Part shown: positions 1-64,000 of the stretch, piece after piece | Layout of the letters: each line of letters opens with the position of its first letter | Numbering within the stretch: position 1 is the first letter of the stretch | Source: Bacillota bacterium | Lineage (GTDB): Bacteria; Bacillota_I; Bacilli_A; RF39; UBA660 | Reading direction: 5' to 3' | DNA: 64,000 nt | NCBI GenBank assembly: GCA_015059485.1 | Contig: SVAH01000002.1 | Location: forward strand, 62,001-126,000 | Program-made: the position numbers and the translations under genes | The notes under the pieces: model-generated | Told to the model about the DNA's origin: nothing | Databases searched by the model: none | Seen by the model: the letters and a program-made list of their open reading frames with translations, nothing else

Positions 1-95
1 ATATCATTATATAAAGGACAGCCTGTTTGACAAGGTTTAGTTATACAAGATTCACAATAATTTGCTTTCTTTTTTATATCTTCAATATTATTCAT
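1..95 (-). CDS. GltD-like FAD/NAD(P) oxidoreductase, N-terminal fragment (runs off the left edge)
   Basis: Only the first 31 residues are in the window. They hold four cysteines, C14, C17, C22 and C26, in the order CxxC-x4-C-x3-CP. This is the N-terminal iron-sulfur-binding signature of the glutamate synthase small subunit (GltD) and related NAD(P)H-dependent oxidoreductases, which pass electrons between NAD(P)H, FAD and Fe-S partners. The ATG at 93-95 follows a GAGGTG ribosome-binding site (102-107). It overlaps the end of the upstream hydrogenase gene by 8 bp, so the two are probably translationally coupled and may form one electron-transfer unit. The family call rests on this short stretch; the nucleotide-binding domains lie outside the window. 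Confidence 0.6.
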   Translation of the reverse strand, partial: MNNIEDIKKKANYCESCITKPCQTGCPLYND

Positions 96-1431
96 GCTTA
101 TCACCTCTTAATAAATAAGATTTATCTTCATAAGTAGTATGCAATAATTTTTTAGCAAGTTCTGAATTTGGTTTATCTAAAAATTCTTCATATATAAATT
201 TTATTTCAGGATTTTCATGACACAATCTTAAATTCATTTTTTTATCTTCATCATATAAAGCATTACTTCTTGCTTCTTTTGTTTCAGCCATATATAACAT
301 AGTAGATTTTGGTTGTCCACCACCAGCAATACATCCACCAGTACAATTCATAACTTCAACAAAATCATAATGTACTTCCTCTTTTAACAATTTATCAATT
401 AAAATTCTAGCATTTCTAATGCCATTACAAACCGCCACTTTTATTTTCCTTCCGTTGATATCTACGTTTGCTTCTTTTATACCTTTAATTCCCCTTAATG
501 AAGTAAACTCTAACTCTTCTTTTTTTAAATTCTTATTAGTTAAGAAATAATAGGCTGTTCTAAGCGCTGCTTCACAGACTCCACCAGATGATCCAAATAT
601 TACTCCAGCACCTGATCCAGTTTTAAGTGGTGAATCAAAGTTAGAATCTCCTATATCATAAACATTAATATTTTCTTCTTTAATTAATAAAGCAAGTTCT
701 CTAGTTGTTAATATATAATCTGTGTCTTTTGTTGTTACATTTAATTCATTTCTATTAATTTCTGATTTCTTAGCTGTGCATGGTGCCACTACTACATTTA
801 TTATATCCTGTGGATTAGTATCTATTTTTTGTGCAAAATAAGTTTTAATTATTGATGATTGTATAGCGATTGGACTTTTAGTTGTTGATAAGTTGTTTAA
901 AAGACTTGGATAAAATATTTCTAAGTATTTTACCCATGCAGGACAACAACTAGTAAATTGTGGAATTCTTGTGTTATTTTTGAGCCTCGTAACAAATTCC
1001 ATAGCTTCTTCCATAATTGTTAAGTCTGCTCCAAATGTTATATCAAATACGTAATCAGCCCCTAGAGATTTTAATAAAGAAGGTATTTTCTTTTCAAGAT
1101 TGATTCCAACTTCTAAACCTAAGTCTTCACCTAGCGCTACTCTAACTGCCGGAGCAACGCTAAATATAACTTTCTTATTATTTTTATCTTTCAATATTTT
1201 TTTAACTTTTAAATAATCAAATTTTTCATGTATTGCCTCTGTTGGACATATATTACTACACTGTCCACAGTTAATACATAATGGTTCTGCATCAGGTCTT
1301 TCTTCAAGTAATTTACTAGAAATAATTTCATCAACACATACTTTTTTACAATAACCACACTTAATACATTTATTATAATCTTTTACTATAGCATCATTAT
1401 TTTTAGATATTGGTACTTCTAATTCATACAT
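88..1431 (-). CDS. [FeFe]-hydrogenase, monomeric, with two N-terminal [4Fe-4S] clusters
   Basis: 447 residues. Two ferredoxin-type motifs come first (C22/C25/C28/C32 and C52/C55/C58/C62), then the H-cluster domain. Its three signatures are visible: L1 TSCCPAW at about residue 160, L2 PCTAKKSE, and L3 EVMNCTGGC followed by GGGQP. Enzymes of this family reduce protons or oxidise H2 in the cytoplasm using ferredoxin-type electrons. The usual Met before PCTAKK is Ala here, so activity may be altered. The ATG at 1431 is preferred over an upstream ATG because GGAGGT (1437-1442) sits 7 nt before it. It overlaps the GltD-like gene downstream, which suggests coupling of H2 and NAD(P)H metabolism. No maturases are in the window. 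Confidence 0.88.
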   Translation of the reverse strand: MYELEVPISKNNDAIVKDYNKCIKCGYCKKVCVDEIISSKLLEERPDAEPLCINCGQCSNICPTEAIHEKFDYLKVKKILKDKNNKKVIFSVAPAVRVALGEDLGLEVGINLEKKIPSLLKSLGADYVFDITFGADLTIMEEAMEFVTRLKNNTRIPQFTSCCPAWVKYLEIFYPSLLNNLSTTKSPIAIQSSIIKTYFAQKIDTNPQDIINVVVAPCTAKKSEINRNELNVTTKDTDYILTTRELALLIKEENINVYDIGDSNFDSPLKTGSGAGVIFGSSGGVCEAALRTAYYFLTNKNLKKEELEFTSLRGIKGIKEANVDINGRKIKVAVCNGIRNARILIDKLLKEEVHYDFVEVMNCTGGCIAGGGQPKSTMLYMAETKEARSNALYDEDKKMNLRLCHENPEIKFIYEEFLDKPNSELAKKLLHTTYEDKSYLLRGDKHE

Positions 1432-1477
1432 AACTAACCTCCATACTATAAACATTATAGCATGAATATTTGTGTTC

Positions 1478-2626
1478 TTACTTTTTATTATTAATATTTA
1501 CTTCTTTTAAAAATTTTTTCTTATTAAGTATTCTTACTTTACAACTACTATCTAACAAGATCTTAGCTTCTTGTTCTTCCTTTTCTATATTTAATACTAA
1601 CTCTTCAACCATTTCTATGTCTTCTTTTTTTATATTATTATCACTATTCATAAATATTTCATATATTACTTTCTTATACTTATCAAATTTATCTTTATCT
1701 ATTTTTCTATATATATAATTCGCACTTTCTGTTATTCTAGATTCCTTTAATAAGCTTTCATATTTTGCAAAAAATAAATTAATTAACGGATATGAAATAT
1801 ATTCTTTATCTTCTAAATTAGGTAAATCATCAAAAAATGAAATACCTTTTTCATGTAATCTATCTGTTATTATTCTAGCTACTTTATCATTTATTAGTTC
1901 TTCAAAATAAACATCTGATGGATCTAGCATTGGATTTGAAATATACATACCATTTTTTTCTAATTGAGCATATTTTCCATCCTCAGTGGCAATTGCTATA
2001 ACATTATCAGTTACTGCATGATTTATCTCATGTATAATAACTTTATCATTAGCTAGCAAGGAATAAAAAATACAGCTTTTCTCTTTTTTAGATTTACTAA
2101 TATAATTAAACTCTAAGCCGTTTATATCTTCAATATTCAAATCCTGAGCATTAACTAAATTTGATGGTAAAGATTTTTCAAAAAAATTTTCCTCTCTTCC
2201 CATAGAAAAATATTTAACTAATTTATAATAGTCATTTAAAATTTTATTATCTTTTAAATATTTTCTAAAATTAACTATTACTTTAGGTATTTCAATAATA
2301 CTTATATTATGTAATATTAAAAATAAACTAAGATATGTATTACTATCTAATTTAGAAATATCTAAAGTAGAATAATCAATGTTACAATATTTACTAAATT
2401 TTAATTCTAAACTTTTTTTCAAATAATCATTAATATAATTAGCATCATTATATGTTAAATATGAATAATAACTAATATTTTTTATCTTTCTAGTAATTAA
2501 TTTTCTATACTTTTCGCCATAATATTCTACAAAAGCATTTATTATTTCTTCTTCATTATCTTTTATATTAGTTAATATACTTCTACTATATTTAACTAAC
2601 ATATTTTGTACATCATAATTTTTCAT
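1478..2626 (-). CDS. HExxH-motif protein, possible zinc metallopeptidase
   Basis: 382 residues, no signal peptide or membrane segment. I do not recognise the family. The visible motif is HEINH (H199, E200, H203), preceded by a hydrophobic strand (KVII), as in gluzincin-type metallopeptidases. A downstream FEELINDKVA helix could supply a third zinc ligand. The rest looks alpha-helical and Lys/Asn-rich. A second protein of similar plan (HELHH) lies at 28246-29259 in the cassette array. The start follows GGTGATTACTT. It sits between the hydrogenase operon and a secreted protein, with no clear operon partner. Peptidase activity is inferred from the motif alone. Confidence 0.5.
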   Translation of the reverse strand: MKNYDVQNMLVKYSRSILTNIKDNEEEIINAFVEYYGEKYRKLITRKIKNISYYSYLTYNDANYINDYLKKSLELKFSKYCNIDYSTLDISKLDSNTYLSLFLILHNISIIEIPKVIVNFRKYLKDNKILNDYYKLVKYFSMGREENFFEKSLPSNLVNAQDLNIEDINGLEFNYISKSKKEKSCIFYSLLANDKVIIHEINHAVTDNVIAIATEDGKYAQLEKNGMYISNPMLDPSDVYFEELINDKVARIITDRLHEKGISFFDDLPNLEDKEYISYPLINLFFAKYESLLKESRITESANYIYRKIDKDKFDKYKKVIYEIFMNSDNNIKKEDIEMVEELVLNIEKEEQEAKILLDSSCKVRILNKKKFLKEVNINNKK

Positions 2627-2682
2627 AAGTAATCACCAACAATTAGTGATTATTATAAATAATTTTCTTTAATAGTTCAATA

Positions 2683-2713
2683 CAAATAAAAACTCTGAAG
2701 AATTAATTTCAGA
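2683..2713 (-). terminator. Intrinsic terminator after the small secreted protein
   Basis: On the minus strand a TCTGAA/TTCAGA stem (arms at 2694-2699 and 2708-2713) is followed by a GTTTTTATTT tract. It lies about 10 bp past the stop codon at 2723. Confidence 0.7.
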
Positions 2714-2722
2714 ATTTATTAT

Positions 2723-3331
2723 TTAACGACAGGCAACATATCTAACAGTTCCTGATTGAAAATTGTCCCAAGCATTTTTCAGATATACATTATTTCCATT
2801 AACACGTATAAATGTAGAAATAGTATCATGTCCCATATCATTATTACGACATGCAGCAAATAGGTTACTTGAATTGACATTTTTATCAAAAAAAATCGAA
2901 CATTTTTGACCATTTACAACATTTTCTTGCGACATAACTAAAAATGTAGGATTAAATTTATCTTCGATCAGGCATCCTGTACTTGTCGCACAAGTACTTG
3001 ATGCAGTAAATGTTCCTCTTATACAATCTGTTGTTGATATTCCATTTAATTGTGTTTGAAGGTCACTTATTGTTGCATCTTTTGCTGATACTTGACCTGT
3101 TAATGTAGTTACTTGATTATTTAGATTACTTATTGTTGTATTTTGAGTTGTATATAACTGATCTAATGCATCTGACATATTATCTACATTAAAGTTTGGA
3201 TTTGATGGTTCATAGTCTACTTGTGTAGCATAATACCTTCCTGCTGCATATGCTGTTATTCCTGAGAATAATATTGCTCCTAAAACAAAAGTTAAGATTG
3301 AGTTTTTAAATATTTTTTTCATTACCTTCAT
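2723..3331 (-). CDS. Small secreted or membrane-tethered protein with short coiled coil
   Basis: About 202 residues. A basic start, a hydrophobic stretch (ILTFVLGAILFSGITAYA) and an AxA-like end look like a signal peptide or anchor. A linker and a heptad-like region with NLNNQVTTL and DLQTQL follow. The C-terminal domain has several Cys (C-x5-C near CATSTGC, later C residues near the end), perhaps disulfide-linked. I do not recognise the C-terminal domain. Of three in-frame ATGs near the 5' end, the one at 3331 is best placed after AGAGGA. It is monocistronic, with its own terminator, and no function can be assigned. Confidence 0.6.
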   Translation of the reverse strand: MKVMKKIFKNSILTFVLGAILFSGITAYAAGRYYATQVDYEPSNPNFNVDNMSDALDQLYTTQNTTISNLNNQVTTLTGQVSAKDATISDLQTQLNGISTTDCIRGTFTASSTCATSTGCLIEDKFNPTFLVMSQENVVNGQKCSIFFDKNVNSSNLFAACRNNDMGHDTISTFIRVNGNNVYLKNAWDNFQSGTVRYVACR

Positions 3332-3376
3332 ATACATTCCTCTATTCTTAAGCTTATTTTACCCCCCCAACAGGTC

Positions 3377-3405
3377 TTGTCAAGTATATTTTTTTATGTT
3401 ATTAT
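3377..3405 (+). promoter_or_regulatory. Sigma-A type promoter for the antisense RNA
   Basis: TTGTCA (3377-3382), a 17-bp spacer, and TATTAT (3400-3405). It points rightward, towards the structured RNA ending near 3502. Confidence 0.6.
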
Positions 3406-3411
3406 TTATCT

Positions 3412-3502
3412 AGTGAGGAGCAGATATCCTTAGGGCTAGATGCTTACCACTATGTTTGGTAAGTGCATCTTTATTCACTTTGAATAAGATGCTTTTTATT
3501 TT
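3412..3502 (+). ncRNA. Small structured RNA, probable type I antitoxin (antisense to the 28-aa peptide gene)
   Basis: The predicted transcript is about 90 nt. It holds a stem-loop with arms AGATGC-TTACCA (3438-3449) and TGGTAA..GCATCT (3457-3470), and a terminator hairpin (GCATC at 3465-3469 pairing with GATGC at 3488-3492) followed by a T-rich run to 3502. The GCATCT segment can pair in either hairpin. The RNA converges on the small peptide gene and meets its stop codon at 3501, so the two transcripts would overlap if the peptide mRNA reads on. This tail-to-tail layout resembles the Fst/RNAI-RNAII and TxpA/RatA families. No plus-strand gene follows closely, which argues against a cis riboswitch. 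Transcription is inferred. Confidence 0.5.
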
Positions 3503-3587
3503 ACATTAAATATAGCAAGTAGCCAATGATAAGTAGTAAAATAAAAATTATTATATTTTGCAAAAATAACCTTGTATCTTTGTTCAT
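3501..3587 (-). CDS. 28-aa hydrophobic peptide, probable type I toxin
   Basis: ATG at 3587 is preceded by a near-perfect AAAGGAGG site. The peptide starts MNKDTRLFLQN, continues as one uninterrupted Ile/Leu-rich membrane helix and ends GYLLYLM. A strong ribosome-binding site on so short a hydrophobic ORF, with a convergent antisense RNA at its 3' end, is the pattern of type I toxins that damage the membrane. The sequence does not match Fst, TxpA or Ldr closely enough for me to name the family. It could also be a non-toxic small membrane protein. Confidence 0.5.
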   Translation of the reverse strand: MNKDTRLFLQNIIIFILLLIIGYLLYLM

Positions 3588-3700
3588 ACAACTACCTCCT
3601 TTTGTCCTCAATGTCCAAAACCCACCTGAATAATTCGCCCAGATAGTTGGAGGTAAACATCAGAAACTCTGCTTCTCAGTGATTTATACTAGATTAATTA
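3588..3700 (-). promoter_or_regulatory. Long structured 5' leader of the small peptide gene, with a Shine-Dalgarno-sequestering segment
   Basis: On the minus strand the leader runs from a TAGTAT/TATAAA-like -10 region near 3690 to the start at 3587. A TACCTCC segment (plus 3649-3655) is fully complementary to the GGAGGTA of the ribosome-binding site (plus 3593-3599). An intramolecular helix could therefore close translation, as in several type I toxin mRNAs. The promoter call is weaker than that of the antisense RNA. Confidence 0.4.
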
Positions 3701-3814
3701 AATATAAAAGTAAAGAAAAAGCATTCGACAAATTTTGCAAAAATTTAGAAATAAATGATATACAAATTTTAAATCCTTATGTTATAATAACATTATAATA
3801 GGAGGAGTGAATAA

Positions 3815-5293
3815 ATGAAAAAAAGTTTTAAAACAATGTTTACTTTTGTAATGGTTATTGCAGCACTTGTACCATTTATAAAGGTAAATGCATCTGAAGA
3901 AAAAGCAATTGGAACTACAGAGGCTAAGATAAAAGGTACTAATTATGAAATAGATGTTGATCATTCAAAAATTACCCTTGATTCTAACGCTAATGTAGAA
4001 CTTACTGGTAATGCAGATAATTATTTTATAAATGTAAAAGAAAATGCTACTAACGTAACTATTACATTAAATAATTATAGTGTTTCTACTGGTGGATGGA
4101 GAAATGCTATTAACTTGAATAGTGGTAGTAGCATAAAAGTTATTCTAGTTGGTAAAAATAGTATTACAGTTGGAAATGAAGCATCAGCAATTAGAGTAAT
4201 AGAGGGAACTTCTTTAGTTATTGAAGGAAGTGGAAAACTAACAGCAAAAATTTCAAATGGTGGTTCAGCTGCTAGTAGTGCTGTAATAGGTAGTCAATAT
4301 GATCTTAACTGTGGTGATATAACTATAAATGGTGGTACTATCATAACAGAATATGAAGGTGGTGGTACTCCATCAGGAATTGGTACTGGCGATTGGTACT
4401 CCAATGAAGGCGACGTAAAAGGTAATATTACTATTAATGGTGGTAATATTACTACTTCTGTACTTGGAAGTGCTAGAGGTGGAAGTGTAATGAATATAGG
4501 CGGTAATGGTAATGCTATTATTTACACAGAACTAGTTGATGGAACACTAAACGAATTTAATGGAATTATATTTGATACAAATAATAATACTTCTGAAGTA
4601 ATGGGAAATGTAACTATTTCTGAAGATTTATCTATTCCTGCAAATTATACTTTAACTATTAGTGCAGATTCATCTTTAACTATTTCTGAAGGTGTTACTT
4701 TAACAAATGAAGGTGAAATAGAAAATTTAGGATCTATCATGAATAATGGTAATATACAAAATGAAGGTACATTAACTAATACTGGTAGTTTAAATTCAGA
4801 TACAGAAATTGAAGGAGTTACTGGTAATACTATTAACCCTGCATCATATGAATATCTTGAAGGAACTAATTTAAAATTTATAAAAGATGAAGATAAAACA
4901 TTAACATTTAGAATAAATGCAGACTATAGCTTATTTGAAAATGGCGGAAAAGTTTATGTTAATGATAAATTATTAGATGAAAAAGATTATACTTCTAAAT
5001 CTGGTAGTACTATTATAAAACTGGATGAACAATATATGAATTCATTAAATACAGGAAGTTATGTATTAAAAGTAATATTCAATAATAAAGCTGAAGCTAA
5101 AACAACATTTACTGTTGAAAAGAAAAAAGAAGAAGAAAAAACTGCTACAGTTAAAACAACTAATGAAACTACTGCTTCTTCAAAAATAGAAAATCCTAAA
5201 ACAAGTGATAAAATCATAATATATCTTTCACTATTAGGATTAAGTATTATCGGACTTATTGGAATGCATTTTAAAAAGAAATTATTTAACTAG
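3815..5293 (+). CDS. Secreted, wall- or membrane-anchored beta-helix-like surface protein with sortase-type tail
   Basis: 492 residues. A signal peptide (to about residue 27, VNASEE) is followed by a long repetitive beta-rich region of strands such as ITINGG and LNSGSS, resembling the carbohydrate-binding-like (Cthe_2159/DUF4353-type) parallel beta-helix. A run of repeated short turns rich in NEG, NNG and NTG comes next, then a small beta domain. The C terminus reads NPKTSD, a hydrophobic helix and a KKK tail, an arrangement like sortase substrates with an atypical motif. AGGAGG lies just before the ATG, and tandem TATAAT-like boxes lie near 3783 and 3795. It is likely an adhesin or glycan-binding protein. 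No sortase is in the window. Confidence 0.65.
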   Translation: MKKSFKTMFTFVMVIAALVPFIKVNASEEKAIGTTEAKIKGTNYEIDVDHSKITLDSNANVELTGNADNYFINVKENATNVTITLNNYSVSTGGWRNAINLNSGSSIKVILVGKNSITVGNEASAIRVIEGTSLVIEGSGKLTAKISNGGSAASSAVIGSQYDLNCGDITINGGTIITEYEGGGTPSGIGTGDWYSNEGDVKGNITINGGNITTSVLGSARGGSVMNIGGNGNAIIYTELVDGTLNEFNGIIFDTNNNTSEVMGNVTISEDLSIPANYTLTISADSSLTISEGVTLTNEGEIENLGSIMNNGNIQNEGTLTNTGSLNSDTEIEGVTGNTINPASYEYLEGTNLKFIKDEDKTLTFRINADYSLFENGGKVYVNDKLLDEKDYTSKSGSTIIKLDEQYMNSLNTGSYVLKVIFNNKAEAKTTFTVEKKKEEEKTATVKTTNETTASSKIENPKTSDKIIIYLSLLGLSIIGLIGMHFKKKLFN

Positions 5294-5316
5294 GATTTTA
5301 AATCCTAGTTTTATTA
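5288..5316 (+). terminator. Intrinsic terminator of the surface protein gene
   Basis: A ten-bp stem, AACTAGGATT/AATCCTAGTT, with a TTA loop is followed by TTTATTAT. The stop codon lies inside the left arm. Confidence 0.85.
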
Positions 5317-5330
5317 TAAAAATAGTACCT

Positions 5331-5362
5331 AAAAAAATTAAAACTCCCATAAATAGGGAGTT
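5331..5362 (-). terminator. Intrinsic terminator after tRNA-His
   Basis: On the minus strand an AACTCCC/GGGAGTT stem is followed by TTAATTTTTTT. It lies 10 bp beyond the CCA end of the tRNA. Confidence 0.85.
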
Positions 5363-5372
5363 AAAATCATAC

Positions 5373-5449
5373 TGGGGCGCACTGTGGGAATCGAACCCAC
5401 GCATGCTAGAGCCACAATCTAGTGTGTTAACCACTTCACCAAGTGCGCC
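5373..5449 (-). tRNA. tRNA-His (GTG)
   Basis: 77 nt, with a complete cloverleaf on the minus strand. The anticodon stem is CTAGA/TCTAG with loop TTGTGGC, giving anticodon GTG. The T-arm is GTGGG-TTCGATT-CCCAC. The 5' end carries the extra G(-1) that pairs with C73, the identity element of tRNA-His, and CCA is encoded. A terminator follows, so this is a single-gene transcript. Confidence 0.96.
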
Positions 5450-5534
5450 ATTTCACGTGACGTTAATAGAATATCAAATATTTGCAAAAAATGCAAGTTT
5501 TTATTATAATATTTATGATAAGGATGTGTTAAAT

Positions 5535-5723
5535 ATGATAATAAAACATTTTAAAGCATTTTTTTTAGATGTAAAATATGATTTTATTCACTTTTTTGAC
5601 GATATTCATAAATTTCTTAATAAATTCTTAGATGATCAATTTCTTTTTGTTTTTGGAGTAGCTTTAATAGCTATTATAGTAGTAATACTTTTTGTTAATT
5701 TTAGTACTGGTGGTAAACACTAG
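5535..5723 (+). CDS. 62-aa single-pass membrane protein
   Basis: An ATG at 5535 follows AAGGATG. The N-terminal half is amphipathic and Phe/Asp-rich (FHHF-like pattern with DDIHKFL). One strong membrane helix follows (FVFGVALIAIIVVILFV) with a short NFSTGGKH tail. The end overlaps the converging GtrA gene by 4 bp. I do not recognise a family and assign no function. A longer frame reading in from upstream crosses the tRNA and is not believable. Confidence 0.55.
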   Translation: MIIKHFKAFFLDVKYDFIHFFDDIHKFLNKFLDDQFLFVFGVALIAIIVVILFVNFSTGGKH

Positions 5724-6214
5724 TCTTTTTTATTTTTAAATACAAATAATTTACTAATAACATAATTCCCAACCATAACTACAATCTGATCAACTATATT
5801 ATATATTACTAATGCTACTCCAATTAGTCCAAATATACTTTGAAAAGTATAAGTTATTATTACATCTAATACATATGTAGATAGTCTTCCAAGTATAAAC
5901 ATAAAAAATTCTTTTACATATTCTTTTGATTTTGATTCAAATACAAATCTTCTATTTGGATAATAGGCAAATAAAACAGCAGCAAGCCAAGATATAAAAA
6001 CAGCAATTTGAACTTCTGCTTTATCATTTCTATCAAAAAGTGTTACTAATAACATATTTTTTACAAGTACATATACAATAGTAGTTAATACTCCAACTAT
6101 TAAATAGTTCCATACTTCTGGATTTTTATAATATATTCCCCAACCCCAATTCCAAAATTTAATAAACGGATTTTTTTCATGTCCTTCAATAATCAATTTT
6201 CCTTTTTTTATCAT
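5720..6214 (-). CDS. GtrA-like membrane protein (polyprenyl-linked sugar translocation)
   Basis: 164 residues with four hydrophobic helices and the GtrA-type beginning (YLIVGVLTTIVYVLV) and end (GNYVISKLFVFK). Family members are thought to flip or help flip polyprenyl-phosphate-linked sugars for surface glycans. It is last in a minus-strand run of glycosyltransferases that starts with the TagO-like enzyme, which fits that role. The start follows AGGAG with a good spacer. Confidence 0.8.
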   Translation of the reverse strand: MIKKGKLIIEGHEKNPFIKFWNWGWGIYYKNPEVWNYLIVGVLTTIVYVLVKNMLLVTLFDRNDKAEVQIAVFISWLAAVLFAYYPNRRFVFESKSKEYVKEFFMFILGRLSTYVLDVIITYTFQSIFGLIGVALVIYNIVDQIVVMVGNYVISKLFVFKNKKD

Positions 6215-6224
6215 AAGTATACTC

Positions 6225-6701
6225 CTAAATATTGTCTATAAATTCTTCAATTGTTTTTATAACTTCTTTATTATGTTCTAATTTTCTTGGCTCAAATTTA
6301 CTAATATTTTTGATAGTATTTGCTAAATCCTTAAGATTCTTTAAATATATAACGTAGCCCTCTTTACTAAACTCTTCCGCTATTTCTACTTGATGATCAT
6401 TATGTTGTTCTTTATATTTAGCAAGTCTTGGCACTACAATAACCTTTTTATTTTTTTCAATACCATTAAGTATTGAGCCAACCCCAGCATGAGTAATCAT
6501 TAGCTTACACTTATCGATGTATTCATTTAATTTTTCTTGTGATACATAATCAAATATTTCCATATTATTTGATTCATATTTAGTATATCCTGCTTGAACA
6601 ATTACTTTATCTTTTATATTCCCATTTTCAATGTCCTCATCTATTTGTTTTAAAAGTCTATCGAAACTTTTATCTTGCGTTCCAAGTGTTACTAAAATCA
6701 T
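6225..6701 (-). CDS. Alg13/PssE-like glycosyltransferase catalytic subunit
   Basis: 158 residues. The N terminus MILVTLGTQ and the HAGVGSI motif (about residue 74) are typical of the GT28 C-terminal-type catalytic half found in eukaryotic Alg13, and in bacterial PssE or Cps14G. These need a membrane partner of the Alg14 type, encoded immediately upstream with a TGATG stop-start overlap at 6699-6703. Together they would add a sugar to a lipid-linked intermediate at the inner membrane face. The donor and acceptor cannot be read from sequence. Confidence 0.85.
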   Translation of the reverse strand: MILVTLGTQDKSFDRLLKQIDEDIENGNIKDKVIVQAGYTKYESNNMEIFDYVSQEKLNEYIDKCKLMITHAGVGSILNGIEKNKKVIVVPRLAKYKEQHNDHQVEIAEEFSKEGYVIYLKNLKDLANTIKNISKFEPRKLEHNKEVIKTIEEFIDNI

Positions 6702-7171
6702 CAATAAATCAACCCCTTATAAATTGCTTTTGGATATAATTTAAGCATACTTTCCCATTGTACAATAAAAAGATCTGCAAAATGATATATAATTCTTCCT
6801 GTAGCCGTTTTTTTATTAATATTAGCCATAGTTTCAATATAAATTATTTTTTTTCCAAATATTTTGGCTATGCAACACATAGGTCCTGCAGATTGAACAC
6901 CAGTTGTTATTATCACATTTGGTCTAATCTTAATAAATTGATATAAAGATATAAAACAATTTGCAAGTAATTTAAATGGATAAGTTAACATATGATCCTT
7001 TGTTCCATAAACTAGATAGAAAAATTTCCCATTAAATTTTTCTTTTAGATTATCAGTTGCCTTTAATTTTTCCGTAGCAAAATAAGAATCATACTTTTTG
7101 AATAGTGGTTCTAATCTCATAAGTTCATTAAAATGACCTCCACCACTAGAAATAAATAAAACTTTTTTCAT
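6701..7171 (-). CDS. Alg14/PssD-like glycosyltransferase membrane-anchor subunit
   Basis: 156 residues. The start MKKVLFISSGGGHFNEL has the GGGH glycine loop of Alg14/PssD proteins. A hydrophobic patch around LLANCFISLYQFI and the motif ITTGVQSAGPMCCIAK follow. Family members recruit the Alg13-like catalytic partner to the membrane. The partner gene overlaps its stop codon, so equimolar synthesis is likely. Confidence 0.85.
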   Translation of the reverse strand: MKKVLFISSGGGHFNELMRLEPLFKKYDSYFATEKLKATDNLKEKFNGKFFYLVYGTKDHMLTYPFKLLANCFISLYQFIKIRPNVIITTGVQSAGPMCCIAKIFGKKIIYIETMANINKKTATGRIIYHFADLFIVQWESMLKLYPKAIYKGLIY

Positions 7172-7176
7172 TCATA

Positions 7177-8226
7177 TCACTTTCCTAATAAATTATTTAT
7201 CTTCTTTATTATATCATTATTATATGATTTTAATGAATTATATTTTTTTTCATGTTTTTTTAATTTTAAAATACTTTTAACAATATCATTAGTACCATTG
7301 ATTCCATCAATATATTTTTCTAAGTGTTTTGGCATTATTATATCTAAACCTAATGCTTTTGCTTCTAAAAATACCATTCCTTGACCTTCATATCTACTTG
7401 TAAGTACAAAACCATCCATTTTATTTAAAATTGAATATACATTATTTTTAGCACCTAACAAAGTAACATATTTATTTAATTGTAAACAATTTATTTGCTT
7501 TATTAATTGTTTTTTCTTAGGACCGTCACCTATTATATATAAATGAAAATTGAAATTATTTTGTACTATTTGCTTTACATCGTCAAGTAAAATGTCAAAT
7601 CCTTTTTGATGTGATAGCCTTCCAACAGAACACAAGTTATATTTACTCTCATCAACATTAATATTTTCTTTCTCATTTATTAAATTAAATATTTCTTCAG
7701 TATTAATAATATTTGGAATAACCAAATACTGTTTTGAATTATATTTATTGTATTCTTTAAATGAATCTAAAGCTCCTTTTGAAACAGCAACAAATGCATC
7801 ATAATACTTATATTTTTTACTAAAGAAATGATATAAGACTCTATATTTTCCTTCTTCCTTTAGCTTTATTTTTATATCATTATGAACCCAAATAACCTTT
7901 TTCTTTGCTTTAACATTCAAACATGCAAGAGCAGTATCCATACTGTAAGAATTAAAATCAATCGCAACATCGTATTCTTTCTCAATCGTATTTGAATACA
8001 TTTTATTTAGTAATTCAAAATCAACAAATTTAGTAATATATGGTAATGATTTTTTATATATTATTTTCACATTATCATTCAATAAGTCATTAAAAACATT
8101 AACACGAGAAAATAAGTACAAATCAACTTCATACTTATTATAATCTAAACTATTTAATAAATTAATTATTGATTTTTGTATTCCACCATATCCTAAATCT
8201 GTTTGAAATAATGCAATCTTTTTCAT
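7177..8226 (-). CDS. Glycosyltransferase family 4
   Basis: 349 residues, a GT-B fold. The N-terminal half starts MKKIALFQTDLGYGGIQKS. The C-terminal half holds SVGRLSHQKGFDILL, the nucleotide-sugar contact region GDGPKKKQL, and SRYEGQGMVFLEA with the family's E-x7-E-type element. It would transfer a nucleotide sugar to the growing surface glycan. The ATG at 8226 lies a few nt after AGGTGA; an in-frame GTG just upstream is inside the ribosome-binding site. It sits between the initiating enzyme and the Alg14/13 pair. Confidence 0.85.
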   Translation of the reverse strand: MKKIALFQTDLGYGGIQKSIINLLNSLDYNKYEVDLYLFSRVNVFNDLLNDNVKIIYKKSLPYITKFVDFELLNKMYSNTIEKEYDVAIDFNSYSMDTALACLNVKAKKKVIWVHNDIKIKLKEEGKYRVLYHFFSKKYKYYDAFVAVSKGALDSFKEYNKYNSKQYLVIPNIINTEEIFNLINEKENINVDESKYNLCSVGRLSHQKGFDILLDDVKQIVQNNFNFHLYIIGDGPKKKQLIKQINCLQLNKYVTLLGAKNNVYSILNKMDGFVLTSRYEGQGMVFLEAKALGLDIIMPKHLEKYIDGINGTNDIVKSILKLKKHEKKYNSLKSYNNDIIKKINNLLGK

Positions 8227-8235
8227 GACTATCAC

Positions 8236-9273
8236 CTATTTTTTCGGAAATAATATATCAGTAGTAAGAACAATAAACAAGAATACAATTATTAATCCAA
8301 TATAAATTATTCCAGCATATGTTGTATCACCTAGTGCATATAGAATTGATACAGCTGCGAAAAGTGCTTCTATAAAATATATAATTAATAATGATGTTTT
8401 TGTTGAAAAATTCATTTTTAATAATTGATGATGAAAATGACTTTTATCTGGTGTTGTTGGATTTTGCTTTTTCAATGTCCTTCTAATCACTGCAAAGGCT
8501 ACATCTAAAAGCGGTATACCTAAAATACATACTGGTATAATTAAAGATGTGAACGTTGCTGTTTTAAATCCTAATAGGGATATTACAGCAATAATGAAAC
8601 CTAAGAATTGACTTCCTGTATCTCCAAGATAAATAATAGCTGGAGGAAAATTATATACTAAAAATCCCAATGTAGATCCTAACATAATCAATGATAATAT
8701 AACATCTAACCCATCAGACCTTTTCATCATAAATGATATTATAGCGATTGTTAAAAAATATATTGAACTAATGCCACCTGCTAAGCCATCAAGTCCATCC
8801 GTAAAATTGATAGCATTTGTTATAGTAACAATAAATAGCACTGTTATTATATAATTCCAAGGTTGTGGAAAATAAAGATATTTTCCAAATAAAGTTACGT
8901 CATTAAGAACTATATTACCATAAAAAACTATAATTGAAGCTGCAACTAATTGAACAATTAAACGATATTTTGCTTTAACAGGATTAATACAATCTACCAT
9001 CCCGAAAATAACAAGTAAAAAACTGCCCATAAGTATTGATAACATTTGTAATGATTGATTAGCATATAACATATACCCTAACATAAACGAGAAAAATATT
9101 GCAAGTCCCCCTAATGTGGGCATAGCTACTTTATTTACTCTTCTAGCATTTGGCTTATCAAGAGCATTTACATGAATAGCTACCTTTCTCATAATAGGTA
9201 CAAGTATCAAACTAGATATAAATGTTACAAGAACTATAACAAATATATTGTAACCATTTACTTCATAATTCAT
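8236..9273 (-). CDS. tagO: Undecaprenyl-phosphate N-acetylhexosamine-1-phosphate transferase (TagO/WecA/MraY family)
   Basis: 345 residues, about ten membrane helices. The family's catalytic and binding motifs are visible: NAINFTDGLDGLAGG, YLGDTGSQFLGF, and the cytoplasmic His loop SHFHHQLLKM. These enzymes attach a GlcNAc-1-phosphate-type unit to undecaprenyl phosphate, starting wall teichoic acid or other surface polymer synthesis. The downstream GT4, Alg14/13-like and GtrA genes fit a single lipid-linked glycan pathway, and an LCP ligase lies nearby. The gene symbol reflects family similarity; the exact sugar is unknown. Confidence 0.85.
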   Translation of the reverse strand: MNYEVNGYNIFVIVLVTFISSLILVPIMRKVAIHVNALDKPNARRVNKVAMPTLGGLAIFFSFMLGYMLYANQSLQMLSILMGSFLLVIFGMVDCINPVKAKYRLIVQLVAASIIVFYGNIVLNDVTLFGKYLYFPQPWNYIITVLFIVTITNAINFTDGLDGLAGGISSIYFLTIAIISFMMKRSDGLDVILSLIMLGSTLGFLVYNFPPAIIYLGDTGSQFLGFIIAVISLLGFKTATFTSLIIPVCILGIPLLDVAFAVIRRTLKKQNPTTPDKSHFHHQLLKMNFSTKTSLLIIYFIEALFAAVSILYALGDTTYAGIIYIGLIIVFLFIVLTTDILFPKK

Positions 9274-9315
9274 TTAATCACCAACTTTTATTATTTATAT
9301 TATACCCTATATTTA

Positions 9316-9352
9316 GAAAAAAAAGAAGAAAAATGTATTATTTTCTTCTTTT
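9316..9352 (-). terminator. Intrinsic terminator of the cohesin/dockerin operon
   Basis: AAAAGAAGAAAA (9321-9332) pairs with TTTTCTTCTTTT just inside the 3' end of the cohesin-like gene. A T-rich run follows on the minus strand. Confidence 0.6.
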
Positions 9353-10699
9353 TGATTTGTTTTTATTTTCTAATTCTTCTTTCTTTTCTATTTCAGATTC
9401 TACAGCTATTTCTAATTTAGACTCTTTAATTTTTCTTTTTCTTTTAGCAGATACTATTCTTGATAAAATAAAACATATAAATATAAGTATTAAACATCCA
9501 CTAAATGCATATACTGCATATTTATAATTTTGAATTTGTTTTTCATATTTTTCTACTTGCTGATCATTAAATCTTTGAAAAGTATTTTCTTTTTCATCAT
9601 ATAAGTAATAAGATTCTTCACCTGTTTCAATGTTTTTACCATATACTACAAAAAAATCTTCATTACCATATTTATATGCTTCAACTTCTACATCATTAAT
9701 AGTAATAGTAGTTTTTTCATATCCCTTTAACTCTTTTAATTCTAATAAATAGATAGTTAAGTTATTTGAAGTGAAATCTTGATAAATACTATAATCTCCA
9801 TCATTATATATAGCAAGTTTGACATTTCCCTCTGAATCTTTTATTCCAACTAATGTAATTCCTAAAACATCATTTTTAAATGCAGGAACTTCCACTTCAT
9901 CAATTGTAATTGTAGTCTCTTCAAAACCTTTAGGTTTATTTTCAATATTATCTGCTCTTTTAACAACATTATAATCTACACCATTTATAGTTACTTCTAT
10001 CGGATTAACATCCTCTACTGTTACTACTAATTTATATGTTTTTGAACTTCCATTTTGGGCAGTAACTACGATTTCAAAAGGATTGGCTCCTTCTTTGACT
10101 TCTTTTTCACCAGATCCTTCAATAGATGCTGTTGAATCTTCTTTTGCAGCAATAATATTTATTTTATCAACAGTTGACGGAACAATTGCTGTATATTCTA
10201 AAGTATCTTTATTAAATTCTGGAGATATTTCATACCCTTCAATTTCTAGTTTTTTCAAATTATTATTTTTACTATAAGTTGCTTCAAGTTCAGCCTGTGT
10301 CATTATTTTAATTGATGCATTACCTGTTGATACAGACATCTGTGATTCATCAATCGCATAAACTAAATAACTTCCAATATTTATTGAAGCATTTCCATTT
10401 TTTAATACTTGAAATTTTAAAGTATAGCTTTTACTTTTAACTCCTGATGCTGATGTTGTGTAATCTGCCACCGAAGTCGTTCCCCCTACAAGTTTCAATT
10501 TTGAATTGTCATAATTAACGTTAAATTGCCATGATCCCATTGGAGTTCCAGAAGATACAGTAACTGTTGCGGTTATAGTATTTCCAACAACCGCTTTACC
10601 ACTTGTTGATACATTAATAGATGCACTTGCTGCATTTACTTTTAATGGTATTAAAATAAGTACTACCAACAATATCATTAAACTTTTTATTCTTTTCAT
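9338..10699 (-). CDS. Membrane-anchored protein with cohesin-like domain and cadherin-like beta-sandwich
   Basis: 453 residues. A signal peptide ends near VNAAS. Residues about 25-135 look like a cohesin/anchoring domain (VGNTITATVTVSSG, WQFNVNYDNSKLKLVGG, LKFQVLKNG). A cadherin-like beta-sandwich follows (SPEFNKDTLEYTAIVP, TAQNGSSKTYKLVV), then two related beta segments (VTINGVDYNVVK, TTITINDVEVEAYK). Near residue 400 is one membrane helix with a KRKRK cytoplasmic tail. The start after GAGGT at 10699 is chosen over an ATG 12 bp upstream. The adjacent upstream gene ends in a dockerin, so this protein is a probable surface receptor for that enzyme. Confidence 0.75.
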   Translation of the reverse strand: MKRIKSLMILLVVLILIPLKVNAASASINVSTSGKAVVGNTITATVTVSSGTPMGSWQFNVNYDNSKLKLVGGTTSVADYTTSASGVKSKSYTLKFQVLKNGNASINIGSYLVYAIDESQMSVSTGNASIKIMTQAELEATYSKNNNLKKLEIEGYEISPEFNKDTLEYTAIVPSTVDKINIIAAKEDSTASIEGSGEKEVKEGANPFEIVVTAQNGSSKTYKLVVTVEDVNPIEVTINGVDYNVVKRADNIENKPKGFEETTITIDEVEVPAFKNDVLGITLVGIKDSEGNVKLAIYNDGDYSIYQDFTSNNLTIYLLELKELKGYEKTTITINDVEVEAYKYGNEDFFVVYGKNIETGEESYYLYDEKENTFQRFNDQQVEKYEKQIQNYKYAVYAFSGCLILIFICFILSRIVSAKRKRKIKESKLEIAVESEIEKKEELENKNKSKRRK

Positions 10700-10713
10700 T
10701 ATATACCTCATTT

Positions 10714-12507
10714 CTACTGTTCTATATTTCCGCTACCTAATATTTGTTTTTGAACTTTTAACAAATCTAGTGCATTAACCTTTCCATCCTTTGATGCATC
10801 AGCTGCTGTTTTATATGAACCATTTAAACCAGATGTACCAAGAATATCTTTTTGAATCTTCAATAAATCTAGTGCATTAATTTGTCCATCTCCTGAAGCA
10901 TCTCCATATACAACAGCAATTAATGTTTCGTTTGATGAACCATTAATATTTATTCTATAGCCAGTTCCTATAACACCATCAACTTTTTGACCGTTAGCAT
11001 TTGTTATAGTCACATTGCCATCGCCAGCTATTCCTTGTAATGCATTTTTTATATCATTAACACTAGTTCCAGGATTTATATGTGACATATAGCCACTACT
11101 ATAACTAAATCCAGAATTATTTACTATTGCATCAACACTAGGTTTTTGATTAGATGTGCTATTTGAATTATTTGAAGATATATTTTCAGCTAAAGAACTA
11201 GTTGAATTCATTCCTGAAAAAACAGGTATAATAAATTCAAAATTTGCTCCTAATAAGCCAGCATCTCTATATGCATTATAACTAATTTTTGACTCACTAA
11301 CAGGAGCTGCTATATTAGTCATGTATTGATTAACATATCTTGAAGTAGCTGTATTTGGGAATATATTAAACTTTTGAAAATATATTGTATTTTGTCCAGC
11401 GTTAATATATCTGTTTTTTAAAAAGTTTGTTCCGCCAACAATTGATGTAACTCTATCTTCTGCTTGGTTTCCTGTTCCACCCCATTTATGATTATATGCA
11501 TAAATTAAAGCTTTTTCGGTAACATTACTTCCATCTGTTGCATTTATATTAAAGAAATTATAATAATTATCAAGTGAATTTCCATTATATGTTTTTGAAG
11601 GATATCTAGTAGTATAATTTCCAGATACACATGAATATAATTGTCCTGAGTATTCACCACTTGTCAATTTAGCGTTTCCTAATTCTTGTTTAATTCTTGT
11701 TGATATAGCGGCTTCATTTACATTAGTTTGTTCAGAAGCACGTCTTATATAATTTGGTAAATCCGGAATTTGATTTACTAAAAAACTATTACCAAATATT
11801 TTTGATGATACTGTTTGATATTGATCATGTGAAATATTAAAACTAGAATCTTGTTTTTCAAACATAAATATATTAACTTCATTCAAAAAATTTCTAGGAT
11901 CCATATAATATCTAACAGCTTTTTCACTAACTGGATAATAACCTGAATCTGTTGCTTTAGTACAACTTGTATCTTTCATTGAATCATCTTTTGTTGATAT
12001 TGTGTTAGAACCACAGCTTGCCTCAGCTGCAACAGACATATTCCAATCTATAGTATTTCCACTAGAGTCTGTTTTTTTAGCAACAAATGTCCAATTAGGA
12101 TGAGCACTTTTTATTTGACATAAACCATTCCAATAACTTGAAGGAAATCCTGCTTGTTGAAGTGATACCTCACAATCATTAGTCGGTGTTTTTCCATCAC
12201 TATCATCCGAATTATTTATTTCATATACTTTTAAATAATTTGAACAAACATAACCAGTATTACCATTATAATTTACTTTATACCATCCATTTGTACAAGC
12301 AGCATTTGGTGAAACAATTTGATTATCAGGCATATTAAATATTTCTCCAGAAGAAGCAAGTTTGTAGTAGTCAGTTGAATCAACACTTTTTCTTACCCTG
12401 ACACCAGCTCCTGAAATAACACCATAATAACTTGAAGCATCAACTGTGAAAGGTGCTAAGCATATAACTAATAATAATAATAACATTGTTCTTTTAAATA
12501 ATTTCAT
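10714..12507 (-). CDS. Secreted peptidoglycan N-acetylglucosaminidase with SH3b and C-terminal type I dockerin
   Basis: 597 residues. A signal peptide (to about 25), a bacterial SH3 domain (about 27-95, GVRVRK..GWYKVNY..GYVCSNYL) and a GH73-like glucosaminidase region (about 135-425) come first. Visible elements of that region are YYMDPRNFLNE, SRIKQELG-like TRIKQELGNA, and YNHKWGG. A linker follows, then a dockerin at about 535-590 with two calcium loops, GDASGDGQINALDLL and ADASKDGKVNALDLL. It cuts GlcNAc linkages in peptidoglycan outside the cell. The dockerin probably docks to the cohesin-like product of the next gene, only about 15 bp downstream. A wall hydrolase held by a dockerin is unusual; most dockerin enzymes degrade plant polymers. 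Confidence 0.85.
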   Translation of the reverse strand: MKLFKRTMLLLLLVICLAPFTVDASSYYGVISGAGVRVRKSVDSTDYYKLASSGEIFNMPDNQIVSPNAACTNGWYKVNYNGNTGYVCSNYLKVYEINNSDDSDGKTPTNDCEVSLQQAGFPSSYWNGLCQIKSAHPNWTFVAKKTDSSGNTIDWNMSVAAEASCGSNTISTKDDSMKDTSCTKATDSGYYPVSEKAVRYYMDPRNFLNEVNIFMFEKQDSSFNISHDQYQTVSSKIFGNSFLVNQIPDLPNYIRRASEQTNVNEAAISTRIKQELGNAKLTSGEYSGQLYSCVSGNYTTRYPSKTYNGNSLDNYYNFFNINATDGSNVTEKALIYAYNHKWGGTGNQAEDRVTSIVGGTNFLKNRYINAGQNTIYFQKFNIFPNTATSRYVNQYMTNIAAPVSESKISYNAYRDAGLLGANFEFIIPVFSGMNSTSSLAENISSNNSNSTSNQKPSVDAIVNNSGFSYSSGYMSHINPGTSVNDIKNALQGIAGDGNVTITNANGQKVDGVIGTGYRININGSSNETLIAVVYGDASGDGQINALDLLKIQKDILGTSGLNGSYKTAADASKDGKVNALDLLKVQKQILGSGNIEQ

Positions 12508-12670
12508 GCTTTCACTACCTTTCCATATTAATTAAATTATACCATTATTCTAAAAAAAACGACACAATTATCAACATAATATGTGTAAAAATGATGTAAA
12601 ATAATTAACAAGTATCAATTATTGAGTTTTTATGATATAATTTTATAGATTATAAAAAGGAGTGAACGAT

Positions 12671-14608
12671 TTGAAAGTATTACTACACAAACTTAAAAAA
12701 TGCAATAAAATACTGTTATCTTTATTTATAATAACATTTATTTTATATACAACAAGTTTAGTGTTTATATTTAAAAGTATATTATCATTAGAAGGAATAG
12801 AAACTGTATTAAGAATTATTTTTATAGTAATTTTTAGTTTATGGTTAATAATCTATTTAATATGGAATTTGGTAAATTTAATATTAAAAAGAAATAAGAC
12901 AATTATAATAACAACAATACTAACTATAATTATTTCAGGCGGTTTTATATATGCATCTTTAATTATAAATAAACTATATGGAAGTATTACAAACATGGCC
13001 GAAGCTAAATATACTGTATATACTACTAATTTAATATCACTTAATAGTACAGACACTATAAACAAAGATGATAAACTGGGGATGATTAAAAGTAAAGATG
13101 ATATTGAAGGAAATATACTTGCAAAAGAATTAATAAAAAAAGAAAAGTTAAAAAATAAAATTGAATATTATGATGATTACTATTCTTTATTAAATGCATT
13201 ATATAATAAAGATGTTAGTGGTGTTTTTGTTTCAGACAATTATGTTATTTTATTTTCGTCTGAAGAAAAATTTAAAGATATAGCAACAGACACTCATGTA
13301 TTGCATGAGTATTCAAAAAAGATTGAAAATAAAAATAATAAAAATAAAAAAATAAAAAGTTTAACAGAACCTTTTTCTATATTACTAATGGGAGTTGATT
13401 CAGAAAAAGATGGCTTAAATGCAAATGCAGCTTTCAATGGTGATACATTGATATTAATAACATTCAATCCTAAAACATTAACAGCAACGATGTTTAGTAT
13501 GCCAAGAGATATATATGTTCCAATTGCTTGTAATAATAATAGATATAATAAAATAAATTCTTCTGCAGCATATGGAACTGACTGCGTTGTTAATACAGTA
13601 TCAAAATTAACAGATATAAAAATTGATTATCATGCAAAGATTAACTTTAATGGATTTATTGATCTTGTTGATGCTCTTGGTGGGGTTGATGTAGATGTTG
13701 AACAACCAGATTATGATTACTATGTAAAAGTACATGGTAAAGGCAAATTATGTGAAAGTAACCAATATAGAGAATCAGATGAAAAAAATCTTGTTTGTAT
13801 GGATACTGGAATGCAACATTTAAACGGAAAACAAGCTCTTGCATATGCACGTAATAGACATGGATTTATTCAAAGTGACATAGCTCGTAATAGACATCAG
13901 CAACAAATAGTTGAAGCAATTGCTAAAAAAACATCTACTATTAAATCATTTGAAGATTTCGAAAAAATTCTTGATGCTATTACAAATAATATAGCAACTA
14001 ATATGAATAAAAATCAAATATTATCTTTCTATAATGTATTAAAAGATATGCTTGCTAATTCAAAAAATAATTCAGAATTTGTAACGATTAAAAAAACATA
14101 TTTAGAGACATATTCATTACCAGTTTACTTACAATATGCTTATATGTATACTTCTGCTTTAGGCTATTATTCTGGAAGCTTAGATGCAATTAAAGATTTA
14201 ATGAAAACTAACTTAGAATTAAAGAAAAAGGAAATTGTTAAATCATTTAATTATAAATATGGAGAAAACTATGAGGCAAATGCAACAGGTAAAGGAATAA
14301 CATCTGGTGGTAAACTTGAACTAGTTCCAAATTTTATTGGTCAATCAGAAACAAGTGCAAGAAATTGGGCTTCAAATAATGGAATAAATATTGAAGTTGT
14401 AGGCAGTGGACCAACAATCATTAATCAAAGCGTTCCTGCATCAACACTTGCTAAAAGTATATCATCTATAACAGTTGAACTTGGTGGTGGTCAAAATCAA
14501 CAACCAACAAATGAAATTAGTGATGATAATCAAGAAGAAGTGGTTGAGCAATCAAATGAAGTAGTAGAAACAACTACTACTACTGAAATAGAAGATAATT
14601 TAGAATAA
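12671..14608 (+). CDS. LytR-CpsA-Psr (LCP) family glycopolymer ligase with PASTA-like tail
   Basis: 645 residues from a TTG at 12671, which sits 8 nt after AAGGAG; a GTG at 12662 overlaps that site. Three N-terminal membrane helices (to about 105), a linker and the LCP domain (about 235-430) follow. Catalytic and lipid-binding residues are visible in NGDTLILI, MFSMPRDIYVP, and YARNRHGF..DIARNRHQQ. The C-terminal PASTA-like domain (PNFIGQSETSARNWA, to GGGQN) and an acidic Thr/Glu tail are outside the membrane. LCP enzymes move undecaprenyl-linked polymers onto peptidoglycan, fitting the TagO-type cluster at 5.7-9.3 kb. A PASTA-type tail on an LCP protein is uncommon. Confidence 0.85.
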   Translation: MKVLLHKLKKCNKILLSLFIITFILYTTSLVFIFKSILSLEGIETVLRIIFIVIFSLWLIIYLIWNLVNLILKRNKTIIITTILTIIISGGFIYASLIINKLYGSITNMAEAKYTVYTTNLISLNSTDTINKDDKLGMIKSKDDIEGNILAKELIKKEKLKNKIEYYDDYYSLLNALYNKDVSGVFVSDNYVILFSSEEKFKDIATDTHVLHEYSKKIENKNNKNKKIKSLTEPFSILLMGVDSEKDGLNANAAFNGDTLILITFNPKTLTATMFSMPRDIYVPIACNNNRYNKINSSAAYGTDCVVNTVSKLTDIKIDYHAKINFNGFIDLVDALGGVDVDVEQPDYDYYVKVHGKGKLCESNQYRESDEKNLVCMDTGMQHLNGKQALAYARNRHGFIQSDIARNRHQQQIVEAIAKKTSTIKSFEDFEKILDAITNNIATNMNKNQILSFYNVLKDMLANSKNNSEFVTIKKTYLETYSLPVYLQYAYMYTSALGYYSGSLDAIKDLMKTNLELKKKEIVKSFNYKYGENYEANATGKGITSGGKLELVPNFIGQSETSARNWASNNGINIEVVGSGPTIINQSVPASTLAKSISSITVELGGGQNQQPTNEISDDNQEEVVEQSNEVVETTTTTEIEDNLE

Positions 14609-14640
14609 AAAGAGAAGTTCAAATTGAACTTCTTTTATAA
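14605..14640. terminator. Bidirectional terminator between the LCP gene and the converging small gene
   Basis: AGAAGTTCAA/TTGAACTTCT, a ten-bp stem with a 1-nt centre (14613-14633), has T-rich sequence on both strands. Confidence 0.85.
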
Positions 14641-15021
14641 TTCTCTTTTTAATGAATAATCTTTTCGTACTATTCTTCCATCTTTAAACTCTAATCCAAG
14701 TATCTCAAGTGCATTATTTTCTTGTGAAGCAATCATAATGTCTCCAGAAATTCTACCAGTGCTTAACAGTTTTGATAAATCACTCTTAGCATTGATAATG
14801 CAATAAGAATTTCCTAATTCATCATTGCCAACAAAATAATATTCAGATTTATTATTTGTTGTTTGATAATCTGCAATAACCCCTCTCGAAGCTAAATTTG
14901 ATTTAACTGTTTGAAAATAATCTACTGCCTTATTATAAGGCAAAACAATTGCATTACTTTGCCCATAAATATATAGAAGCGCAATACTTACTATATCTTC
15001 AAAATAAATTACATTATTCAT
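14635..15021 (-). CDS. 128-aa protein of unknown function
   Basis: Cytosolic-looking and mixed alpha/beta, without signal peptide or membrane helix. Recognisable pieces are DIVSIALLYIYG, YYFVGNDELGNSYCIINA and LEILGLEFKDGRIVRKDYSLK. I do not recognise a family. A GTGACAT-type site (AGGTGACAT) precedes the ATG. It ends inside the shared terminator with the LCP gene. It may belong functionally with the following small DUF1292-like gene, since both are short and acidic. Confidence 0.5.
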   Translation of the reverse strand: MNNVIYFEDIVSIALLYIYGQSNAIVLPYNKAVDYFQTVKSNLASRGVIADYQTTNNKSEYYFVGNDELGNSYCIINAKSDLSKLLSTGRISGDIMIASQENNALEILGLEFKDGRIVRKDYSLKREL

Positions 15022-15140
15022 ATGTCACCTAACTATGTCTAATAACTTTCCTTTCTAATATCAAATATGTTCAAAAATTATTAATTATTCCCAATAATGT
15101 AAAAATATTATATCACAATTTTTTTTTAGATTGCAATAAA

Positions 15141-15167
15141 ATAAAGGATGAAAAATTCATCCTTTAT
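15141..15167. terminator. Intrinsic terminator of the DUF1292-like gene
   Basis: A twelve-bp stem, ATAAAGGATGAA/TTCATCCTTTAT, is followed by T-rich sequence on the minus strand. It ends 4 bp before the stop codon at 15172. Confidence 0.85.
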
Positions 15168-15171
15168 ATTT

Positions 15172-15417
15172 TTATTTTTTAGCTTGTGAATCAAATATTT
15201 TAATTAATTCCTCACATATTTTAATATCTGGTTCCATAACTAAATTTAATTGACCATTTATCATTTCAGCTTTAAATATGGCTATATCATTTCCTAAATG
15301 ATTATCATCTACATCATTTGCTAAATAATATTTAATTCCATTATAATCAGTTGAATCAAGCATTACGTATTTTTCACCATTATCTAAACTTATGACACTA
15401 TTCATTATATCATTCAT
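15172..15417 (-). CDS. DUF1292-like small protein
   Basis: 81 residues, a compact beta-rich fold with ISLDNGEKYVMLDSTDYNGIKYYLA and DIAIFKAEMINGQ. This pattern (short hydrophobic strand, 'YVML', 'YY', 'IFK') resembles DUF1292 proteins, whose role is unknown. Two similar small proteins are at 17918-18139 and 37774-38019, and each of the three lies beside a large lineage-specific protein. AAAAGGAG precedes the start. It is probably co-transcribed with the 820-residue protein upstream (24 bp gap). Confidence 0.6.
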   Translation of the reverse strand: MNDIMNSVISLDNGEKYVMLDSTDYNGIKYYLANDVDDNHLGNDIAIFKAEMINGQLNLVMEPDIKICEELIKIFDSQAKK

Positions 15418-15441
15418 AACTTTTCTCCTTTTAATTACACA

Positions 15442-17904
15442 TTATAAATGCATTGATGCAGCTTGCTCCACACCATCGACTGCCAAATTGGCTAAGTTTT
15501 GCCATGTCAACGGTACTCCATCTGCATTCATAACATTGATTGCAACTTGAGATGGATCTGTAGCTCCTACTGCTTGAACAATTGAATCAATTGATTGACC
15601 AGGTTCAATTGGAACTCTAACACCATTAAAATATGCTTCAAATTTTTCTACTCCTTCAAATGCTGGTTTAAATGGATTTAATCCATTAGTACCATTTAAA
15701 GCGTCTTCTGCTGTTTTAAATACTTGCCCCTTTGGAGTATAATCACTTACTAATACAGATTGAGTTTTAGCATCTGCAACTGTACTTAAATCTGGATCAC
15801 TTGGGATTGACTTACCTACATTTTGAAATCTACTATCATTATAATTCATTCCAGTTTGATCAGGTGTTGGAGTAGGATTCTTAGCTGTATCAATTTGAGA
15901 TACTTTATTAGCATCCATTATATTCTTAATACTATGTGCTGCAGATGATATTGTACATGCTACTGCGGCAGTTTTTAAGAATGTATTAATATATCCGCTT
16001 TTCTTAGCTGTAGCTATTTCTTCTTGTAAGTCTGCTGGTATTTCATCAAAAGCAGTTATTGTTGAAGCTTTTGTTTGATTTTGATTTCTTAAATTAGCTA
16101 AATTTTTTCCTTGAATATTAGATGCAATTGAAAATCCTGCAGTACCAATCAATGAAACAACTGGGACTGGTGTTGGCACAGCTAAATCTGCAACATATGC
16201 AACTGTACCTACTGCTGCTCCTAATCCTACTGCTGCAGCTTTTTTTAAATCAAATTTATAATGTGCACTTAATACAACATTTCTATTAAGTGGTTGAGTT
16301 AAATCTACAACATTTCCATTTTCATCAACCCAACCATCAAATACTTTTGCAGTTATTTTCTTTGGTCTTCCTTTTTTATTTAAAGGTACTGGGTCAATTA
16401 CTGGTCCATGTATTACTTGATCTCTATTTACTTCTAAATTAGTATATTGAGCAATATCAAAATCACCATTTTTAAATGTTACTTTAAATTTATTATTTAG
16501 TTGTTTATCCTCTAACAATAAAGGAGTTTTCTCTTCAATTTTATCGTTGTCTATTGATTGCGAATTTTCTTCCTTTTGGGTGTTATCATTTTCAGGAATA
16601 ATATCATTAGGTTTATTTTTATGTCTAGTTTTTTCAATTATGTTAAATAAATCTATTTTAGCAAATTCCTTTTTAAATTTTCTTAGTTCTTCATCTGTTA
16701 GATTTAACTTATTTAAATCAACTTTATCTAAATTATCTTTTGTAACATTTGCACCTTTTTTATTAAGTTCTGTAATTAGATTTTGTTCTATAATGTTTCT
16801 ATTTCTTCTATAATTTATTTCTCTATCTATATCTCTAATCGATTTTTTTCTTTCTTTTAACAAATCAGGATCAGTTATTGAGGTCATACTTTTTTTTGTC
16901 TTAGTTCGTAAGTCAATAAGTTCTTGTTCTGAAAGATCTTTTAATCCTTCTGTTAAACCTGCTTTTTTTGTTGCTTCTTCAATTATTAAAGGTTCCATAT
17001 TAACTAATTCATCTAGCTCTATTTGCTCTTCTGGAGTTAAGAAAGTTCTCTCTGAATAGTCTGAAATTTTAACCTTGTTATCTGAATAAAGATTAAGTAA
17101 TTCCATAAATTTCATTTGTTCTAAATTAATTTTAAATTGATCATATTTGTCTGTTTGATTAGCTGTTTGAGAGATTATTTTTGAAGATAAATCATCATCA
17201 TTAGTTTTTGAAGATGAAGATAAATCGTTATTTTCATTATCCAGTGTTTTTTCTAATTTCTGCTCGTTTTCAAGATATTCTTCACGTAATTTTTTTTCTT
17301 CTTCTGCAAGTTCTTGTAATCTTTTTCTTATTTCATTTTGTCTTTTTAATACATCAGGATCAACTTTTTTAGTTGAATTATCTTTGCTTAAATCTACTGG
17401 ATTAGAATTAGCTTTTTCTAACTCCTTTAATCTTCGCTTTAATCCTGATATGGTATAAACTCCTGAAGGAGTAATAATAGCACCATTAGTTAACGGCAAA
17501 TCACTATTTTCATTAGATTTTAGTATTTCTTTGATTTCTGTAACAGTTAACTCATCCATTTCTTTATGTTCGTTTATATGAAATGTCCTAAAAAAGTATT
17601 CACCTCTAAGGTCACCCAAATTGAACATACCATAAGGAGTTTCTATCTTCTCATCATTTAATAATTCAGAATTATCATCAATTAGTTTTGCAATTTCTTC
17701 TGTCGTTAATTCCTTAAACGGATCTGATATTTCTGCTGCAACACTCTCTTCAACTTGTCTTGTTATCTCATTATATTTATTTTTAACATCTTGAACTCCT
17801 ACCACTTCTCCATTTGGTAATTCTACCTGAACATTTAAATATTTATCATCATCATCATATTGATCTAATATTGCTCCTAATTCTTCTAATGTTAAATTAT
17901 CCAT
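15442..17904 (-). CDS. Large multidomain protein: N-terminal triple repeat, coiled coil, InlB-like B repeat, membrane hairpin
   Basis: 820 residues. Three N-terminal repeats of about 45 residues begin LTLEELGAILD, LTTEEIAKLID and LTVTEIKEILK, each followed by a short motif such as LPNGEVV or TPYGMFNL and a closing basic helix. A highly charged coiled coil (about 170-235) and further helices follow. A beta domain near 480-560 (VTFKNGDFDIAQ, VFDGWVDENGNVV) resembles InlB B / Listeria-Bacteroides repeats. Two hydrophobic stretches lie near 562-610 and one near 650. No N-terminal signal peptide. The start at 17904 follows GGGAG; an upstream in-frame GTG overlaps that site. Function unknown. Confidence 0.6.
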   Translation of the reverse strand: MDNLTLEELGAILDQYDDDDKYLNVQVELPNGEVVGVQDVKNKYNEITRQVEESVAAEISDPFKELTTEEIAKLIDDNSELLNDEKIETPYGMFNLGDLRGEYFFRTFHINEHKEMDELTVTEIKEILKSNENSDLPLTNGAIITPSGVYTISGLKRRLKELEKANSNPVDLSKDNSTKKVDPDVLKRQNEIRKRLQELAEEEKKLREEYLENEQKLEKTLDNENNDLSSSSKTNDDDLSSKIISQTANQTDKYDQFKINLEQMKFMELLNLYSDNKVKISDYSERTFLTPEEQIELDELVNMEPLIIEEATKKAGLTEGLKDLSEQELIDLRTKTKKSMTSITDPDLLKERKKSIRDIDREINYRRNRNIIEQNLITELNKKGANVTKDNLDKVDLNKLNLTDEELRKFKKEFAKIDLFNIIEKTRHKNKPNDIIPENDNTQKEENSQSIDNDKIEEKTPLLLEDKQLNNKFKVTFKNGDFDIAQYTNLEVNRDQVIHGPVIDPVPLNKKGRPKKITAKVFDGWVDENGNVVDLTQPLNRNVVLSAHYKFDLKKAAAVGLGAAVGTVAYVADLAVPTPVPVVSLIGTAGFSIASNIQGKNLANLRNQNQTKASTITAFDEIPADLQEEIATAKKSGYINTFLKTAAVACTISSAAHSIKNIMDANKVSQIDTAKNPTPTPDQTGMNYNDSRFQNVGKSIPSDPDLSTVADAKTQSVLVSDYTPKGQVFKTAEDALNGTNGLNPFKPAFEGVEKFEAYFNGVRVPIEPGQSIDSIVQAVGATDPSQVAINVMNADGVPLTWQNLANLAVDGVEQAASMHL

Positions 17905-17917
17905 TATTCTCACTCCC

Positions 17918-18139
17918 TTACGATAATTCAGAAACTACTACTAAAAGTACTTTTTTTAACTCTTCTGAATCCTCAACTTTTACATATTTTTGTGATGATG
18001 TATCTTTTTTATAAACATAAAAATCTCCAGTAATATCATCATCTTCCCATTTTGCTAAATAAACATAATCATTATTTTCAAATTGAAAATTTTTTACTAT
18101 CCTACACACCATTCCATCAACCGTGACTTTTTCGCCCAT
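17918..18139 (-). CDS. DUF1292-like small protein
   Basis: 73 residues. Short beta strands are seen (KVTVDGMVCRIV, YVYLAKWEDDD, DFYVYKKDT) with an acidic helix at the end (DSEELKKVLLVV). It resembles the other two small DUF1292-type proteins here, though more weakly. An AGGAGG site precedes the ATG and there are 13 bp to the start of the next gene, so it probably opens an operon with the large protein. Function unknown. Confidence 0.5.
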   Translation of the reverse strand: MGEKVTVDGMVCRIVKNFQFENNDYVYLAKWEDDDITGDFYVYKKDTSSQKYVKVEDSEELKKVLLVVVSELS

Positions 18140-18286
18140 ATTTACAGACCTCCTCTTATACTTTGAAGTATATCACATCGGTAAATTTGTGTCAATTCGT
18201 TCAGTCTTCAAAACATTTTATTTACAATATTATGTAAACAAAAATAGTGCTGGATTAATGCCAATCTAAATAATACATATATAAAA

Positions 18287-18311
18287 AGAATATAGTATAA
18301 TCTATATTCTT
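18287..18311. terminator. Bidirectional hairpin, terminator of the XRE gene
   Basis: Arms are AAGAATATAG and CTATATTCTT. On the minus strand TTTTTATAT follows. The interval 18140-18323 shows nothing else that I can support except promoter-like AT-rich sequence. Confidence 0.7.
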
Positions 18312-18323
18312 AATAAAAGTATA

Positions 18324-18938
18324 TTAATTTTTAGTCATTACTTTTTTAGTCCAACTTCGTTTGTTACATTTAGGGCATTTTAAAAATCTAGTAGTATTAA
18401 TATGTGGAGCAAACAAAACAGCGAAATAACTAGTTGGAACAAATCTATGTCCACATTTCTTACATTCATAATATCCAGCATCCGCTTCTAATTTGAGACC
18501 ATAAAAACATATAATTACTGTTGCCATTGTTGATATGCAAATTATAGCCCCTAAAACAGGACCTTTTTCTAATGTAAAACAAGCAAGTAATGTAATTGCT
18601 ATATAAAATATTACAGCTGTACCTGTTAAAATATACATATCTGCAAGTAACTTTTTATTTTTAATTTCTTCTTGTTTAGCCATTTCAATTAAAAGTTCTT
18701 CAGTCTTCTTATCATTATTTTTCATATCTATTCTCTCACCATATAAAAGTTCATTAACATTAATATCTAATATATTACATAAATCTAACATTTTATCAGC
18801 ATCTGGTAGAGATAATCCTCTTTCCCATTTACTAACAGCTCTGTCTGTAATATATAGTTTTTCAGCTAATTGTTCTTGAGTAATATTTTTATCTTTTCTA
18901 CAACTCGCAATAAATTTTCCAATTTTAATTAAATCCAT
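18324..18938 (-). CDS. XRE-family regulator with membrane helices and C-terminal zinc ribbon
   Basis: 204 residues. The N-terminal helix-turn-helix is clear: IASCRKDKNITQEQLAEKLYITDRAVSKWERG is split around the recognition helix TDRAVSKWE, then LPDADKMLDLCNILDINVNELL. Two hydrophobic helices follow (about 105-150), then a zinc-ribbon-like pair, CKKCGHRF and CPKCNKRSW. Such HTH-plus-membrane proteins are probably membrane-bound transcription factors. ATG at 18938 lies 8 nt after GGAG; a longer in-frame start is inside that site. No target is evident. Confidence 0.75.
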   Translation of the reverse strand: MDLIKIGKFIASCRKDKNITQEQLAEKLYITDRAVSKWERGLSLPDADKMLDLCNILDINVNELLYGERIDMKNNDKKTEELLIEMAKQEEIKNKKLLADMYILTGTAVIFYIAITLLACFTLEKGPVLGAIICISTMATVIICFYGLKLEADAGYYECKKCGHRFVPTSYFAVLFAPHINTTRFLKCPKCNKRSWTKKVMTKN

Positions 18939-19018
18939 GAACTTTTCTCCTTTCATGACTTAAATATACATTAAATCACTTATTAATTACACATACTGGT
19001 GGTTGAGTTTAATTATTA

Positions 19019-19450
19019 CTATTTTTTTACTAAAATTTTAGATAAATTCCCATTAATTATTATTGGCTTAAAAGCTTCTATTTCATCATGAAGCATATTG
19101 TCAGGTATATCATTATATAAATATATTTTCTTATTTAATCTAAATGCATTATATATTTCTAAAAATGTAGATGGCCCAACATAATTTTTAAATATTACTC
19201 CACCTTTTTCTTTATCATAGTTTAATGCTAAAATTAAATCAGCCTCTTTTACCTTATCCTCACTCATTTTAAAAAACTTTTGAAATAATTCTATATGTTC
19301 TTCTTTTGTTATATTGGAATAATCTATATCTGTATATTCATCATTATAACCATTTGGATATATAATATCAAATCCTTTATCTTTTAAATAGTTACTTATT
19401 TCTTCTATTTTATTATAAAATTTTGTACTACATACTATAAGTATTTTCAT
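19019..19450 (-). CDS. Nucleoside 2-deoxyribosyltransferase-like protein
   Basis: 143 residues, a Rossmann-like alpha/beta fold. It starts MKILIVCSTKFYNKIEEI, has DLILALNYDKEKGGVI in the middle, then GPSTFLEIYNAFRLNKKIYLY, where a conserved Glu in 'T-x-x-E' would be the nucleophile equivalent. The family transfers deoxyribose between bases or acts on nucleotide derivatives; this member could equally be a non-enzymatic homologue. Start preceded by GGTGAAAAA. It stands alone. Confidence 0.6.
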   Translation of the reverse strand: MKILIVCSTKFYNKIEEISNYLKDKGFDIIYPNGYNDEYTDIDYSNITKEEHIELFQKFFKMSEDKVKEADLILALNYDKEKGGVIFKNYVGPSTFLEIYNAFRLNKKIYLYNDIPDNMLHDEIEAFKPIIINGNLSKILVKK

Positions 19451-19498
19451 TTTTTCACCTTCTTAAATTAATTATCTAACTTATATTTATTTTACAAA

Positions 19499-19711
19499 CT
19501 ATTCATCAATTTTATTAACAAATTTTTTTATTAGTTTTGCTAATTCATTAGGCTTTTGTTCAATAATTTGTCTTATCTTATCATCTGATGGCATAGTTGT
19601 AATTGTTTCTAATCTTAATTCTTGCTTTCTTTTCTTTAACCATTTTAGATTTTCTTTAAATTCTTCAACTGTCCTAGCACCGCGTGATGACTCAATATAT
19701 ATTTTTGGCAT
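19499..19711 (-). CDS. 70-aa basic helical protein, possibly a 5'-truncated gene
   Basis: Rich in Lys/Glu and helical (VEEFKENLKWLKKRKQELRL, then DDKIRQIIEQKPNELAKLIKKFV). Family unknown. The ATG has no good ribosome-binding site. About 70 bp upstream an AGAGGTG site precedes a short frame starting ATGAATAAAAAG (plus about 19757) that stops at once. One added A there would give MNKKAIKGYKELKK before a second stop. A longer gene may therefore have decayed, or a small separate ORF may exist. Low certainty. Confidence 0.35.
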   Translation of the reverse strand: MPKIYIESSRGARTVEEFKENLKWLKKRKQELRLETITTMPSDDKIRQIIEQKPNELAKLIKKFVNKIDE

Positions 19712-19822
19712 ATTATTTTTTTAATTCTTTATACCCTTTTATCGCTTTTTATTCATTATAAACACCTCTACTATATTCATTATACCACATATTTTTTAAA
19801 TTAATTTTGTTCATAATATTAT

Positions 19823-19848
19823 TAAAAAAAGTTGAATTTCTCCAACTT
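19823..19848 (-). terminator. Intrinsic terminator of the ABC exporter operon
   Basis: An AAGTTG/CAACTT stem (19829-19834 with 19843-19848) is followed by TTTTTTT on the minus strand. Confidence 0.8.
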
Positions 19849-19871
19849 CTAATCTTAAATTTTTTAATTAA

Positions 19872-22238
19872 TTATTCGTTTCCTTTTAAACTTGTAACCA
19901 TATCAATTTTCTTAATCTTTCTTGCTAAGAATTTAGATACTAGGAAAGATACAATAAATGTTCCTATAGCTGATAAGATATATGTTCTTACTTTAATAAA
20001 TGCTCCAAAGTCATAATGTTCTTCAATAGCTGTTTTAAATAAAAAGTCAGTTAAATAGAATCCCATAGGAAGCCCAAATAAACTAGCGATAATTGCTACC
20101 CAGTTATTTTGTTTAATAAATATATTTTCTATTTGTTTATCTTCAAAGCCTAATACTTTTAATGTAGAAAATTGATATTGTTTTTCTGTATAAGATAATA
20201 TTCCTAAATTATAAATGATTATTCCACCTAATAGGATTGCAATTGTAATAATCATTACTAACATTGTTTTCATCATAGAAAGCATACCTCTCATACCATC
20301 TTTTAAATTATCTATATCTTGAATTGTTTCTACATTTTTTACTTCTTTAGTATTACTTAAATCAAGATTAGTATATAAAGAATCAGGTTTATATTCTATT
20401 CCAAGACTCTCTAAATAAGCTCTTGTCATAGTAATATTTTGATTTTGTGGATCTTTATTAAATCCAATTATTTTTGAAGTGTAATACTTACTATCTCCAT
20501 AAATATGCCATGTGATTTTGTCGCCTTTTTTATAACCCTTAGTTTCAGCTAGTTTATATGTAACAAATACTCCATCATTACTTGGTTTATCTATTATATT
20601 ATTTTTTCTATCTACAAATCTTAAATAATTACCGGCATCAGTTACTAAAATATTATTTGCGTTCTTTTGACCATCTGAGTCTTTAATTTCTATTCCTAAA
20701 CTAAGAGAAGTATATTCACCATATTTATCATATAAAACTTTTAATTCATCTTCTTTCAAATTTTCTTTTAAATTTAGTTTATAATCAAAATTATATAAAT
20801 CTTCAAATTGTAATTTAACAAAGAAATTCATTGAGTCTAACATACCTAATGCACATACTATTAATGTTGAGCATCCTACTACTCCAGCAAGTCCCATAAA
20901 TGTTCTCATTTTATTTCTAAGAATATCTCTAATATTCCAAATAGTCTCAAAACTTAATTTTTTGAAGAATCCTTTCTTAGTTATATTTAAAACATTACCT
21001 TTGATACTTGGTATCTTAGTTCGAAGTGTCTCAGCTGGATTTTCTTTAAGGATACTTCTACCAGTTATATAAGTAATAACACCTACAATGAATGTTACTA
21101 TTATAGCAATTAAATAACTACTATTATCCATTGCAGGAACACCGTTTGGTATTTCAAAGAATTTCATTTCTAGATTAATAAATACATTACCTATTAAATA
21201 ATATCCTAATATTAATCCAGCAATTGAGGCAAATACACTTATCCAGAATCCATACCCTATGTAATGGAATAATATTCTGTTATTACTAAATCCTAAAGCT
21301 TTTAATGTACCAATTTGTACCCTCTCTTTTTTAACAATTCTAGTCATTGTTGTTAAACTTGCAAGCATTGCTATAAATAAGAATATTCCAGAGAAAACTC
21401 CTACATAAGTTTTACCTTCATCAATCTCTCCTTGATATGCTATATATGATGTTGTATCTTCTATTTTAATAATAGCTTTAGCATTTTCTATCTTTTGTTC
21501 GATTGTCTCTTTAACATTAGTTATATTATCTTTATTATTAACATCTACCATAACTGTATTATATGGTATGTAATCTTTATAATTAAAGTTTGGCATAGCC
21601 ATATCAAATATTTTTTCTTCTTCGATGCCTGCTTCTTTCATAGCAAGTGATTTAATATAATCTTCTGTAATTTCATTAATTGATATATAAGCAAATCCAA
21701 ATTCTTTTCTATCAGGATAAAGCTCAGATTCATCTCTTACATCATATAAATGATCTGGAACATTAATAAGTCCTCTAACTTTTTCATGTAGTTCCATACT
21801 TTCATATTTAACTAAAATTGTATCTCCTAGCTTAATATTATTTTCTTGTGAATAAAAATAATCTAACCATACACCTGATTTATTATCAAATTCTTCTCCC
21901 TCATAAACATAAAATTTAGATATATTATTTGTTTCAATTGCATTCAATAATAATGTTTTATCATTATCAGTTGTTGCTGTTATTGATAATTTTAATTCAG
22001 CATCTTTAACATTATCAATCTTTTTAATATTATCTAAATCATCATGATTAAGTAATCCCATAACATTTAGATCTTGCAAATTATTTTCAGAATAAAACTT
22101 ATCAGCTGTTTCTTGCATACCACCCATATATGCTTTAATACCAGCATAAGCCATTATTCCAATCATAATCATTAAAAAGATTGTTATAAATTGAGATAAA
22201 TTTTTACGAATATCTCTAAACATCTTTCTTTTTAACAT
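19872..22238 (-). CDS. ABC transporter permease, FtsX/MacB-like, double FtsX module
   Basis: 788 residues. One N-terminal membrane helix, a large extracytoplasmic region and two FtsX-type permease modules are visible. Module 1 is around residues 270-400 (IFLFIAMLASLTTMTRIVKKERVQIGTLKALGFSN broken by its helices). Module 2 is at the C terminus (LGGIIIYNLGILSYTEKQ, FSTLKVLGFEDKQIE). This is the layout of the YknZ/MacB-type exporters of peptides or lipids in Gram-positives. ATG at 22238 is 1 bp after the ATPase stop; an earlier ATG overlaps it. It forms one operon with the ATPase under a TetR-type regulator. Confidence 0.85.
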   Translation of the reverse strand: MLKRKMFRDIRKNLSQFITIFLMIMIGIMAYAGIKAYMGGMQETADKFYSENNLQDLNVMGLLNHDDLDNIKKIDNVKDAELKLSITATTDNDKTLLLNAIETNNISKFYVYEGEEFDNKSGVWLDYFYSQENNIKLGDTILVKYESMELHEKVRGLINVPDHLYDVRDESELYPDRKEFGFAYISINEITEDYIKSLAMKEAGIEEEKIFDMAMPNFNYKDYIPYNTVMVDVNNKDNITNVKETIEQKIENAKAIIKIEDTTSYIAYQGEIDEGKTYVGVFSGIFLFIAMLASLTTMTRIVKKERVQIGTLKALGFSNNRILFHYIGYGFWISVFASIAGLILGYYLIGNVFINLEMKFFEIPNGVPAMDNSSYLIAIIVTFIVGVITYITGRSILKENPAETLRTKIPSIKGNVLNITKKGFFKKLSFETIWNIRDILRNKMRTFMGLAGVVGCSTLIVCALGMLDSMNFFVKLQFEDLYNFDYKLNLKENLKEDELKVLYDKYGEYTSLSLGIEIKDSDGQKNANNILVTDAGNYLRFVDRKNNIIDKPSNDGVFVTYKLAETKGYKKGDKITWHIYGDSKYYTSKIIGFNKDPQNQNITMTRAYLESLGIEYKPDSLYTNLDLSNTKEVKNVETIQDIDNLKDGMRGMLSMMKTMLVMIITIAILLGGIIIYNLGILSYTEKQYQFSTLKVLGFEDKQIENIFIKQNNWVAIIASLFGLPMGFYLTDFLFKTAIEEHYDFGAFIKVRTYILSAIGTFIVSFLVSKFLARKIKKIDMVTSLKGNE

Positions 22239-22239
22239 A

Positions 22240-22941
22240 TTACCACTTAACCTCATCTATGTTTTTTGGATGTTTATTAATAACACTTGCTTCTACCTTA
22301 CCATTTTTAATTTTAATAACTCTATCAGCTATATCAGCAATTAAAGCATTATGTGTAACAATAATAACAGTTGTATCATTATCACTAAGACTCTTCAAAA
22401 GTTTTAATACTTCAACACCTGTTTTAGAATCAAGTGCTCCAGTTGGTTCATCACAAAGTAATACTTTTGGATTTTTCATTATTGCCCTAGCAATTGAAAC
22501 TCTTTGCTGTTCTCCACCTGATAATTCTTGCGGAAATTTATCAGCATGTCTTAATAGTCCAACACTCTTTAAAACACTCGCTGAATCTTTAGATGTATTG
22601 GTAACATCTTTAATTAAATTAACATTTTCATCTACTGTTAGAGTAGGCATTATATTATAAAATTGGAATATAAATCCAACTTCATTAGCTCTATATCTAG
22701 TTAATTCTTTATCACTATATTTAGCTATATCGTTTTCACCAATCATAATTTTACCAGATGTTGCTTTATCCATTCCACCTAGTAGGTTAAGTAATGTAGA
22801 TTTACCTGCACCTGATGGTCCAAGTATAACTACAAACTCTCCTTGATTAATACTTAAATCTATTCCATCTAAAGCATTAAATTTTTGTTCACCTATAATG
22901 TATGTTTTTTTAACATTCTTTAGTTCAATAAAACTGTTCAT
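22240..22941 (-). CDS. ABC transporter ATP-binding protein, MacB/LolD-like
   Basis: 233 residues, complete. Walker A GPSGAGKSTLLNLLGG, Q-loop FQFYNIMP, signature LSGGEQQRVSIARAI, Walker B VLLCDEPTGALD and the H-loop VTHNA are all present. It powers the adjoining FtsX-type permease. The leader to the divergent regulator contains a strong promoter (TTGACT, 17 bp, TATAAT at 22981-22986 on the minus strand) with an operator just downstream, so expression is probably repressed until an inducer appears. Confidence 0.92.
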   Translation of the reverse strand: MNSFIELKNVKKTYIIGEQKFNALDGIDLSINQGEFVVILGPSGAGKSTLLNLLGGMDKATSGKIMIGENDIAKYSDKELTRYRANEVGFIFQFYNIMPTLTVDENVNLIKDVTNTSKDSASVLKSVGLLRHADKFPQELSGGEQQRVSIARAIMKNPKVLLCDEPTGALDSKTGVEVLKLLKSLSDNDTTVIIVTHNALIADIADRVIKIKNGKVEASVINKHPKNIDEVKW

Positions 22942-22958
22942 AAAATCCCTCTTTCTAA

Positions 22959-23055
22959 ATATGAAACATATTTCATATTAATTATATTCTTCATGTTAAA
23001 AATAGTCAATAAAAATATGAACTTTATTTCACATTTATCGAATTTATGTTATAAT
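22959..23055. promoter_or_regulatory. Divergent promoters with two TetR-type operators
   Basis: Operator 1 at 22959-22978 is ATATGAAA-CATA-TTTCATAT, a perfect eight-bp inverted repeat just past the -10 of the leftward promoter (TTGACT at 23004-23009, TATAAT at 22981-22986). Operator 2 at 23015-23034 has the same form with two mismatches and overlaps the likely -35 of the rightward promoter (TATAAT at 23050-23055). One protein could therefore repress both its own gene and the exporter. Confidence 0.75.
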
Positions 23056-23076
23056 TAACTTACGAGGTGACCTAGA

Positions 23077-23688
23077 GTGATTGATAATATTAGAGAGCCA
23101 AAACAACAAAGAGCTATTGAAAAAAAAGAAAAAATTATAGAATCTGGTTTTAATCTTATATGTGAAAATGGATACTATAATACAAATACTGCCGAAATAG
23201 CTAAAGCAGCTGGAGTATCCACTGGAATTGTGTATCAATATTTTAAAGATAAATATGATATCTTAATTGAGGGATTAGAAAAATATGGTGATGATATATT
23301 CTTCCCTATGTTAAAAAATAAAGATATTAAATTTGATAAAAAAGATTTTGATAAATTATTAAATAAAATGATCAATCATTACATAAGTAATCATAAAGTA
23401 TCAAATGTTGCTCATGAAGAAATAATGTCTATGGTACATTCAGATAAAAGAGTTGCAGAATACTATTATAAAAGAGAATTAGAAATGACTAACTCTCTTA
23501 AAAACATACTATTAGATAACGGATTTGATAAAAATGATTTAACTGAAAAAGTCCATATTATGATGGGATTAATTGATAATTTATGTCATGAAGTTACTTA
23601 TCATAAACATAGTGATATGAATTATAACATAATGACTGCATTAGTTATTGAAAATATAAAAACATTATTCAAAAACGACCTAGTTTAA
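23077..23688 (+). CDS. TetR/AcrR-family regulator of the ABC exporter
   Basis: 203 residues. The helix-turn-helix is NTAEIAKAAGVSTGIVYQYFKDKYDIL (split around TGIVYQYF), residues about 31-55. The C-terminal ligand-binding helices are ordinary for the family. GTG start at 23077, 6 nt after GAGGTGA. It diverges from the exporter operon, with two operators between. It probably senses a substrate of that exporter. Confidence 0.85.
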   Translation: MIDNIREPKQQRAIEKKEKIIESGFNLICENGYYNTNTAEIAKAAGVSTGIVYQYFKDKYDILIEGLEKYGDDIFFPMLKNKDIKFDKKDFDKLLNKMINHYISNHKVSNVAHEEIMSMVHSDKRVAEYYYKRELEMTNSLKNILLDNGFDKNDLTEKVHIMMGLIDNLCHEVTYHKHSDMNYNIMTALVIENIKTLFKNDLV

Positions 23689-23705
23689 CTAAGTTGTTTT
23701 ATTTT
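23672..23705 (+). terminator. Terminator overlapping the TetR stop codon
   Basis: An AAAACGACCTAG/CTAAGTTGTTTT imperfect stem (23672-23700) is followed by ATTTTTT. Confidence 0.75.
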
Positions 23706-23744
23706 TTACATTATTTTATAAATTGTCCACAATTTTAAATTTAG

Positions 23745-23991
23745 GTGAACAAAACGTGGACAATAAGCAATTTTTGATCAATTTTTATAAAAAGAAAAAC
23801 TCGCTTTTCCCTTATTTTATAAAGGTTTGCGAGTTACTTACCACAACATTGCTTATATTTTTTACCTGAGCCACATGGAATTTAATTACATATTTTTTGC
23901 TTTATTTTTCTCTTTTTATGCTTTAATTTTCATATAAATGACAATATTTTTCTCTTTTTATGAAAAAATAGGTATCTAAAAAGGTATCTAA
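23745..23991. repeat. Attachment-site-like module A (outermost): arm, secA-tail core, arm
   Basis: Right arm: GTGAACAA and GTGGACAA 11 bp apart (23745-23763). Core: 23834-23878, a truncated secA end encoding PCGSGKKYKQCCGK plus stop, in secA orientation. It is preceded in plus coordinates by a CTCGC/GCGAG terminator hairpin (23798-23835). Left arm: GGTATCTAA twice, 12 bp apart (23971-23991), 4 bp from the stop codon of the next gene. Gaps are 70 bp and 92 bp. No start codon or upstream secA sequence exists, so the core is not a gene. The interval 23706-23995 has no other content that I can support. Confidence 0.75.
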
Positions 23992-23995
23992 TTTT

Positions 23996-24739
23996 TTATT
24001 TAATTAGTTTTTCAAACGCATTAGCATTTAATATTGTGTTTGATACAAATTTTCCTTTATAGAAATTAGCCCAATTATTAAATACACATGGTGCATTTTT
24101 AGCTTTCTCTAATGAATCTATTTTTATAAAGTTTAATTTAATACCTTTATCTTTAGCATAATCAGATAACTCTTTAACTTCATATTCTACATATGGACAT
24201 TCATTAGAATAATAAATAGTGAAAACTTGACTATCAATTTCCATCTTTCTAGCACTATCACTAAACTTAGGTGTTTCTTTATCATCAAATTGTAATGCCA
24301 TTAATTCATAATCATTAATTGTATCTACTACCTTAAATCCATAATGTTCAAAGAATTTCTTATCCCCAATAAATGGTTTCTTCTTTTGAGATACCAATGT
24401 ACAAACACCACTCATTTTTTTCTTTTTAGCATCTTCAATAGCATATTCTAATAATTCTTTACCAATACCTTTTCCTTTAAAACTTCCAGCTACCCATAAA
24501 CAATATATATGCATATAGTTTTTACCAATAATAGGAACCCATGCTGTTTCTATTGGCTCATATTCAATAAAAATTTTACCTCTAGCATTTAGTTTTCTAA
24601 ATACATGTCCATCTTTTAATTTACTTTTAATCCATTCTTTCTTTTTATCTACACCATCTTGATGTTTAGGATCTCCAATTGCACAACAAATATGTTCTTC
24701 TTCAATATTCTTTTCATCTAAATTAATGTACTCATTCAT
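23996..24739 (-). CDS. GNAT acetyltransferase with YoaP-like thioredoxin-fold C-terminal domain
   Basis: 247 residues. The N-terminal GNAT domain has the acetyl-CoA loop FKGKGIGKELLEYAI (about 91-105) and HYGFKVVD. The C-terminal region from about 170 (FTIYYSNECPYVEYEV) resembles the YoaP-like thioredoxin-type domain, with a single Cys in SNECPY and another in APCVFNN. The acetylated substrate is unknown. ATG at 24739 lies just after a TATAAT box and GAGGAG. It is the first gene of the array, its stop 4 bp from the arm repeats. Confidence 0.8.
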   Translation of the reverse strand: MNEYINLDEKNIEEEHICCAIGDPKHQDGVDKKKEWIKSKLKDGHVFRKLNARGKIFIEYEPIETAWVPIIGKNYMHIYCLWVAGSFKGKGIGKELLEYAIEDAKKKKMSGVCTLVSQKKKPFIGDKKFFEHYGFKVVDTINDYELMALQFDDKETPKFSDSARKMEIDSQVFTIYYSNECPYVEYEVKELSDYAKDKGIKLNFIKIDSLEKAKNAPCVFNNWANFYKGKFVSNTILNANAFEKLIK

Positions 24740-24799
24740 TTTATCTACTCCTCACAATTATATTATATCACATTTCAAAGTCTTTCTTTTATCAAAAAA

Positions 24800-24828
24800 A
24801 GTGTAGATAGTGTTGTATTTTTTACAAT
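24800..24828. repeat. Relic arm-like segment between two cassette genes
   Basis: AGTGTAGATAGTGTTGTA followed by TTTTTTACAA closely matches the segment after the arm at 29388-29418 (AGTGTGGGTAGCGTTGTA, TTTTTACAA). No secA core is present here. I read it as a decayed cassette boundary between the YoaP-like gene and the HD gene; the downstream TTTTGCAAC also recurs at 31530-31545. Confidence 0.4.
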
Positions 24829-24865
24829 ATTTTGCAACTTTTATATAATAACTTATTTATGTCTT

Positions 24866-25408
24866 TTATTCAAAATATTCACTTACTATTTGATTATATC
24901 TTTCTAACAAATGGTTATTATTTATTCTTTTATTAAATAGTTTTTTTAATTCTAGATAATACCATTTTAATTCATCATAATTATTTGCTTCTGTGACAAG
25001 GAATTCTTTTCCACTTATTTTATACTGTTCATAATCCGAAATAAGATTTTGCAGCTTATCGGCAATTTCAACAACTATTATATTATCAGTAGTAGTTTCC
25101 AGCCTTTTAATAAATTCCTTTTTTCTATCAATATAGTTAGTTATATTTTGATCTTCGGTCAATTGTAAAACACCGTTCGCTATTTTTTTTCCATATTTTT
25201 CTAATATGTCTTCATATGTATATTTTGTATCCTCAATAACATCGTGTAAATATCCAATAAATATTGTTTCTTCATCACAGCCAATATTTTTTAACATATT
25301 TCCTACCATGATGCTATGAAAAGATAAATCAATATCTTCTTTTTTTCTTTTTAGTCCTAAAAATGCCTTAAAAACAAAATGAATAATATCCTCTTCTAAT
25401 TCATACAT
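24866..25408 (-). CDS. HD-domain phosphohydrolase (RelA/SpoT hydrolase-like, no synthetase domain)
   Basis: 180 residues. FHSIMVGNML (first His), GYLHDVIEDT (the HD pair, about residue 50) and a later ELADKL-like EIADKLQNL give the metal-binding pattern of the small ppGpp hydrolase/HD group. No nucleotidyltransferase domain follows, so it may hydrolyse a nucleotide alarmone or another phosphoester. A GAGGTGGATAG site precedes the ATG. Alone in its cassette. Confidence 0.75.
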   Translation of the reverse strand: MYELEEDIIHFVFKAFLGLKRKKEDIDLSFHSIMVGNMLKNIGCDEETIFIGYLHDVIEDTKYTYEDILEKYGKKIANGVLQLTEDQNITNYIDRKKEFIKRLETTTDNIIVVEIADKLQNLISDYEQYKISGKEFLVTEANNYDELKWYYLELKKLFNKRINNNHLLERYNQIVSEYFE

Positions 25409-25483
25409 TCCTATCCACCTCTATATTTATTATACCATAAAATTATCCTTATCTATGGGCAATGGTAAATTTAAACAATTTTA

Positions 25484-25743
25484 CTGTATCTAAAACAAAA
25501 AAATTGCAATAAATTGCAACTTTTCGTAATTTGTTGTTTTCACTAAAACCCTTATATTTATTGGATCAAATGACTATTTACCACAACATTGTTTATATTT
25601 TTTTCCACTGCCACATGGTAAAATATTAAAACAAACCAAGTAATTTTTTCCTTTTAAAGTGGCTTTTTTTATTTTAAATGTTGATTTTTTTATTGAATAT
25701 TTGTAAGTTTTTTTCGTAGAACGTATCTAAAAACGTATCTAAA
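25484..25743. repeat. Attachment-site-like module B
   Basis: Right arm: single CTGTATCTAAAAC (25484-25496). Core: 25574-25618, secA tail PCGSGKKYKQCCGK plus TAG stop. Left arm: ACGTATCTAAA twice, 12 bp apart (25721-25743), flush against the methyltransferase stop. Gaps are 77 bp and 102 bp. The right side from about 25450 is nearly the same as that of module G, including TTGCAATAAATTGCAACTT and CCCTTATATTTATTGG. No gene is seen in 25409-25743. Confidence 0.75.
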
Positions 25744-26379
25744 TTATTTCATTTTTCTAGCCTTAATTAGACTATAATCATCTTTATCAACATTACTTGA
25801 AGTTATTTCTTGAAAGCCAACCCTTTTTAATACTTCTATTTCATGTTCAACAGTAAGTGGTGTATCTATATGTCTGTGATTTTCTATATTGTTTTCTAGT
25901 TCATATAATTGACCATCTTCTATTTCTTTTGATAAAGCTATTTTGTCACAATTTATGAACTGACCATTTTCTTTTAAACATTCATATATTTTCTTATATA
26001 GTTTTATTTTTTCTTCTATTTTAAAGTGATGAAGAGCTGATGTAGATATAACTGCATCATAATTATATCCAAATTCTTCTTCAAAGAAATCGCCACATAT
26101 AGTAGTTACATGATCTGCAAAACTTCTTTTCTTTAACTCTTCAAGCATATTTTCGGTAATATCTATGACTGTTACTTCTACATTTGGAAATAATTCAAAT
26201 ACATGAATTAATTCTAGTCCTGTACCTGCACCTAAGTCTAATATTTTTTTAGTTTCTTTATCTAGGCTATCTCCTAATGTCTTTTTTGTTTCCATGTATG
26301 TACTATGTACATCATCATAAGAATCTATCTTTTCATTAAAGAATGTTCTTTGCTTTTGATTTCTTTCATATAAATTCAT
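25744..26379 (-). CDS. Class I SAM-dependent methyltransferase
   Basis: 211 residues. Motif I ILDLGAGTGLELIHVFE (about 42-58), motif II VTVIDITENML, and a motif near YDAVISTSALHHFK are standard for class I methyltransferases. The substrate is unknown. Two bp after the stop of the upstream TetR gene, so it is the target gene of that operon. Its own stop codon touches the arm repeats, giving no trailer. Confidence 0.85.
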   Translation of the reverse strand: MNLYERNQKQRTFFNEKIDSYDDVHSTYMETKKTLGDSLDKETKKILDLGAGTGLELIHVFELFPNVEVTVIDITENMLEELKKRSFADHVTTICGDFFEEEFGYNYDAVISTSALHHFKIEEKIKLYKKIYECLKENGQFINCDKIALSKEIEDGQLYELENNIENHRHIDTPLTVEHEIEVLKRVGFQEITSSNVDKDDYSLIKARKMK

Positions 26380-26381
26380 AA

Positions 26382-26936
26382 TTATATCCCCCTTAAATTT
26401 ATTTCTATATTATTTCTAATTAAGTCTTTAATTTCTTTATCTGTTAATTTAATACTATTTACACATAATTGTGTTGCTATACCATGAGTATAAAATCTTA
26501 CTTCACGATATATTTTTTTTGCATCTTCTAAAGATATTTTATATTGCTTTACCATCGCATTGATTGTTTCAAAGTTTCTATCAGTATTTAATACTTCTTC
26601 TACTGTTCTAGAACCAGCAAGATCAGCCATAAATAATGAAAAGAATACATTTGGTTCTTTCTTTGCATAAAAAGCATATGCATAACTTATAGTATATAAG
26701 TAATCTTTTATATCAACATATTTATATATAAAAGATGAATAGTCCTTTCTTAAATAAAATTTAAGATCTTCTTTATACTTATCAAAGTTAGCATAGTTTT
26801 TAAATATTGGTTGTGTTGAGCACCCTATATATTTTGCAAGTTCTCTAACTGTTAGATTAGAGTAACCTTTTTCCTTTATAAATTCAACACTCTTTTCCAA
26901 TATATCTTCTTTAGAAAACTTAATAGTTCTCGCCAT
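26382..26936 (-). CDS. TetR/AcrR-family regulator, autoregulated
   Basis: 184 residues. N-terminal HTH: SNLTVRELAKYIGCSTQPIF then KNYANFDKYK. The rest is the helical ligand-binding half. ATG at 26936 is 6 nt after GAGGTG; a GTG three codons upstream is inside the site. The promoter upstream lies between two perfect operators (26959-27033), so it very likely represses itself and the methyltransferase. One cassette therefore carries a complete regulated module. Confidence 0.85.
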   Translation of the reverse strand: MARTIKFSKEDILEKSVEFIKEKGYSNLTVRELAKYIGCSTQPIFKNYANFDKYKEDLKFYLRKDYSSFIYKYVDIKDYLYTISYAYAFYAKKEPNVFFSLFMADLAGSRTVEEVLNTDRNFETINAMVKQYKISLEDAKKIYREVRFYTHGIATQLCVNSIKLTDKEIKDLIRNNIEINLRGI

Positions 26937-26958
26937 AAACATCACCTCACAAATGTAT

Positions 26959-27033
26959 AAAATAACATTTGTTATTTTATACTATACACCGCTTTTTGGC
27001 ATTTGTCAACATAAAAATAACATTTGTTATTTT
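26959..27033. promoter_or_regulatory. Promoter flanked by two identical 20-bp TetR-type operators
   Basis: AAAATAACA-TT-TGTTATTTT occurs at 26959-26978 and again, identical, at 27014-27033 (55 bp apart). On the minus strand TTGACA (plus 27004-27009), 17 bp and TATAGT sit between them. Repressor bound at both sites would block this promoter. Confidence 0.85.
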
Positions 27034-27069
27034 ATTTTTGATGATTTAATATGTTTTTTAAGAAAAAAA

Positions 27070-27340
27070 ACGTATCTAAAACGTATCTAAAGTGCTTTTT
27101 TTGATAAAAATTACTCAAAATGTGGAACAAATAAAAATCTCGCAATCCCTTTATTCATAAGGGAAAACGAGATTATTTGCCATGACATTGTTTATATTTG
27201 CGTCCTGAGCCACATGGCACACTACACTCACTTCTGACTCGTTAAAATGCTTTAAATTTATCTTAATACTCTTTAATATCATTTAAAATATAATTAAAAC
27301 TCATTAACTTTTTCTAAAGTGTGGGTAAAGTAGTGGGTAA
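27070..27340. repeat. Attachment-site-like module C, with a divergent secA tail
   Basis: Right arm: ACGTATCTAAA twice, 11 bp apart (27070-27091). Core: 27173-27217, reads PCGSGRKYKQCHGK plus TAA, so it has Arg and His where the local secA has Lys and Cys. Terminator hairpin AATCTCG/CGAGATT at 27136-27174. Left arm: GTGTGGGTA-type repeat, 12 bp period (27319-27340), ending 2 bp before the next gene's stop. Gaps are 81 bp and 101 bp. The interval 27034-27342 carries no other gene. Confidence 0.75.
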
Positions 27341-27342
27341 TT

Positions 27343-28101
27343 TTACTTTATTATGCGTGATTCTTTTTTTGTATTACAAAGTGAAATATTATTATCTTTT
27401 GCACACCAAATCTTGCCATTGTTTTCACAGTAAAACTCTAAATTACCATTTGTTGATTTAATAAGACTAACATCAGTAAGCCCATCTTCTCTTAAATAAT
27501 CTTGTAACAAATAATAATCTCCATATTGGTTAGCTACTTTAATTAAATCTTCTTTCTTATAAGTTTCATCTCCAACAACTAATATATTAGGATATTCTTC
27601 CTCATCTGTGTTATTATGTGGATAAATTGAAATTCCGTCCAAATTTAATCCTTCTTCAATATGGAAGTCTGGATATTCTTCACTACATGGTGTAATTATA
27701 ATATACTTTGACATTAACATTGCACCTGCACTAAAGCCTAACATTACTCCATCATATTTTTTCATAACTTCTAATAATCCTAATTTTTCACACATTTCTT
27801 TTTGTTTAAATGGATCACCACCCATTAACATAACAAAACTAGCTTTGCTAACTATTTGTTGTGCTTCTTCTGGTGACATCTCAGGTGTAATTATTGTACT
27901 TATTTCAAATTCTATTCCAATATTTTTAAAATGCTCAGTAAATGCTGGAACATATTTATCTTTGGCTTTTTGAATTTTTTCTGGACTTCCAGGAATATAT
28001 ACTATGCTTTTTTTATCTTTTAATTCACTTAAGAACATATCGCCTAACCCATGTCCAAAAGCATTATTAATATCAAATCCACTACAATAATATCTTGTCA
28101 T
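27343..28101 (-). CDS. Peptidase S51 (dipeptidase E)-like protein
   Basis: 252 residues, flavodoxin-like fold. The nucleophile elbow GFSAGAM (Ser about 124), MGGDPFKQK and YPHNN near 170 match the S51 family, which cuts Asp-X dipeptides, cyanophycin fragments or related gamma-linked substrates. Whether Asp specificity holds cannot be seen. Its leader contains TATAGGAGTTGATA, shared with three other cassette genes. The stop codon lies 2 bp from module C's left arm. Confidence 0.8.
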   Translation of the reverse strand: MTRYYCSGFDINNAFGHGLGDMFLSELKDKKSIVYIPGSPEKIQKAKDKYVPAFTEHFKNIGIEFEISTIITPEMSPEEAQQIVSKASFVMLMGGDPFKQKEMCEKLGLLEVMKKYDGVMLGFSAGAMLMSKYIIITPCSEEYPDFHIEEGLNLDGISIYPHNNTDEEEYPNILVVGDETYKKEDLIKVANQYGDYYLLQDYLREDGLTDVSLIKSTNGNLEFYCENNGKIWCAKDNNISLCNTKKESRIIK

Positions 28102-28221
28102 ATTATCAACTCCTATAAATATTATACCATGTTTTTTTCTATAAACTTTTATTAAAACGATTAATATTCTATTTTTTCTTTATTTATAATAGGTTTAAAG
28201 CACTTTGCCTAAAACTCCAAT

Positions 28222-28242
28222 GTGTGGGTAAAAGTGTGGGTA
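28222..28242. repeat. Arm-like direct repeat without secA core (boundary D)
   Basis: GTGTGGGTA twice, 12 bp apart, 3 bp before the stop of the HExxH gene. The same repeat is at 27319-27340 and 29379-29398. No SEC-C tail or hairpin occurs between 28102 and 28245, so this looks like a cassette end whose core has been lost. Confidence 0.6.
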
Positions 28243-28245
28243 TTT

Positions 28246-29259
28246 TTACTTTTTTATTCCTGTCCCTGGAGCACTCATTTCATCACCAACTATTTGTGAT
28301 GCTAGAGACCTTGTTTCACTTTTTAATAAATATTTTGAAAATGATCTGCAATCAGCATTAGCATCTAGTAAACATAAAAAGTATTTTCTATCTATATCAT
28401 CTAATACATCAAATTGCTTTTTTAAGGAAAGCTTTGCTCCTTTTCTTGGGTATATTTCATATTCATTTTCTGTTTCATTACCACTCAAAACAACCTCTTT
28501 ATCAGGATTATCCTTATAAGCTATTAAATCAACGCAATAAACATAATCTAATCTAAATAAAAAATCTTCAAATTCATATGGGAAATTATAAGTCTTTTTT
28601 GCTTCTTCATATACTTGTTTTAATTTGTTTATACCAGCATTATCTTCATATAAATAGTTAATAGCAACGAAGAAGTCTTTAGGAACATTTAACATAATGG
28701 ACAATTTACTTAATATAGAATCATACATTTCATAATTATGAAGTGCAGATGTTATAACTCCTCCATTTAACATTCTTAATTTGTCTGAGGGAATTTCTTT
28801 TTCCTCAAAAGTTACATTATATATTTCTTCATATACTTTCTCAGCAAAATATTGCGTTTGAGCTTCCATTATCATTCTTCCAATATTTGACTCTTGATTG
28901 ATACCAACTTCATCATTTATTGGATTTGTTTGTACTGCATGATGCAATTCATGATAAACTGTTATTTCCCTTAATGGTTCTCCTAAATCTTTTCTTACAT
29001 ATATTATTTTACTTTTTGGTTCTCTTAATCCTTTACAATCAGGGCCCAGTTCTTTATAAATTTCACTATTTTGATCATAAAATTCAATTTTCGAAGCATA
29101 TAATAAGGCATTATCAATTAATTTTTCTATATTATTAGCACCTAGTATTTGTTGATTCTTTAATAGCACACAAAAATAATTTGTAAAATACTCTAATGTA
29201 GTGTTATCTATATTAGATTTTTTACTATATATATAATTTTTAATTTCTTCTCTGTTCAT
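28246..29259 (-). CDS. HExxH-motif protein, possible zinc metallopeptidase
   Basis: 337 residues, no signal peptide. VYHELHHAVQ (about residue 110) has the HExxH zinc-binding core; NIGRMIMEAQTQYFAEKVYEE some 25 residues on could supply a Glu ligand. The rest is helical and unfamiliar. Of two adjacent ATGs, the second (29259) has the same 8-nt spacing from AGGAG as the other genes that share this leader. It resembles the 1478-2626 protein in plan but not obviously in sequence. Activity is inferred from the motif. Confidence 0.55.
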   Translation of the reverse strand: MNREEIKNYIYSKKSNIDNTTLEYFTNYFCVLLKNQQILGANNIEKLIDNALLYASKIEFYDQNSEIYKELGPDCKGLREPKSKIIYVRKDLGEPLREITVYHELHHAVQTNPINDEVGINQESNIGRMIMEAQTQYFAEKVYEEIYNVTFEEKEIPSDKLRMLNGGVITSALHNYEMYDSILSKLSIMLNVPKDFFVAINYLYEDNAGINKLKQVYEEAKKTYNFPYEFEDFLFRLDYVYCVDLIAYKDNPDKEVVLSGNETENEYEIYPRKGAKLSLKKQFDVLDDIDRKYFLCLLDANADCRSFSKYLLKSETRSLASQIVGDEMSAPGTGIKK

Positions 29260-29378
29260 CATATCAACTCCTATATTAATTATATCATAATTTTTAGAAA
29301 TAATTTTAGCAAAGCAATAATTATTAATTAGATTCTTTGATTATGAGCATTTTTCTATAATTAAATGAAAATCAACAT

Positions 29379-29398
29379 GTGTGGGTAAAGTGTGGGTA
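29379..29398. repeat. Arm-like direct repeat without secA core (boundary E)
   Basis: GTGTGGGTA twice, 11 bp apart, followed by TTGTAATTTTTACAA, a small hairpin before the GH10 stop. No SEC-C tail in 29263-29378. Confidence 0.6.
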
Positions 29399-29432
29399 GC
29401 GTTGTAATTTTTACAACTTTTTAAGTAATTCT

Positions 29433-31082
29433 TTATCTATGCTTATGAGAAGGCTCAGTACTTTCATAATTTTGTGCTTCCGCTTGACTAAATTCTTGCT
29501 TTTTAATTAATTTTTTATGCGTTGGGAATAAACCTCCACAAGCAGTTGGAATTTGATGAATATCAGTGATACTTCCATCTGACCTTACTCTTTCTAAATT
29601 ACAATCAATACCATCGGTTAATGACCAATATGATATACCATCTAGATGTACTCCCGATTCATTAATAACGCTTGATATTTCTCCAATTTTTTGATGTTTA
29701 TATTCATAAACTTGTTCTAGAGTTACTTCAGGATTATTTCCAAATACTCTAGGTATTTGAGTTCTTCCTAGTGACATATCAAATTCAGTAATTTGTATAT
29801 GTTTTCCTGTTCTTTCTTGCAAAGTTCTAAAGTCTTCAAAGCATCGTCTAATTTTATTTTCATCTTCACCAATTGTTATATGCATTTGTGAACCTAATGT
29901 ATCAATTAAACCAGGTCGTTTAGAATCAATTTTTCCTAATACCTCTAGCACTTTTTTTCTTCTTTCGTCATTTTCTAAAAACGGTTCATTATACAGAAAG
30001 TTTACTCCTTCAGGTTTGTTTTTACGTGCATAATCAAATGCTGATAATAGTTCATCCATAGTTATACCATATTTATTTTCCCAAATATTTTTATATTCAG
30101 GAATTTCTCCAGGATATAAATCTCTATATAACTCTTTGTTTTCATCCAAAACTACTTTATATTTACCTGCTTTATTCTTTTTATATGAACACCACTTTTT
30201 TGTAGTATCATCATATATCATCGGATCAAAACTTACAATTTCATTAAATAAATCAACTGCATTAATAACTGGCTCTTCCTTACCATTTATTTTAACTTTA
30301 TGATTTGAATTATATTTATTTATAAAATCAATACTTTTTTTAACATAATCTTTTATTATTTCTAACATTTCTTCTTTAGATTTCCCTGCAAATAAATTAT
30401 CCATTCCATCTTTAACTAATAATGAATGATATCTAACTTGTTTTCCATTCCTATATGCAAAATCCAAATCTCTTTCAGCAAAATAAAAATCAAATCTTTT
30501 ATCTGGATTACTTTTATCATATAAATCATTTACTACATTATATATTCTTCCAGAACCTATTAACATACTATTGAAACTTCCTAAATTATTATTTAATAGC
30601 ACCATTTCTTCATATAAGTCTTCAGATTTAAGTTGATCTCTTTCTGTGGATACAAAATGATGGCTCATATCAAATATTTCTTCATAATTGTTTGGGTATT
30701 TATTTTTAATAAATTCTCTTAACCATGACATAATTTCTGGTGAATTATTTGATATTGCATTTTTAATTATTTCTATATCGTTTTCTTGAATTCCACAATG
30801 TCTAAGCTTATTATCTATATTAACTTTTTTATCTGCATCATGAAGTACCATAGTATCTTGATAACTTTTAAATACCAATCCCTTAAAATCATCTAATGGC
30901 ATGGTAATCATTTTTTCCAAATCTTCTTTACTATAATTATGTTTTATTTGATCACAATGAATAATAAAATCAATTAATTCATTATTATCCTTACATTGTA
31001 TTATAGATAACAAGTCTATTTGTTCTGCACTAAAATATCCCCCAACTATATTTGTATTAACTTGTAAATTGTTTACATCCAT
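29433..31082 (-). CDS. GH10 endo-beta-1,4-xylanase-like protein, cytoplasmic
   Basis: 549 residues. An unfamiliar helical N-terminal region (about 1-130) precedes a GH10-like barrel. SHHFVSTERDQLK, the acid/base region DLFNEIV, the substrate strand GSQMHITIG, the nucleophile region ITEFDMSL and SYWSLTDG are in family order. GH10 enzymes cut xylan-type beta-1,4 links. There is no signal peptide, so it probably acts on imported oligosaccharides or has another role. An enzyme of this size is unusual cargo for a small cassette. It has its own promoter (TATAAT before AGGAGAAGATA). Confidence 0.75.
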   Translation of the reverse strand: MDVNNLQVNTNIVGGYFSAEQIDLLSIIQCKDNNELIDFIIHCDQIKHNYSKEDLEKMITMPLDDFKGLVFKSYQDTMVLHDADKKVNIDNKLRHCGIQENDIEIIKNAISNNSPEIMSWLREFIKNKYPNNYEEIFDMSHHFVSTERDQLKSEDLYEEMVLLNNNLGSFNSMLIGSGRIYNVVNDLYDKSNPDKRFDFYFAERDLDFAYRNGKQVRYHSLLVKDGMDNLFAGKSKEEMLEIIKDYVKKSIDFINKYNSNHKVKINGKEEPVINAVDLFNEIVSFDPMIYDDTTKKWCSYKKNKAGKYKVVLDENKELYRDLYPGEIPEYKNIWENKYGITMDELLSAFDYARKNKPEGVNFLYNEPFLENDERRKKVLEVLGKIDSKRPGLIDTLGSQMHITIGEDENKIRRCFEDFRTLQERTGKHIQITEFDMSLGRTQIPRVFGNNPEVTLEQVYEYKHQKIGEISSVINESGVHLDGISYWSLTDGIDCNLERVRSDGSITDIHQIPTACGGLFPTHKKLIKKQEFSQAEAQNYESTEPSHKHR

Positions 31083-31251
31083 AACTATCTTCTCCTATTT
31101 ATATTATACCATCAAATATCAAATATTTATTTTAAATTTACTTAATGAAATTATAAAATTCTAATTTTAGATACGTTTTGTATTTAATTTGAAAACTATA
31201 TTTCAATATGCATTTTAGCCTTATTTTATAAGATTTTACAAAGTTTTTATA

Positions 31252-31516
31252 ACGTATCTAAAACGTATCTAAGACAATGGACACTCCAAAAATTACCCAA
31301 AAAGTGGAATCATAGAAAAACCCGCAATCCCTTATTTTATGTGGGTTCGCGGGCTTATTTACCACAACACTGCTTATATTTTTTACCACTGCCACATGGA
31401 TAAAAAATTTGCTCTGTTTAGCTCCACTTGGCTTCACAAAAGCCTTATTTTTCTTGCTGTTTTTCATTTGGCTTCACGCTATTTCACTCGGCTTCTATGG
31501 TAAACTGTATCTAAAA
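31252..31516. repeat. Attachment-site-like module F
   Basis: Right arm: ACGTATCTAA twice, 11 bp apart (31252-31272). Core: 31355-31399, PCGSGKKYKQCCGK plus TAA. Hairpin CCCGC/GCGGG at 31320-31354. Left arm: single CTGTATCTAAAA (31505-31516). Gaps are 82 and 105 bp. Between core and left arm are three GGCTTC-centred repeats (31428-31437, 31468-31477, 31488-31497), the first two identical. The interval 31083-31553 has no coding sequence that I trust. Confidence 0.75.
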
Positions 31517-31553
31517 TTAGGTTGTTGCAATTTTTTGCAACTTTTATATACTC

Positions 31554-32681
31554 CTATTTTTTTAATATTTCCTGTTTTGGTTTCATCATTTGATAATGGA
31601 ATTGTGTTTCTCCATTTGGTACAAAACCTAACCTAGCATATAGTGATCCAACTGGATTTTGTTTGAAATATTGAATTTCAATATCTCTATCTTTGTTTTC
31701 TTCTAATTTATCTTTTAGTAACTTTGTTCCAATGCCTTTTCCTTGATATTCAGGAATAATACAAATATTTCCAATTTCATAATTACCATTCTCTAAAACT
31801 TCTCCATTATAGAATCCTATTTTTTGGTCTCCATTCATAATTATAAATGCATTAGGTTTAACAGTAGTTATAAATTTTTCAAAGTAATTTCTTTGATCTT
31901 CTTCTATCCATGCTCCCCAACATTCTTCTACATATTTTTTATATGCATTTTTCTTTACTTCATATACATATTCATAATCTTCATCTTCATACGGAACTAA
32001 TTGTATTGTATCTACCATTTTTATTCCTCCATTTTCAAATTCATAATAAGGTCTTTCTCCAAAAATATTTATCTCATTTTCAGTTATATAAATAGTATCT
32101 TGTTCAGGTAATGCTATTACTGTTTCATTAGTACTTGAGTATTTTATTAAATAATCAGTATATTTTTTATGTATTTCTTCTGTTTTTGAATTAGTATAAT
32201 GTGCAAAAACAGACTTCCCATTTAATTTATCAAATCCTTTTGTATCAATAAGATTAACATCATTTCTATCCATAGCTAAGCAACTATTTATATCATATCC
32301 AAATATAATTGCTCCAGCACTACATCCAATTACTATGCCACCATTGTCTAAATATTCATTTATTTTTTCAAAAATACCATTATCTTTGATCCCTTTTAAT
32401 AATTTGTATGTATTTCCACCACCTATGAAAATTGCAGAATAATTATTAAAATCAAATGATGCAAATTGTTCGAATGTTCTTGGCATATCAACACCTACTA
32501 CATCTACATTAGTTATTTGCTTTTGGAACCATTCATAGCATCCATCATACGGATGATCAGTTTCATCCATAGCTAGTGGAACATATAATATTGGTTTATT
32601 ATGATCCATTGCTTCATTTACTTTACTCATGGTCAAAGCTAATTCTTTTGTACTTCCTCCACCATTTAAGAATAATTTCAT
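31554..32681 (-). CDS. Peptidase S51-like protein fused to a GNAT acetyltransferase
   Basis: 375 residues. The N-terminal part (1-215) is S51-like: LFLNGGGST, IFIGGGNTYKLL and the nucleophile elbow GCSAGAIIFG (Ser about 117). The C-terminal part (about 230-370) is GNAT: IGNICIIPEYQGKGIGTKLL with the acetyl-CoA loop QGKGIG, and LYARLGFVPNGE. A single chain carrying both could cut and then acetylate a small gamma-peptide or amino-acid conjugate. The fusion reads through without a stop and has one leader. It shares TATAGGAGTTGATA with three other cassette genes. Confidence 0.8.
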   Translation of the reverse strand: MKLFLNGGGSTKELALTMSKVNEAMDHNKPILYVPLAMDETDHPYDGCYEWFQKQITNVDVVGVDMPRTFEQFASFDFNNYSAIFIGGGNTYKLLKGIKDNGIFEKINEYLDNGGIVIGCSAGAIIFGYDINSCLAMDRNDVNLIDTKGFDKLNGKSVFAHYTNSKTEEIHKKYTDYLIKYSSTNETVIALPEQDTIYITENEINIFGERPYYEFENGGIKMVDTIQLVPYEDEDYEYVYEVKKNAYKKYVEECWGAWIEEDQRNYFEKFITTVKPNAFIIMNGDQKIGFYNGEVLENGNYEIGNICIIPEYQGKGIGTKLLKDKLEENKDRDIEIQYFKQNPVGSLYARLGFVPNGETQFHYQMMKPKQEILKK

Positions 32682-32756
32682 AGTATCAACTCCTATAGTT
32701 ATTATATCATAAAATGCACCTTATCTGTGTGGCAATGGTAAATTTAGACGTTTTTA

Positions 32757-33024
32757 CTGTATCTAAACTGTATCTAAAACAAAAAAATTGCAATAAATTG
32801 CAACTTTCTTGAAATCATGAAATCTTCTAAAACCCTTATATTTATTGGCTTAAATAACTATTTACCACAACATTGTTTATATTTTTTGCCACTGCCACAT
32901 GGACTGAGTGATACTATTTTCTAGCAATAACTTGCGAATAAGTTGTAATCAATGCTAATAATTTGTAAGTTTTTCAACAAATTTCTTAAAAAATCTCTCA
33001 GAAGTTATCTAAAAAGGTATCTAA
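32757..33024. repeat. Attachment-site-like module G
   Basis: Right arm: CTGTATCTAAA twice, 11 bp apart (32757-32778). Core: 32858-32902, PCGSGKKYKQCCGK plus TAG. Left arm: GTTATCTAAA and GGTATCTAAA, 12 bp apart (33004-33024). Gaps are 79 and 101 bp. The right side matches module B over about 170 bp with few changes. Nothing else is seen in 32682-33064. Confidence 0.75.
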
Positions 33025-33064
33025 AATACTTTTTTAATGATTTTTAGAATTTTTTTGTAAGTTC

Positions 33065-33568
33065 TTATATTTTTTCAAAATAATATACATTCTCAGGTAA
33101 TTGTAATTTTTCAAACATTCTCTGTTTTATATATTTACCACCAATATGTTCATAAAATTCATTTGATGGATTTCCTACTAAACATCCTATGACCATTTTA
33201 TCAAAATTCATTTCTTTTAATTCGTTAATACCTGCTTCTATTAATTTTTTTCCAAATCCATATCCTTTGTATCCGTTAATAATATATACCGCATGTATTT
33301 CACCGCAATTATCATAATCAGTTTCATCTGTTGATCCAACATTTATAAATCCTACTAATTTATCATCAACTTCTAAAACATATTGGTGATTTTCTTTTTC
33401 ATCAAATTTGTTATAAGAGTTCTTAGCCCTTTCTTCTTCATTATTATATAAATTATCTAAAAATTCATCAGGCACAATTCCCCTATATGTTTCATTCCAA
33501 GCAACAGTAACAACATGAGCTACATCTGCACAATCTCTTCTTTCTTTTTTTCTTATTTTATAGTCCAT
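33065..33568 (-). CDS. GNAT-family N-acetyltransferase
   Basis: 167 residues. IRKKERRDCADVAHVVTVAWNETY at the N terminus (split by the family's first helix), VLEVDDKLVGFINVG, and the acetyl-CoA loop GYKGYGFGKKLIEAG, then NEFYEHIGGKYI. It would transfer acetyl to an unknown amine. Two bp separate it from the next GNAT gene upstream, so both form a two-gene operon within one cassette. Start follows a weak AAGGTTAAATAATT-type site. Confidence 0.85.
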   Translation of the reverse strand: MDYKIRKKERRDCADVAHVVTVAWNETYRGIVPDEFLDNLYNNEEERAKNSYNKFDEKENHQYVLEVDDKLVGFINVGSTDETDYDNCGEIHAVYIINGYKGYGFGKKLIEAGINELKEMNFDKMVIGCLVGNPSNEFYEHIGGKYIKQRMFEKLQLPENVYYFEKI

Positions 33569-33570
33569 AA

Positions 33571-34161
33571 TTATTTAACCTTTCCATTTGAAACATATGG
33601 CTCATATATTTCTTTATATTTTTCAAGTGCATTTTTTACATCAATATTATAATCTACAACCATACATTTTTCATCTTCATTATAATATTCTTTTACTCTT
33701 ACTCCACCTAAGGCTTCCATGGTTTTCCAAGATGCAGGATTATCTAAATCAGCATCCATAAATACCGTTTCAATTCCATATTCATCGCATACTTTTAAAC
33801 CTAAATATAGGTTTACTTTATTATATCCTTTTCCTCTTTCAGTTGGGCGAATGCCATAACCAATATGACCACCAAATTTACTTAATCTTTCATTTAAAGC
33901 AGTTCTAATATTAATCATTCCCACAATTCGATGATCACTTTCTCTTACTAAGAAATATGTTCTAGCAGGAACTCTTTCTTCACTTGGTGTCATGGTATAA
34001 TCTTTTTCTAATTTATCTAGCCATCCTTCATAATTATCAAGATATCTATGTAATCCACCTGATCCATTAATATCAGATTTATATTCATAATGCTCATTAA
34101 TATACTCGATTGCTTCGTTTTTTCTTTCTATCGATGGTATTTCAAAATATAATTTTTCCAT
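33571..34161 (-). CDS. GNAT-family N-acetyltransferase
   Basis: 196 residues from the ATG at 34161, which has AGGAG 8 nt before it; a longer in-frame start reads through the promoter and is rejected. GHIGYGIRPTERGKGYNKVNL holds the acetyl-CoA loop (RPTERGKGY), followed by DNPASWKTMEALGGVR, typical of YitI/acetyltransferase-4-like GNATs. Promoter TATAAT and the shared TATAGGAGTTGATA leader are directly upstream. Operon with the next GNAT gene. Confidence 0.85.
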   Translation of the reverse strand: MEKLYFEIPSIERKNEAIEYINEHYEYKSDINGSGGLHRYLDNYEGWLDKLEKDYTMTPSEERVPARTYFLVRESDHRIVGMINIRTALNERLSKFGGHIGYGIRPTERGKGYNKVNLYLGLKVCDEYGIETVFMDADLDNPASWKTMEALGGVRVKEYYNEDEKCMVVDYNIDVKNALEKYKEIYEPYVSNGKVK

Positions 34162-34221
34162 ATTATCAACTCCTATATTAATTATATCATACTTATTAGT
34201 TTTCAAAAACACCTGTGAAAA

Positions 34222-34530
34222 GGTATCTAAAAGGTATCTAAAGTGAATTTTTGGTGATTTTTCGCAATTTTTTAGCAAAGAAAAAACTCGCGTTTTCCCT
34301 TATTTTATGCGGGTTTGCGAGTTTATTTTCCACAACACTGCTTATATTTCTTTCCCGATCCACATGTTCATGAACTTTTGGTATATATAGTATTATCGTT
34401 ACTATCGTTATTATTGTTATTTCAATAAAAAAGTGGTTTGGTAACATTTAGTACATATAGTATTTATAGTACTATTGTAACTATTGTTATTTATATTCTG
34501 CAAACATTTTGCAAACATTGTTTGCAAAAC
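34222..34530. repeat. Attachment-site-like module H
   Basis: Right arm: GGTATCTAAA twice, 11 bp apart (34222-34242). Core: 34323-34367, TCGSGKKYKQCCGK plus TAA; the first codon is Thr rather than Pro. Hairpin AACTCGC/GCGAGTT at 34285-34324. Left arm: GCAAACATT twice, 11 bp apart, plus an inverted GTTTGC (34500-34530), touching the cupin stop. Gaps are 80 and 132 bp. The long gap contains two imperfect copies of a 40-bp sequence rich in TATAGTAT and TATTGTTATTT (34382-34423, 34452-34494). No gene seen in 34162-34529. Confidence 0.75.
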
Positions 34531-35006
34531 TATTTTTCCCCATCGTAATAATCTACTTGACTATTTTCTTTATAAAATGAACTAGATATATTGTGTTCTA
34601 TTATGCCAATTTTTCCAGAGTCAACATATTTAATAATATCTGGGGAGTTAGTTGTGTCAAAATCTATATATGTTAGTTTTTCATTCTTCGAAGTATTTGT
34701 TATCTTATGAGTTCCCCCTTCTCCACATGGAAAAACAATTATATCACCACTAGTAACCTTTAATTTTTCATCATTAGTCTCAACTTCACCAGAACCACTA
34801 ATAATGTAAAAACATTCGGTATTATATTTATGATAGTGTTTTGGATAGGCACTTTTTAAAGGTGCTAACTCATAAAAGCATACATAACACTGACTAAAAT
34901 CTTTTCTTTTAGTAACTTCATATTTTGTATAATCATATTTGTCTAATCCTGTTTTCCTTTTTCCTTCTATTTTGGAAATGTTTGTAAGAACAATCTTATT
35001 ATTCAT
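34530..35006 (-). CDS. Cupin-domain protein
   Basis: 158 residues, single cupin. Motif 1 PKHYHKYNTECFYIISGSG (His, His and Glu metal-type ligands) and motif 2 GDIIVFPCGEGGTHKI. Likely a metal-dependent sugar or small-molecule enzyme, or a binding protein; the substrate is unclear. ATG at 35006 follows GAGGTG. This is the cassette next to secA and so, on the insertion model, the most recent arrival. Confidence 0.8.
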   Translation of the reverse strand: MNNKIVLTNISKIEGKRKTGLDKYDYTKYEVTKRKDFSQCYVCFYELAPLKSAYPKHYHKYNTECFYIISGSGEVETNDEKLKVTSGDIIVFPCGEGGTHKITNTSKNEKLTYIDFDTTNSPDIIKYVDSGKIGIIEHNISSSFYKENSQVDYYDGEK

Positions 35007-35100
35007 ATACACCTCTTATACTACAATTTAGTTCATTCAATAATCAAAAATTGTTTGCAAGAATAATTACCTTTATTTATAAGGGTTTATAGCCTTTTTT

Positions 35101-35245
35101 GCAAACATTTTCATTTTTTTGCAAACAAAATGAAAACATTTTTGGTTTTTTTTATATTTTTTTGAAATTTTCAAATCCTCGCAAGCCCTTATTTTATATG
35201 CTATTTACCACAACATTGTTTGTATTTTTTACCACTGCCACATGG
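35101..35245. repeat. secA-proximal attachment-site-like end (module I)
   Basis: GCAAAC copies at 35101 and 35121 (20 bp apart) lie 74 bp from the stop of the intact secA. The intact tail (35201-35245, PCGSGKKYKQCCGK) is continuous with the full gene. The GCAAAC arm matches the left arm of module H, so both ends of the cupin cassette carry the same repeat. Confidence 0.65.
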
Positions 35246-37678
35246 ACATTGATCATTTCTACCTACTTTTTTATCTTTTTTAATAGGTTCTTTCTTTTGT
35301 TTTTCTCCTTCTTTAATTGTTTGTTTTCTTTCAACGTTAGCTTCAATAGAGGCTTTAAGAAGGAACTGAGCTATATTAGAATTAATATTATCAAGTAAGT
35401 CTTGGAATAATTCGTATCCTTCAATTGTATATGCTTGAAGTGGATTAATTTGCCCATATCCTCTTAACATAATAGCTTCTTTCAATTGTTCCATTGCTGT
35501 AATATGATCTACCCATAGATTATCAATAATTCTTAAAGATATAGCTTTTTCAAATTCATCAAATCTTGGAGCATCTTTAATTTTTTCATTGTAATCATCA
35601 GTTAATAATTTATATAGATGTTCAATTAAATCTTCATCATTTAAATCTTTAACATCTTCTGTATCTAAGTTATGTTTCTTTAAATAATTTGAATTAACAT
35701 ATTCAACTATTTCACTCTTATCATCTTCAGTAATATATCCCTCTGGTTCAATATGAGCAGCTACTAAACCTTCAATAGCTTCTTTAAATGTTTCAAGTAC
35801 TCTATCATGAATATTTTCTTCATCTAATATTTCATTTCTTCTTGTATAAATGATATCTCTTTGTTGATTCATTACATTATCATAATCAAGTAAGCTCTTA
35901 CGCATATCAAAGTTATTTCCTTCAACTTTCTTTTGAGCTGTTTCAATACTTCTTGTTAATGCTTTTGATCTAATTGATTGATCATCAGTAATACCTAAAG
36001 CTTCAATCATATTTTTAACTTTATCTGTACCAAATCTTCTCATTAAATCATCTTCAAATGATACAAAGAATTGTGACATACCAACATCACCTTGACGACC
36101 AGAACGTCCACGTAACTGATTATCAATACGACGAGATTCATGTCTTTCTGTACCAATTACACATAAACCACCAAGTTCTACTACTCCATCACCTAATTTG
36201 ATATCTGTTCCACGTCCAGCCATATTAGTTGCTATTGTAATAGCACCTTTTTCACCAGCTTTAGCAACTATCTCTGCTTCTCTTTCATGGTTCTTAGCAT
36301 TTAATACTTCATGTTTTAATCCTGCTTTTGTAAGCATTTTAGATAATCTTTCATTATTTTCAACAGATATAGTACCAACTAATATTGGTTGTCCTGTTTC
36401 ATGAACTTTCTCTATATATTTAACTATTGCTTTATATTTACCAGCTTCATTTGAATAAACTAAATCTGGATAATCAATTCTAGCAATTGGTCTATTAGTT
36501 GGAATGCAAATAACATACATGTTATAAATATTCCTAAATTCTTCTTCTTCTGTTTTAGCTGTACCTGTCATACCAGATAGTTTATTGTACATTCTAAATA
36601 AGTTTTGGAACGTAATAGTAGCCATTGTTTTAGTTTCAGCATTAATCTTAACACCTTCTTTAGCTTCAAGTGCTTGGTGTAATCCTTCACTAAATTGTCT
36701 ACCATGCATTAAACGTCCAGTAAATTGATCTACAATAACAACTTCTCCATTTTCAACAACATAATCTACATCTTTATGGAATCCATAATTAGCTTTTAAT
36801 GCATTATTTAAATGATGTACCAATGCTTGATTATTAATGTCATATAAATTAGGTATATGCATTATTTTTTCTATTTTTTTACTTCCTTCTTCTGTTAAAG
36901 AAACATTTTTAGTTTTTTCATCAATAGTATAATCTTCTTCATTAGTTAGTTTTAGCACTGCACTATTTGCTTCAGTATATAAATTTTTAGAATTAACTTC
37001 TCCTCCAGAAATAATAAGTGGAGTTCGTGCTTCATCTATTAAAATAGAGTCTACTTCATCGACAATACAGAAGTTAAGTGGTCTTTGAACTCTATCTTCA
37101 GCTCTTGCAACCATATTATCTCTTAAATAATCAAATCCAATTTCATTATTTGTAGAATAAAGTACATCACAATTATAAGCTTCTTGTTTTGCTTGTGGAG
37201 ACATTTCTCTTAAGTTAACACCAACTGTTAACCCTAAAAATCTAAATATTTCTCCCATCCAATTAGCATCACGTTGTGCCAAGAATTCATTAACTGTAAC
37301 GATATGAACTCCCTTACCAGTTAATGCATTTAAATATGTTGGCATTGTTTCTGTTAAAGTTTTACCTTCACCAGTTTTCATTTCAGCTATATTACCATAA
37401 TGAATTGCAAGACCACCAACTACTTGAACAAAGTATGGTTTTTCACCAATAACACGGTATGCTGCTTCTCTTACAGTTGCAAATGCTTCAATAACTATTT
37501 CTTCTAAATTATTATCATTTTCTTCTAGTATCTTTTTAAATTTATCAGTTTTAGCTGCAAGTTCTTCATCGGATAACTTACTCATTTCATCATCTAAAGC
37601 TAAAACTTCTGTAGCCATTTTTTCAAACCTTTTTAATTCTTTATATTCTGAGTCTATTAGTTTTCTAAATAATCCCAT
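35201..37678 (-). CDS. secA: Protein translocase ATPase SecA
   Basis: 825 residues, full length. Walker A MKTGEGKTLT, DEVDSILID, the GTAKTEEEEF region, RGRSGRQGDVG and the C-terminal SEC-C zinc finger CPCGSGKKYKQCCG are present. SecA drives protein export through SecYEG at the membrane. The last 15 codons are the target sequence repeated six more times downstream. The product stays intact because each inserted copy would restore the same tail. Start follows GGAGATG. Confidence 0.97.
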   Translation of the reverse strand: MGLFRKLIDSEYKELKRFEKMATEVLALDDEMSKLSDEELAAKTDKFKKILEENDNNLEEIVIEAFATVREAAYRVIGEKPYFVQVVGGLAIHYGNIAEMKTGEGKTLTETMPTYLNALTGKGVHIVTVNEFLAQRDANWMGEIFRFLGLTVGVNLREMSPQAKQEAYNCDVLYSTNNEIGFDYLRDNMVARAEDRVQRPLNFCIVDEVDSILIDEARTPLIISGGEVNSKNLYTEANSAVLKLTNEEDYTIDEKTKNVSLTEEGSKKIEKIMHIPNLYDINNQALVHHLNNALKANYGFHKDVDYVVENGEVVIVDQFTGRLMHGRQFSEGLHQALEAKEGVKINAETKTMATITFQNLFRMYNKLSGMTGTAKTEEEEFRNIYNMYVICIPTNRPIARIDYPDLVYSNEAGKYKAIVKYIEKVHETGQPILVGTISVENNERLSKMLTKAGLKHEVLNAKNHEREAEIVAKAGEKGAITIATNMAGRGTDIKLGDGVVELGGLCVIGTERHESRRIDNQLRGRSGRQGDVGMSQFFVSFEDDLMRRFGTDKVKNMIEALGITDDQSIRSKALTRSIETAQKKVEGNNFDMRKSLLDYDNVMNQQRDIIYTRRNEILDEENIHDRVLETFKEAIEGLVAAHIEPEGYITEDDKSEIVEYVNSNYLKKHNLDTEDVKDLNDEDLIEHLYKLLTDDYNEKIKDAPRFDEFEKAISLRIIDNLWVDHITAMEQLKEAIMLRGYGQINPLQAYTIEGYELFQDLLDNINSNIAQFLLKASIEANVERKQTIKEGEKQKKEPIKKDKKVGRNDQCPCGSGKKYKQCCGK

Positions 37679-37766
37679 CTGTAATCATCTCCATAGCATT
37701 TATTTTACCAGAATAGAGTTAATAAATCAATTATTTAGTGTGTTTTACTTAAGAAAATACAAAAAA

Positions 37767-37786
37767 AGAACAATTAAATTTGTTCT
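37767..37786 (-). terminator. Terminator overlapping the DUF1292-like 3' end
   Basis: AGAACAA/TTGTTCT followed on the minus strand by TTTTTTT. Confidence 0.7.
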
Positions 37787-38019
37787 CTTAATACTTCAGT
37801 TAATTTTGACATTAGTTCAGAATCTTTAACTTTAACAATATAAGTATCAATTCCTTCAATTACTTCTTTGAATATAGCTACTTTTGTAGGAATTATTTCT
37901 TTCTTCTCATCAATTCCCATAACCATAAAGTATTTTTTTCCTTCATACATTGTTTCATTTAAAACAACATATTTTTCTTTATTTTCTAATGTTATAATTG
38001 TATTTATACTAAGTCCCAT
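37774..38019 (-). CDS. DUF1292-like small protein
   Basis: 81 residues: IITLENKEKYVVLNETMYEGKKYFMV, then VAIFKEVIEG. The pattern matches the DUF1292 family more clearly than the other two here. It follows AGGAGG and is 9 bp downstream of a large coiled-coil protein, repeating the pairing seen at 15.2-17.9 kb. Unknown function. Confidence 0.7.
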   Translation of the reverse strand: MGLSINTIITLENKEKYVVLNETMYEGKKYFMVMGIDEKKEIIPTKVAIFKEVIEGIDTYIVKVKDSELMSKLTEVLREQI

Positions 38020-38028
38020 AACATCCTC

Positions 38029-40035
38029 CTATGAAAGGTAATCTCCAATTAAAAATTCACCTGGATCTTCTTCTTTTTCTTCTTTTATACTACTAGAAGT
38101 ATTATCTAATGGTTCAACATCTATTACTTTAATCTTTTCTTCATTAATATCAGTTATATTTAAATTTAAACTTTCTTCATCTAATACAGGTACACTATTT
38201 ATACCTAAATCATCTATATTTGGTAATTCATTAATATTTGATACCTTATCAAAATTTAATTTCAAATCATCAAGAGAAGTGATTTTATCATCTACATTAT
38301 TATTATTTTTTGATTCTTCTATATTATCTTCTTTAAATTCATTTGTATCTTCAGAATCATTTATGTCAATAATAAAATCATCTATATTGTCTTTTACTAA
38401 TGATTCATCAATATCTAATAAAGATACATCATCTAAATTATAATCTTCACTAATATCATCATCTATATCTTTATCCTCTAGTTCATCAATATAAATTGGT
38501 TCATCATATTCTTCATCAGAAATTTTATAAGAATCTGTTCCTAAAAGCATTTCTATCTCATCATATATTTCGCCTGGTGTATATTTAAGAGATTTTCTTT
38601 TCTTAATTGCTTTAACTGTTTCGTTTAATTCTTTTAATGTAGCTTTATCATTTTCAATTGAAATAACATCTTTAACTTTATTAGAAGTCGCACATAACTT
38701 TTCAAGTTTTTTCTTTTCAATATCAATTTTTTTAATTTCTTCTTCTATTTGTTTTATATCTACATTTTCTAAATTATAACTCTTTGTAATTAATTCTCTT
38801 CTATCTGATTTATATAAATTTAATAACTCTTCAACATTATTTAATTCTTCTTTTTTCTTATCAAATGAAGCTTGTAGTGAAGCTTTTTTATTAATTGTTA
38901 AATCTTCACCATCCAATAGTTGTTGATATTCTTCAATTTTTTCTTTTAACTTACTTGCTTCAGATTCACAATAATTTATTCTATTATTTAAATCTTCTAA
39001 TTCTTTAGTGTCAACTTTCTTAATTTCTTTTTTTAATATATCGATTTCATCTTGTAACTTTTTCTTTTTATCTTTAATATAATCAATTCTATCTTTTAAT
39101 AAAGTTGTATCTGTGCTTTCATAGTTTTTAGAAGCAATCATTGAAGCAAACTCATCTCTTTTTGCTTCAGCATTTTCAAGTTCTATATTTAATGATTCTT
39201 TACTAGTATTAGAATCTAAATCCATATATGGTTGTTCTAATAATAAATCTCTTAATTCTTTTACTTTCTTTAATGCACCGGTTTTGTCATCATCAATTAA
39301 ACAGTTTTTAGCATCTTCTGCTATCATCACCGGATCAGAAACTATTTGATTTTTTTCTTCTTCTAACTTTGCAATTTTGTTTTCTAAATCGTTAATTCGC
39401 TCCTCATCTTCTTTTTTTAATTCAGAATTAACATATCCTCTTCTATTAAGCAAGTTAGCTTTTACATCTATTAATTTTTCAGTATCTTCTTCTAATTTAT
39501 TTTTTAATTCTTTTTTAGAAAAGCTCAATACCTCTAATTTGCCTTGTATTTTTTCATATTCTTTTGATGCTTTTTCTAAATCAACTTCTATTTTTTCTTT
39601 CTTTTCTTCTGTTTCTTTTAATAATTTATCAAAGTTTTCTTTTTCTAATGTATTATCAGATGCTAATTTTGTATTTAAAATTTTTATAAATGCAGAAGAT
39701 TCCTCTAAATTTTTCTTTAGACTTTCAACTTCGTTATATTTATTCTCTTCCTCAGCTTTAACCTTAGTAATTTTAGAGTCAACATCTGCAATTGATTTAT
39801 TTAGAGCTCTTATTTTTTTATTCAAAGATATCTCTATATTTTTATCGACTATTTCGCCTGTTGCATCAAAATACTTATCATCAGTAATAGATGACTTTAA
39901 TTCTTTTAAATCCAATTTTTTTTCTTTAATTTCGCATTCTAATTCCCTTAACTCAACTTTTAAAGTTGCAACATTTGAGACAGACTCACTCATTTTAACA
40001 AGCGCATCTATCTTGCTAATAATATCGTTTTGCAT
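38029..40035 (-). CDS. Large coiled-coil protein with acidic C-terminal region
   Basis: 668 residues, cytosolic. Residues about 20-470 are almost continuous heptad-rich coiled coil (for example KKLQDEIDILKKEIKKVD, LNNRINYCESEASKLKEKI), typical of SMC- or EzrA-like structural proteins but without ATPase or membrane domains. After about 490 comes an Asp/Glu-rich, probably disordered tail (YDEPIYIDELEDKDIDDD, split by sequence). The start at 40035 follows GGGAG; an upstream TTG overlaps it. Possibly a cytoskeletal or cell-shape scaffold; this is inference. Confidence 0.6.
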   Translation of the reverse strand: MQNDIISKIDALVKMSESVSNVATLKVELRELECEIKEKKLDLKELKSSITDDKYFDATGEIVDKNIEISLNKKIRALNKSIADVDSKITKVKAEEENKYNEVESLKKNLEESSAFIKILNTKLASDNTLEKENFDKLLKETEEKKEKIEVDLEKASKEYEKIQGKLEVLSFSKKELKNKLEEDTEKLIDVKANLLNRRGYVNSELKKEDEERINDLENKIAKLEEEKNQIVSDPVMIAEDAKNCLIDDDKTGALKKVKELRDLLLEQPYMDLDSNTSKESLNIELENAEAKRDEFASMIASKNYESTDTTLLKDRIDYIKDKKKKLQDEIDILKKEIKKVDTKELEDLNNRINYCESEASKLKEKIEEYQQLLDGEDLTINKKASLQASFDKKKEELNNVEELLNLYKSDRRELITKSYNLENVDIKQIEEEIKKIDIEKKKLEKLCATSNKVKDVISIENDKATLKELNETVKAIKKRKSLKYTPGEIYDEIEMLLGTDSYKISDEEYDEPIYIDELEDKDIDDDISEDYNLDDVSLLDIDESLVKDNIDDFIIDINDSEDTNEFKEDNIEESKNNNNVDDKITSLDDLKLNFDKVSNINELPNIDDLGINSVPVLDEESLNLNITDINEEKIKVIDVEPLDNTSSSIKEEKEEDPGEFLIGDYLS

Positions 40036-40124
40036 TTTAGTCAACTCCCTTATTTTAGACTAATTACATGATAACATATATTTACAAGTTTTGCAATTTT
40101 AATTAGTACAAAAATATGAAAAAA

Positions 40125-40150
40125 ATAACGTTAATCTAAATTAACGTTAT
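40125..40150. terminator. Bidirectional terminator at the yebC 3' end
   Basis: ATAACGTTAA/TTAACGTTAT, a ten-bp stem with T/A tracts, overlaps the last codons. Confidence 0.8.
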
Positions 40151-40847
40151 GATAAACTTCTGTTACATCTTCAATATTCTCAAGCATATTTAATAATTTA
40201 TTAAATGTTTCTAAATCTTCACCTTCTAATGTGATTTTATCTTTAGCATACATTCCAACTTCATCATATTCATATTCTACATTTGGTATAACTTTTTCTA
40301 TAGCATCTTTTAATCTATTTCTATCAGATGGAGCTACTGATATTGTAATTATACCATCTTCATTTTCAAAGTCTATTGGTTCAATCACTTCACTTATTAT
40401 TGAGTCAAATATTTCTTCTTCTTTATCACTATTAAATGATACGATTGCTAAATGATCATAATTATAAGATACTGAATTTGAAACACCTAAAGATTTATGT
40501 ACTTTATTAAACGCTTCTCTTACAAAAGCAACTGTTCTATTTACATTGTCAGTTAATGTATTTATTATCAAAGTAGATGCACCAGGACCAAACCCTTCAT
40601 ATACAACTTCTTTATAATCTTCACCACCTAAACCTTTAGCTTTATCTATTGCTCTATTTATTATATCACTTGGAACTTGTTGTTTTTTAGCTTTATCTAC
40701 TACTCTTTTTAACGCAACATTGCTTTCAAGCTCTGGATTACCTTTTGCGGCAAGATATATTTCTTTTGCAAATGTTGAATATAATTTAGCTTTCATTGCT
40801 CCTGTTTTTTGTATACTAGCTTTTCTAACTTCATATGCTCTTCCCAT
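40131..40847 (-). CDS. yebC: YebC/PmpR-family protein (TACO1-like)
   Basis: 238 residues: MGRAYEVRKASIQKTGAMKAKLYSTFAKEI at the N terminus (split here as MGRAYEVRK and KLYSTFAKEI), VYEGFGPGASTLII and ALKRVVDKAKKQQVP mark the family. Members bind DNA or assist ribosomes at difficult sequences such as polyproline. ATG at 40847 follows GAGGTGAAAATT; a GTG upstream is inside that site. Usual family length. Confidence 0.93.
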   Translation of the reverse strand: MGRAYEVRKASIQKTGAMKAKLYSTFAKEIYLAAKGNPELESNVALKRVVDKAKKQQVPSDIINRAIDKAKGLGGEDYKEVVYEGFGPGASTLIINTLTDNVNRTVAFVREAFNKVHKSLGVSNSVSYNYDHLAIVSFNSDKEEEIFDSIISEVIEPIDFENEDGIITISVAPSDRNRLKDAIEKVIPNVEYEYDEVGMYAKDKITLEGEDLETFNKLLNMLENIEDVTEVYHNVNLD

Positions 40848-40883
40848 AATTTTCACCTCTGTTCTCTATTATACTATAAAGAA

Positions 40884-41834
40884 TTATTTTTGACATCTTT
40901 TTTCTTTATTAGATATCATATAAACAAATGGTTTAGCCATTATTCTATTTAAAAATCTATATTTATAATTTCTTTTTAACTCCATTATATAAGATTCAAT
41001 TGATTCGCTTTGATATTCTAAAGTATTATTTATTTTAGAACTATCCTCAAATACATGACCGCAATTAGTTTTTTCTAAAAAAACTACTGACCATAAATAT
41101 TTGAAATTTAATCCATAAGTATTTAATATATTTTTTAAAATATAATTAAATGATGAAATACATGTTTTTCCACCACCTAAATTATATATTTTCTTGTTTA
41201 AGCCTTTACCATGATCAATTGTTTTTACTAGTGCATATGCACAATCATTTGCAGTTATAAATTCACTTTCTATATTAAATTTTGTACAATAATCAAAATC
41301 TTCTTTCATATTAGAATTAAGTACTGTTGGAATTCTATATATTACATAATTGCTTAATTTGTCTTTAATTAAGTTTTCAATAATTATCTTATTTTTAGTA
41401 TAAAAATCTTTTTTTGATTCATCTAATTTTTCATTTGATGAAACTTTTTTAGAATTAATATCATAAACGTTAGTTGTTGATGGATAAATAAGTAAGCATT
41501 TAGGATTATAAAACGTAATTGCTCTTATTATATTTTCACTACCTTTATAATCAATTTCCTGTGCAACTTTTTCATTTAAATTAATGAATGACGATTTAAC
41601 ACTTGCTAAATGGATAATATAGTCATTATTTTTTACTAGATCATCCATTAGTATTGGATTAGTAATGTCACCATATATAACATTTATTCTACGTTGATAT
41701 TTCTTTAAAACTTTATGTGATGTTTTATTTTTTAAGTCTAATGCTGTAATGTCATATTTCCCTTCACTTAATAAATATTTAATAACTAATTTACCTAAAC
41801 CACCGGCTGCACCAGTTACTAAGACTTTTTTCAT
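40884..41834 (-). CDS. NAD-dependent epimerase/dehydratase (SDR) family protein
   Basis: 316 residues. Glycine-rich Rossmann motif VTGAAGGLGKLVI at the N terminus, NNDYIIHLASVKS, and a catalytic region with YPSTTNVYD. The usual YxxxK is replaced by a less clear SKKDFYTKNKIIIE segment, so activity is uncertain. It probably acts on a nucleotide sugar or a small ketone. GGAGG precedes the start, and a TATAAT-type -10 is just upstream. Confidence 0.75.
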   Translation of the reverse strand: MKKVLVTGAAGGLGKLVIKYLLSEGKYDITALDLKNKTSHKVLKKYQRRINVIYGDITNPILMDDLVKNNDYIIHLASVKSSFINLNEKVAQEIDYKGSENIIRAITFYNPKCLLIYPSTTNVYDINSKKVSSNEKLDESKKDFYTKNKIIIENLIKDKLSNYVIYRIPTVLNSNMKEDFDYCTKFNIESEFITANDCAYALVKTIDHGKGLNKKIYNLGGGKTCISSFNYILKNILNTYGLNFKYLWSVVFLEKTNCGHVFEDSSKINNTLEYQSESIESYIMELKRNYKYRFLNRIMAKPFVYMISNKEKRCQK

Positions 41835-41880
41835 ATATATTCCTCCAACTACGATACAATTATAACATTAAATAAAAAAA

Positions 41881-41899
41881 AACACTAGATAACAGTGTT
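41881..41899 (-). terminator. Terminator of the YfcC-like transporter gene
   Basis: AACACT/AGTGTT stem followed on the minus strand by a long T run. Confidence 0.8.
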
Positions 41900-41906
41900 C
41901 TTTTTT

Positions 41907-43301
41907 CTAAATTGCAAATATAATTAATGAAATAATTAACATTGCTAATAGGAATTTCCAAATTTGTTTAATCCAATCTTTATAGCTAATATTTAAATAT
42001 GCAAGTCCTGCAAGTAATATAACACTTGTTGGAGAGAACATTTGAACTAATCCATGCATAGTTGGATAAATTACAAATATTTTATCTAAACTATTAGTAT
42101 AAGCTGCAGATAAATATTGTCCAACTGTGTATCCTACATATCCAAAGTCTGCAGTAAAGAATGATGATACTAAAGCTGCAAAAGCTGTTCTAATTGCATT
42201 AAATTTACTTGATAAAATTGCATTAGTAATTGTTGGAACTATTGGTGACCAATATACTATTACAAAAACTGAATATGCTAGTACCATTAAAACAACAGGT
42301 TTAACCATTTTTGAAATACCATTTGTTACGCCATCAATAACTTCATCAATAGATAATTTATAAAGTACTGATGCAAGTATTGCAACAATTAGTAATACTC
42401 CAAAAATTGAATATAATTCCCAAGTTCCAAATGCTGTTACTTTACCAAAAATAGATGTACCAACAGCAAATTTACCAATTTTTAAACCAGTAAACCATTC
42501 ATGGAATTTAGTAAATGTTGTTATTTTATAATGTTCTTCCCATCTAACATAGCCTAAAACCGCAAATACACAAACAACTAATAATAAAATTGCAATTGGC
42601 CAAACTTTAACATTTTTCTTAGTTGTACTTTCAATAGCAAAACTATCGTCCTTTGTTTCATCAATATTTTTAGATTTTGCAGCTTTCTTTATGTGTGAAA
42701 TATTAAATATGCTAAATATAACATATGCTACACATAATAACGCAAATCTCAATTTCAAACCTTTAGTTATATCACCATTCATATAATAATTGAAATAATA
42801 TAACCCTTCTGTACCATATGTTGCACCAATCATACCAACAAATATTGAACCAAAAGTAGCAATAAATGCTGTTTTTCTATCCAATTTTGCATTTAATAGT
42901 ACAGTAATAATGAATGGAATTGCAAGTATTGAAATAAATACTTGTGCTGTAAGTGAAACAAAAATTGCAATTAATGCAGATATAACTAGTACTACTGGTA
43001 CTTCTTTCCCTTTTACAAATTTTGCACACTTAATAACTAATTCTTTGTAACCATTAGTTTTTGAAATAACTCCATAAAAAGCTCCTAAAACTAAAACATA
43101 AATAATTTGTTGTAAAAAGAAACTAACAGCATATACATTAGATAGTGCAACTTCATTAATACCTGTTCTTGTTACTTCATTTTTAACAAATTCAGCCCCA
43201 TTATAAGAACCAGTTGGAATTATCCAAGTAAGAACTATAGTTAAAACTATTGCAATTAATACAAATTTTACCAAATCATTCTCTTTGAATAACTTTTTCA
43301 T
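41907..43301 (-). CDS. YfcC-like C4-dicarboxylate/amino-acid permease
   Basis: 464 residues, about 11-12 membrane helices. TWIIPTGSY at the N terminus, HGLVQMFSPTSVILLAGLAY near the C terminus and repeated glycine-rich helices match the YfcC/ArcD-like ion-transporter group. The substrate (an amino acid or dicarboxylate) is not visible. ATG at 43301 follows AGGAGG with a TATAAT box upstream; a longer in-frame start is not supported. Confidence 0.8.
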   Translation of the reverse strand: MKKLFKENDLVKFVLIAIVLTIVLTWIIPTGSYNGAEFVKNEVTRTGINEVALSNVYAVSFFLQQIIYVLVLGAFYGVISKTNGYKELVIKCAKFVKGKEVPVVLVISALIAIFVSLTAQVFISILAIPFIITVLLNAKLDRKTAFIATFGSIFVGMIGATYGTEGLYYFNYYMNGDITKGLKLRFALLCVAYVIFSIFNISHIKKAAKSKNIDETKDDSFAIESTTKKNVKVWPIAILLLVVCVFAVLGYVRWEEHYKITTFTKFHEWFTGLKIGKFAVGTSIFGKVTAFGTWELYSIFGVLLIVAILASVLYKLSIDEVIDGVTNGISKMVKPVVLMVLAYSVFVIVYWSPIVPTITNAILSSKFNAIRTAFAALVSSFFTADFGYVGYTVGQYLSAAYTNSLDKIFVIYPTMHGLVQMFSPTSVILLAGLAYLNISYKDWIKQIWKFLLAMLIISLIIFAI

Positions 43302-43343
43302 TTTTCTACCTCCTATAAAGATTATACTCCAATTAAGCACTAA

Positions 43344-43367
43344 AAAAAAGACTTTATAGTCTTTTTT
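43344..43367 (-). terminator. Terminator of the TIM-barrel protein gene
   Basis: AAAAAAGACT/AGTCTTTTTT with a short loop; on the minus strand it ends in TTTTTT. Confidence 0.8.
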
Positions 43368-43369
43368 CA

Positions 43370-44974
43370 TCAAAAATTATTATTAATTATATTTTTTATT
43401 ACAATAAAAATTGAAATTGAAATTAAACATAATACTATTATAAGGGATAACTTATAATCAGATTGCTCTTCTAACTTTTCTTCTTTATCTTCTTCATTTA
43501 TTTTTGTATTTTTCTTTGTTTTTTTCTCTTTATCATTTTTATTATTAGAATAAGTATCAACTTTTACATTATTTTCTGGCTCGTTATAATCATCACTTGA
43601 ATCCATTTTATAAAGAATTATTTCAGCGTTTGATATAACAACTTCATCTGCATAACTTTTAACAATTTCATCAGGAATTTCAATAGTTGCACTTTCACTT
43701 ACAGTTAAATTGTTTAAATTAATCTCTTTGGAATTATCTAATAAATTATCTTCTTTAGTAACAACTTCACTACTCTCATTTTCTTTTGATTGTTCAGTAG
43801 TAATTTTTAATTTACAAATTATCTCATCATTTTTAATTTTTTCATTATCATTTCCATATAATATTTCTTTTTCTTCTAAAGGTTCATAGTTTATATCTTC
43901 TGTAATCAATTTATATTTTTTATTATATTCTAATCCATAAAAGTATATTATAAAATCATTATTTTCTTTATCAAAAATATATATTGGATACAATTTATTT
44001 TCATTTTCCTCTAGTATTACTTGATTTAAATTTATATTCTGACCTTCCTCATTTTTTGCTTTTAACTTGATATTATAACGGTTATTATTATCTATTTCCA
44101 TCATATCAATTAATGGTTTATAATAATGATATGAAAATGTAAGAAAACTATAATTATAATAATTATCTATTTCAATAAATTTATTATTACATAATTCTAT
44201 TCCATCATTATAGAATGATATTTCATTTGTCACACCATGATTACCAGGAGCTTGTAACTCTGCTATATTTTCTATTTTCTTATTATATTTTTTAGCTATT
44301 TCTACCTCTTCTTGTATACTTTCAATCATATTAGATTTAGTATAATTCATTAGCTGAACATAATCGCATCCTTCTTTTATTAATGAATCGAGTATATTAA
44401 TATCAAGTCTATCCAACCATACTGGAATACAAACAACAAATTCTAATCCAAAATTTTGAGCATAAACATATGCTTCTTTCATTGCATTAACGTAACTGTT
44501 AAATACTGCTACTTGTTCTTCATTAGACATATTTCTAAAGTTATCCAAAGTATGAAATTCTGAATCAATAGTAATCCCCTTTATTTTATGTTCGGAATTA
44601 TTATTATAATTGTTTATTTCACCTATAAAAGATTTAATTCTATTTAAATTTGTTTGCTGATCATCATAATTTTCATCATATACTACATATGTATCTATAT
44701 CATTTGCTTTATTATAACTAAAAAGTAACTCTTGGTCGTAACCAATTCTTGTATTTAAATTATCTGTACCAACATATGCATAAATTTTGCCAATATCTAA
44801 ATCTTTTGTTAATTTATCATATTGAAAAAAGTCTATGTTAGTAGTTTCCCACATATACATAGATTTTTTATTAGTATAAGATGCTTTTACATTATTATTT
44901 TCTATATTAAATATTATAAATACTGATGATATCATTAAAACTAATAATATCATTTTAATTATACTTTTATTCAT
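43370..44974 (-). CDS. Secreted TIM-barrel glycoside-hydrolase-like protein, C-terminally anchored
   Basis: 534 residues. Signal peptide or N-anchor (MILLVLMISSVFIIF). The barrel-like region (about 40-300) has KGITIDSEFHT, FVVCIPVWLDR, YVQLMNYTKS and TFSYHYYKPL. It resembles GH18/GH-like deacetylase barrels, with E in ITIDSEF a candidate acid. A beta region, a Lys/Asn-rich linker and a C-terminal membrane helix follow. Substrate unknown. Start follows GGGGG. Confidence 0.55.
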   Translation of the reverse strand: MNKSIIKMILLVLMISSVFIIFNIENNNVKASYTNKKSMYMWETTNIDFFQYDKLTKDLDIGKIYAYVGTDNLNTRIGYDQELLFSYNKANDIDTYVVYDENYDDQQTNLNRIKSFIGEINNYNNNSEHKIKGITIDSEFHTLDNFRNMSNEEQVAVFNSYVNAMKEAYVYAQNFGLEFVVCIPVWLDRLDINILDSLIKEGCDYVQLMNYTKSNMIESIQEEVEIAKKYNKKIENIAELQAPGNHGVTNEISFYNDGIELCNNKFIEIDNYYNYSFLTFSYHYYKPLIDMMEIDNNNRYNIKLKAKNEEGQNINLNQVILEENENKLYPIYIFDKENNDFIIYFYGLEYNKKYKLITEDINYEPLEEKEILYGNDNEKIKNDEIICKLKITTEQSKENESSEVVTKEDNLLDNSKEINLNNLTVSESATIEIPDEIVKSYADEVVISNAEIILYKMDSSDDYNEPENNVKVDTYSNNKNDKEKKTKKNTKINEEDKEEKLEEQSDYKLSLIIVLCLISISIFIVIKNIINNNF

Positions 44975-44999
44975 ATCAAAACCCCCGTGAATAAAATAT

Positions 45000-46490
45000 T
45001 TAATCCTTATTAATTGGTTTCATTGTTGGAAATAATATTACATCTCTAATTGATTCTGCTTCAGTAAATAGCATTATTAAACGATCAATTCCATATCCAA
45101 TACCACCAGCTGGAGGCATACCATATTCTAATGCTTCAACAAAATCATAGTCTATATCATTTGCCTCATCGTTACCCATATCTTTTTCTTTTAATTGTGC
45201 TTCAAATCTTTCAAGTTGATCAATTGGATCATTTAACTCGGTATAAGCATTTGCACATTCATGACCAGATATAAATAATTCAAATCTTTGAGTAAATCTA
45301 TCATCTTCTGGATCTTTTTTAGTAAGTGGAGATATTTCAATTGGATGTCCATATAAGAATGTAGGTTCTATTAAAGTTTCTTCTACATATTTTTCAAAGA
45401 ATTTATTTATAATATGACCATATTGTTTTTCATGTTCTTCAATTTCAATATTATGCTCTTCTGCTAATTTAATACATTCATTAACATCAGTTATAGCTTT
45501 AAAATCAATTCCTGTTTTTTCTTTAATCGCATCTGTCATTGAAACTCTTTTCCAACTACCTGATAAATCAACATCATGTCCAAGGAAATGGAATGTAGTT
45601 TTTCCACAAACATCATTTGCTATCTTTTTATACATTTTTTCAGTTAAATCCATCATTCCATCTAAATCAGAATATGCTTGATATACTTCCATCATAGTAA
45701 ATTCAGGATTATGGAATGGATCCATACCTTCATTTCTAAATGTTCTACCTATTTCATAAACTCTTTCCATACCACCAACAAGTAGTCTTTTCAAATTTAA
45801 CTCAAGTGCTATTCTTAAATACATATCTAAATCTTGTGTATTATGATGTGTAATAAATGGCCTTGCTGCTGCTCCACTTAATAGTGTAGTAAGCACAGGT
45901 GTTTCTACTTCCACAAAACCTTGTTCATCTAAGAAATTTTGAATACATCTAATAATTTTAGGTCTCATAAATGCTACTTTCCTTGATTCGTCATTCATTA
46001 TTAAGTCAACATAACGTCTTCTATATCTTTCTTCTATATCAGTAAGGCCATGGAATTTCTCTGGAAGTGGTCTTAACGCTTTAACTAAATGAGTATATTC
46101 TAAACATTTAATTGTTAATTCTCCAGTTTTAGTTTTCATTATTTTTCCATGAACACCAACTATATCACCAATATCTGCTGATTTAAATAAATTATATGAT
46201 TCTTCTCCAATATCATTTATAGAAATATATATTTGAATAGGTCCAGTTTTATCTTTAATACTAAAGAATGATGCTTTACCCATTTTTCTAATAAACATAA
46301 TTCTACCAACAACAGTTGCTGTATCATCCATATTTTCAAATGCATCATGCTCTACATCTTTATATTTTTCTTTTAAATCTGAAGCATATGCATCTCTTTC
46401 AAATCTTTGACCATATGGATCTATTCCTAATTCTCTTATCTTTTCCGCTTTTTCTCTTCTAACTAATTCTTGATCTGTTAATTCACGCAT
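45000..46490 (-). CDS. lysS: Lysyl-tRNA synthetase, class II
   Basis: 496 residues. An N-terminal OB-fold anticodon domain (VVGRIMFIRKMGKASFFSI and ending HLVKAL) precedes the class II core: motif 1 around RPKIIRCIQNFL, motif 2 FRNEGMDPFHNPEFTMME, motif 3 GIGYGIDRLIMLFT. It charges tRNA-Lys in the cytoplasm. ATG at 46490 follows AAAGGAG by 8 nt; a GTG three codons earlier is within that region. No T-box or lysine riboswitch leader is visible upstream. Confidence 0.97.
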   Translation of the reverse strand: MRELTDQELVRREKAEKIRELGIDPYGQRFERDAYASDLKEKYKDVEHDAFENMDDTATVVGRIMFIRKMGKASFFSIKDKTGPIQIYISINDIGEESYNLFKSADIGDIVGVHGKIMKTKTGELTIKCLEYTHLVKALRPLPEKFHGLTDIEERYRRRYVDLIMNDESRKVAFMRPKIIRCIQNFLDEQGFVEVETPVLTTLLSGAAARPFITHHNTQDLDMYLRIALELNLKRLLVGGMERVYEIGRTFRNEGMDPFHNPEFTMMEVYQAYSDLDGMMDLTEKMYKKIANDVCGKTTFHFLGHDVDLSGSWKRVSMTDAIKEKTGIDFKAITDVNECIKLAEEHNIEIEEHEKQYGHIINKFFEKYVEETLIEPTFLYGHPIEISPLTKKDPEDDRFTQRFELFISGHECANAYTELNDPIDQLERFEAQLKEKDMGNDEANDIDYDFVEALEYGMPPAGGIGYGIDRLIMLFTEAESIRDVILFPTMKPINKD

Positions 46491-46532
46491 GTTAAACACT
46501 CCTTTTTCTATTCGTAGTATACTAGCAAATCA

Positions 46533-46565
46533 TAAAAAAAGCAATTTATTTATTGCCTTTTTTTT
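46533..46565 (-). terminator. Terminator overlapping the DUF1003 gene end
   Basis: On the minus strand AAAGGCAAT/ATTGC-type stem with TTTTTTT after it. Confidence 0.65.
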
Positions 46566-47064
46566 CGTTTTCTTCAATATATTTTATTATTTTATTTTGA
46601 TTTTTTATCAGTTTTTGAATATCATCATGTAAATCTTCTAAAATTAACTCACTTTTTAGATCTGTTTTATAGTCATTTTTATTTCTCAAAGTATCTTTTT
46701 TAGCTTGTCTATTCTGACTCATCATAATAATAGGTGCTTGAAGTGCAGCTAAACAAGAAAGTAATAAATTAAGTAATATAAAAGGATATGGATCCACTGC
46801 TTTTGTTAAAATAACACCATTAAGAATTATCCAAAATAATAAGAAAACAGTAAATCCAATTATAAATGTCCATGAACCTGCTATCTCACTTAATTTATCT
46901 GCAACTCTATCTCCACGAGTCATCTTGCTCTCTTCCTCTTTTTCAACATTAACCGCTATTTGTTCATCAATTAAAAGTTCCATTAAATCTTCTTCATCTT
47001 TATCATTTAAATCTTGTGCAATTAACATCTTAACTATATCTTTTTTAGTATTTTTATTATCCAT
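46546..47064 (-). CDS. DUF1003 membrane protein
   Basis: 172 residues. GDRVADKLSEIAGSWTFII and NLLLSCLAALQAPIIMMSQNRQ mark the DUF1003 family, with two central membrane helices (WTFIIGFTVFLLFWIIL and YPFILLNLLLSCLAAL). Cytoplasmic Lys/Glu-rich ends. Function unknown. The ATG at 47064 follows GAAGG; a longer ORF extends upstream but lacks a ribosome-binding site. Confidence 0.85.
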   Translation of the reverse strand: MDNKNTKKDIVKMLIAQDLNDKDEEDLMELLIDEQIAVNVEKEEESKMTRGDRVADKLSEIAGSWTFIIGFTVFLLFWIILNGVILTKAVDPYPFILLNLLLSCLAALQAPIIMMSQNRQAKKDTLRNKNDYKTDLKSELILEDLHDDIQKLIKNQNKIIKYIEENEKKGNK

Positions 47065-47150
47065 AATTAATACCTTCTTTCTATATTCATTATACACCAA
47101 AAAAGACAACTTTTAAATTAAGTTATCTTTTAAATTAAATTGTATAAAAT

Positions 47151-48383
47151 TTATTCTTTATTTTCTTCTATATTATCACTATTATCTTCTTTTAACTTTT
47201 CTACTTTATTTTTTCTTTTTTTATTAATTAAAATAATAATTATGATAGTTGAAAGTGAAATTGCTATACCAATTATACAATATGTTATAACATAGTCATC
47301 TATACTTTTTTTAGATGATTTTGTTACTTCTTCTTCATAATCTTCTTTCTTTTTATCATCTTCTGAAGAAAGAGGTTCTTCTTCTTTTTCTTCTTCAAAT
47401 TCATATGTAAATTTTACTTTATTATCAATATCTGTTTCAAAATTATTTATATTTGTTTTTATCCATCCTCTTTTTCCTTCATATTCTACATATATATCTT
47501 CATCATCATCACCATATGAAAATGTTGAAGCATACTGAATAAATTTTTTATCTTTAGGTATTGTTGTTACTATACTTCCCTCATTTTCAGCATATTCGTA
47601 TACTTTAAATTCTTTTTTTGATGTTGTAATATATGCTTCCTCATCTATATATAAAACATCTAAAGATCTAAATACTGGAACTAAATCTTCACAATCATTA
47701 TATTTAAACAATTCTTCTCCAGACCATTGATCAGTTTTATATAATGATTTTAAAATAGTATTTTTAGGAATAGTACCACATGATGTTGTTTTAAAATCTT
47801 TTCTAAAAACGTATATATTAGATTCTTTTAATAATACTTCTCCGTTTAATATACTTAACCATCCATTTTTACCATTGTATGTAACATAAATATATGATAT
47901 GCCTGAATCAGATTCACCTGTAATGTATGTATAGTTTAACTTTGTTCCTTTTTTAATATGAGTAATTTTATCATATGCAGATGAAGGTCCTTTTAAAAGA
48001 TCTACTCCATCTTTAGCATATACTAAAGCTTGGCCACTCTTTTTTTCAGACATTTGTAATTTTGCAGCTGTTGGATCCAATTCTTTTGTAACTAGAGCTG
48101 TTCCATCTAATGAAGTTATATATGTATCATACACATCTTTTTCAACAATTATACTGTAAACATAACCACCATTATCTTTATACTCATATTCTACTTCAAA
48201 TATATCATTATAATTTAAATGCTTTTTAGTATCTGTTCCTCCAGTACGATAGTAATAATCTATTCCTTCTGGAGCAGTTACTATTAATTTATATGGCTCT
48301 ATAACTGGTGCTCCCATATCTGCTTTTACAACACTTGGTATAAAAAATACCATAATTATTAATAAACTTATTATTTTTTTCAT
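47151..48383 (-). CDS. Membrane-anchored protein with bacterial SH3-like domains
   Basis: 410 residues. Signal peptide, a beta-rich segment, then two or three SH3b-like modules (DLLKGPSSAYDKI..KGTKLNY..YVTYNGKNGWLSI, and KEFKVYEYAEN..YVEYEGKRGWIKT). A Glu/Lys-rich linker leads to one membrane helix near 370 and a short cytoplasmic tail. It probably senses or binds cell wall. ATG at 48383 follows AAGGAAGTGTGAAT; the GTG two codons upstream is not needed. Last in a four-gene operon with a transporter. Confidence 0.7.
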   Translation of the reverse strand: MKKIISLLIIMVFFIPSVVKADMGAPVIEPYKLIVTAPEGIDYYYRTGGTDTKKHLNYNDIFEVEYEYKDNGGYVYSIIVEKDVYDTYITSLDGTALVTKELDPTAAKLQMSEKKSGQALVYAKDGVDLLKGPSSAYDKITHIKKGTKLNYTYITGESDSGISYIYVTYNGKNGWLSILNGEVLLKESNIYVFRKDFKTTSCGTIPKNTILKSLYKTDQWSGEELFKYNDCEDLVPVFRSLDVLYIDEEAYITTSKKEFKVYEYAENEGSIVTTIPKDKKFIQYASTFSYGDDDEDIYVEYEGKRGWIKTNINNFETDIDNKVKFTYEFEEEKEEEPLSSEDDKKKEDYEEEVTKSSKKSIDDYVITYCIIGIAISLSTIIIIILINKKRKNKVEKLKEDNSDNIEENKE

Positions 48384-48396
48384 ATTCACACTTCCT

Positions 48397-48741
48397 TTAT
48401 AATAATTTCCCTATAAAATAAGATCCACAATTTAATAATAATGAAAATAAATATGGATTTATTTTTTTATAATTTAAAATTTTTTTATAAATAAAGCCTT
48501 CAACTAATACTGTAAAAATTTCTAATATATAAAGACTTATTATTCTCATATTAGAGTTATACTTTATTAAAACTAATATTGGTACACTAACAACAATCGG
48601 ATTAGTAGCTATATTTACAAGTATTATGTTTAGTACATCTTTTTTATTTCTGACTCCTAGAATTAAAGACAATACTAATTCAATTATAATCGTACATAGT
48701 AAACATTTAATCATTATTATCGGTAAATCATTTATATTCAT
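48397..48741 (-). CDS. Small multipass membrane protein
   Basis: 114 residues, four hydrophobic helices (IMIKCLLCTIIIELVLSLIL, IILVNIATNPIVVSVPILVL, ISLYILEIFTVLVEGFIY, LFSLLLNCGSYFIGKLL). No family recognised. The start overlaps the end of the upstream 45-aa gene by 14 bp, and GAGGT lies inside that gene, so translation is coupled. Confidence 0.6.
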   Translation of the reverse strand: MNINDLPIIMIKCLLCTIIIELVLSLILGVRNKKDVLNIILVNIATNPIVVSVPILVLIKYNSNMRIISLYILEIFTVLVEGFIYKKILNYKKINPYLFSLLLNCGSYFIGKLL

Positions 48742-48865
48742 TTTTCTTTACCTCTTTTATTATTAAAAATATAGTTATTAATATTATTAAAGACATAATT
48801 CCTAGAAATGTATAAAGTATTATTTCATTACCAAATATTAAATATTTATTAAAAATATATTTCAT
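48728..48865 (-). CDS. 45-aa single-helix membrane peptide in a translationally coupled operon
   Basis: Begins MKYIFNKYLIFGNEI, has one helix (YTFLGIMSLIILITIFLII) and ends KEVKKNEYK. GAAAGGAG is just upstream, and its ATG overlaps the stop of the upstream MFS gene (ATGA at 48862-48865). Too short for a usual gene finder but well supported by context. It may be a subunit or regulator of the neighbouring membrane proteins; inference only. Confidence 0.65.
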   Translation of the reverse strand: MKYIFNKYLIFGNEIILYTFLGIMSLIILITIFLIIKEVKKNEYK

Positions 48866-49896
48866 GATTTATCTCCTTTCAAAATAGTTGAAAGTAAAAT
48901 TGCACAAATAAGAGAAAATATTACAATTATTATTATATTCATTGTCATAGTTAATTTAATAAAAAATATTGGAGCTGTTCCTAAAAATAATCCAATTGTT
49001 GTTAAGCCAAATGCAAATCCTGGAGTATTTTTTAATACCGAAACTAATATTTCAAGTGTTATTGCCATTGTCATTGAAAAAAGCATTACTCCGATTAAAG
49101 ACACTATCATAACTTTATCACCAAAACATAAAAATGGTATTGCAAATAGTGTTGATAAAATTGCTATTTTTTTTATTCCAAATTTATCAGATAATATCCC
49201 TCCCAATGCTTTTCCAATTCCCATTGTAAAAAATAAAAGAATTGTTTGTGTTGTTGTTTTATTCCAAGATGTTGGAATACCATATCCCATATATCCTCTA
49301 ACTATTACAATAAATATTGCTATTATAATTACTAAATATGGATTATTATTTTCTTTTACATAATTAAAACTATCTGTATTATCATTTTTTTCTTTATAAG
49401 TATCTGCCAGTATTATAAATGGTATTAATGATAATATAGGAATCAAAAGTACTAATGGATTAATTGTTGTTTTAGCTAATAGCTTACCAGTTATAACTCC
49501 AAATGAACCTCCAGATACAAATATTGCTGCTGGTGATAGTTTTCCATTAGAAGTTTTTAATGTAGATTCTGCTCCTGATATATGTAAAAAACAATTTCCT
49601 AAACACAAGATAATTAATGAAATATATATATTTATATTTAGAAATCCATATATTAAATATGATATTAGTAAAAATATACAACCTATTATTCCAAAATTAA
49701 TTTTAGGATTTTTATCTGAAATATATCCAATTAAACTTTGAGGTACAAATGCAAGTCCATCATATATAAATGGAATTATCCAAACAAAATTGGAATTATT
49801 TGTTATTTTTGATAAATAATAAAAACATATTACTTCAACTATAAAATGAATGTAAAAATATAATATTCCTACTTTTATTCCATTTTTTCTTATCAC
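48862..49896 (-). CDS. Major facilitator superfamily-like transporter
   Basis: 344 residues, about ten membrane helices. FVPQSLIGYISDKNPKINFG and GIGKALGGILSDKFGIKKIA are typical MFS loop motifs (GxxxD-x2-G). A GTG at 49896, five nt after AGGAGG, is the likely start; a GTG at 49902 overlaps it. First gene of a four-gene coupled operon with two small membrane proteins and an SH3 protein. Substrate unknown. Confidence 0.7.
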   Translation of the reverse strand: MIRKNGIKVGILYFYIHFIVEVICFYYLSKITNNSNFVWIIPFIYDGLAFVPQSLIGYISDKNPKINFGIIGCIFLLISYLIYGFLNINIYISLIILCLGNCFLHISGAESTLKTSNGKLSPAAIFVSGGSFGVITGKLLAKTTINPLVLLIPILSLIPFIILADTYKEKNDNTDSFNYVKENNNPYLVIIIAIFIVIVRGYMGYGIPTSWNKTTTQTILLFFTMGIGKALGGILSDKFGIKKIAILSTLFAIPFLCFGDKVMIVSLIGVMLFSMTMAITLEILVSVLKNTPGFAFGLTTIGLFLGTAPIFFIKLTMTMNIIIIVIFSLICAILLSTILKGDKS

Positions 49897-49945
49897 ACAC
49901 ACCTCCTATTATTAATTAAATTTTAACATACATAATTTCAAAAAA

Positions 49946-49980
49946 AAAGATTTAAAGTTATCTATTAACTCTAAATCTTT
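49946..49980 (-). terminator. Terminator overlapping typA stop
   Basis: A 15-bp near-perfect stem, AAAGATTTAAAGTTA with TAACTCTAAATCTTT, and a long T run on the minus strand. The last codons lie within the stem. Confidence 0.85.
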
Positions 49981-51760
49981 CTTTTGGATCTAATATTGCT
50001 TTTCTAAGTCTTATATCATCAGGTGTAACTTCAACATATTCATCATCTTCTATAAATTCTAATGCTTCTTCCAATGTGAATTTCTTAGGTTTAATTAAGT
50101 TTATAGCTTCATCTGCTCCACTACTTCTTGTATTAGTCAAGTTTTTATTCTTACATGGATTAACATCTAAATCGTTATCTCTATTATGAATACCAACAAT
50201 CATACCTACATATACATCTGTAGCTGGTTCAATTATTAAAGTACCTCTATCTTGTAAATTAAATAATGAATATCCTAATGCTTTTCCATTTTCCATAGAA
50301 ACAAGTACACCATTTTTACGTCTTGTTATTTCTCCAACATATGGTTTATATTCATCAAATGAACGAACCATTATTCCTTCACCTTTAGTATTAGTTATAA
50401 ATGCACTTCTATAACCTATTAATCCTCTAGTTGGAGCACTAAATTCTAAATGAACATAATTATCATCACCATTAGTAATTGAAACTAGTGTTCCTTTTCT
50501 TTCTTGTAAATCATTAATAATAGTTCCTGAATAATCTTGTGGAACATTTATTAAAACTTTTTCAAATGGTTCACATTTTTTTCCATCTATTTCCTCAAAT
50601 AAAACTTCTGGTTTAGAAACAGATAATTCATATCCTTCTCTTCTCATATTTTCAATTAAAATAGATAAATGTAATTCCCCTCTACCAGATACTTTGTATC
50701 CATCTGATCCAGGTAATTCTTCTACTATTAATCCAACATTAGTTTCAAGTTCTTTTTCTAGTCTTTCTTTAATATGACGAGTTGTTAAGAACTTACCACT
50801 TTTACCTACAAATGGTGAATTATTTACTAAAAAGTTCATTGATAATGTTGGTTTTTCTATTTCGATTGGAGGAAGCGGATTAATATCATCTTTTTTACAT
50901 ATAGTATCTCCAATAGATATATCACTACATCCTGCTATAGTAACAATATCTCCATAGAATGCCTCATTTTTTTCTACTCTTTTTATACCTTCATTAACAA
51001 ATAATTTTGATATTTTAAATGATTCAACTTTTCCATCATTTTTAACAAGTGTAACTAATTCTCCTAATTTAATCTTACCTTTATTAACACGTCCTATACC
51101 AAGTCTTCCAATATAATCATCATAGTCTAATGCAGATATTTGTAATTGTAAATTATCATTTTCATTTCCTTTAAATGGTTCAACTTGATTAATAACTGTT
51201 TCAAGAAGTGGCTCTATATTATCATTTTCTTCATCTAAAGATTTTTTTGCAATACCTTGTTTAGCAACTCCGTAAATTATTGGAAAATCAAGTTGTTCAT
51301 CAGTAGCATTTAATTCCATAAATAAATTAAATGTCATGTCTACTACTTCTTCTGGTCTTGCATCTTTTTTATCTATTTTATTAATAAATAAAATTGGTCT
51401 TAAATTTTGTTCTAAAGCTTTCTTTAAAACAAATCTAGTTTGAGGCATTGGTCCCTCTGCTGAATCCACGATTAAAACAACTGTATCAACAGTTCTAATA
51501 ACTCTTTCAACTTCACTTGAAAAATCAGCATGTCCTGGAGTATCAACAATATTTATCTTATAATCTTTGTATCTAATTGCACAGTTCTTAGAATAAATTG
51601 TGATACCTCTTTCTCTTTCAATATCATTTGAATCCATTACGCAGTCTACTTTTTCTTCATGATCTGAAAAAACACCATTTTGCTCAAGTAATGCGTCTAC
51701 TAAAGTACTTTTTCCAGCATCAACGTGAGCTACTACTGCAATATTAATTATTTTATCCAT
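49958..51760 (-). CDS. typA: Ribosome-associated GTPase TypA/BipA
   Basis: 600 residues. G1 AHVDAGKSTL, switch region RERGITI, DTPGHADF, NKIDKKDA, and the BipA-specific C-terminal region with ELSVSKPEVLF are present. It acts on 50S assembly and stress adaptation. The ATG at 51760 follows GAGGGTG. Normal length. Confidence 0.96.
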   Translation of the reverse strand: MDKIINIAVVAHVDAGKSTLVDALLEQNGVFSDHEEKVDCVMDSNDIERERGITIYSKNCAIRYKDYKINIVDTPGHADFSSEVERVIRTVDTVVLIVDSAEGPMPQTRFVLKKALEQNLRPILFINKIDKKDARPEEVVDMTFNLFMELNATDEQLDFPIIYGVAKQGIAKKSLDEENDNIEPLLETVINQVEPFKGNENDNLQLQISALDYDDYIGRLGIGRVNKGKIKLGELVTLVKNDGKVESFKISKLFVNEGIKRVEKNEAFYGDIVTIAGCSDISIGDTICKKDDINPLPPIEIEKPTLSMNFLVNNSPFVGKSGKFLTTRHIKERLEKELETNVGLIVEELPGSDGYKVSGRGELHLSILIENMRREGYELSVSKPEVLFEEIDGKKCEPFEKVLINVPQDYSGTIINDLQERKGTLVSITNGDDNYVHLEFSAPTRGLIGYRSAFITNTKGEGIMVRSFDEYKPYVGEITRRKNGVLVSMENGKALGYSLFNLQDRGTLIIEPATDVYVGMIVGIHNRDNDLDVNPCKNKNLTNTRSSGADEAINLIKPKKFTLEEALEFIEDDEYVEVTPDDIRLRKAILDPKERFRVNR

Positions 51761-51840
51761 AAAATACACCCTCTTACACACTTTATAAATAGTACTATAA
51801 AAGTTCTATTTTTGCAAGAAAAACTTAATAAATAGAAGAA

Positions 51841-51864
51841 AAAAGTTAATTTTACTTAACTTTT
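51841..51864 (-). terminator. Terminator of the DUF1700-like gene
   Basis: AAAAGTTAA/TTAACTTTT followed on the minus strand by TTTTTTC. Confidence 0.75.
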
Positions 51865-52346
51865 AATTCTTTATCAAACCTTTTTTTAAACATTTTTGTA
51901 AATAATGATATTGCAAAAATTATATATAAAATTTCTATTATATAATGAATAATTGTATACAATTTATCAGAAATACTATTCCCAAATACACTAAACAATG
52001 ATGTATCTACTGCTATAAAAGGTATCTTTAATAAAGAGACTATTAATAATAAAATTATTATATCTCTAACAACAATTGCATTTTGTTTTAATGAATTTTT
52101 CTTACAGTATTCAATAAACTTACTTAAATATTTATTAGATTTATTTTTTTTAGATTCTTTCTTTTCTATTTTATCTATATTTATATTGTATTTACTATAT
52201 ATTTCATTAACTTCAATACTTAAATCATTCATAACTTTGCCACTATCAAGTTCATTACTTACTCTAAATATTTCTTGTTGTTTTTCTTCATCTTTTAAAT
52301 ATTGCAATCTCTTTTCTAGCTCTTTTAAGTATTTTTCCTTATTCAT
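51852..52346 (-). CDS. DUF1700-like membrane protein
   Basis: 164 residues. MNKEKYLKELEKRLQYLKDEE is close to the N-terminal helix pair of DUF1700 proteins. A charged linker and two hydrophobic helices follow (IIILLLIVSLLKIPFIAV and IIHYIIEILYIIFAISLF). Function unknown. Starts 4 nt inside the end of the preceding gene (ATGA). Confidence 0.6.
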   Translation of the reverse strand: MNKEKYLKELEKRLQYLKDEEKQQEIFRVSNELDSGKVMNDLSIEVNEIYSKYNINIDKIEKKESKKNKSNKYLSKFIEYCKKNSLKQNAIVVRDIIILLLIVSLLKIPFIAVDTSLFSVFGNSISDKLYTIIHYIIEILYIIFAISLFTKMFKKRFDKELKVK

Positions 52347-54076
52347 TCATTATCACCATTCTTATCTAAACTTGATGTAATATACTTTTTTTCACTAAAT
52401 ATTTTAAAATCTATACTATTACTTTTCTTATTTTTTTTCAACTCATAATTGTTTACTTTTAATTCTTTTTTATCAACGATTTCATAACCATTTATATTAA
52501 AAGTAACTATATCATCATTTTTAACTACTTTAACAGTATTATCGACTTCATCTATTTTAACAATTTTATCTGAAAAATAAACAGGAATATGAGTTTTAGA
52601 TTCACTTACTACATAATTATTTGAACCCCTATTATTATTTGGAAAATTTTGATCAACTGAAGCATTTATAAATCCATCATTTAAGAAAACTCCAATCTTA
52701 TACTTAAAAATTGTTGAAGTAGGCATCATTAAAGTATTTTTATGAATACTATTTTTGACTTTAACAACACTCTCTATAAATTCCTCTAATGAATCTAAAT
52801 TTATATTCTTTAAATACTTTTTACATATTGCATAATTATCATCACTGGATAATAATTCATAGACATCATTAAATTTCTTATAAAAATGTTTTTCTTTTAT
52901 CACAGTTTCTATCTTACTGCCCTTTTTTATTCCTCTAAGATCATTTATTAATTCTTTAATTGGTGATGACAGTATTAAGTTTATTGATTTTTCTCTAGAT
53001 GTTAAATTATTATAATATTCATGCAAATCATATTTGTTAAAATCTTCTAAATCCAATGTTTCGCCCTGTTCCATGTCTACTTCTCTATTAATTACATAAT
53101 CTACTATATTATAATGATATTTTAATTCTTCAATAGATTTATCTGTCAATTCATTAATTATATTAGAAACTACGGAATTTCTTTTTTTAATAATTGTATT
53201 TTTACTAATAAACTTGTTATTCTTTGCATATTTATCAATATAATCAAATAAACTATTAATTTTTAATTTTTTTAATGTCTTTGAATTTTTTTCTTTTTCG
53301 TATTTCCTACATAATTCTTTCTTTTCTTCAAGTTTTAAAATTTCATTTTCATAAAAATCTTTTAAATACATATTATGAACATAATTAGAATCTAATAGTA
53401 TATTTCCATATATTTTTACTGCTTCATCAAAATATCTATTAAAATTATCATCACTATCATTTTTAAAGTTTGTAAGTAAAGTACATATTTGATTTTCATA
53501 AAGTTGCGCATCAAATGCCACCATTTCAACAGGCATTACATCCTCTTCACTATCAATTTGATCTAAAAATTCAGATAAATCATCTAAATAATTTGAAATA
53601 ATATTTATAACATCAGTTTCTAATGCTTTTGCTTCTTGAATAAAAAATTTTATTTTAGAATAGATTACATTAAGTAATGCTAAATTATCTTCATGAGTAG
53701 TATCAACAACTAATTCTTCAACTTTTTCTTCTTTAATTAATTCTTCATTTTTATTATTATTATTTAGTGTATCAACTGTTACTTCTTGCCTACCATTAAA
53801 AAAACTAATTTCTGGGGTTAAATTTTCATAATTATCAAATTCTACATAAACATTATCATTATCTATTTCTTTTCTATACCATAAATACATTTTCAAATAA
53901 TTTTCAAAAGATTTTTTTGTTTTAAAAGTTAATACTCTTGATAGATGTCCATATTTAGTTTTATATGTTGCAAATATTCCAACTAAATTATCTTTTTCAC
54001 ATAATATTGGCTCAACATTATTATTTATAAAACCATAATACTTTAAAATCTTTTTTGCATCATTAAACTCTAACAT
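52343..54076 (-). CDS. 577-aa cytosolic protein of unknown function
   Basis: An N-terminal alpha/beta region (LSRVLTFKTKKSFENYLKM) leads to long Lys/Glu/Asp-rich helical segments with coiled-coil character, then a small beta-rich end. No catalytic motif was found. Of two closely spaced ATGs the second (54076) has the proper spacing from AGGAG. Translationally coupled to the DUF1700-like gene downstream. Confidence 0.5.
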   Translation of the reverse strand: MLEFNDAKKILKYYGFINNNVEPILCEKDNLVGIFATYKTKYGHLSRVLTFKTKKSFENYLKMYLWYRKEIDNDNVYVEFDNYENLTPEISFFNGRQEVTVDTLNNNNKNEELIKEEKVEELVVDTTHEDNLALLNVIYSKIKFFIQEAKALETDVINIISNYLDDLSEFLDQIDSEEDVMPVEMVAFDAQLYENQICTLLTNFKNDSDDNFNRYFDEAVKIYGNILLDSNYVHNMYLKDFYENEILKLEEKKELCRKYEKEKNSKTLKKLKINSLFDYIDKYAKNNKFISKNTIIKKRNSVVSNIINELTDKSIEELKYHYNIVDYVINREVDMEQGETLDLEDFNKYDLHEYYNNLTSREKSINLILSSPIKELINDLRGIKKGSKIETVIKEKHFYKKFNDVYELLSSDDNYAICKKYLKNINLDSLEEFIESVVKVKNSIHKNTLMMPTSTIFKYKIGVFLNDGFINASVDQNFPNNNRGSNNYVVSESKTHIPVYFSDKIVKIDEVDNTVKVVKNDDIVTFNINGYEIVDKKELKVNNYELKKNKKSNSIDFKIFSEKKYITSSLDKNGDNE

Positions 54077-54183
54077 AGCCATTCTCCTATCATTCTCAAA
54101 TATATTGTACCATACTTATATATGAAATTCTATTGATTATTTTAAAATAACAGTTATAATTATTATATAAAGGATGTGATACA

Positions 54184-54765
54184 TTGAATTCAAATAATGA
54201 TGAAAAAATTGAATTAATTAAACCAAAATCAAAAAAACAAAAATTACGAGAAGATAATATTAAGGAAACTATTAATAAAAACAAAAGTATTATTGTACCT
54301 ACTTTAATGGGAATAGTAGGTATAATATTTCTAACTAATTCTAATGACATTATTATTTACGCTTGTTATATTATTGGTGCTTTAATTGCTGGTTTTGGAA
54401 TATATAATGTTATAAGATATGCGCAAATAAAAGAACAACTAAAGATCGAGGATACAAAAAAATTAACAGCTGGAATTATTTCAATTGCTATTGGAATATT
54501 AATCATACTTCTTGCAAGTGTTATTCAAACATTTTTAAATTTATTGATAGGCTTATGGTTAATAACTACCGGTATTATGAAAATAATTGATAGTGGAAAA
54601 GTTGATACTAAAACAAAAAATTTTTATTTAATTGAATCAATAATATATATTGGTATGGGATTATATTCAATATTCTTTCAAAATATATTATTAACTATTA
54701 TTGGTATATGGATGATAATAGCATCTGGAATAGAAATATATAATCAATTAAAAAATAAGGATTAA
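54184..54765 (+). CDS. DUF308/HdeD-like membrane protein
   Basis: 193 residues, a basic N terminus then six hydrophobic helices in pairs (IIVPTLMGIVGIIFL, LTAGIISIAIGILIILLA, LLTIIGIWMIIASGIEIY), as in DUF308/HdeD proteins. TTG start at 54184 after AAAGGATG. Divergent from the minus-strand genes and ends in a shared terminator. Function unknown. Confidence 0.7.
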   Translation: MNSNNDEKIELIKPKSKKQKLREDNIKETINKNKSIIVPTLMGIVGIIFLTNSNDIIIYACYIIGALIAGFGIYNVIRYAQIKEQLKIEDTKKLTAGIISIAIGILIILLASVIQTFLNLLIGLWLITTGIMKIIDSGKVDTKTKNFYLIESIIYIGMGLYSIFFQNILLTIIGIWMIIASGIEIYNQLKNKD

Positions 54766-54780
54766 TTTAAATCCTTATTT
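54753..54780. terminator. Bidirectional terminator between converging genes
   Basis: AAATAAGGATT/AATCCTTATTT, eleven-bp stem, T-rich on both strands. Confidence 0.85.
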
Positions 54781-55512
54781 TTTTTGACTTGTTTTTTTAG
54801 TTTTTGTAACTTTTTTCTTTGTAGTTGTTTTTTTAAGTTCTTTTTTTGGTTCTTCTTCAACTACTTCTTCTAATTGTTCAGAAGTTTCAATTTCTTCTTC
54901 TAAATTATTTGATTTTTCTTCAAATTCAAAATCATCTTTTGTATCTCTAGCAAAATAAATTAATGCAATGAAACCTACAAGAGCTGCAACTACTATAATA
55001 ATAGTTGTTTTATCACTTTTTTCTGCATCTTTTTTAGATGTTTTACTATCTGCTTTTGAATCAGTAGATGAATTATTATTTGTTGTGCTATCAACTTTTA
55101 TTTCACCATCAATAATTTGTTGAACTTTATCAACAAATTCTTCACTGTCATAAAGTTTCTTTATTTCTGCTTTGATATCTTCATCATATGTTTCAGCATA
55201 TCCTTGGAAAGTTTTATCACCAATAATTATATATGGAACTCCTCCAACATCTTCTTTAAAATATGTAGCAACCTTACCCATTAATGTTGCATTATCTTCA
55301 TCATACCAAACTTCATGAGTTTCTAATTTGAAGTATTTTGAATATTCTGTATCTTCAAGACTCTCAAAAAATGAAAGAGCTTTAGCACAATATCCACAAC
55401 CTTCTCCTCTAAACATATGTACAGTTATTGGCTGTTTTTTTGCAGCATTTACACTAAATGGTATTACAAGTACAGCTACTAATGCAACCAATAATAATTT
55501 TATTTTTTTCAT
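54775..55512 (-). CDS. Membrane-anchored thioredoxin-fold protein with CGYC motif
   Basis: 245 residues. Signal peptide (to about 24), then a thioredoxin/glutaredoxin-like domain with GEGCGYCAKALSFF (CxxC) and GGVPYIIIG (cis-Pro). A Ser/Asp linker, one membrane helix near 175-190 and a Lys/Thr/Glu-rich cytoplasmic tail follow. Likely an envelope thiol oxidoreductase. AGGAGG before the start. Topology is unusual: active site outside, a long basic tail inside. Confidence 0.8.
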   Translation of the reverse strand: MKKIKLLLVALVAVLVIPFSVNAAKKQPITVHMFRGEGCGYCAKALSFFESLEDTEYSKYFKLETHEVWYDEDNATLMGKVATYFKEDVGGVPYIIIGDKTFQGYAETYDEDIKAEIKKLYDSEEFVDKVQQIIDGEIKVDSTTNNNSSTDSKADSKTSKKDAEKSDKTTIIIVVAALVGFIALIYFARDTKDDFEFEEKSNNLEEEIETSEQLEEVVEEEPKKELKKTTTKKKVTKTKKTSQKK

Positions 55513-55570
55513 ATTACTCCTCCTATGTGCAAAATTATACTATTTTTTAGGTTAAAATGCAACTTTTACA

Positions 55571-56671
55571 CTATACATTAAATCTAAAATAACATATATC
55601 TCCATCTTGCATTAAATAATCTTTTCCTTCTATTCTAAGCTTACCTGCTTCTTGTACTTTCTTTTCATCTCCAAGTTCTTCTAAATCAGTAAACGATGTT
55701 ACCTCTGCTTTAATAAACCCACGTTCTATATCACTATGAATTATACCTGCACATTCTTTTGCAGTCATTCCTTTTTTAAATGTCCATGCTCTACATTCAT
55801 CTGGTCCTGATGTAAAGAATGTTTGAAGTCCAAGTAAATTATAAGTAGCAAAAATTAATTTATCAAGTCCACTATTAGAAATTCCTAATTCTTTCAAAAA
55901 TTCTTTTTTATCGCTTTCTTCTAACTCTGCAAGTTCTGATTCTATTTTTGCACACATCACAATTACATTAGATCCCTCTTTTGCTGCATAATCAGAGATT
56001 TGCTTTGTATAATCATTTTCTCCAAGAACCAAATCATCTTCTTTTATATTGGCAACATATATTATTGGTTTTAATGTAATAAAATTAAATGCTTTAATCG
56101 GAGCTATTTCATCATCTGTTAATTCAATATTTCTTATTGGAATATTTTTAAGTAAAGCTTCTTCACATTTCTTTAAAACATTAAATTCTAAGACAGTTTC
56201 TTTATCTTTAGTAGTCTCAGCTTTTTTTTGAATTTTTGAAATTCTATTTTGTATTATTTCTAAATCTGCAAGAATAAGCTCTATATTAATAATATCTATA
56301 TCACGCACTGGATCACATTTTCCTTCAACATGAATAATATTTTCATCATCAAAACATCTTACAACTTCTACTATCGCATCTACTTCCCTAATATGTGATA
56401 AGAACTTATTACCTAATCCTTCTCCTTTTGAGGCACCTTTAACTAACCCTGCTATATCAGTAAATTCAAATGTAGTTGGGACTTCACTTTTTGGCATATA
56501 TAAATCGCATAAAAAAGTAAGTCTTGAATCAGGAACTGTTACTACACCTACATTTGGTTCTATAGTTGCAAATGGGTAATTTGCCGCTAAAATATTTTTC
56601 TTTGTTATTGCATTAAACATTGTTGACTTTCCTACATTTGGAAGCCCTACTATACCTGCTTTTAATGACAT
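55571..56671 (-). CDS. ychF: Ribosome-binding ATPase YchF
   Basis: 366 residues. GLPNVGKSTMFNAI (G1), DIAGLVKGASKGEGLGN and the C-terminal TGS-like region ending GDICYFRFNV define the family. It binds ribosomes and ATP. The ATG at 56671 follows AAGGAG; a GTG three codons earlier is within that site. Normal length. Confidence 0.95.
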   Translation of the reverse strand: MSLKAGIVGLPNVGKSTMFNAITKKNILAANYPFATIEPNVGVVTVPDSRLTFLCDLYMPKSEVPTTFEFTDIAGLVKGASKGEGLGNKFLSHIREVDAIVEVVRCFDDENIIHVEGKCDPVRDIDIINIELILADLEIIQNRISKIQKKAETTKDKETVLEFNVLKKCEEALLKNIPIRNIELTDDEIAPIKAFNFITLKPIIYVANIKEDDLVLGENDYTKQISDYAAKEGSNVIVMCAKIESELAELEESDKKEFLKELGISNSGLDKLIFATYNLLGLQTFFTSGPDECRAWTFKKGMTAKECAGIIHSDIERGFIKAEVTSFTDLEELGDEKKVQEAGKLRIEGKDYLMQDGDICYFRFNV

Positions 56672-56683
56672 ATAATTCACTCC

Positions 56684-57451
56684 TTATTGTTCTAATTTTC
56701 TTACTAAATTTTCTCTTTTATCAATAATATCTTGCTCTCCATCCATATATTGATATAATAATGGAGCTACTAATTTCAATGTTTCTAATGATAAATTATC
56801 AGATATATCATCTAATCTTTGAGATATCCTACTAATGATTATACCATATTCTACAGAAGACATAATATAATTTTCTAGTTTATAATAGCAATAATTTATA
56901 AATTCTGCATTAAAATATAAAATATCTCCTTCTTTTTCTATATTTACTAAATCATTTTTAAATTGTTCATCTATCTCAGTATCTTTTTCTACATATATAT
57001 CATGCAATAATCTTACTAGGTAATTATATACATCATCATTTATTCTTGTATTAATAAACATCTGTCTTAAATTATCACAAACAGATAAAGTACCTTTTTG
57101 TGACTCATATAATTGCTTTGCTCTTAAAGGAAATCTTAATGCATCAAATAATTCAGTTTTTTTTGCTAATTGTGAATGTAATTTTAAAACTTCATTAAAC
57201 ATTTCATTACCTAACGATGTATTTATTGAATCCTCTATGTAATCTAAATCTCTTAAAACTAATATATCTAAAAACATTTTTGACTCATAACAACGTGCTG
57301 CAAAATCTTCAATTATTAAACTTTCTTCACAGTCATGTCTTAAAATGTATTCTATTTCATTAACAGATTTTCTTTCAATAATATCAATTTGATCTAAATC
57401 TTCACCAAATTCATCTAATAGATCTCTCAAATTACTTTTCTTATAAAACAT
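56684..57451 (-). CDS. All-helical protein of unknown function
   Basis: 255 residues, acidic and helical, no signal peptide or motif. Segments such as LLDEFGEDLDQIDIIERK and YVEKDTEIDEQFKNDLV suggest a helical bundle. Starts after GAGGG and ends 12 bp before ychF, so the two may be co-transcribed. I recognise no family. Confidence 0.5.
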   Translation of the reverse strand: MFYKKSNLRDLLDEFGEDLDQIDIIERKSVNEIEYILRHDCEESLIIEDFAARCYESKMFLDILVLRDLDYIEDSINTSLGNEMFNEVLKLHSQLAKKTELFDALRFPLRAKQLYESQKGTLSVCDNLRQMFINTRINDDVYNYLVRLLHDIYVEKDTEIDEQFKNDLVNIEKEGDILYFNAEFINYCYYKLENYIMSSVEYGIIISRISQRLDDISDNLSLETLKLVAPLLYQYMDGEQDIIDKRENLVRKLEQ

Positions 57452-57638
57452 AATAATCCCTCACTTATGGTTTACTATTATAAAATTTATTAATAAGAAT
57501 TTCAAGTTATTAATCATTATCTATTTATTATTTTTTTACAATTATCATAACTATTTTTTAGTTATAATACTTAAAAGAATAATAATTAGTGAAAAATCTA
57601 AAAAAAATAACATCTCTGCTATTTTTCTATCGTAAAAG

Positions 57639-59399
57639 TTATTTCAAGTATTCAGTTAATACTCTTTTTAATTCTTTTTTATCTATTGGTTTGGCTATAT
57701 AATCATTAAATCCTTTTTCTAAATATTTTTCTCTTTCTCCCGCTACTGCATTTGCTGTAAGTGTTACTACTGGAATATTAAATCCTGGTATGTTTCTTAA
57801 TTTTTCGAATGTTTCTGTTCCACTCATTTTTGGCATCATATCATCCATAAGTATTAAATCATATTGTAATCCTTGATTTATTTTTTCTAAACATCCAAAT
57901 CCACTATCAACAGTTTCTGGTTCTATTCCATATTCCTTTAAAAACCTTGCTGCCACTTTTAAATTAAGAGCATTATCATCAACTACTAAAATTTTCTTTT
58001 GACTATAATCAATTACATCTTGTAATTTTTTTTCATTTTTATTTAAGCCTGTATATGATACTATTTTTTGTTTTAGATACACTGAAAATTTTGATCCTTT
58101 TCCATATTTACTTTGAACTATTATCTTTCCACCCATCATATCTACTAATTTTTTTGTTATAGCCATTCCAAGTCCAATTCCCTCAATTGATGAATTCTTA
58201 TCTTCATCAAGTCTTTGAAATTTAGTAAATAAATTATCAAGCATTTCTTTCTTTATACCTCTTCCTGTATCTTCAACAGAAATAAAAATTGTTGATATAT
58301 CTTTATTATTCATACATCTTATTTTAAAATCTATAAACCCTTCTTCTGTATATTTAATTGCATTTGTTAATAGATTAGTCATTATTTCTTTAATTTTTCC
58401 ACAATCTCCATAAAGAATCTCAGGTACTTCATCTTCAATTTCAAATCTAAAATCTATTGGTCTATCCCCAATTCTTGGTTTAATTAATTTAACAAGACTC
58501 GCACTAATTTCTCGCAAGTTATAATTTTCATTAATTATTTCCATTTTATCAGCTTCTATATTAGATATATCAAGTACACTATTAACTATTTCAAGTAAAT
58601 TTTGACCTGCCATTATTATATCTTTTGCATCTTCATGACAATCTTCAACTGTCGTATCTTCAACAATTGCCTCTGAAAAGCCCATTATTGCATTAAGCGG
58701 TGTTCTTATTTCATGTGACATACTTGATAAAAACTCTGATTTAACTTGTTTTGCTTTATTTATTTCAAAATTTGCTCTTTCAAGTTTTTCTGTCATTTTA
58801 AAATCAGGATTATCTATTGTATGATACATAACTAATATAATATAACCCATTATAAATGGATCAACTATTATCATCGGAAATTTTATTTTTAAAATAAAGT
58901 TTATTAATTCTAAAAAAGTTAATATATAAAGGGGATAAAATTTTTTGTTTTTTAAATTACTTGATGACAATAATATTAATAATATTACAAATAGTATTAA
59001 AGCTAAAAACAAGACATAGTATAAAGTATTTAATGTTAAGCTTATTGGATTATTCATTACATATATACTCGATATCAAAATACATATAATTGAATAAAAG
59101 AATGCTCTCATTATTCGCTTTATCTTAAATAAGATATTATACATATAAACAAATAACCAGTATACCCAATAAGTAAATATTAATATGTCAATTTTTTTTA
59201 ACAATTCTAGCATATATCTATCATTATTTTTCAAATTTAATATTGCAAACACATTCACTAAACACTCCATAAAATTAACAATATATAATATAGAAAATAA
59301 CGTATTCTCTGTATTTTTTATATTCTTTTTAAAATAATATAAAATAAAAATCAATATGTTTATAAATAAAGCTACTATTGAAAAAATATATGAAACCAT
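57639..59399 (-). CDS. Hybrid sensor histidine kinase with receiver domain
   Basis: 586 residues. About six membrane helices (to 205), a HisKA helix pair with FLSSMSHEIRTPLNAIMGFS (phosphorylated His), an ATP domain with NLLTNAIKYTEEG, DTGRGI and GIGLGMAITKKL, then a receiver domain (KILVVDDNALNLK, MDDMMPKMSG with the Asp, LTANAVAG, IAKPIDKK). No output domain, so a phosphotransfer partner elsewhere is needed. Start after a weak GGGATGG. A terminator lies in its leader. Confidence 0.85.
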   Translation of the reverse strand: MVSYIFSIVALFINILIFILYYFKKNIKNTENTLFSILYIVNFMECLVNVFAILNLKNNDRYMLELLKKIDILIFTYWVYWLFVYMYNILFKIKRIMRAFFYSIICILISSIYVMNNPISLTLNTLYYVLFLALILFVILLILLSSSNLKNKKFYPLYILTFLELINFILKIKFPMIIVDPFIMGYIILVMYHTIDNPDFKMTEKLERANFEINKAKQVKSEFLSSMSHEIRTPLNAIMGFSEAIVEDTTVEDCHEDAKDIIMAGQNLLEIVNSVLDISNIEADKMEIINENYNLREISASLVKLIKPRIGDRPIDFRFEIEDEVPEILYGDCGKIKEIMTNLLTNAIKYTEEGFIDFKIRCMNNKDISTIFISVEDTGRGIKKEMLDNLFTKFQRLDEDKNSSIEGIGLGMAITKKLVDMMGGKIIVQSKYGKGSKFSVYLKQKIVSYTGLNKNEKKLQDVIDYSQKKILVVDDNALNLKVAARFLKEYGIEPETVDSGFGCLEKINQGLQYDLILMDDMMPKMSGTETFEKLRNIPGFNIPVVTLTANAVAGEREKYLEKGFNDYIAKPIDKKELKRVLTEYLK

Positions 59400-59446
59400 T
59401 TTAATTACCATCCCAATCTAAAGTTTTCTGTCAAAAAAAATAGCCC

Positions 59447-59460
59447 TTCATCTAGATGAA
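59447..59460 (-). terminator. Hairpin with T run in front of the kinase gene
   Basis: TTCATC-TA-GATGAA, perfect, followed on the minus strand by ATTTTTTTT. It lies between the kinase start (59399) and upstream sequence, so it either ends a small transcript or attenuates the kinase mRNA. Confidence 0.65.
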
Positions 59461-59483
59461 TAAGCCACTTCTTTAAATAATAA

Positions 59484-59702
59484 TCAATACCAATTTTTCT
59501 GAATTTGAGGCGAAACTTCCCCCCTAAAAATGTAACCTATTTTTTTTAAAATTACATGATAATTCAGCTTATTATTGTTAAAAAAATGTGGCAAAAATAC
59601 TCTTTTTATTGAATTTCCCCAATTTAATAATATTACTTTCTTTTTTATATTATTTTGCAATATTTTATAATACAGCAATTTTAAAAAAAACAATTTATTC
59701 AT
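59484..59702 (-). CDS. Possible 72-aa basic protein
   Basis: ATG at 59702 after TAGGTG, a Lys/Phe/Leu/Asn-rich frame ending QIQKNWY. Composition is what AT-rich noncoding DNA would give, and no motif is seen. The rest of the interval 59412-59840 holds two terminators and a palindrome. This is the best gene candidate there, but a weak one. Confidence 0.2.
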   Translation of the reverse strand: MNKLFFLKLLYYKILQNNIKKKVILLNWGNSIKRVFLPHFFNNNKLNYHVILKKIGYIFRGEVSPQIQKNWY

Positions 59703-59746
59703 TTTTAACACCTACTTTATATATTTATTTTTTTATTGCTAACATT

Positions 59747-59758
59747 TTGTGCGCACAA
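59747..59758. promoter_or_regulatory. Perfect 12-bp palindrome, possible operator
   Basis: TTGTGCGCACAA, GC-rich in an AT-rich background, lies about 45 bp upstream of the small ORF. A protein-binding site is plausible; no regulator is identified. Confidence 0.35.
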
Positions 59759-59780
59759 TATAAAGAATACCACAAATAAA

Positions 59781-59809
59781 AAAAATGTTAAACAACCTTT
59801 AACATTTTT
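59781..59809. terminator. Terminator of the AbgT-type gene
   Basis: AAAAATGTTAAA/TTTAACATTTTT, twelve bp with a short loop, T-rich on both sides. Confidence 0.8.
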
Positions 59810-59840
59810 TATTAATTCTTGTCATAAAATTTACACATTT

Positions 59841-61382
59841 TTAAATAATTGATGAGCCATGAATTCCAATTGGTAATCCTGTTAAATACCATAATACTAA
59901 TAATACTAATAAAGATATAAAAGTGAATATTGAATAAGGTACTTGATATTTAATTGATTTAAATAAATTAATTGATTGTTCTGACTGATTATATTTCTGT
60001 AAATATGCTAAATATATTACAAAATATGCAAATAATGGTGTCAATCCAGTAGTACTACTCTCAGCAAATCTAAATAATACTTGAGTAAATTCAGGACTTA
60101 TTCCAGCAGTCATACATATTGGTACAACGCTACCTGCAAGAATACTCCATTTAGTTACAGATGTTGGAACTAAAATAGTTATTAAAGCAAATATTACAAA
60201 TAATAATATAATAAGTGGAACACCCATAAACGATAATTTTCCAATAAAATTTGCAAATAAAGCTACTATAATTTCTCCAATATTAGTATATCTAAAAATA
60301 CTTATCAAAGTAGAGCCAAAGAATATTAATACTAATATACTTCCTACTCCATCAAGAGAATGTCCTAAATCTTCACATAAGTCTTCATTATTTTTAATTG
60401 TTTTAGCACCAATTCCATAAAAGAACCCTAATACAACGAATAATAAAGTTACTATAAATACAAAACCATTACTAAAGAATGAATCATAACTAAACAATTT
60501 ATCAATATATAAATTTTGAGTTTTATCTAGTAGATTTCCACTAAATGGAAGACCAGGTATAATATTATATATAAATATTAATAAATAAATACTACCTGCA
60601 ATTATTGATAATGCTAATCCTTTCTTTTCTTTCTTACCTATTTTGAATTCATCATCTTCTTCAAATTCATATGATTCAACTTTTTCGGCAATAATTTTTT
60701 CAGTAATATAAGTAATTATAAAGCTTAAAAGTATTACTGCAAAAATCATTATGAATAAGAAAGCTCTGATTCTTATATTATATGCACTATCTAATATCCA
60801 CGATGATGTCAATGTAGTTGTTAATAATGAACTATCTATACTTGTAAACAATATTGATAATCCACTACCACAGGTTAATGCAGCAAATGTTGCTATTATA
60901 CCAATTTTAGGATTACGCTTTCCATAACTAAATAGTAATGCACTTATAGGTATTAATATAATATAAGATAAATCACCAATTATACTTGACATTATACTTA
61001 TAAATACTAGAAAAAAAGTAACAGTATTCTTCTTTGCATTCTTTGTTAAAAGAGTAAATATAGTTTTCAAAAAACCACTTTTTTCCATTACTCCTAAACC
61101 TATTAAAATAATAATTAAACTACTTAATGGAACAAATGATACAAAGTTTGATACAGTTGTTGAAAATATATATTTAATACCACTTGGACTAAATAAATTA
61201 TTAACTTTAATATATTCATTAGTATAAGATAATGTGTTAGGATTTACCTTATTATAATTTGCTTGTATTCCCAATAGTGAAAATAATCCGCTAAGTAATA
61301 TGGTAACTGCAATAAACATAATTATTGTCATTATTGGATGTAATACAACTTTTTCTTTTAATTTGTTTTTATTTATTTTCAT
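59841..61382 (-). CDS. AbgT-family transporter
   Basis: 513 residues, about 12 membrane helices. SVTKWSILAGSVVPICMTAGISP-type sequence (two segments) and AESSTTGLTPLFAYFVIYLAY are hallmarks of AbgT/p-aminobenzoyl-glutamate transporters, some of which export sulfonamide-like compounds. The ATG at 61382 follows TTAGGTG and overlaps the end of the DUF951 gene by 14 bp. Substrate not deducible. Confidence 0.85.
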   Translation of the reverse strand: MKINKNKLKEKVVLHPIMTIIMFIAVTILLSGLFSLLGIQANYNKVNPNTLSYTNEYIKVNNLFSPSGIKYIFSTTVSNFVSFVPLSSLIIILIGLGVMEKSGFLKTIFTLLTKNAKKNTVTFFLVFISIMSSIIGDLSYIILIPISALLFSYGKRNPKIGIIATFAALTCGSGLSILFTSIDSSLLTTTLTSSWILDSAYNIRIRAFLFIMIFAVILLSFIITYITEKIIAEKVESYEFEEDDEFKIGKKEKKGLALSIIAGSIYLLIFIYNIIPGLPFSGNLLDKTQNLYIDKLFSYDSFFSNGFVFIVTLLFVVLGFFYGIGAKTIKNNEDLCEDLGHSLDGVGSILVLIFFGSTLISIFRYTNIGEIIVALFANFIGKLSFMGVPLIILLFVIFALITILVPTSVTKWSILAGSVVPICMTAGISPEFTQVLFRFAESSTTGLTPLFAYFVIYLAYLQKYNQSEQSINLFKSIKYQVPYSIFTFISLLVLLVLWYLTGLPIGIHGSSII

Positions 61383-61569
61383 TAGAATCACCTAATACTT
61401 TTTTTAATTTTTTTTGAAATTCCAATCTCCCCATCATTATTTCTCTACCACAATTTTCACATTTAATTTTTATATCAACACCAACTCTAGTTATCTTCCA
61501 CAAGTTAGTTTGACAAGCATGTGGCTTTTTCATAATTACTAAATCATTTAATTTATATGTCTTGTCCAT
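61369..61569 (-). CDS. DUF951 family protein
   Basis: 66 residues. KKPHACQTNLWKITRVGVDIKIKCENCGREI: a small beta protein with Cys residues for zinc (HAC..CENC), split here as KKPHACQTNLWK and KCENCGREI. The family is common in Bacillota and often lies next to parB and ychF. Function unknown. ATG at 61569 follows GAGGTG, overlapping mscS. Confidence 0.9.
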   Translation of the reverse strand: MDKTYKLNDLVIMKKPHACQTNLWKITRVGVDIKIKCENCGREIMMGRLEFQKKLKKVLGDSNENK

Positions 61570-62368
61570 GATGCACCTCAATCTGTTTATAAGGAATTTT
61601 AATTTTTTCTTTATCGTATGTATCCTTAATTTTTCTTAGAACATCTCTTTTAATTTGCCATTGTTTTTCTTGTGCACATTCCACTTGAATTGTATACATT
61701 ACTTCAGATGCTCCAAGTTCTGAAATTCCTAAATACTTTGTATTTTCATAAATATCCTTTTCTTTTTTTAATTCTTCAATTAAATTGTTTAAAATCTTTT
61801 CAACTTTAGCAGCCTTTTCTTCGTATGCTGTTGGTATATTAACAATTAATTTTGCACTCTTTTGACTAATATTTATAACCTTTTCAACATTACGATTTGC
61901 AAATACTAAAACTTCTCCATTAAAGTTTCTAATTTTAGTGCTTTTAAGGCCAAATTCAATAACTTGACCGGTAAAATCATTCAATTTTATATAATCACCA
62001 ACAACGTAATAATTTTCCATTATAATTGAAATTCCACTAATTATATCTTTTAATGTATCCTGTAATGCTAAACCTATTAAAGCCCCAGCTATTCCAACAC
62101 CAGCAACTAAACTACGAACATCTATTCCGTATAGTTTAAGAATAAATATTGCCATTATAATCAGTAAAAAATATTTATACAAACTTTCAATTATTGATAC
62201 TACAGTTTTTCTTTTCTTAACTTCATACGTATTTTTCCCAGTAGTAAATACTTTAGATATTACTAATTTACCAAAATTATATATTATGTATGAAATTACT
62301 ACTATTAAAATTAAACCATAAACTTCTTTCTTACTAATTATTTGAAAGATTTTTTCTAATAGTTTCAT
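61553..62368 (-). CDS. MscS-family mechanosensitive channel
   Basis: 271 residues. Three membrane helices, with the pore-lining helix VRSLVAGVGIAGALIGLALQ (Ala/Gly pattern), then the beta domain with ENYYVVGDYIKLNDFTGQV. It releases ions upon hypo-osmotic shock. Start at 62368 one bp after the parB stop, so same operon. Confidence 0.9.
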   Translation of the reverse strand: MKLLEKIFQIISKKEVYGLILIVVISYIIYNFGKLVISKVFTTGKNTYEVKKRKTVVSIIESLYKYFLLIIMAIFILKLYGIDVRSLVAGVGIAGALIGLALQDTLKDIISGISIIMENYYVVGDYIKLNDFTGQVIEFGLKSTKIRNFNGEVLVFANRNVEKVINISQKSAKLIVNIPTAYEEKAAKVEKILNNLIEELKKEKDIYENTKYLGISELGASEVMYTIQVECAQEKQWQIKRDVLRKIKDTYDKEKIKIPYKQIEVHHGQDI

Positions 62369-62369
62369 A

Positions 62370-63254
62370 TTAATCACCATCTATTTCAATATTTAATATT
62401 TCTAAAATTCTTTCTAAATCCTTTTCAGAATCAAATGGTATCTCTATTTTCTTATTACTTATCTTTACTTTTGTTCCAATTTTATCTCTCATAATATTTT
62501 GAAACATAGAATAATTTCTTGGAAGTTCTTTTTTAGTAATTTTATTTAATTTTGGTAAGTTTTCTTCCGTAATTATTTTTTCTAATTCTCTAACACTCAA
62601 TTTATCAGCTACAATTTTTTCTTGTAATTCATAAATTTTATCAACATCACTAAGTTTTGATAAACATCTAGCATGTCCCATAGATATTTTACCATCTGCT
62701 ATTAAATCTTTAGTCTTATCAGGTAATTTTAATAATCCTAACATATTGGTAACATGACTTCTACTTTTACCAAATTTCTTTGCAAATTCTTCTTGAGTCA
62801 TTTTAGACATGTTTATAATATCTTCATATGCCATAGCTTCATCAATTGGATTAAGATTTTCTCTTTGAATATTTTCTACTAAAGCAATTTCTCTCATTTC
62901 ATTATCATTATAATCTTTGATAATTGCTGGTATAGTTTTTAAACCAGCTAAACGTGATGCTTTTGTTCTTCTCTCACCAGCTATTAAATCATAACCTTTA
63001 ACACTTTTTTTGACAATAATTGGCTGTACTAAGCCATGTTCTTTTATTGAATCTGCTAATTCATTCAATGATTCTTCATTAAAAGTTTTTCTAGGTTGAT
63101 ATGGATTAGACCTAATCTCATCAAGACTAATTTCTATAATATCTGATTCTTTAGCACTTGAAACAACATCTTTTTCAAACTTTTCAAAATTAATTACTTC
63201 ATTTGTAAATAATTGTTCTAATCCTCTGCCTAATGCCTTTCTTTTAGTTTCCAT
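62370..63254 (-). CDS. parB: Chromosome partition protein ParB/Spo0J
   Basis: 294 residues. DEIRSNPYQPRKTFNEESL, the CTP/nuclease-like GERRTKASRLAGL motif, the helix-turn-helix KMTQEEFAKKFGKSRSHVTNMLGLLKL (split) and a dimerisation tail. It binds parS and loads SMC. The ATG overlaps the end of parA by 11 bp. Confidence 0.95.
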   Translation of the reverse strand: METKRKALGRGLEQLFTNEVINFEKFEKDVVSSAKESDIIEISLDEIRSNPYQPRKTFNEESLNELADSIKEHGLVQPIIVKKSVKGYDLIAGERRTKASRLAGLKTIPAIIKDYNDNEMREIALVENIQRENLNPIDEAMAYEDIINMSKMTQEEFAKKFGKSRSHVTNMLGLLKLPDKTKDLIADGKISMGHARCLSKLSDVDKIYELQEKIVADKLSVRELEKIITEENLPKLNKITKKELPRNYSMFQNIMRDKIGTKVKISNKKIEIPFDSEKDLERILEILNIEIDGD

Positions 63255-64000
63255 TTCTATCTATCACTTCCTTTGCTAAATTAGCATAAGCTAAGGCTGC
63301 CTTCTTTTTTGGATCCTTTGGTGGATCGTATTCATCTATTGGTTTTCCATATGATGTAGCTTCTACATATGCTACTAATCTTGGAATAATAGTATCAAAT
63401 ACTTTTGACTTAAAATATTTTCTAACTTCTTCAATAACTGATAATCCCATTATTGTTCTTGAATCAAGCATTGTAAGAAGTACTCCTTCAATTCTTAAAT
63501 CAGGATTTAAATTAGTTTGTACTAAAATTACCGAATTTAATAATTGTGTAATTCCTTCTAATGCGAAATATTCACATTGTACTGGAATAATAATTGAATT
63601 ACTTGCAACAAGTGCATTCATTGTAATAATTCCTAATGAAGGTTGACAATCAATAATTATATAATCATAATCATCTTTTACTTCTTCTAATTTTTCTTTC
63701 AATTGATTATTTTGCTTAAATGTTGGAGCTTCTAACATTTTTTTTGTAAATTCTACATCTACTCCTACTAAATTAATTGTTGATGGTATTATTGATAAAT
63801 TTTTAAATTTTGTCTTTATAATCGCATCTTTTATTTCACATGCACCCGTTAAAACATCATAAATATCATTTGCAAAATCAGATGTTGTAAGACCCAATCC
63901 AGTTGAAGCATTTCCTTGTGGGTCAAAATCAACTAACAATGTTTTTTTATTCTTTTTTCCTAAAGCCGAAGCTAAATTTATACTAGAAGTAGTCTTTCCT
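63244..64000 (-). CDS. parA: ParA/Soj ATPase, 5' end beyond the right edge
   Basis: The frame runs to the window edge. It begins in the P-loop region (GKTTSSINLASALGKK), then LLVDFDPQGNASTGLG, DYDYIIIDCQPSLG, and VQCEYFALEGITQL, standard for ParA/Soj. Only the first few residues, including the start of Walker A, are missing. It works with ParB in chromosome segregation. Confidence 0.95.
   Translation of the reverse strand, partial: GKTTSSINLASALGKKNKKTLLVDFDPQGNASTGLGLTTSDFANDIYDVLTGACEIKDAIIKTKFKNLSIIPSTINLVGVDVEFTKKMLEAPTFKQNNQLKEKLEEVKDDYDYIIIDCQPSLGIITMNALVASNSIIIPVQCEYFALEGITQLLNSVILVQTNLNPDLRIEGVLLTMLDSRTIMGLSVIEEVRKYFKSKVFDTIIPRLVAYVEATSYGKPIDEYDPPKDPKKKAALAYANLAKEVIDRNGN

Follow-up and report, generated by a model that had tools for sequence, protein, structure and literature searches.

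The window analysed here, a stretch of 64,000 nucleotides, carries on its minus strand two adjacent genes for a hydrolase and its candidate partner. Gene 1 (10714..12507, minus strand, 597 aa) encodes a secreted SH3-GH73 N-acetylglucosaminidase with a C-terminal dockerin, and gene 2 (9338..10699, minus strand) a membrane anchor. A TagO/MraY-like glycosyltransferase family 4 gene lies downstream of them (8236..9273, minus strand; PF00953, 125 bits), and a divergent LCP-PASTA gene is found on their other side (12662..14608, plus strand; PF03816, 142 bits). These LCP and TagO-type neighbours are envelope genes, whose relatives we found near 37 and 17, respectively, of 75 pairs.

The gene 1 product consists of a signal peptide, which is its sole transmembrane stretch, followed by an SH3 domain, the catalytic domain and the dockerin. 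The Pfam glucosaminidase family PF01832 gives no match to this protein; a profile of 59 homologues matches SagB of S. aureus (6u0o, E 1.9e-34) as well as AtlA-gl and AtlE. The predicted catalytic glutamate, E275 (codon 11683..11685, minus strand), is invariant in 59 of 59 homologues and is the positional match to SagB Glu155. Based on its sequence, the enzyme is a GH73 of the SagB/AtlA subfamily and a predicted GlcNAc-MurNAc hydrolase, and both the SagB match and the invariant glutamate bear out the original prediction of a glucosaminidase.

The dockerin is a type I domain (residues 534-590; 10738..10908, minus strand) that matches PF00404 over the entire profile (51.5 bits, E 1.2e-13, positions 1-57 of 57, cut-off 22.9). 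As had been proposed, it has two good calcium loops: both are complete, with Asp at positions 1, 5 and 12, and these residues are invariant or almost so in the homologue alignment. Its recognition code, A-L / Q-K, is identical across the two repeats.

Gene 2 is listed as an open reading frame starting at 10711. From the sequence, however, its start is probably the second ATG, at 10699, which is preceded by GAGG and encodes a Met invariant across the anchor alignment. The intergenic gap would therefore be 14 nt (10700..10713, minus strand, including the GAGG ribosome-binding site) and not 2. The location of both genes within 9338-12507 had been correctly foreseen, with the start of gene 2 probably to be moved from 10711 to 10699. 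The encoded protein comprises a signal peptide, a cohesin domain (residues 29-139 of the frame from 10711; 10295..10627, minus strand), a cadherin-like β-sandwich that is a probable spacer (PF12733, residues 153-231; 10019..10255, minus strand; 43.4 bits), a conserved region, a transmembrane helix and a basic tail. The conserved region (residues 236-390, about 150 residues), which extends from the cadherin-like domain to the membrane, has no Pfam name.

The C-terminal membrane helix that had been noted is indeed present and is the only one (residues 399-417; 9461..9517, minus strand); KRKRK follows it, and the basic cytoplasmic tail runs to 9341. One such helix was found in all of 123 complete anchors, and 121 of the 123 have a net positive tail (median length 56 residues). 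None of the 123 carries an LPxT-like motif, and the anchors fall outside the sortase-anchored class, with its LPxTG-like motif and short tail. We also considered the tether as a replacement for sortase and dropped the idea; the genome has six sortase-like genes. Elsewhere in the window, a gene at 3815-5293 (plus strand) encodes a secreted protein with a sortase-type signal, ending in NPKTSD, a transmembrane segment and a basic tail.

The N-terminal domain of the anchor, when isolated, matches PF00963 with 31.3 bits (cut-off 24.1, E 2.6e-7), a partial match over positions 8-69 of 139, in agreement with the cohesin-like domain proposed for this gene. PF00963 is not listed in the scan of the whole gene 2 protein, so annotation pipelines likely miss such cohesins too. 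A profile search of the PDB returned cohesins at the top. The AlphaFold2 model of residues 27-235, built on 60 sequences, reached a pLDDT of 97.4, and Foldseek matched it best to type II cohesins and to the cohesin of C. perfringens GH84C (TMt 0.67 and 3.4 Å for 2jh2, a cohesin-like module of that species; TMt 0.63 for 2xdh). The model of a relative matched the C. perfringens cohesin 2vo8 with a TM of 0.72, and 4dh2 (Coh-OlpC) was likewise a top fold match. Judged by profile and model, the domain is a real cohesin: its predicted fold is the cohesin jelly-roll β sandwich, and the failure to fold as a cohesin that had been named as grounds for abandoning the idea did not appear.

The pair is widespread. 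PF00404 was found in 75 of 98 genomes sampled from the family, almost all of them different genera, and the dockerin in 59 of 59 partner enzymes. In the 60 family loci that we retrieved, representing about 60 genera, the dockerin enzyme is followed on the same strand by a gene 2 homologue, mostly after 8-20 nt, and the recurrence of this adjacency in so many genera indicates a pairing beyond chance. A contig scan of named genomes, for which a subset of the glucosaminidases served as query since the anchor alignment is too diverse, found the pair adjacent in 76 of 80 related loci, some of them labelled Lachnospiraceae and Clostridia; it also occurs in Vescimonas fastidiosa MM35, an isolate cultured from humans, at NZ_AP023416.1 503342-506849. 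In the order sample the anchor profile matches 162 of 193 genomes, and anchor homologues of full length are present in other families of the class. Outside the family the anchor's partner is another kind of GH73 and once a GH25 lysozyme, so that every partner checked is a peptidoglycan hydrolase (two kinds of GH73, or a GH25 lysozyme); a transmembrane helix of their own is absent from all partner enzymes examined. The locus with the dockerin-bearing lysozyme in place of GH73 (L257, G299:C23:182600-188600) belongs to a genome that has a second pair, on contig C20, with a GH73-like partner (L258). Two dockerin enzyme and anchor pairs also occur on one contig of Clostridia bacterium ABMPRH_42_1 (L200); they differ in recognition code and best cohesin type, as if two orthogonal plugs coexisted.

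The cohesin-dockerin plug is best known from plant-fibre-digesting complexes. We did not find the hallmark of a cellulosome scaffoldin, as there is one cohesin per anchor, and a single cohesin match exceeds the cut-off in this 74%-complete assembly. The search for other dockerin proteins, which had been suggested as a check, brought the number in this assembly to two, and the readable part of neither contains a plant-fibre enzyme domain. The second one (L034, G000:C19:3849-7997, minus strand), on another contig, comprises at least 1,382 aa, with ten cadherin-like repeats and, at its C terminus, a symmetric dockerin whose code differs (LIDAVGxINHY); two tandem anchors of the same general architecture come after it. 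Its apparent length of 25,386 aa was discarded, as it arose from 72,000 N that mask the upstream part and leave 1,382 aa readable. In a few genomes of the family (G044, G051 and G020; L228-L247) there are many further dockerins that are asymmetric and differ in code, which points to additional cohesin-dockerin systems in the lineage. We rejected the extra dockerins retrieved from dockerin-rich relatives as clients of the same anchor, since none has the glucosaminidase's code.

We found that the dockerin and the cohesin diverge together. Across 122 dereplicated dockerin-anchor pairs, their distances correlate with r = 0.765, and the partial Mantel coefficient remains 0.67 (p at floor) once glucosaminidase, cadherin and middle-region distances are removed; the partial correlation of dockerin with cadherin is about 0. 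Shared ancestry was controlled for with 57 species pairs joined by non-overlapping tree paths, which gave a partial r of 0.78 (p <= 5e-5) for dockerin and cohesin and nothing significant for the dockerin against any other region. The window pair is a family-wide, co-diverging module, which goes beyond the original prediction. The excess mutual information that the cohesin shares with the dockerin is roughly three times that of the rest of the anchor, and the top covarying dockerin positions, which were not supplied beforehand, are canonical 10, 11, 13, 15, 17 and 18, that is, known recognition residues. On the anchor side, the strongest covariation falls in the strand SWQFNVNYDNSKLKL (residues 60-74; 10490..10534, minus strand). 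By our own alignment we take residues 60-68 to correspond to cohesin strand 3, which presumably bears contact residues in the 1ohz structure.

The recognition code learnt in the family carried over to other families. When cohesin-type models derived from the family were applied outside it, all seven K-N dockerins went with the K-type cohesin model and all three Q-K/Q-M dockerins with the Q-type; dockerins with other dipeptides had mixed cohesin types, and the cadherin control returned Q for all. The 17-18 dipeptide of the dockerin changed 31 times on the tree. An underpowered binary tree test of these switches, with too few independent pairs, went in the expected direction (3.6 vs 0.5 pairs, p 0.375).

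The two dockerin repeats are alike where contacts are made. At canonical position 17 the repeats agree in every one of the 122 proteins (49% expected), and at positions 10 and 11 they do so in 90% and 85% (27-28% expected); positions 10, 11 and 18 are shared by the repeats in 85-94% of the 122. At the non-contact positions 8 and 16 the identity between repeats is at chance, which argues against a recent duplication. As read from its residues, the dockerin has the symmetric recognition surface that would permit dual binding, and because the same contact residues stand in both repeats, binding in two orientations is probable.

Structure prediction of the complex, another of the checks proposed at the outset, was carried out on relatives of the window pair in which both genes are in frame, so that reading through the stop yields an artificial single chain. 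The dockerin-linker-cohesin chain of L155, modelled by AlphaFold2 together with 11 other such rows, looked docked, with a pLDDT of 87, a pTM of 0.79 and a disordered linker (mostly pLDDT <50). We estimate that two well-folded domains without fixed placement would give a pTM of about 0.55-0.6, and the higher value in the relatives' fusion suggests docking. The co-divergence, the positions involved and this docked-looking model together point to binding of the dockerin to its partner cohesin.

Several known systems are related to this pair. The cellulosomal type I pairs of C. thermocellum and C. cellulolyticum share with it the two-calcium-loop dockerin, recognition at positions 10, 11, 17 and 18, the symmetry of the repeats and a secreted enzyme held on a non-catalytic cohesin protein. 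Unlike them, the window pair lacks a scaffoldin, a CBM and a plant-polysaccharide enzyme, and consists of one enzyme and one cohesin encoded by adjacent genes, the anchor having a membrane helix. The closest solved folds, the non-cellulosomal cohesins of C. perfringens glycoside hydrolases (2w1n, 2jh2, 2vo8), sit on a secreted glycoside hydrolase, whereas the window cohesin sits on a membrane anchor. The C. thermocellum cell-surface dockerins (Coh-OlpC, 4dh2) also join a single enzyme to one cohesin at the cell surface; in our case the enzyme is predicted to cut the bacterial wall. In SagB-SpdC of S. aureus, an enzyme of the same GH73 subfamily is kept at the membrane by another protein, but that partner, SpdC, belongs to the CAAX-protease family and is an integral membrane protein; in its place we find a cohesin anchor and a dockerin.

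The symmetry sets the pair apart. According to PMC5429695, symmetric dockerins are tied to multi-enzyme cellulosomes and single-enzyme tethers bind in a single mode; the same source describes as single-mode both the C. perfringens pairing and the non-cellulosomal dockerins of C. thermocellum, whereas the window dockerin is symmetric, with equal contact residues in both repeats. Since symmetry is usually linked to multi-enzyme cellulosomes, the system is unusual, and the symmetry so strictly kept in what we predict to be a single-enzyme tether is an apparent exception to that literature. In the open-access cohesin/dockerin literature, as far as it was accessible to us, we found no account of a peptidoglycan hydrolase tethered by such a pair.

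Two alternative explanations would question the binding itself. The dockerin and cohesin coding regions touch, forming a contiguous stretch of about 600 bp, and we therefore considered that both may be swapped as one DNA block, so that their co-divergence would reflect recombination and each could bind a third partner; the recurrence of dockerin types over the tree, with the many dipeptide changes described above, would agree with this. However, the signal peptide located within the block follows the dockerin weakly (0.36, or 0.21 with p 0.06 when the cohesin is allowed for), as does the stretch preceding the dockerin, and the dockerin-cohesin correlation is 0.75 once these flanking stretches are allowed for. 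Moreover, the identity between repeats is confined to contact positions and does not embrace the whole domain, and in other families a code is paired with the cohesin type that it has in this one. We thus regard block exchange as quite unlikely. Even less probable, to the point of being hardly credible, is that a generic Ig-like or cadherin-like fold, unable to bind dockerins, makes up the N-terminal domain: PF00963 matches just 13 of 59 anchors scanned as whole proteins, there are weak matches to a chagasin-like family, and some clades have short, divergent versions of the domain, but the isolated domain exceeds the Pfam cut-off, cohesins head both the PDB profile and Foldseek matches, and the co-divergence with the dockerin is strong and specific.

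A further alternative accepts the tether and assigns it to nutrition, the enzyme digesting foreign peptidoglycan at the surface as the minimal, one-enzyme counterpart of a cellulosome. Cohesin-dockerin systems are usually feeding devices, one that degrades mucin was described in 2026 (PMC12997984), and related gut Bacilli are without some precursor-synthesis steps and may need environmental muropeptides (PMC10868615). Against this stand the single enzyme and single cohesin with no scaffold, an anchoring in the membrane and not at the outer surface, the LCP and TagO-type neighbours, and the near-ubiquity of the anchor in the order sample, which suggests a core role. We consider the nutritional role improbable, albeit one to keep in mind. 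The same neighbours, along with SagB, the nearest solved enzyme, which is controlled by a membrane partner and frees nascent peptidoglycan (PMC12272431), lead us to favour action on the cell's own wall over scavenging.

Our preferred reading, which we hold with considerable confidence, is that the pair forms a private, one-to-one, plug-and-socket membrane tether for a peptidoglycan hydrolase, likely to serve remodelling of the cell's own wall. The gene 2 product would be exported, with its C-terminal helix holding it in the membrane and its cohesin displayed outside, lifted on the cadherin-like spacer. The soluble, secreted GH73 glucosaminidase would then plug into this cohesin by its dockerin, probably in a calcium-dependent manner and in either of two orientations. 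Kept in this way on the side of the wall that faces the membrane, the enzyme may trim nascent glycan strands or set them free, as SagB does with SpdC, rather than digest food. The original prediction of a hydrolase held at the surface, and not of a plant-fibre complex, fits the one enzyme, one cohesin and lack of a scaffold, and fits equally the hydrolase partners and envelope-gene neighbours.

On a broader scale, we put forward more tentatively, and with somewhat less than even confidence, that in a large, uncultured lineage of gut Bacilli, and in some Clostridia, one of the core steps of wall synthesis, in which nascent glycan strands are freed or their length is controlled, needs a glucosaminidase held at the membrane by a dedicated, symmetric plug, through tethers that switch and yet stay matched and orthogonal. 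The repeated but matched switching of the recognition code would make these private, orthogonal tethers for own-wall enzymes and, as such, a natural library of orthogonal connectors. Duplicated contact residues in a one-enzyme tether would speak against the account of dual binding as a response to crowded multi-enzyme complexes (PMC5429695). Databases now place such enzymes in polysaccharide catabolism. Altogether, these findings would recast cohesin-dockerin pairing, so far seen as a means of feeding in fibre degraders, as apparently routine envelope machinery in a common, uncultured gut lineage.

Follow-up and report, generated by a model that had tools for sequence, protein, structure and literature searches.

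In this study, we analysed a row of small gene cassettes at the 3' end of secA in the window, i.e. the whole stretch of 64,000 nucleotides of Bacillota DNA under investigation. Very probably the array consists of integrase-less cassettes, which accreted one by one at a phage-type attachment site in the secA 3' end and were moved in trans by phages and mobilizable elements that target secA. The basis for this reading is sequence comparison, i.e. the repeated cores, the pairing and geometry of arm-like repeats, elements at the same site that have the same arms and an integrase, unoccupied sites, sharing of cassettes between genera and the position of the crossover.

A preliminary description of this DNA had counted seven copies of the secA tail, six of them displaced, with no secA sequence before the displaced copies and with all cassette genes on the secA strand. 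All of this was confirmed: the stops lie where that description placed them, secA homology of the copies starts at CATGTGG with no secA sequence upstream of it in the displaced copies, and the 11 assigned genes (23996-35012) share the secA strand (Table 1). Each copy, hereafter called core, comprises 45 bp (14 secA codons and the stop), and all seven translate to CGSG(K/R)KYKQC(C/H)GK-stop; the preceding residue is P, but T in the copy at 34367. The displaced cores retain coding-type variation, with a third-position diversity of 0.466 against 0.111 and 0.083. The core is no chance match, as a degenerate core pattern matched seven times in the genome of the window, and a search of 291 family genomes with its backwards-read control gave no match. 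A scan of the window from 14.0 to 23.9 kb, with at most 15 mismatches of 43, detected only the known core.

Table 1. Cores, cassettes and intervals of the secA array, in window coordinates. Core copies are numbered from secA outwards.
Feature	Position	Strand	Genes or remarks	Arm-like repeats
secA, anchor gene, 825 aa	35201..37678	-	SecA by NCBIfam; ends CPCGSGKKYKQCCGK
Core copy 1	35201-35245	-	joined to secA; true secA end, current core/att tail
Cassette 1	34368..35200	-	cupin-domain gene 34530-35012	class I repeats (TTTGCAAA type) at ~35097-35130 (wider spacing) and 34500-34529
Core copy 2	34323..34367	-	displaced
Cassette 2	32903..34322	-	two GNAT acetyltransferases, 33571-34278 and 33065-33568	TTAGATACC x2 at 34218-34240; TTAGATACC/TTAGATAAC at 33003-33024
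Core copy 3	32858..32902	-	displaced
Cassette 3	31400..32857	-	Peptidase_S51 + GNAT fusion 31554-32681	TTAGATACAG x2 at 32757-32777; single copy 31505-31514
Core copy 4	31355..31399	-	displaced
Interval 4 (apparently composite)	27218..31354	-	GH10-like 29433-31082; 338 aa protein without assigned family 28246-29262; Peptidase_S51 27343-28101	TTAGATACG x2 at 31252-31272; TACCCACAC-type pairs at 29380-29400, 28221-28241 and 27318-27340
Core copy 5	27173..27217	-	displaced
Cassette 5	25619..27172	-	TetR-like 26382-26945 (just below Pfam cut-off); methyltransferase 25744-26379	TTAGATACG x2 at 27070-27090 and 25721-25742
Core copy 6	25574..25618	-	displaced
Interval 6 (apparently composite)	23879..25573	-	HD-domain gene 24866-25408; GNAT-YoaP gene 23996-24739	TTAGATACAG at 25484-25493; TTAGATACC x2 at 23970-23991
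Core copy 7	23834..23878	-	displaced; last recognisable boundary

The same description had noted the absence of intI and of attC-like sites, and had seen no attachment-like sites. The latter does not stand, as arm-type repeats are present and diagnostic. Tandem arm-like pairs, which it had missed, adjoin nearly every core copy, one following a copy (11-bp period) and one preceding the next copy (12-bp period), each at a distance of ~125 bp; one end of cassette 3 and one end of interval 6 have a single repeat instead. Their arrangement is like that of arm sites for tyrosine integrases of the phage or Tn916 type. The pairing of the arms was tested with the 3-base suffix of TTAGAT arms in 42 of 78 inter-core intervals that carry such arms at both ends (class II). 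The other 36, without TTAGAT arms on both sides, lie outside this test, and the G097 interval adjoining secA was not counted, with locus L087 excluded for its overlap with L086. The suffix is alike at the two ends of the same interval in 34/42 cases (shuffled mean 13.4, maximum 24; none of 20,000 shuffles reached 34), and across a core in only 2/16. An earlier test with generic 6-mers was weaker (41/60, shuffled mean 20.7, maximum 28; 9/25 across a core). Its null is inflated by the common TTAGAT stem, and therefore the suffix test was used. Two of the six window intervals (31354-27218 and 25573-23879) have mismatched ends. These intervals, 4 and 6, look composite because their arms differ between the two ends, and interval 4, which also has internal pairs, probably represents fused cassettes. 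The pairs of cassette 1 are unlike the other pairs of the window in sequence and geometry.

The empty site was found in eight genomes of other families and in one family genome (G026), where secA stands directly before prfB; in the other genomes, prfB lies beyond the inserts. Arrays in other genera show the same core and arm layout and hold different cassettes, and shared cassettes stand at different array positions in different genera. Cassette 5 is 93.7% identical at the nucleotide level over 1451 bp to a cassette directly at secA in another genus (G236), whose secA is only 73.3% identical to that of the window genome. Both ends of cassette 2 are 90-93% identical to cassette ends in G307 and G238 with cargo unlike at the DNA level, and the GNAT-YoaP part of interval 6 recurs with 86-93% identity in seven loci of relatives and 79% in an eighth. 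The crossover maps to about 7 bp (CATGTGG) at the core's 5' edge: identity in excess of a matched background changes sides between core positions -2 and 5. In a first map with random pairs as background, pairs alike upstream rose again above background over core positions 25-42; most of this rise disappeared once the background was matched for the same cores (excess 0.02 at 19-33 and 0.09 at 34-43). A crossover within about 7 bp means that each insertion replaces the last ~13 secA codons, the stop and the downstream region. Repeated site-specific insertion into the secA 3' end, with the tail restored each time, had been proposed before; the empty secA-prfB sites, the differing arrays in other genera, the shared cassettes at different positions and the mapped crossover support it.

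The secA site is also occupied by elements that bring their own integrase. Temperate prophages there have TTAGATA-type arms, as do most window cassettes, and integrative mobilizable elements have other arms (TTTGCAAA/TTGTxxACA-type, class I); some of the latter carry an excisionase-like HTH_17 gene and a Mob_Pre relaxase. Integrase genes stand next to TTAGATACC arms at secA in G141, next to TTAGATAAG arms in a prophage at secA in G115 and next to TTAGATACG arms on a viral contig (L273). A 40,114-bp viral contig has a secA core, TTAGATACC repeats (11-bp period) and an integrase at one end, and TTAGATACC repeats (12-bp period) and a core at the other, i.e. the cassette layout bounds a prophage. 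The predicted structure of the phage integrase begins with N-terminal strands followed by a helix; its best PDB match is the Tn1549 integrase, the solved part of which is without that N-terminal domain. Both ends of cassette 1 are shared with class I integrase elements: on the left, 149 bp are 80% identical to the flank next to the integrase in a G229 element, and on the right, 160 bp are 89% identical to the end of a G191 element that bears an integrase. The likeness of class II cassette ends to phage ends is found mainly around the arms (~25-110 bp), and therefore descent from these particular phages is not claimed. The common attachment-site layout suggests that the cassettes hitch-hike on the enzymes of inserting viruses and small elements, as an integron-like gene store.

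A resident integrase was rejected as the mover. PF00589 has three matches in the window's assembly, two Xer-like and one beside an hsdS-like gene, all off the window's contig, and an integron integrase gene beside the array was not found. In the assembled, 74%-complete window genome, no integrase of either class was found beyond a 29%-identity match to the hsdS-linked one. Blastp with both integrase types gave no match inside the 42 class II intervals (ORFs of at least 100 aa). G162 and G012 carry cassettes, and the tyrosine recombinases found there are only Xer-like (two and one, respectively); therefore, the helper is not resident in these genomes. In G039 (L051), a recombinase of 282 aa adjoins a core; it is followed by an IS91-type transposase (Zn_Tnp_IS91, Y2_Tnp) and hence is probably not the helper. 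Neither a circular cassette nor gain or loss between strains was seen in the genomes compared, which are one per species; since the window genome and its relatives are MAGs, such absences are weak. Most likely the mover is supplied by secA-targeting phages and mobilizable elements.

The class II intervals are small (median 1.5 kb, range 761-3768 bp), and 61 of their 62 ORFs of at least 100 aa lie on the secA strand. GNAT proteins are the commonest cargo (9/62), and neither a phage structural family nor a relaxase occurs among the matches listed (25 of 64 Pfam families). In the window cassettes, PADLOC gave only one methyltransferase-type match. Its matches to the 62 cargo ORFs are scattered, among those listed (25 of 90 families), and include one retron-type reverse transcriptase, one type I specificity subunit, at least two WYL and at least two mad2/mad3-type matches; no function common to the cargo is claimed. 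The preliminary description ascribed own promoters to the cassettes; a TATAAT...AGGAG-like leader (repeat family D2), which might bear on this, is common to six places.

In the proposed mechanism, a cassette would comprise, from left to right, secA tail codons with the stop, often a hairpin, tandem arms (11-bp period), one or two secA-strand genes, tandem arms again (12-bp period) and a stretch of ~125 bp before the next core. A tyrosine integrase, presumably acting in trans and contacting the arms with its N-terminus, would excise the cassette as a circle and join it to secA by recombination between the two cores. The integrase would come from temperate phages that target secA in the case of TTAGATA-armed cassettes, and from integrative mobilizable elements with the same target in the case of TTTGCAAA/TTGTxxACA-type arms. 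By strand exchange in the ~7 bp, secA would gain a new tail and downstream region, and older cassettes would be pushed away. Transfer might occur in phage particles or by mobilization, and the host may benefit. We consider it an even question whether the system goes further and represents a phage-served analogue of integrons, in which widespread minimal cassettes copy the secA attachment site, the arms are an address code choosing the helper integrase, and passing phages load and reshuffle the arrays.

Alternatively, the cassettes could be shrunken remnants of phages or mobilizable elements integrated at secA, of which only the ends were kept, without movement in trans. The published origin of CIMEs, the composite look of intervals 4 and 6 and an array genome without a recognised helper agree with such decay. 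We nevertheless regard it as unlikely, given the small, co-oriented class II intervals, the lack of phage structural families among the matches listed, near-identical cassettes at other positions in other genera and alike ends with different cargo. Exchange of genes between secA and prfB by homologous recombination in repeated cores and flanks would resemble minimal mobile elements, in which genes are swapped by homologous recombination. The same TetR-methyltransferase cargo has TTAGATACG arms in L321 and TTAGATAAG arms in L324, and therefore other recombination, for which the conserved end modules of 150-180 bp could act as homology, also shuffles ends and cargo. This leaves the matching asymmetric arms at both ends, the crossover confined to ~7 bp and the same-arm integrases at the same site unexplained; homologous recombination is thus improbable as the main process and probably a second one. 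Even less credible is an unusual Xer-type or integron-like system in which XerC/XerD moves the cassettes. The layout recalls integrons and the recombinases of G162 and G012 would fit, but dif and attC sites are not known to have arm repeats at both ends, the core consists of coding sequence from the secA tail, and there are phages that target secA with the same arms and an integrase of their own.

The textbook means of storing up single genes is the integron, a cassette array served by a dedicated integrase. Phage satellites (PICI, P4-like, PLE) depend on a phage and carry their own integrase and control genes. By analogy, the secA cassettes may share the dependence on a phage; unlike satellites, they carry only ends and cargo, and no own integrase was found in those of the window. 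They resemble integrons and CALINs in forming rows of small gene cassettes (PMC11389934), and differ in boundaries that are coding secA tails with phage-type arms and in having no integron integrase beside the array. A literature search, with most subscription journals outside it, retrieved no secA-anchored cassette array. The earlier statement that no system of this kind is described was too strong, as CIME accretion, the Dehalococcoides ssrA islands and SCC/psi-SCC islands have the same kind of arrangement. CIMEs are att-bounded elements that lack integration genes; they accumulate at the end of a single target gene, possibly in tandem with ICEs, IMEs or prophages, and are described as generally decayed (PMC5704250). 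The secA cassettes are likewise att-bounded, with sites common to integrase-bearing elements at the same site, and in class II they lack integrase matches and, among the families listed, relaxases; they differ as long rows of one- or two-gene cassettes with several arm types and a secA anchor, at a site with both phage and mobilizable-element relatives. The Dehalococcoides islands form tandem rows next to an essential gene present once in the genome, a copy of whose 3' end marks the boundary of each island, and 15 have no integration module; they use the serine recombinase DsiB and the tmRNA gene, and the part of the source used here describes no arm-repeat code (PMC3146451). SCC and psi-SCC elements at rlmH (orfX) have direct repeats encoding the terminal amino acids of the target gene, and a pseudo-SCC region is without ccr; these are few larger elements with 15-bp repeats and ccr recombinases (PMC4723332), and the site here is secA.

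In summary, small cassettes appear to be kept at phage-type sites in an essential protein-coding gene, without a resident enzyme, in many species of one uncultured gut-type Bacilli family. By implication, every insertion exchanges the zinc-finger tail of SecA. If true, the match between arm repeat and integrase N-terminal domain would be directly testable, and the array would illustrate how little a mobile cassette needs and tie temperate phages to gene-by-gene genome change.

The preliminary description had claimed copies of the secA tail separated by small genes that all lie on the secA strand, and both points are borne out. The 3' end of secA was found seven times as a 45-bp copy (14 codons and the stop; here called a core), and each of the six displaced cores stands alone and starts at CATGTGG. 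All of the assigned genes between the cores and secA (11/11) lie on the secA strand. The methyltransferase gene was also detected on seven named MAG contigs titled uncultured Bacillota, Bacilli, Bacillales, Lactobacillales or Erysipelotrichaceae, for which we read gut or rumen as the habitat from the isolate names. Past the last core, a TetR/ABC-transporter block shares 81% identity across 3.9 kb with one in the relative G009 (L042), where it lies inside an integrase-bearing element of class I at secA. Therefore, mobile DNA probably extends to the left of the last recognisable boundary.

Features of the secA array in the window (cassettes are numbered outward from secA)
Feature	Position	Strand	Description
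Seven cores	23834-35245	-	45-bp copies of the secA 3' end
Core joined to secA	35201-35245	-	True end of the 825-aa SecA
TetR/ABC-transporter block	18300-22941		Past the last core
Arm repeat, cassette 1			TTTGCAAA-type, different geometry
Arm repeat, cassette 2			TTAGATACC
Arm repeat, cassette 3			TTAGATACAG, single copy at far end
Arm repeat, cassette 5			TTAGATACG
Cargo		secA strand	Cupin gene (n=1)
Cargo		secA strand	GNAT-domain genes (n=4; one S51 peptidase fusion, one YoaP fusion)
Cargo		secA strand	Second S51 peptidase gene
Cargo		secA strand	TetR-like gene, slightly below Pfam cut-off
Cargo		secA strand	Methyltransferase gene
Cargo		secA strand	HD-domain gene
Cargo		secA strand	GH10-like gene
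Cargo		secA strand	One gene without family

No attC-like site had been recognised in the first reading, but pairs of short tandem repeats (arms), overlooked there, flank almost every core. In secA orientation, the left pair has an 11-bp period and begins ~125 bp into the cassette, and the right pair has a 12-bp period and ends ~125 bp ahead of the next core, a layout which we take to be that expected for arm-type sites around an attP core from work on lambda and Tn916. Among 78 inter-core intervals, 42 carry TTAGAT (class II) arms at both ends. These intervals have a median length of 1.5 kb (range 761-3768 bp), 61 of their 62 ORFs ≥100 aa lie on the secA strand, and neither integrase type was matched within them, all matches falling in the other 36 intervals. 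The three bases after TTAGAT are the same at both ends in 34 of the 42 intervals (shuffles: mean 13.4, maximum 24, 0/20,000 reaching 34) and the same across a core in 2/16. A cruder 6-mer arm test gave 41/60 against a shuffled mean of 20.7 (maximum 28), and 9/25 across a core. Two window intervals have mismatched ends and one cargo type was found with two arm types, showing that other recombination exchanges ends as well.

The crossover was mapped as identity excess over a matched background, a control that strengthens the claim over its first version. Core pairs alike only upstream (n=59) showed an excess of 0.49 upstream, 0.23 at positions -2 to 5 and -0.02 at 6-18, and pairs alike only downstream (n=105) showed 0.03 upstream, 0.07 at -2 to 5, 0.19 at 6-18 and 0.43 past the core. 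This switch of sides places strand exchange most likely within ~7 bp (CATGTGG), and every insertion would most likely supply its own last ~13 secA codons, stop and downstream region. Diversity by codon position in 92 displaced cores was 0.466 at third positions against 0.111 and 0.083, a bias resembling that of 34 secA-joined cores, as expected if each displaced core had once been the end of secA. The 62 nt past the core fold with a median of -11.0 kcal/mol, compared with -5.85 kcal/mol for mononucleotide shuffles (one shuffle each), and 97/124 real versus 61/124 shuffled sequences fall below -6 kcal/mol; in the window, a strong hairpin follows only some cores.

The preliminary description had also proposed searching related genomes for the core and for empty sites, and both were found. 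A degenerate core pattern matched at least once in 234 of 291 family genomes, and the same pattern read backwards, used as control, in none. At least two matches were counted by hand in 93 genomes, although in some of them the second match could come from a different SEC-C protein. Single contigs carry up to eight cores (G039 and G097 eight, G183 five, G305 and G307 four). Directly after secA, prfB follows in eight genomes of the class that belong to other families, as well as in the family genome G026, and it lies beyond inserts in G006, G015, G144, G167, G197 and others. Over 1451 bp, window cassette 5 shares 93.7% identity with a cassette directly at secA in G236, the secA genes being 73.3% identical, and the match ends at the right arms. 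For interval 6, the GNAT-YoaP gene has counterparts with 86-93% identity at seven loci in relatives and with 79% at an eighth. Cassette 2 shows the reverse, its ends matching at ~90-93% identity those of cassettes with cargo dissimilar at the DNA level. For turnover, we took 72 distinct secA ends and compared the next 855 bp in the 30 pairs with the most similar secA: detectable shared sequence past secA was missing in 23 pairs (in four of them only 201-448 bp were comparable) and present in seven, one of which is an outgroup pair without cassettes. Neither an excised or circular cassette nor a strain-level gain was seen in the genomes compared, which are one per species.

Integrase-bearing elements occupy the same secA site as the cassettes. 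Class I elements have TTGTGCACA-, TTGTCCACA- and TGTTTGTAA-type arms and a 430-aa integrase with a weak Arm-DNA-bind_4 match, SAM_3 and Phage_integrase; those of the G034 and G009 type add an HTH_17 (excisionase-like) gene and a Mob_Pre relaxase, and therefore look like integrative mobilizable elements. In all ten split class I integrase genes examined (L110, L111, L112, L114, L092, L101, L078, L083, L207, L037) the break lies at an A-rich run and separates the core-binding half from the C-terminal, catalytic half, which is in the -1 frame. This may reflect a conserved programmed frameshift, or else slippage during transcription, that limits full-length integrase. Class II arms adjoin a different integrase gene (376-387 aa) oriented towards secA, with TTAGATACC arms in G141, where the contig stops within the element, and TTAGATAAG arms in G115, a prophage with S24-type repressor, terminase, portal and head protease. 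All 98 stretches obtained by scanning viral contigs were analysed, and five, from four contigs, have TTAGAT arms at the core. One contig, IMGVR_UViG_3300028833_003330, holds both element ends: secA core, TTAGATACC pair (11-bp period, +127), integrase and S24-type repressor in L261, and tail and endolysin-type genes, TTAGATACC pair (12-bp period, -129) and core in L244. This matches the layout of the cassettes. Another stretch, L273, has TTAGATACG arms and its own integrase. In the phage stretches L237, L268 and L279, one attP-like SEC-C core is bordered on both sides by the same GTACGCA repeat and adjoins a 583-588-aa integrase gene (Arm-DNA-bind_4, SAM_3 and Phage_integrase in L237), an arrangement that would fit a free attP and whose geometry is class I-like; thus, such targeting also exists outside class II phages. 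Most remaining viral stretches look to us like unrelated SEC-C proteins. In the model of the L261 integrase (mean pLDDT 84, pTM 0.52), three strands followed by a helix form an N-terminal unit; the top PDB match of the model, the Tn1549 integrase, is solved from residue 82, so that this unit stands outside the comparison. Arm binding by class II integrases is putative, as the one domain that Pfam recognises in them is the catalytic one. A matching integrase is absent from the assembled part of the array genome (1.4 Mb, 74% complete), and the tyrosine recombinases found in G162 (arms TACATACG and TTAGATCA) and G012 are Xer-like only. A secA-type core with TTAGATACG arms in G039 (L051, G039:C14) has an IS91-type transposase gene and an accompanying tyrosine recombinase next to it.

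The preliminary description knew of no described counterpart to the array. However, CIME accretion (PMC5704250), ssrA islands, 15 of them without integration module (PMC3146451), and SCC/psi-SCC, where the SCC repeats encode the rlmH end (PMC4723332), are arrangements of the same kind. As far as literature searches show, the long series of cassettes at secA, with one to two genes apiece, are new, as would be the putative secA tail swap and the apparent arm-repeat code that the cassettes have in common with temperate phages and mobilizable elements. TTAGATAC/TTATCTAC-style arm pairs, or related integrases, also border genes at non-secA sites without the secA core (L118, L149, L167, L155, L156, L153), including downstream of recG (L149, L167) and yebC (L155), which may mean that cassettes of this habit are not confined to secA.
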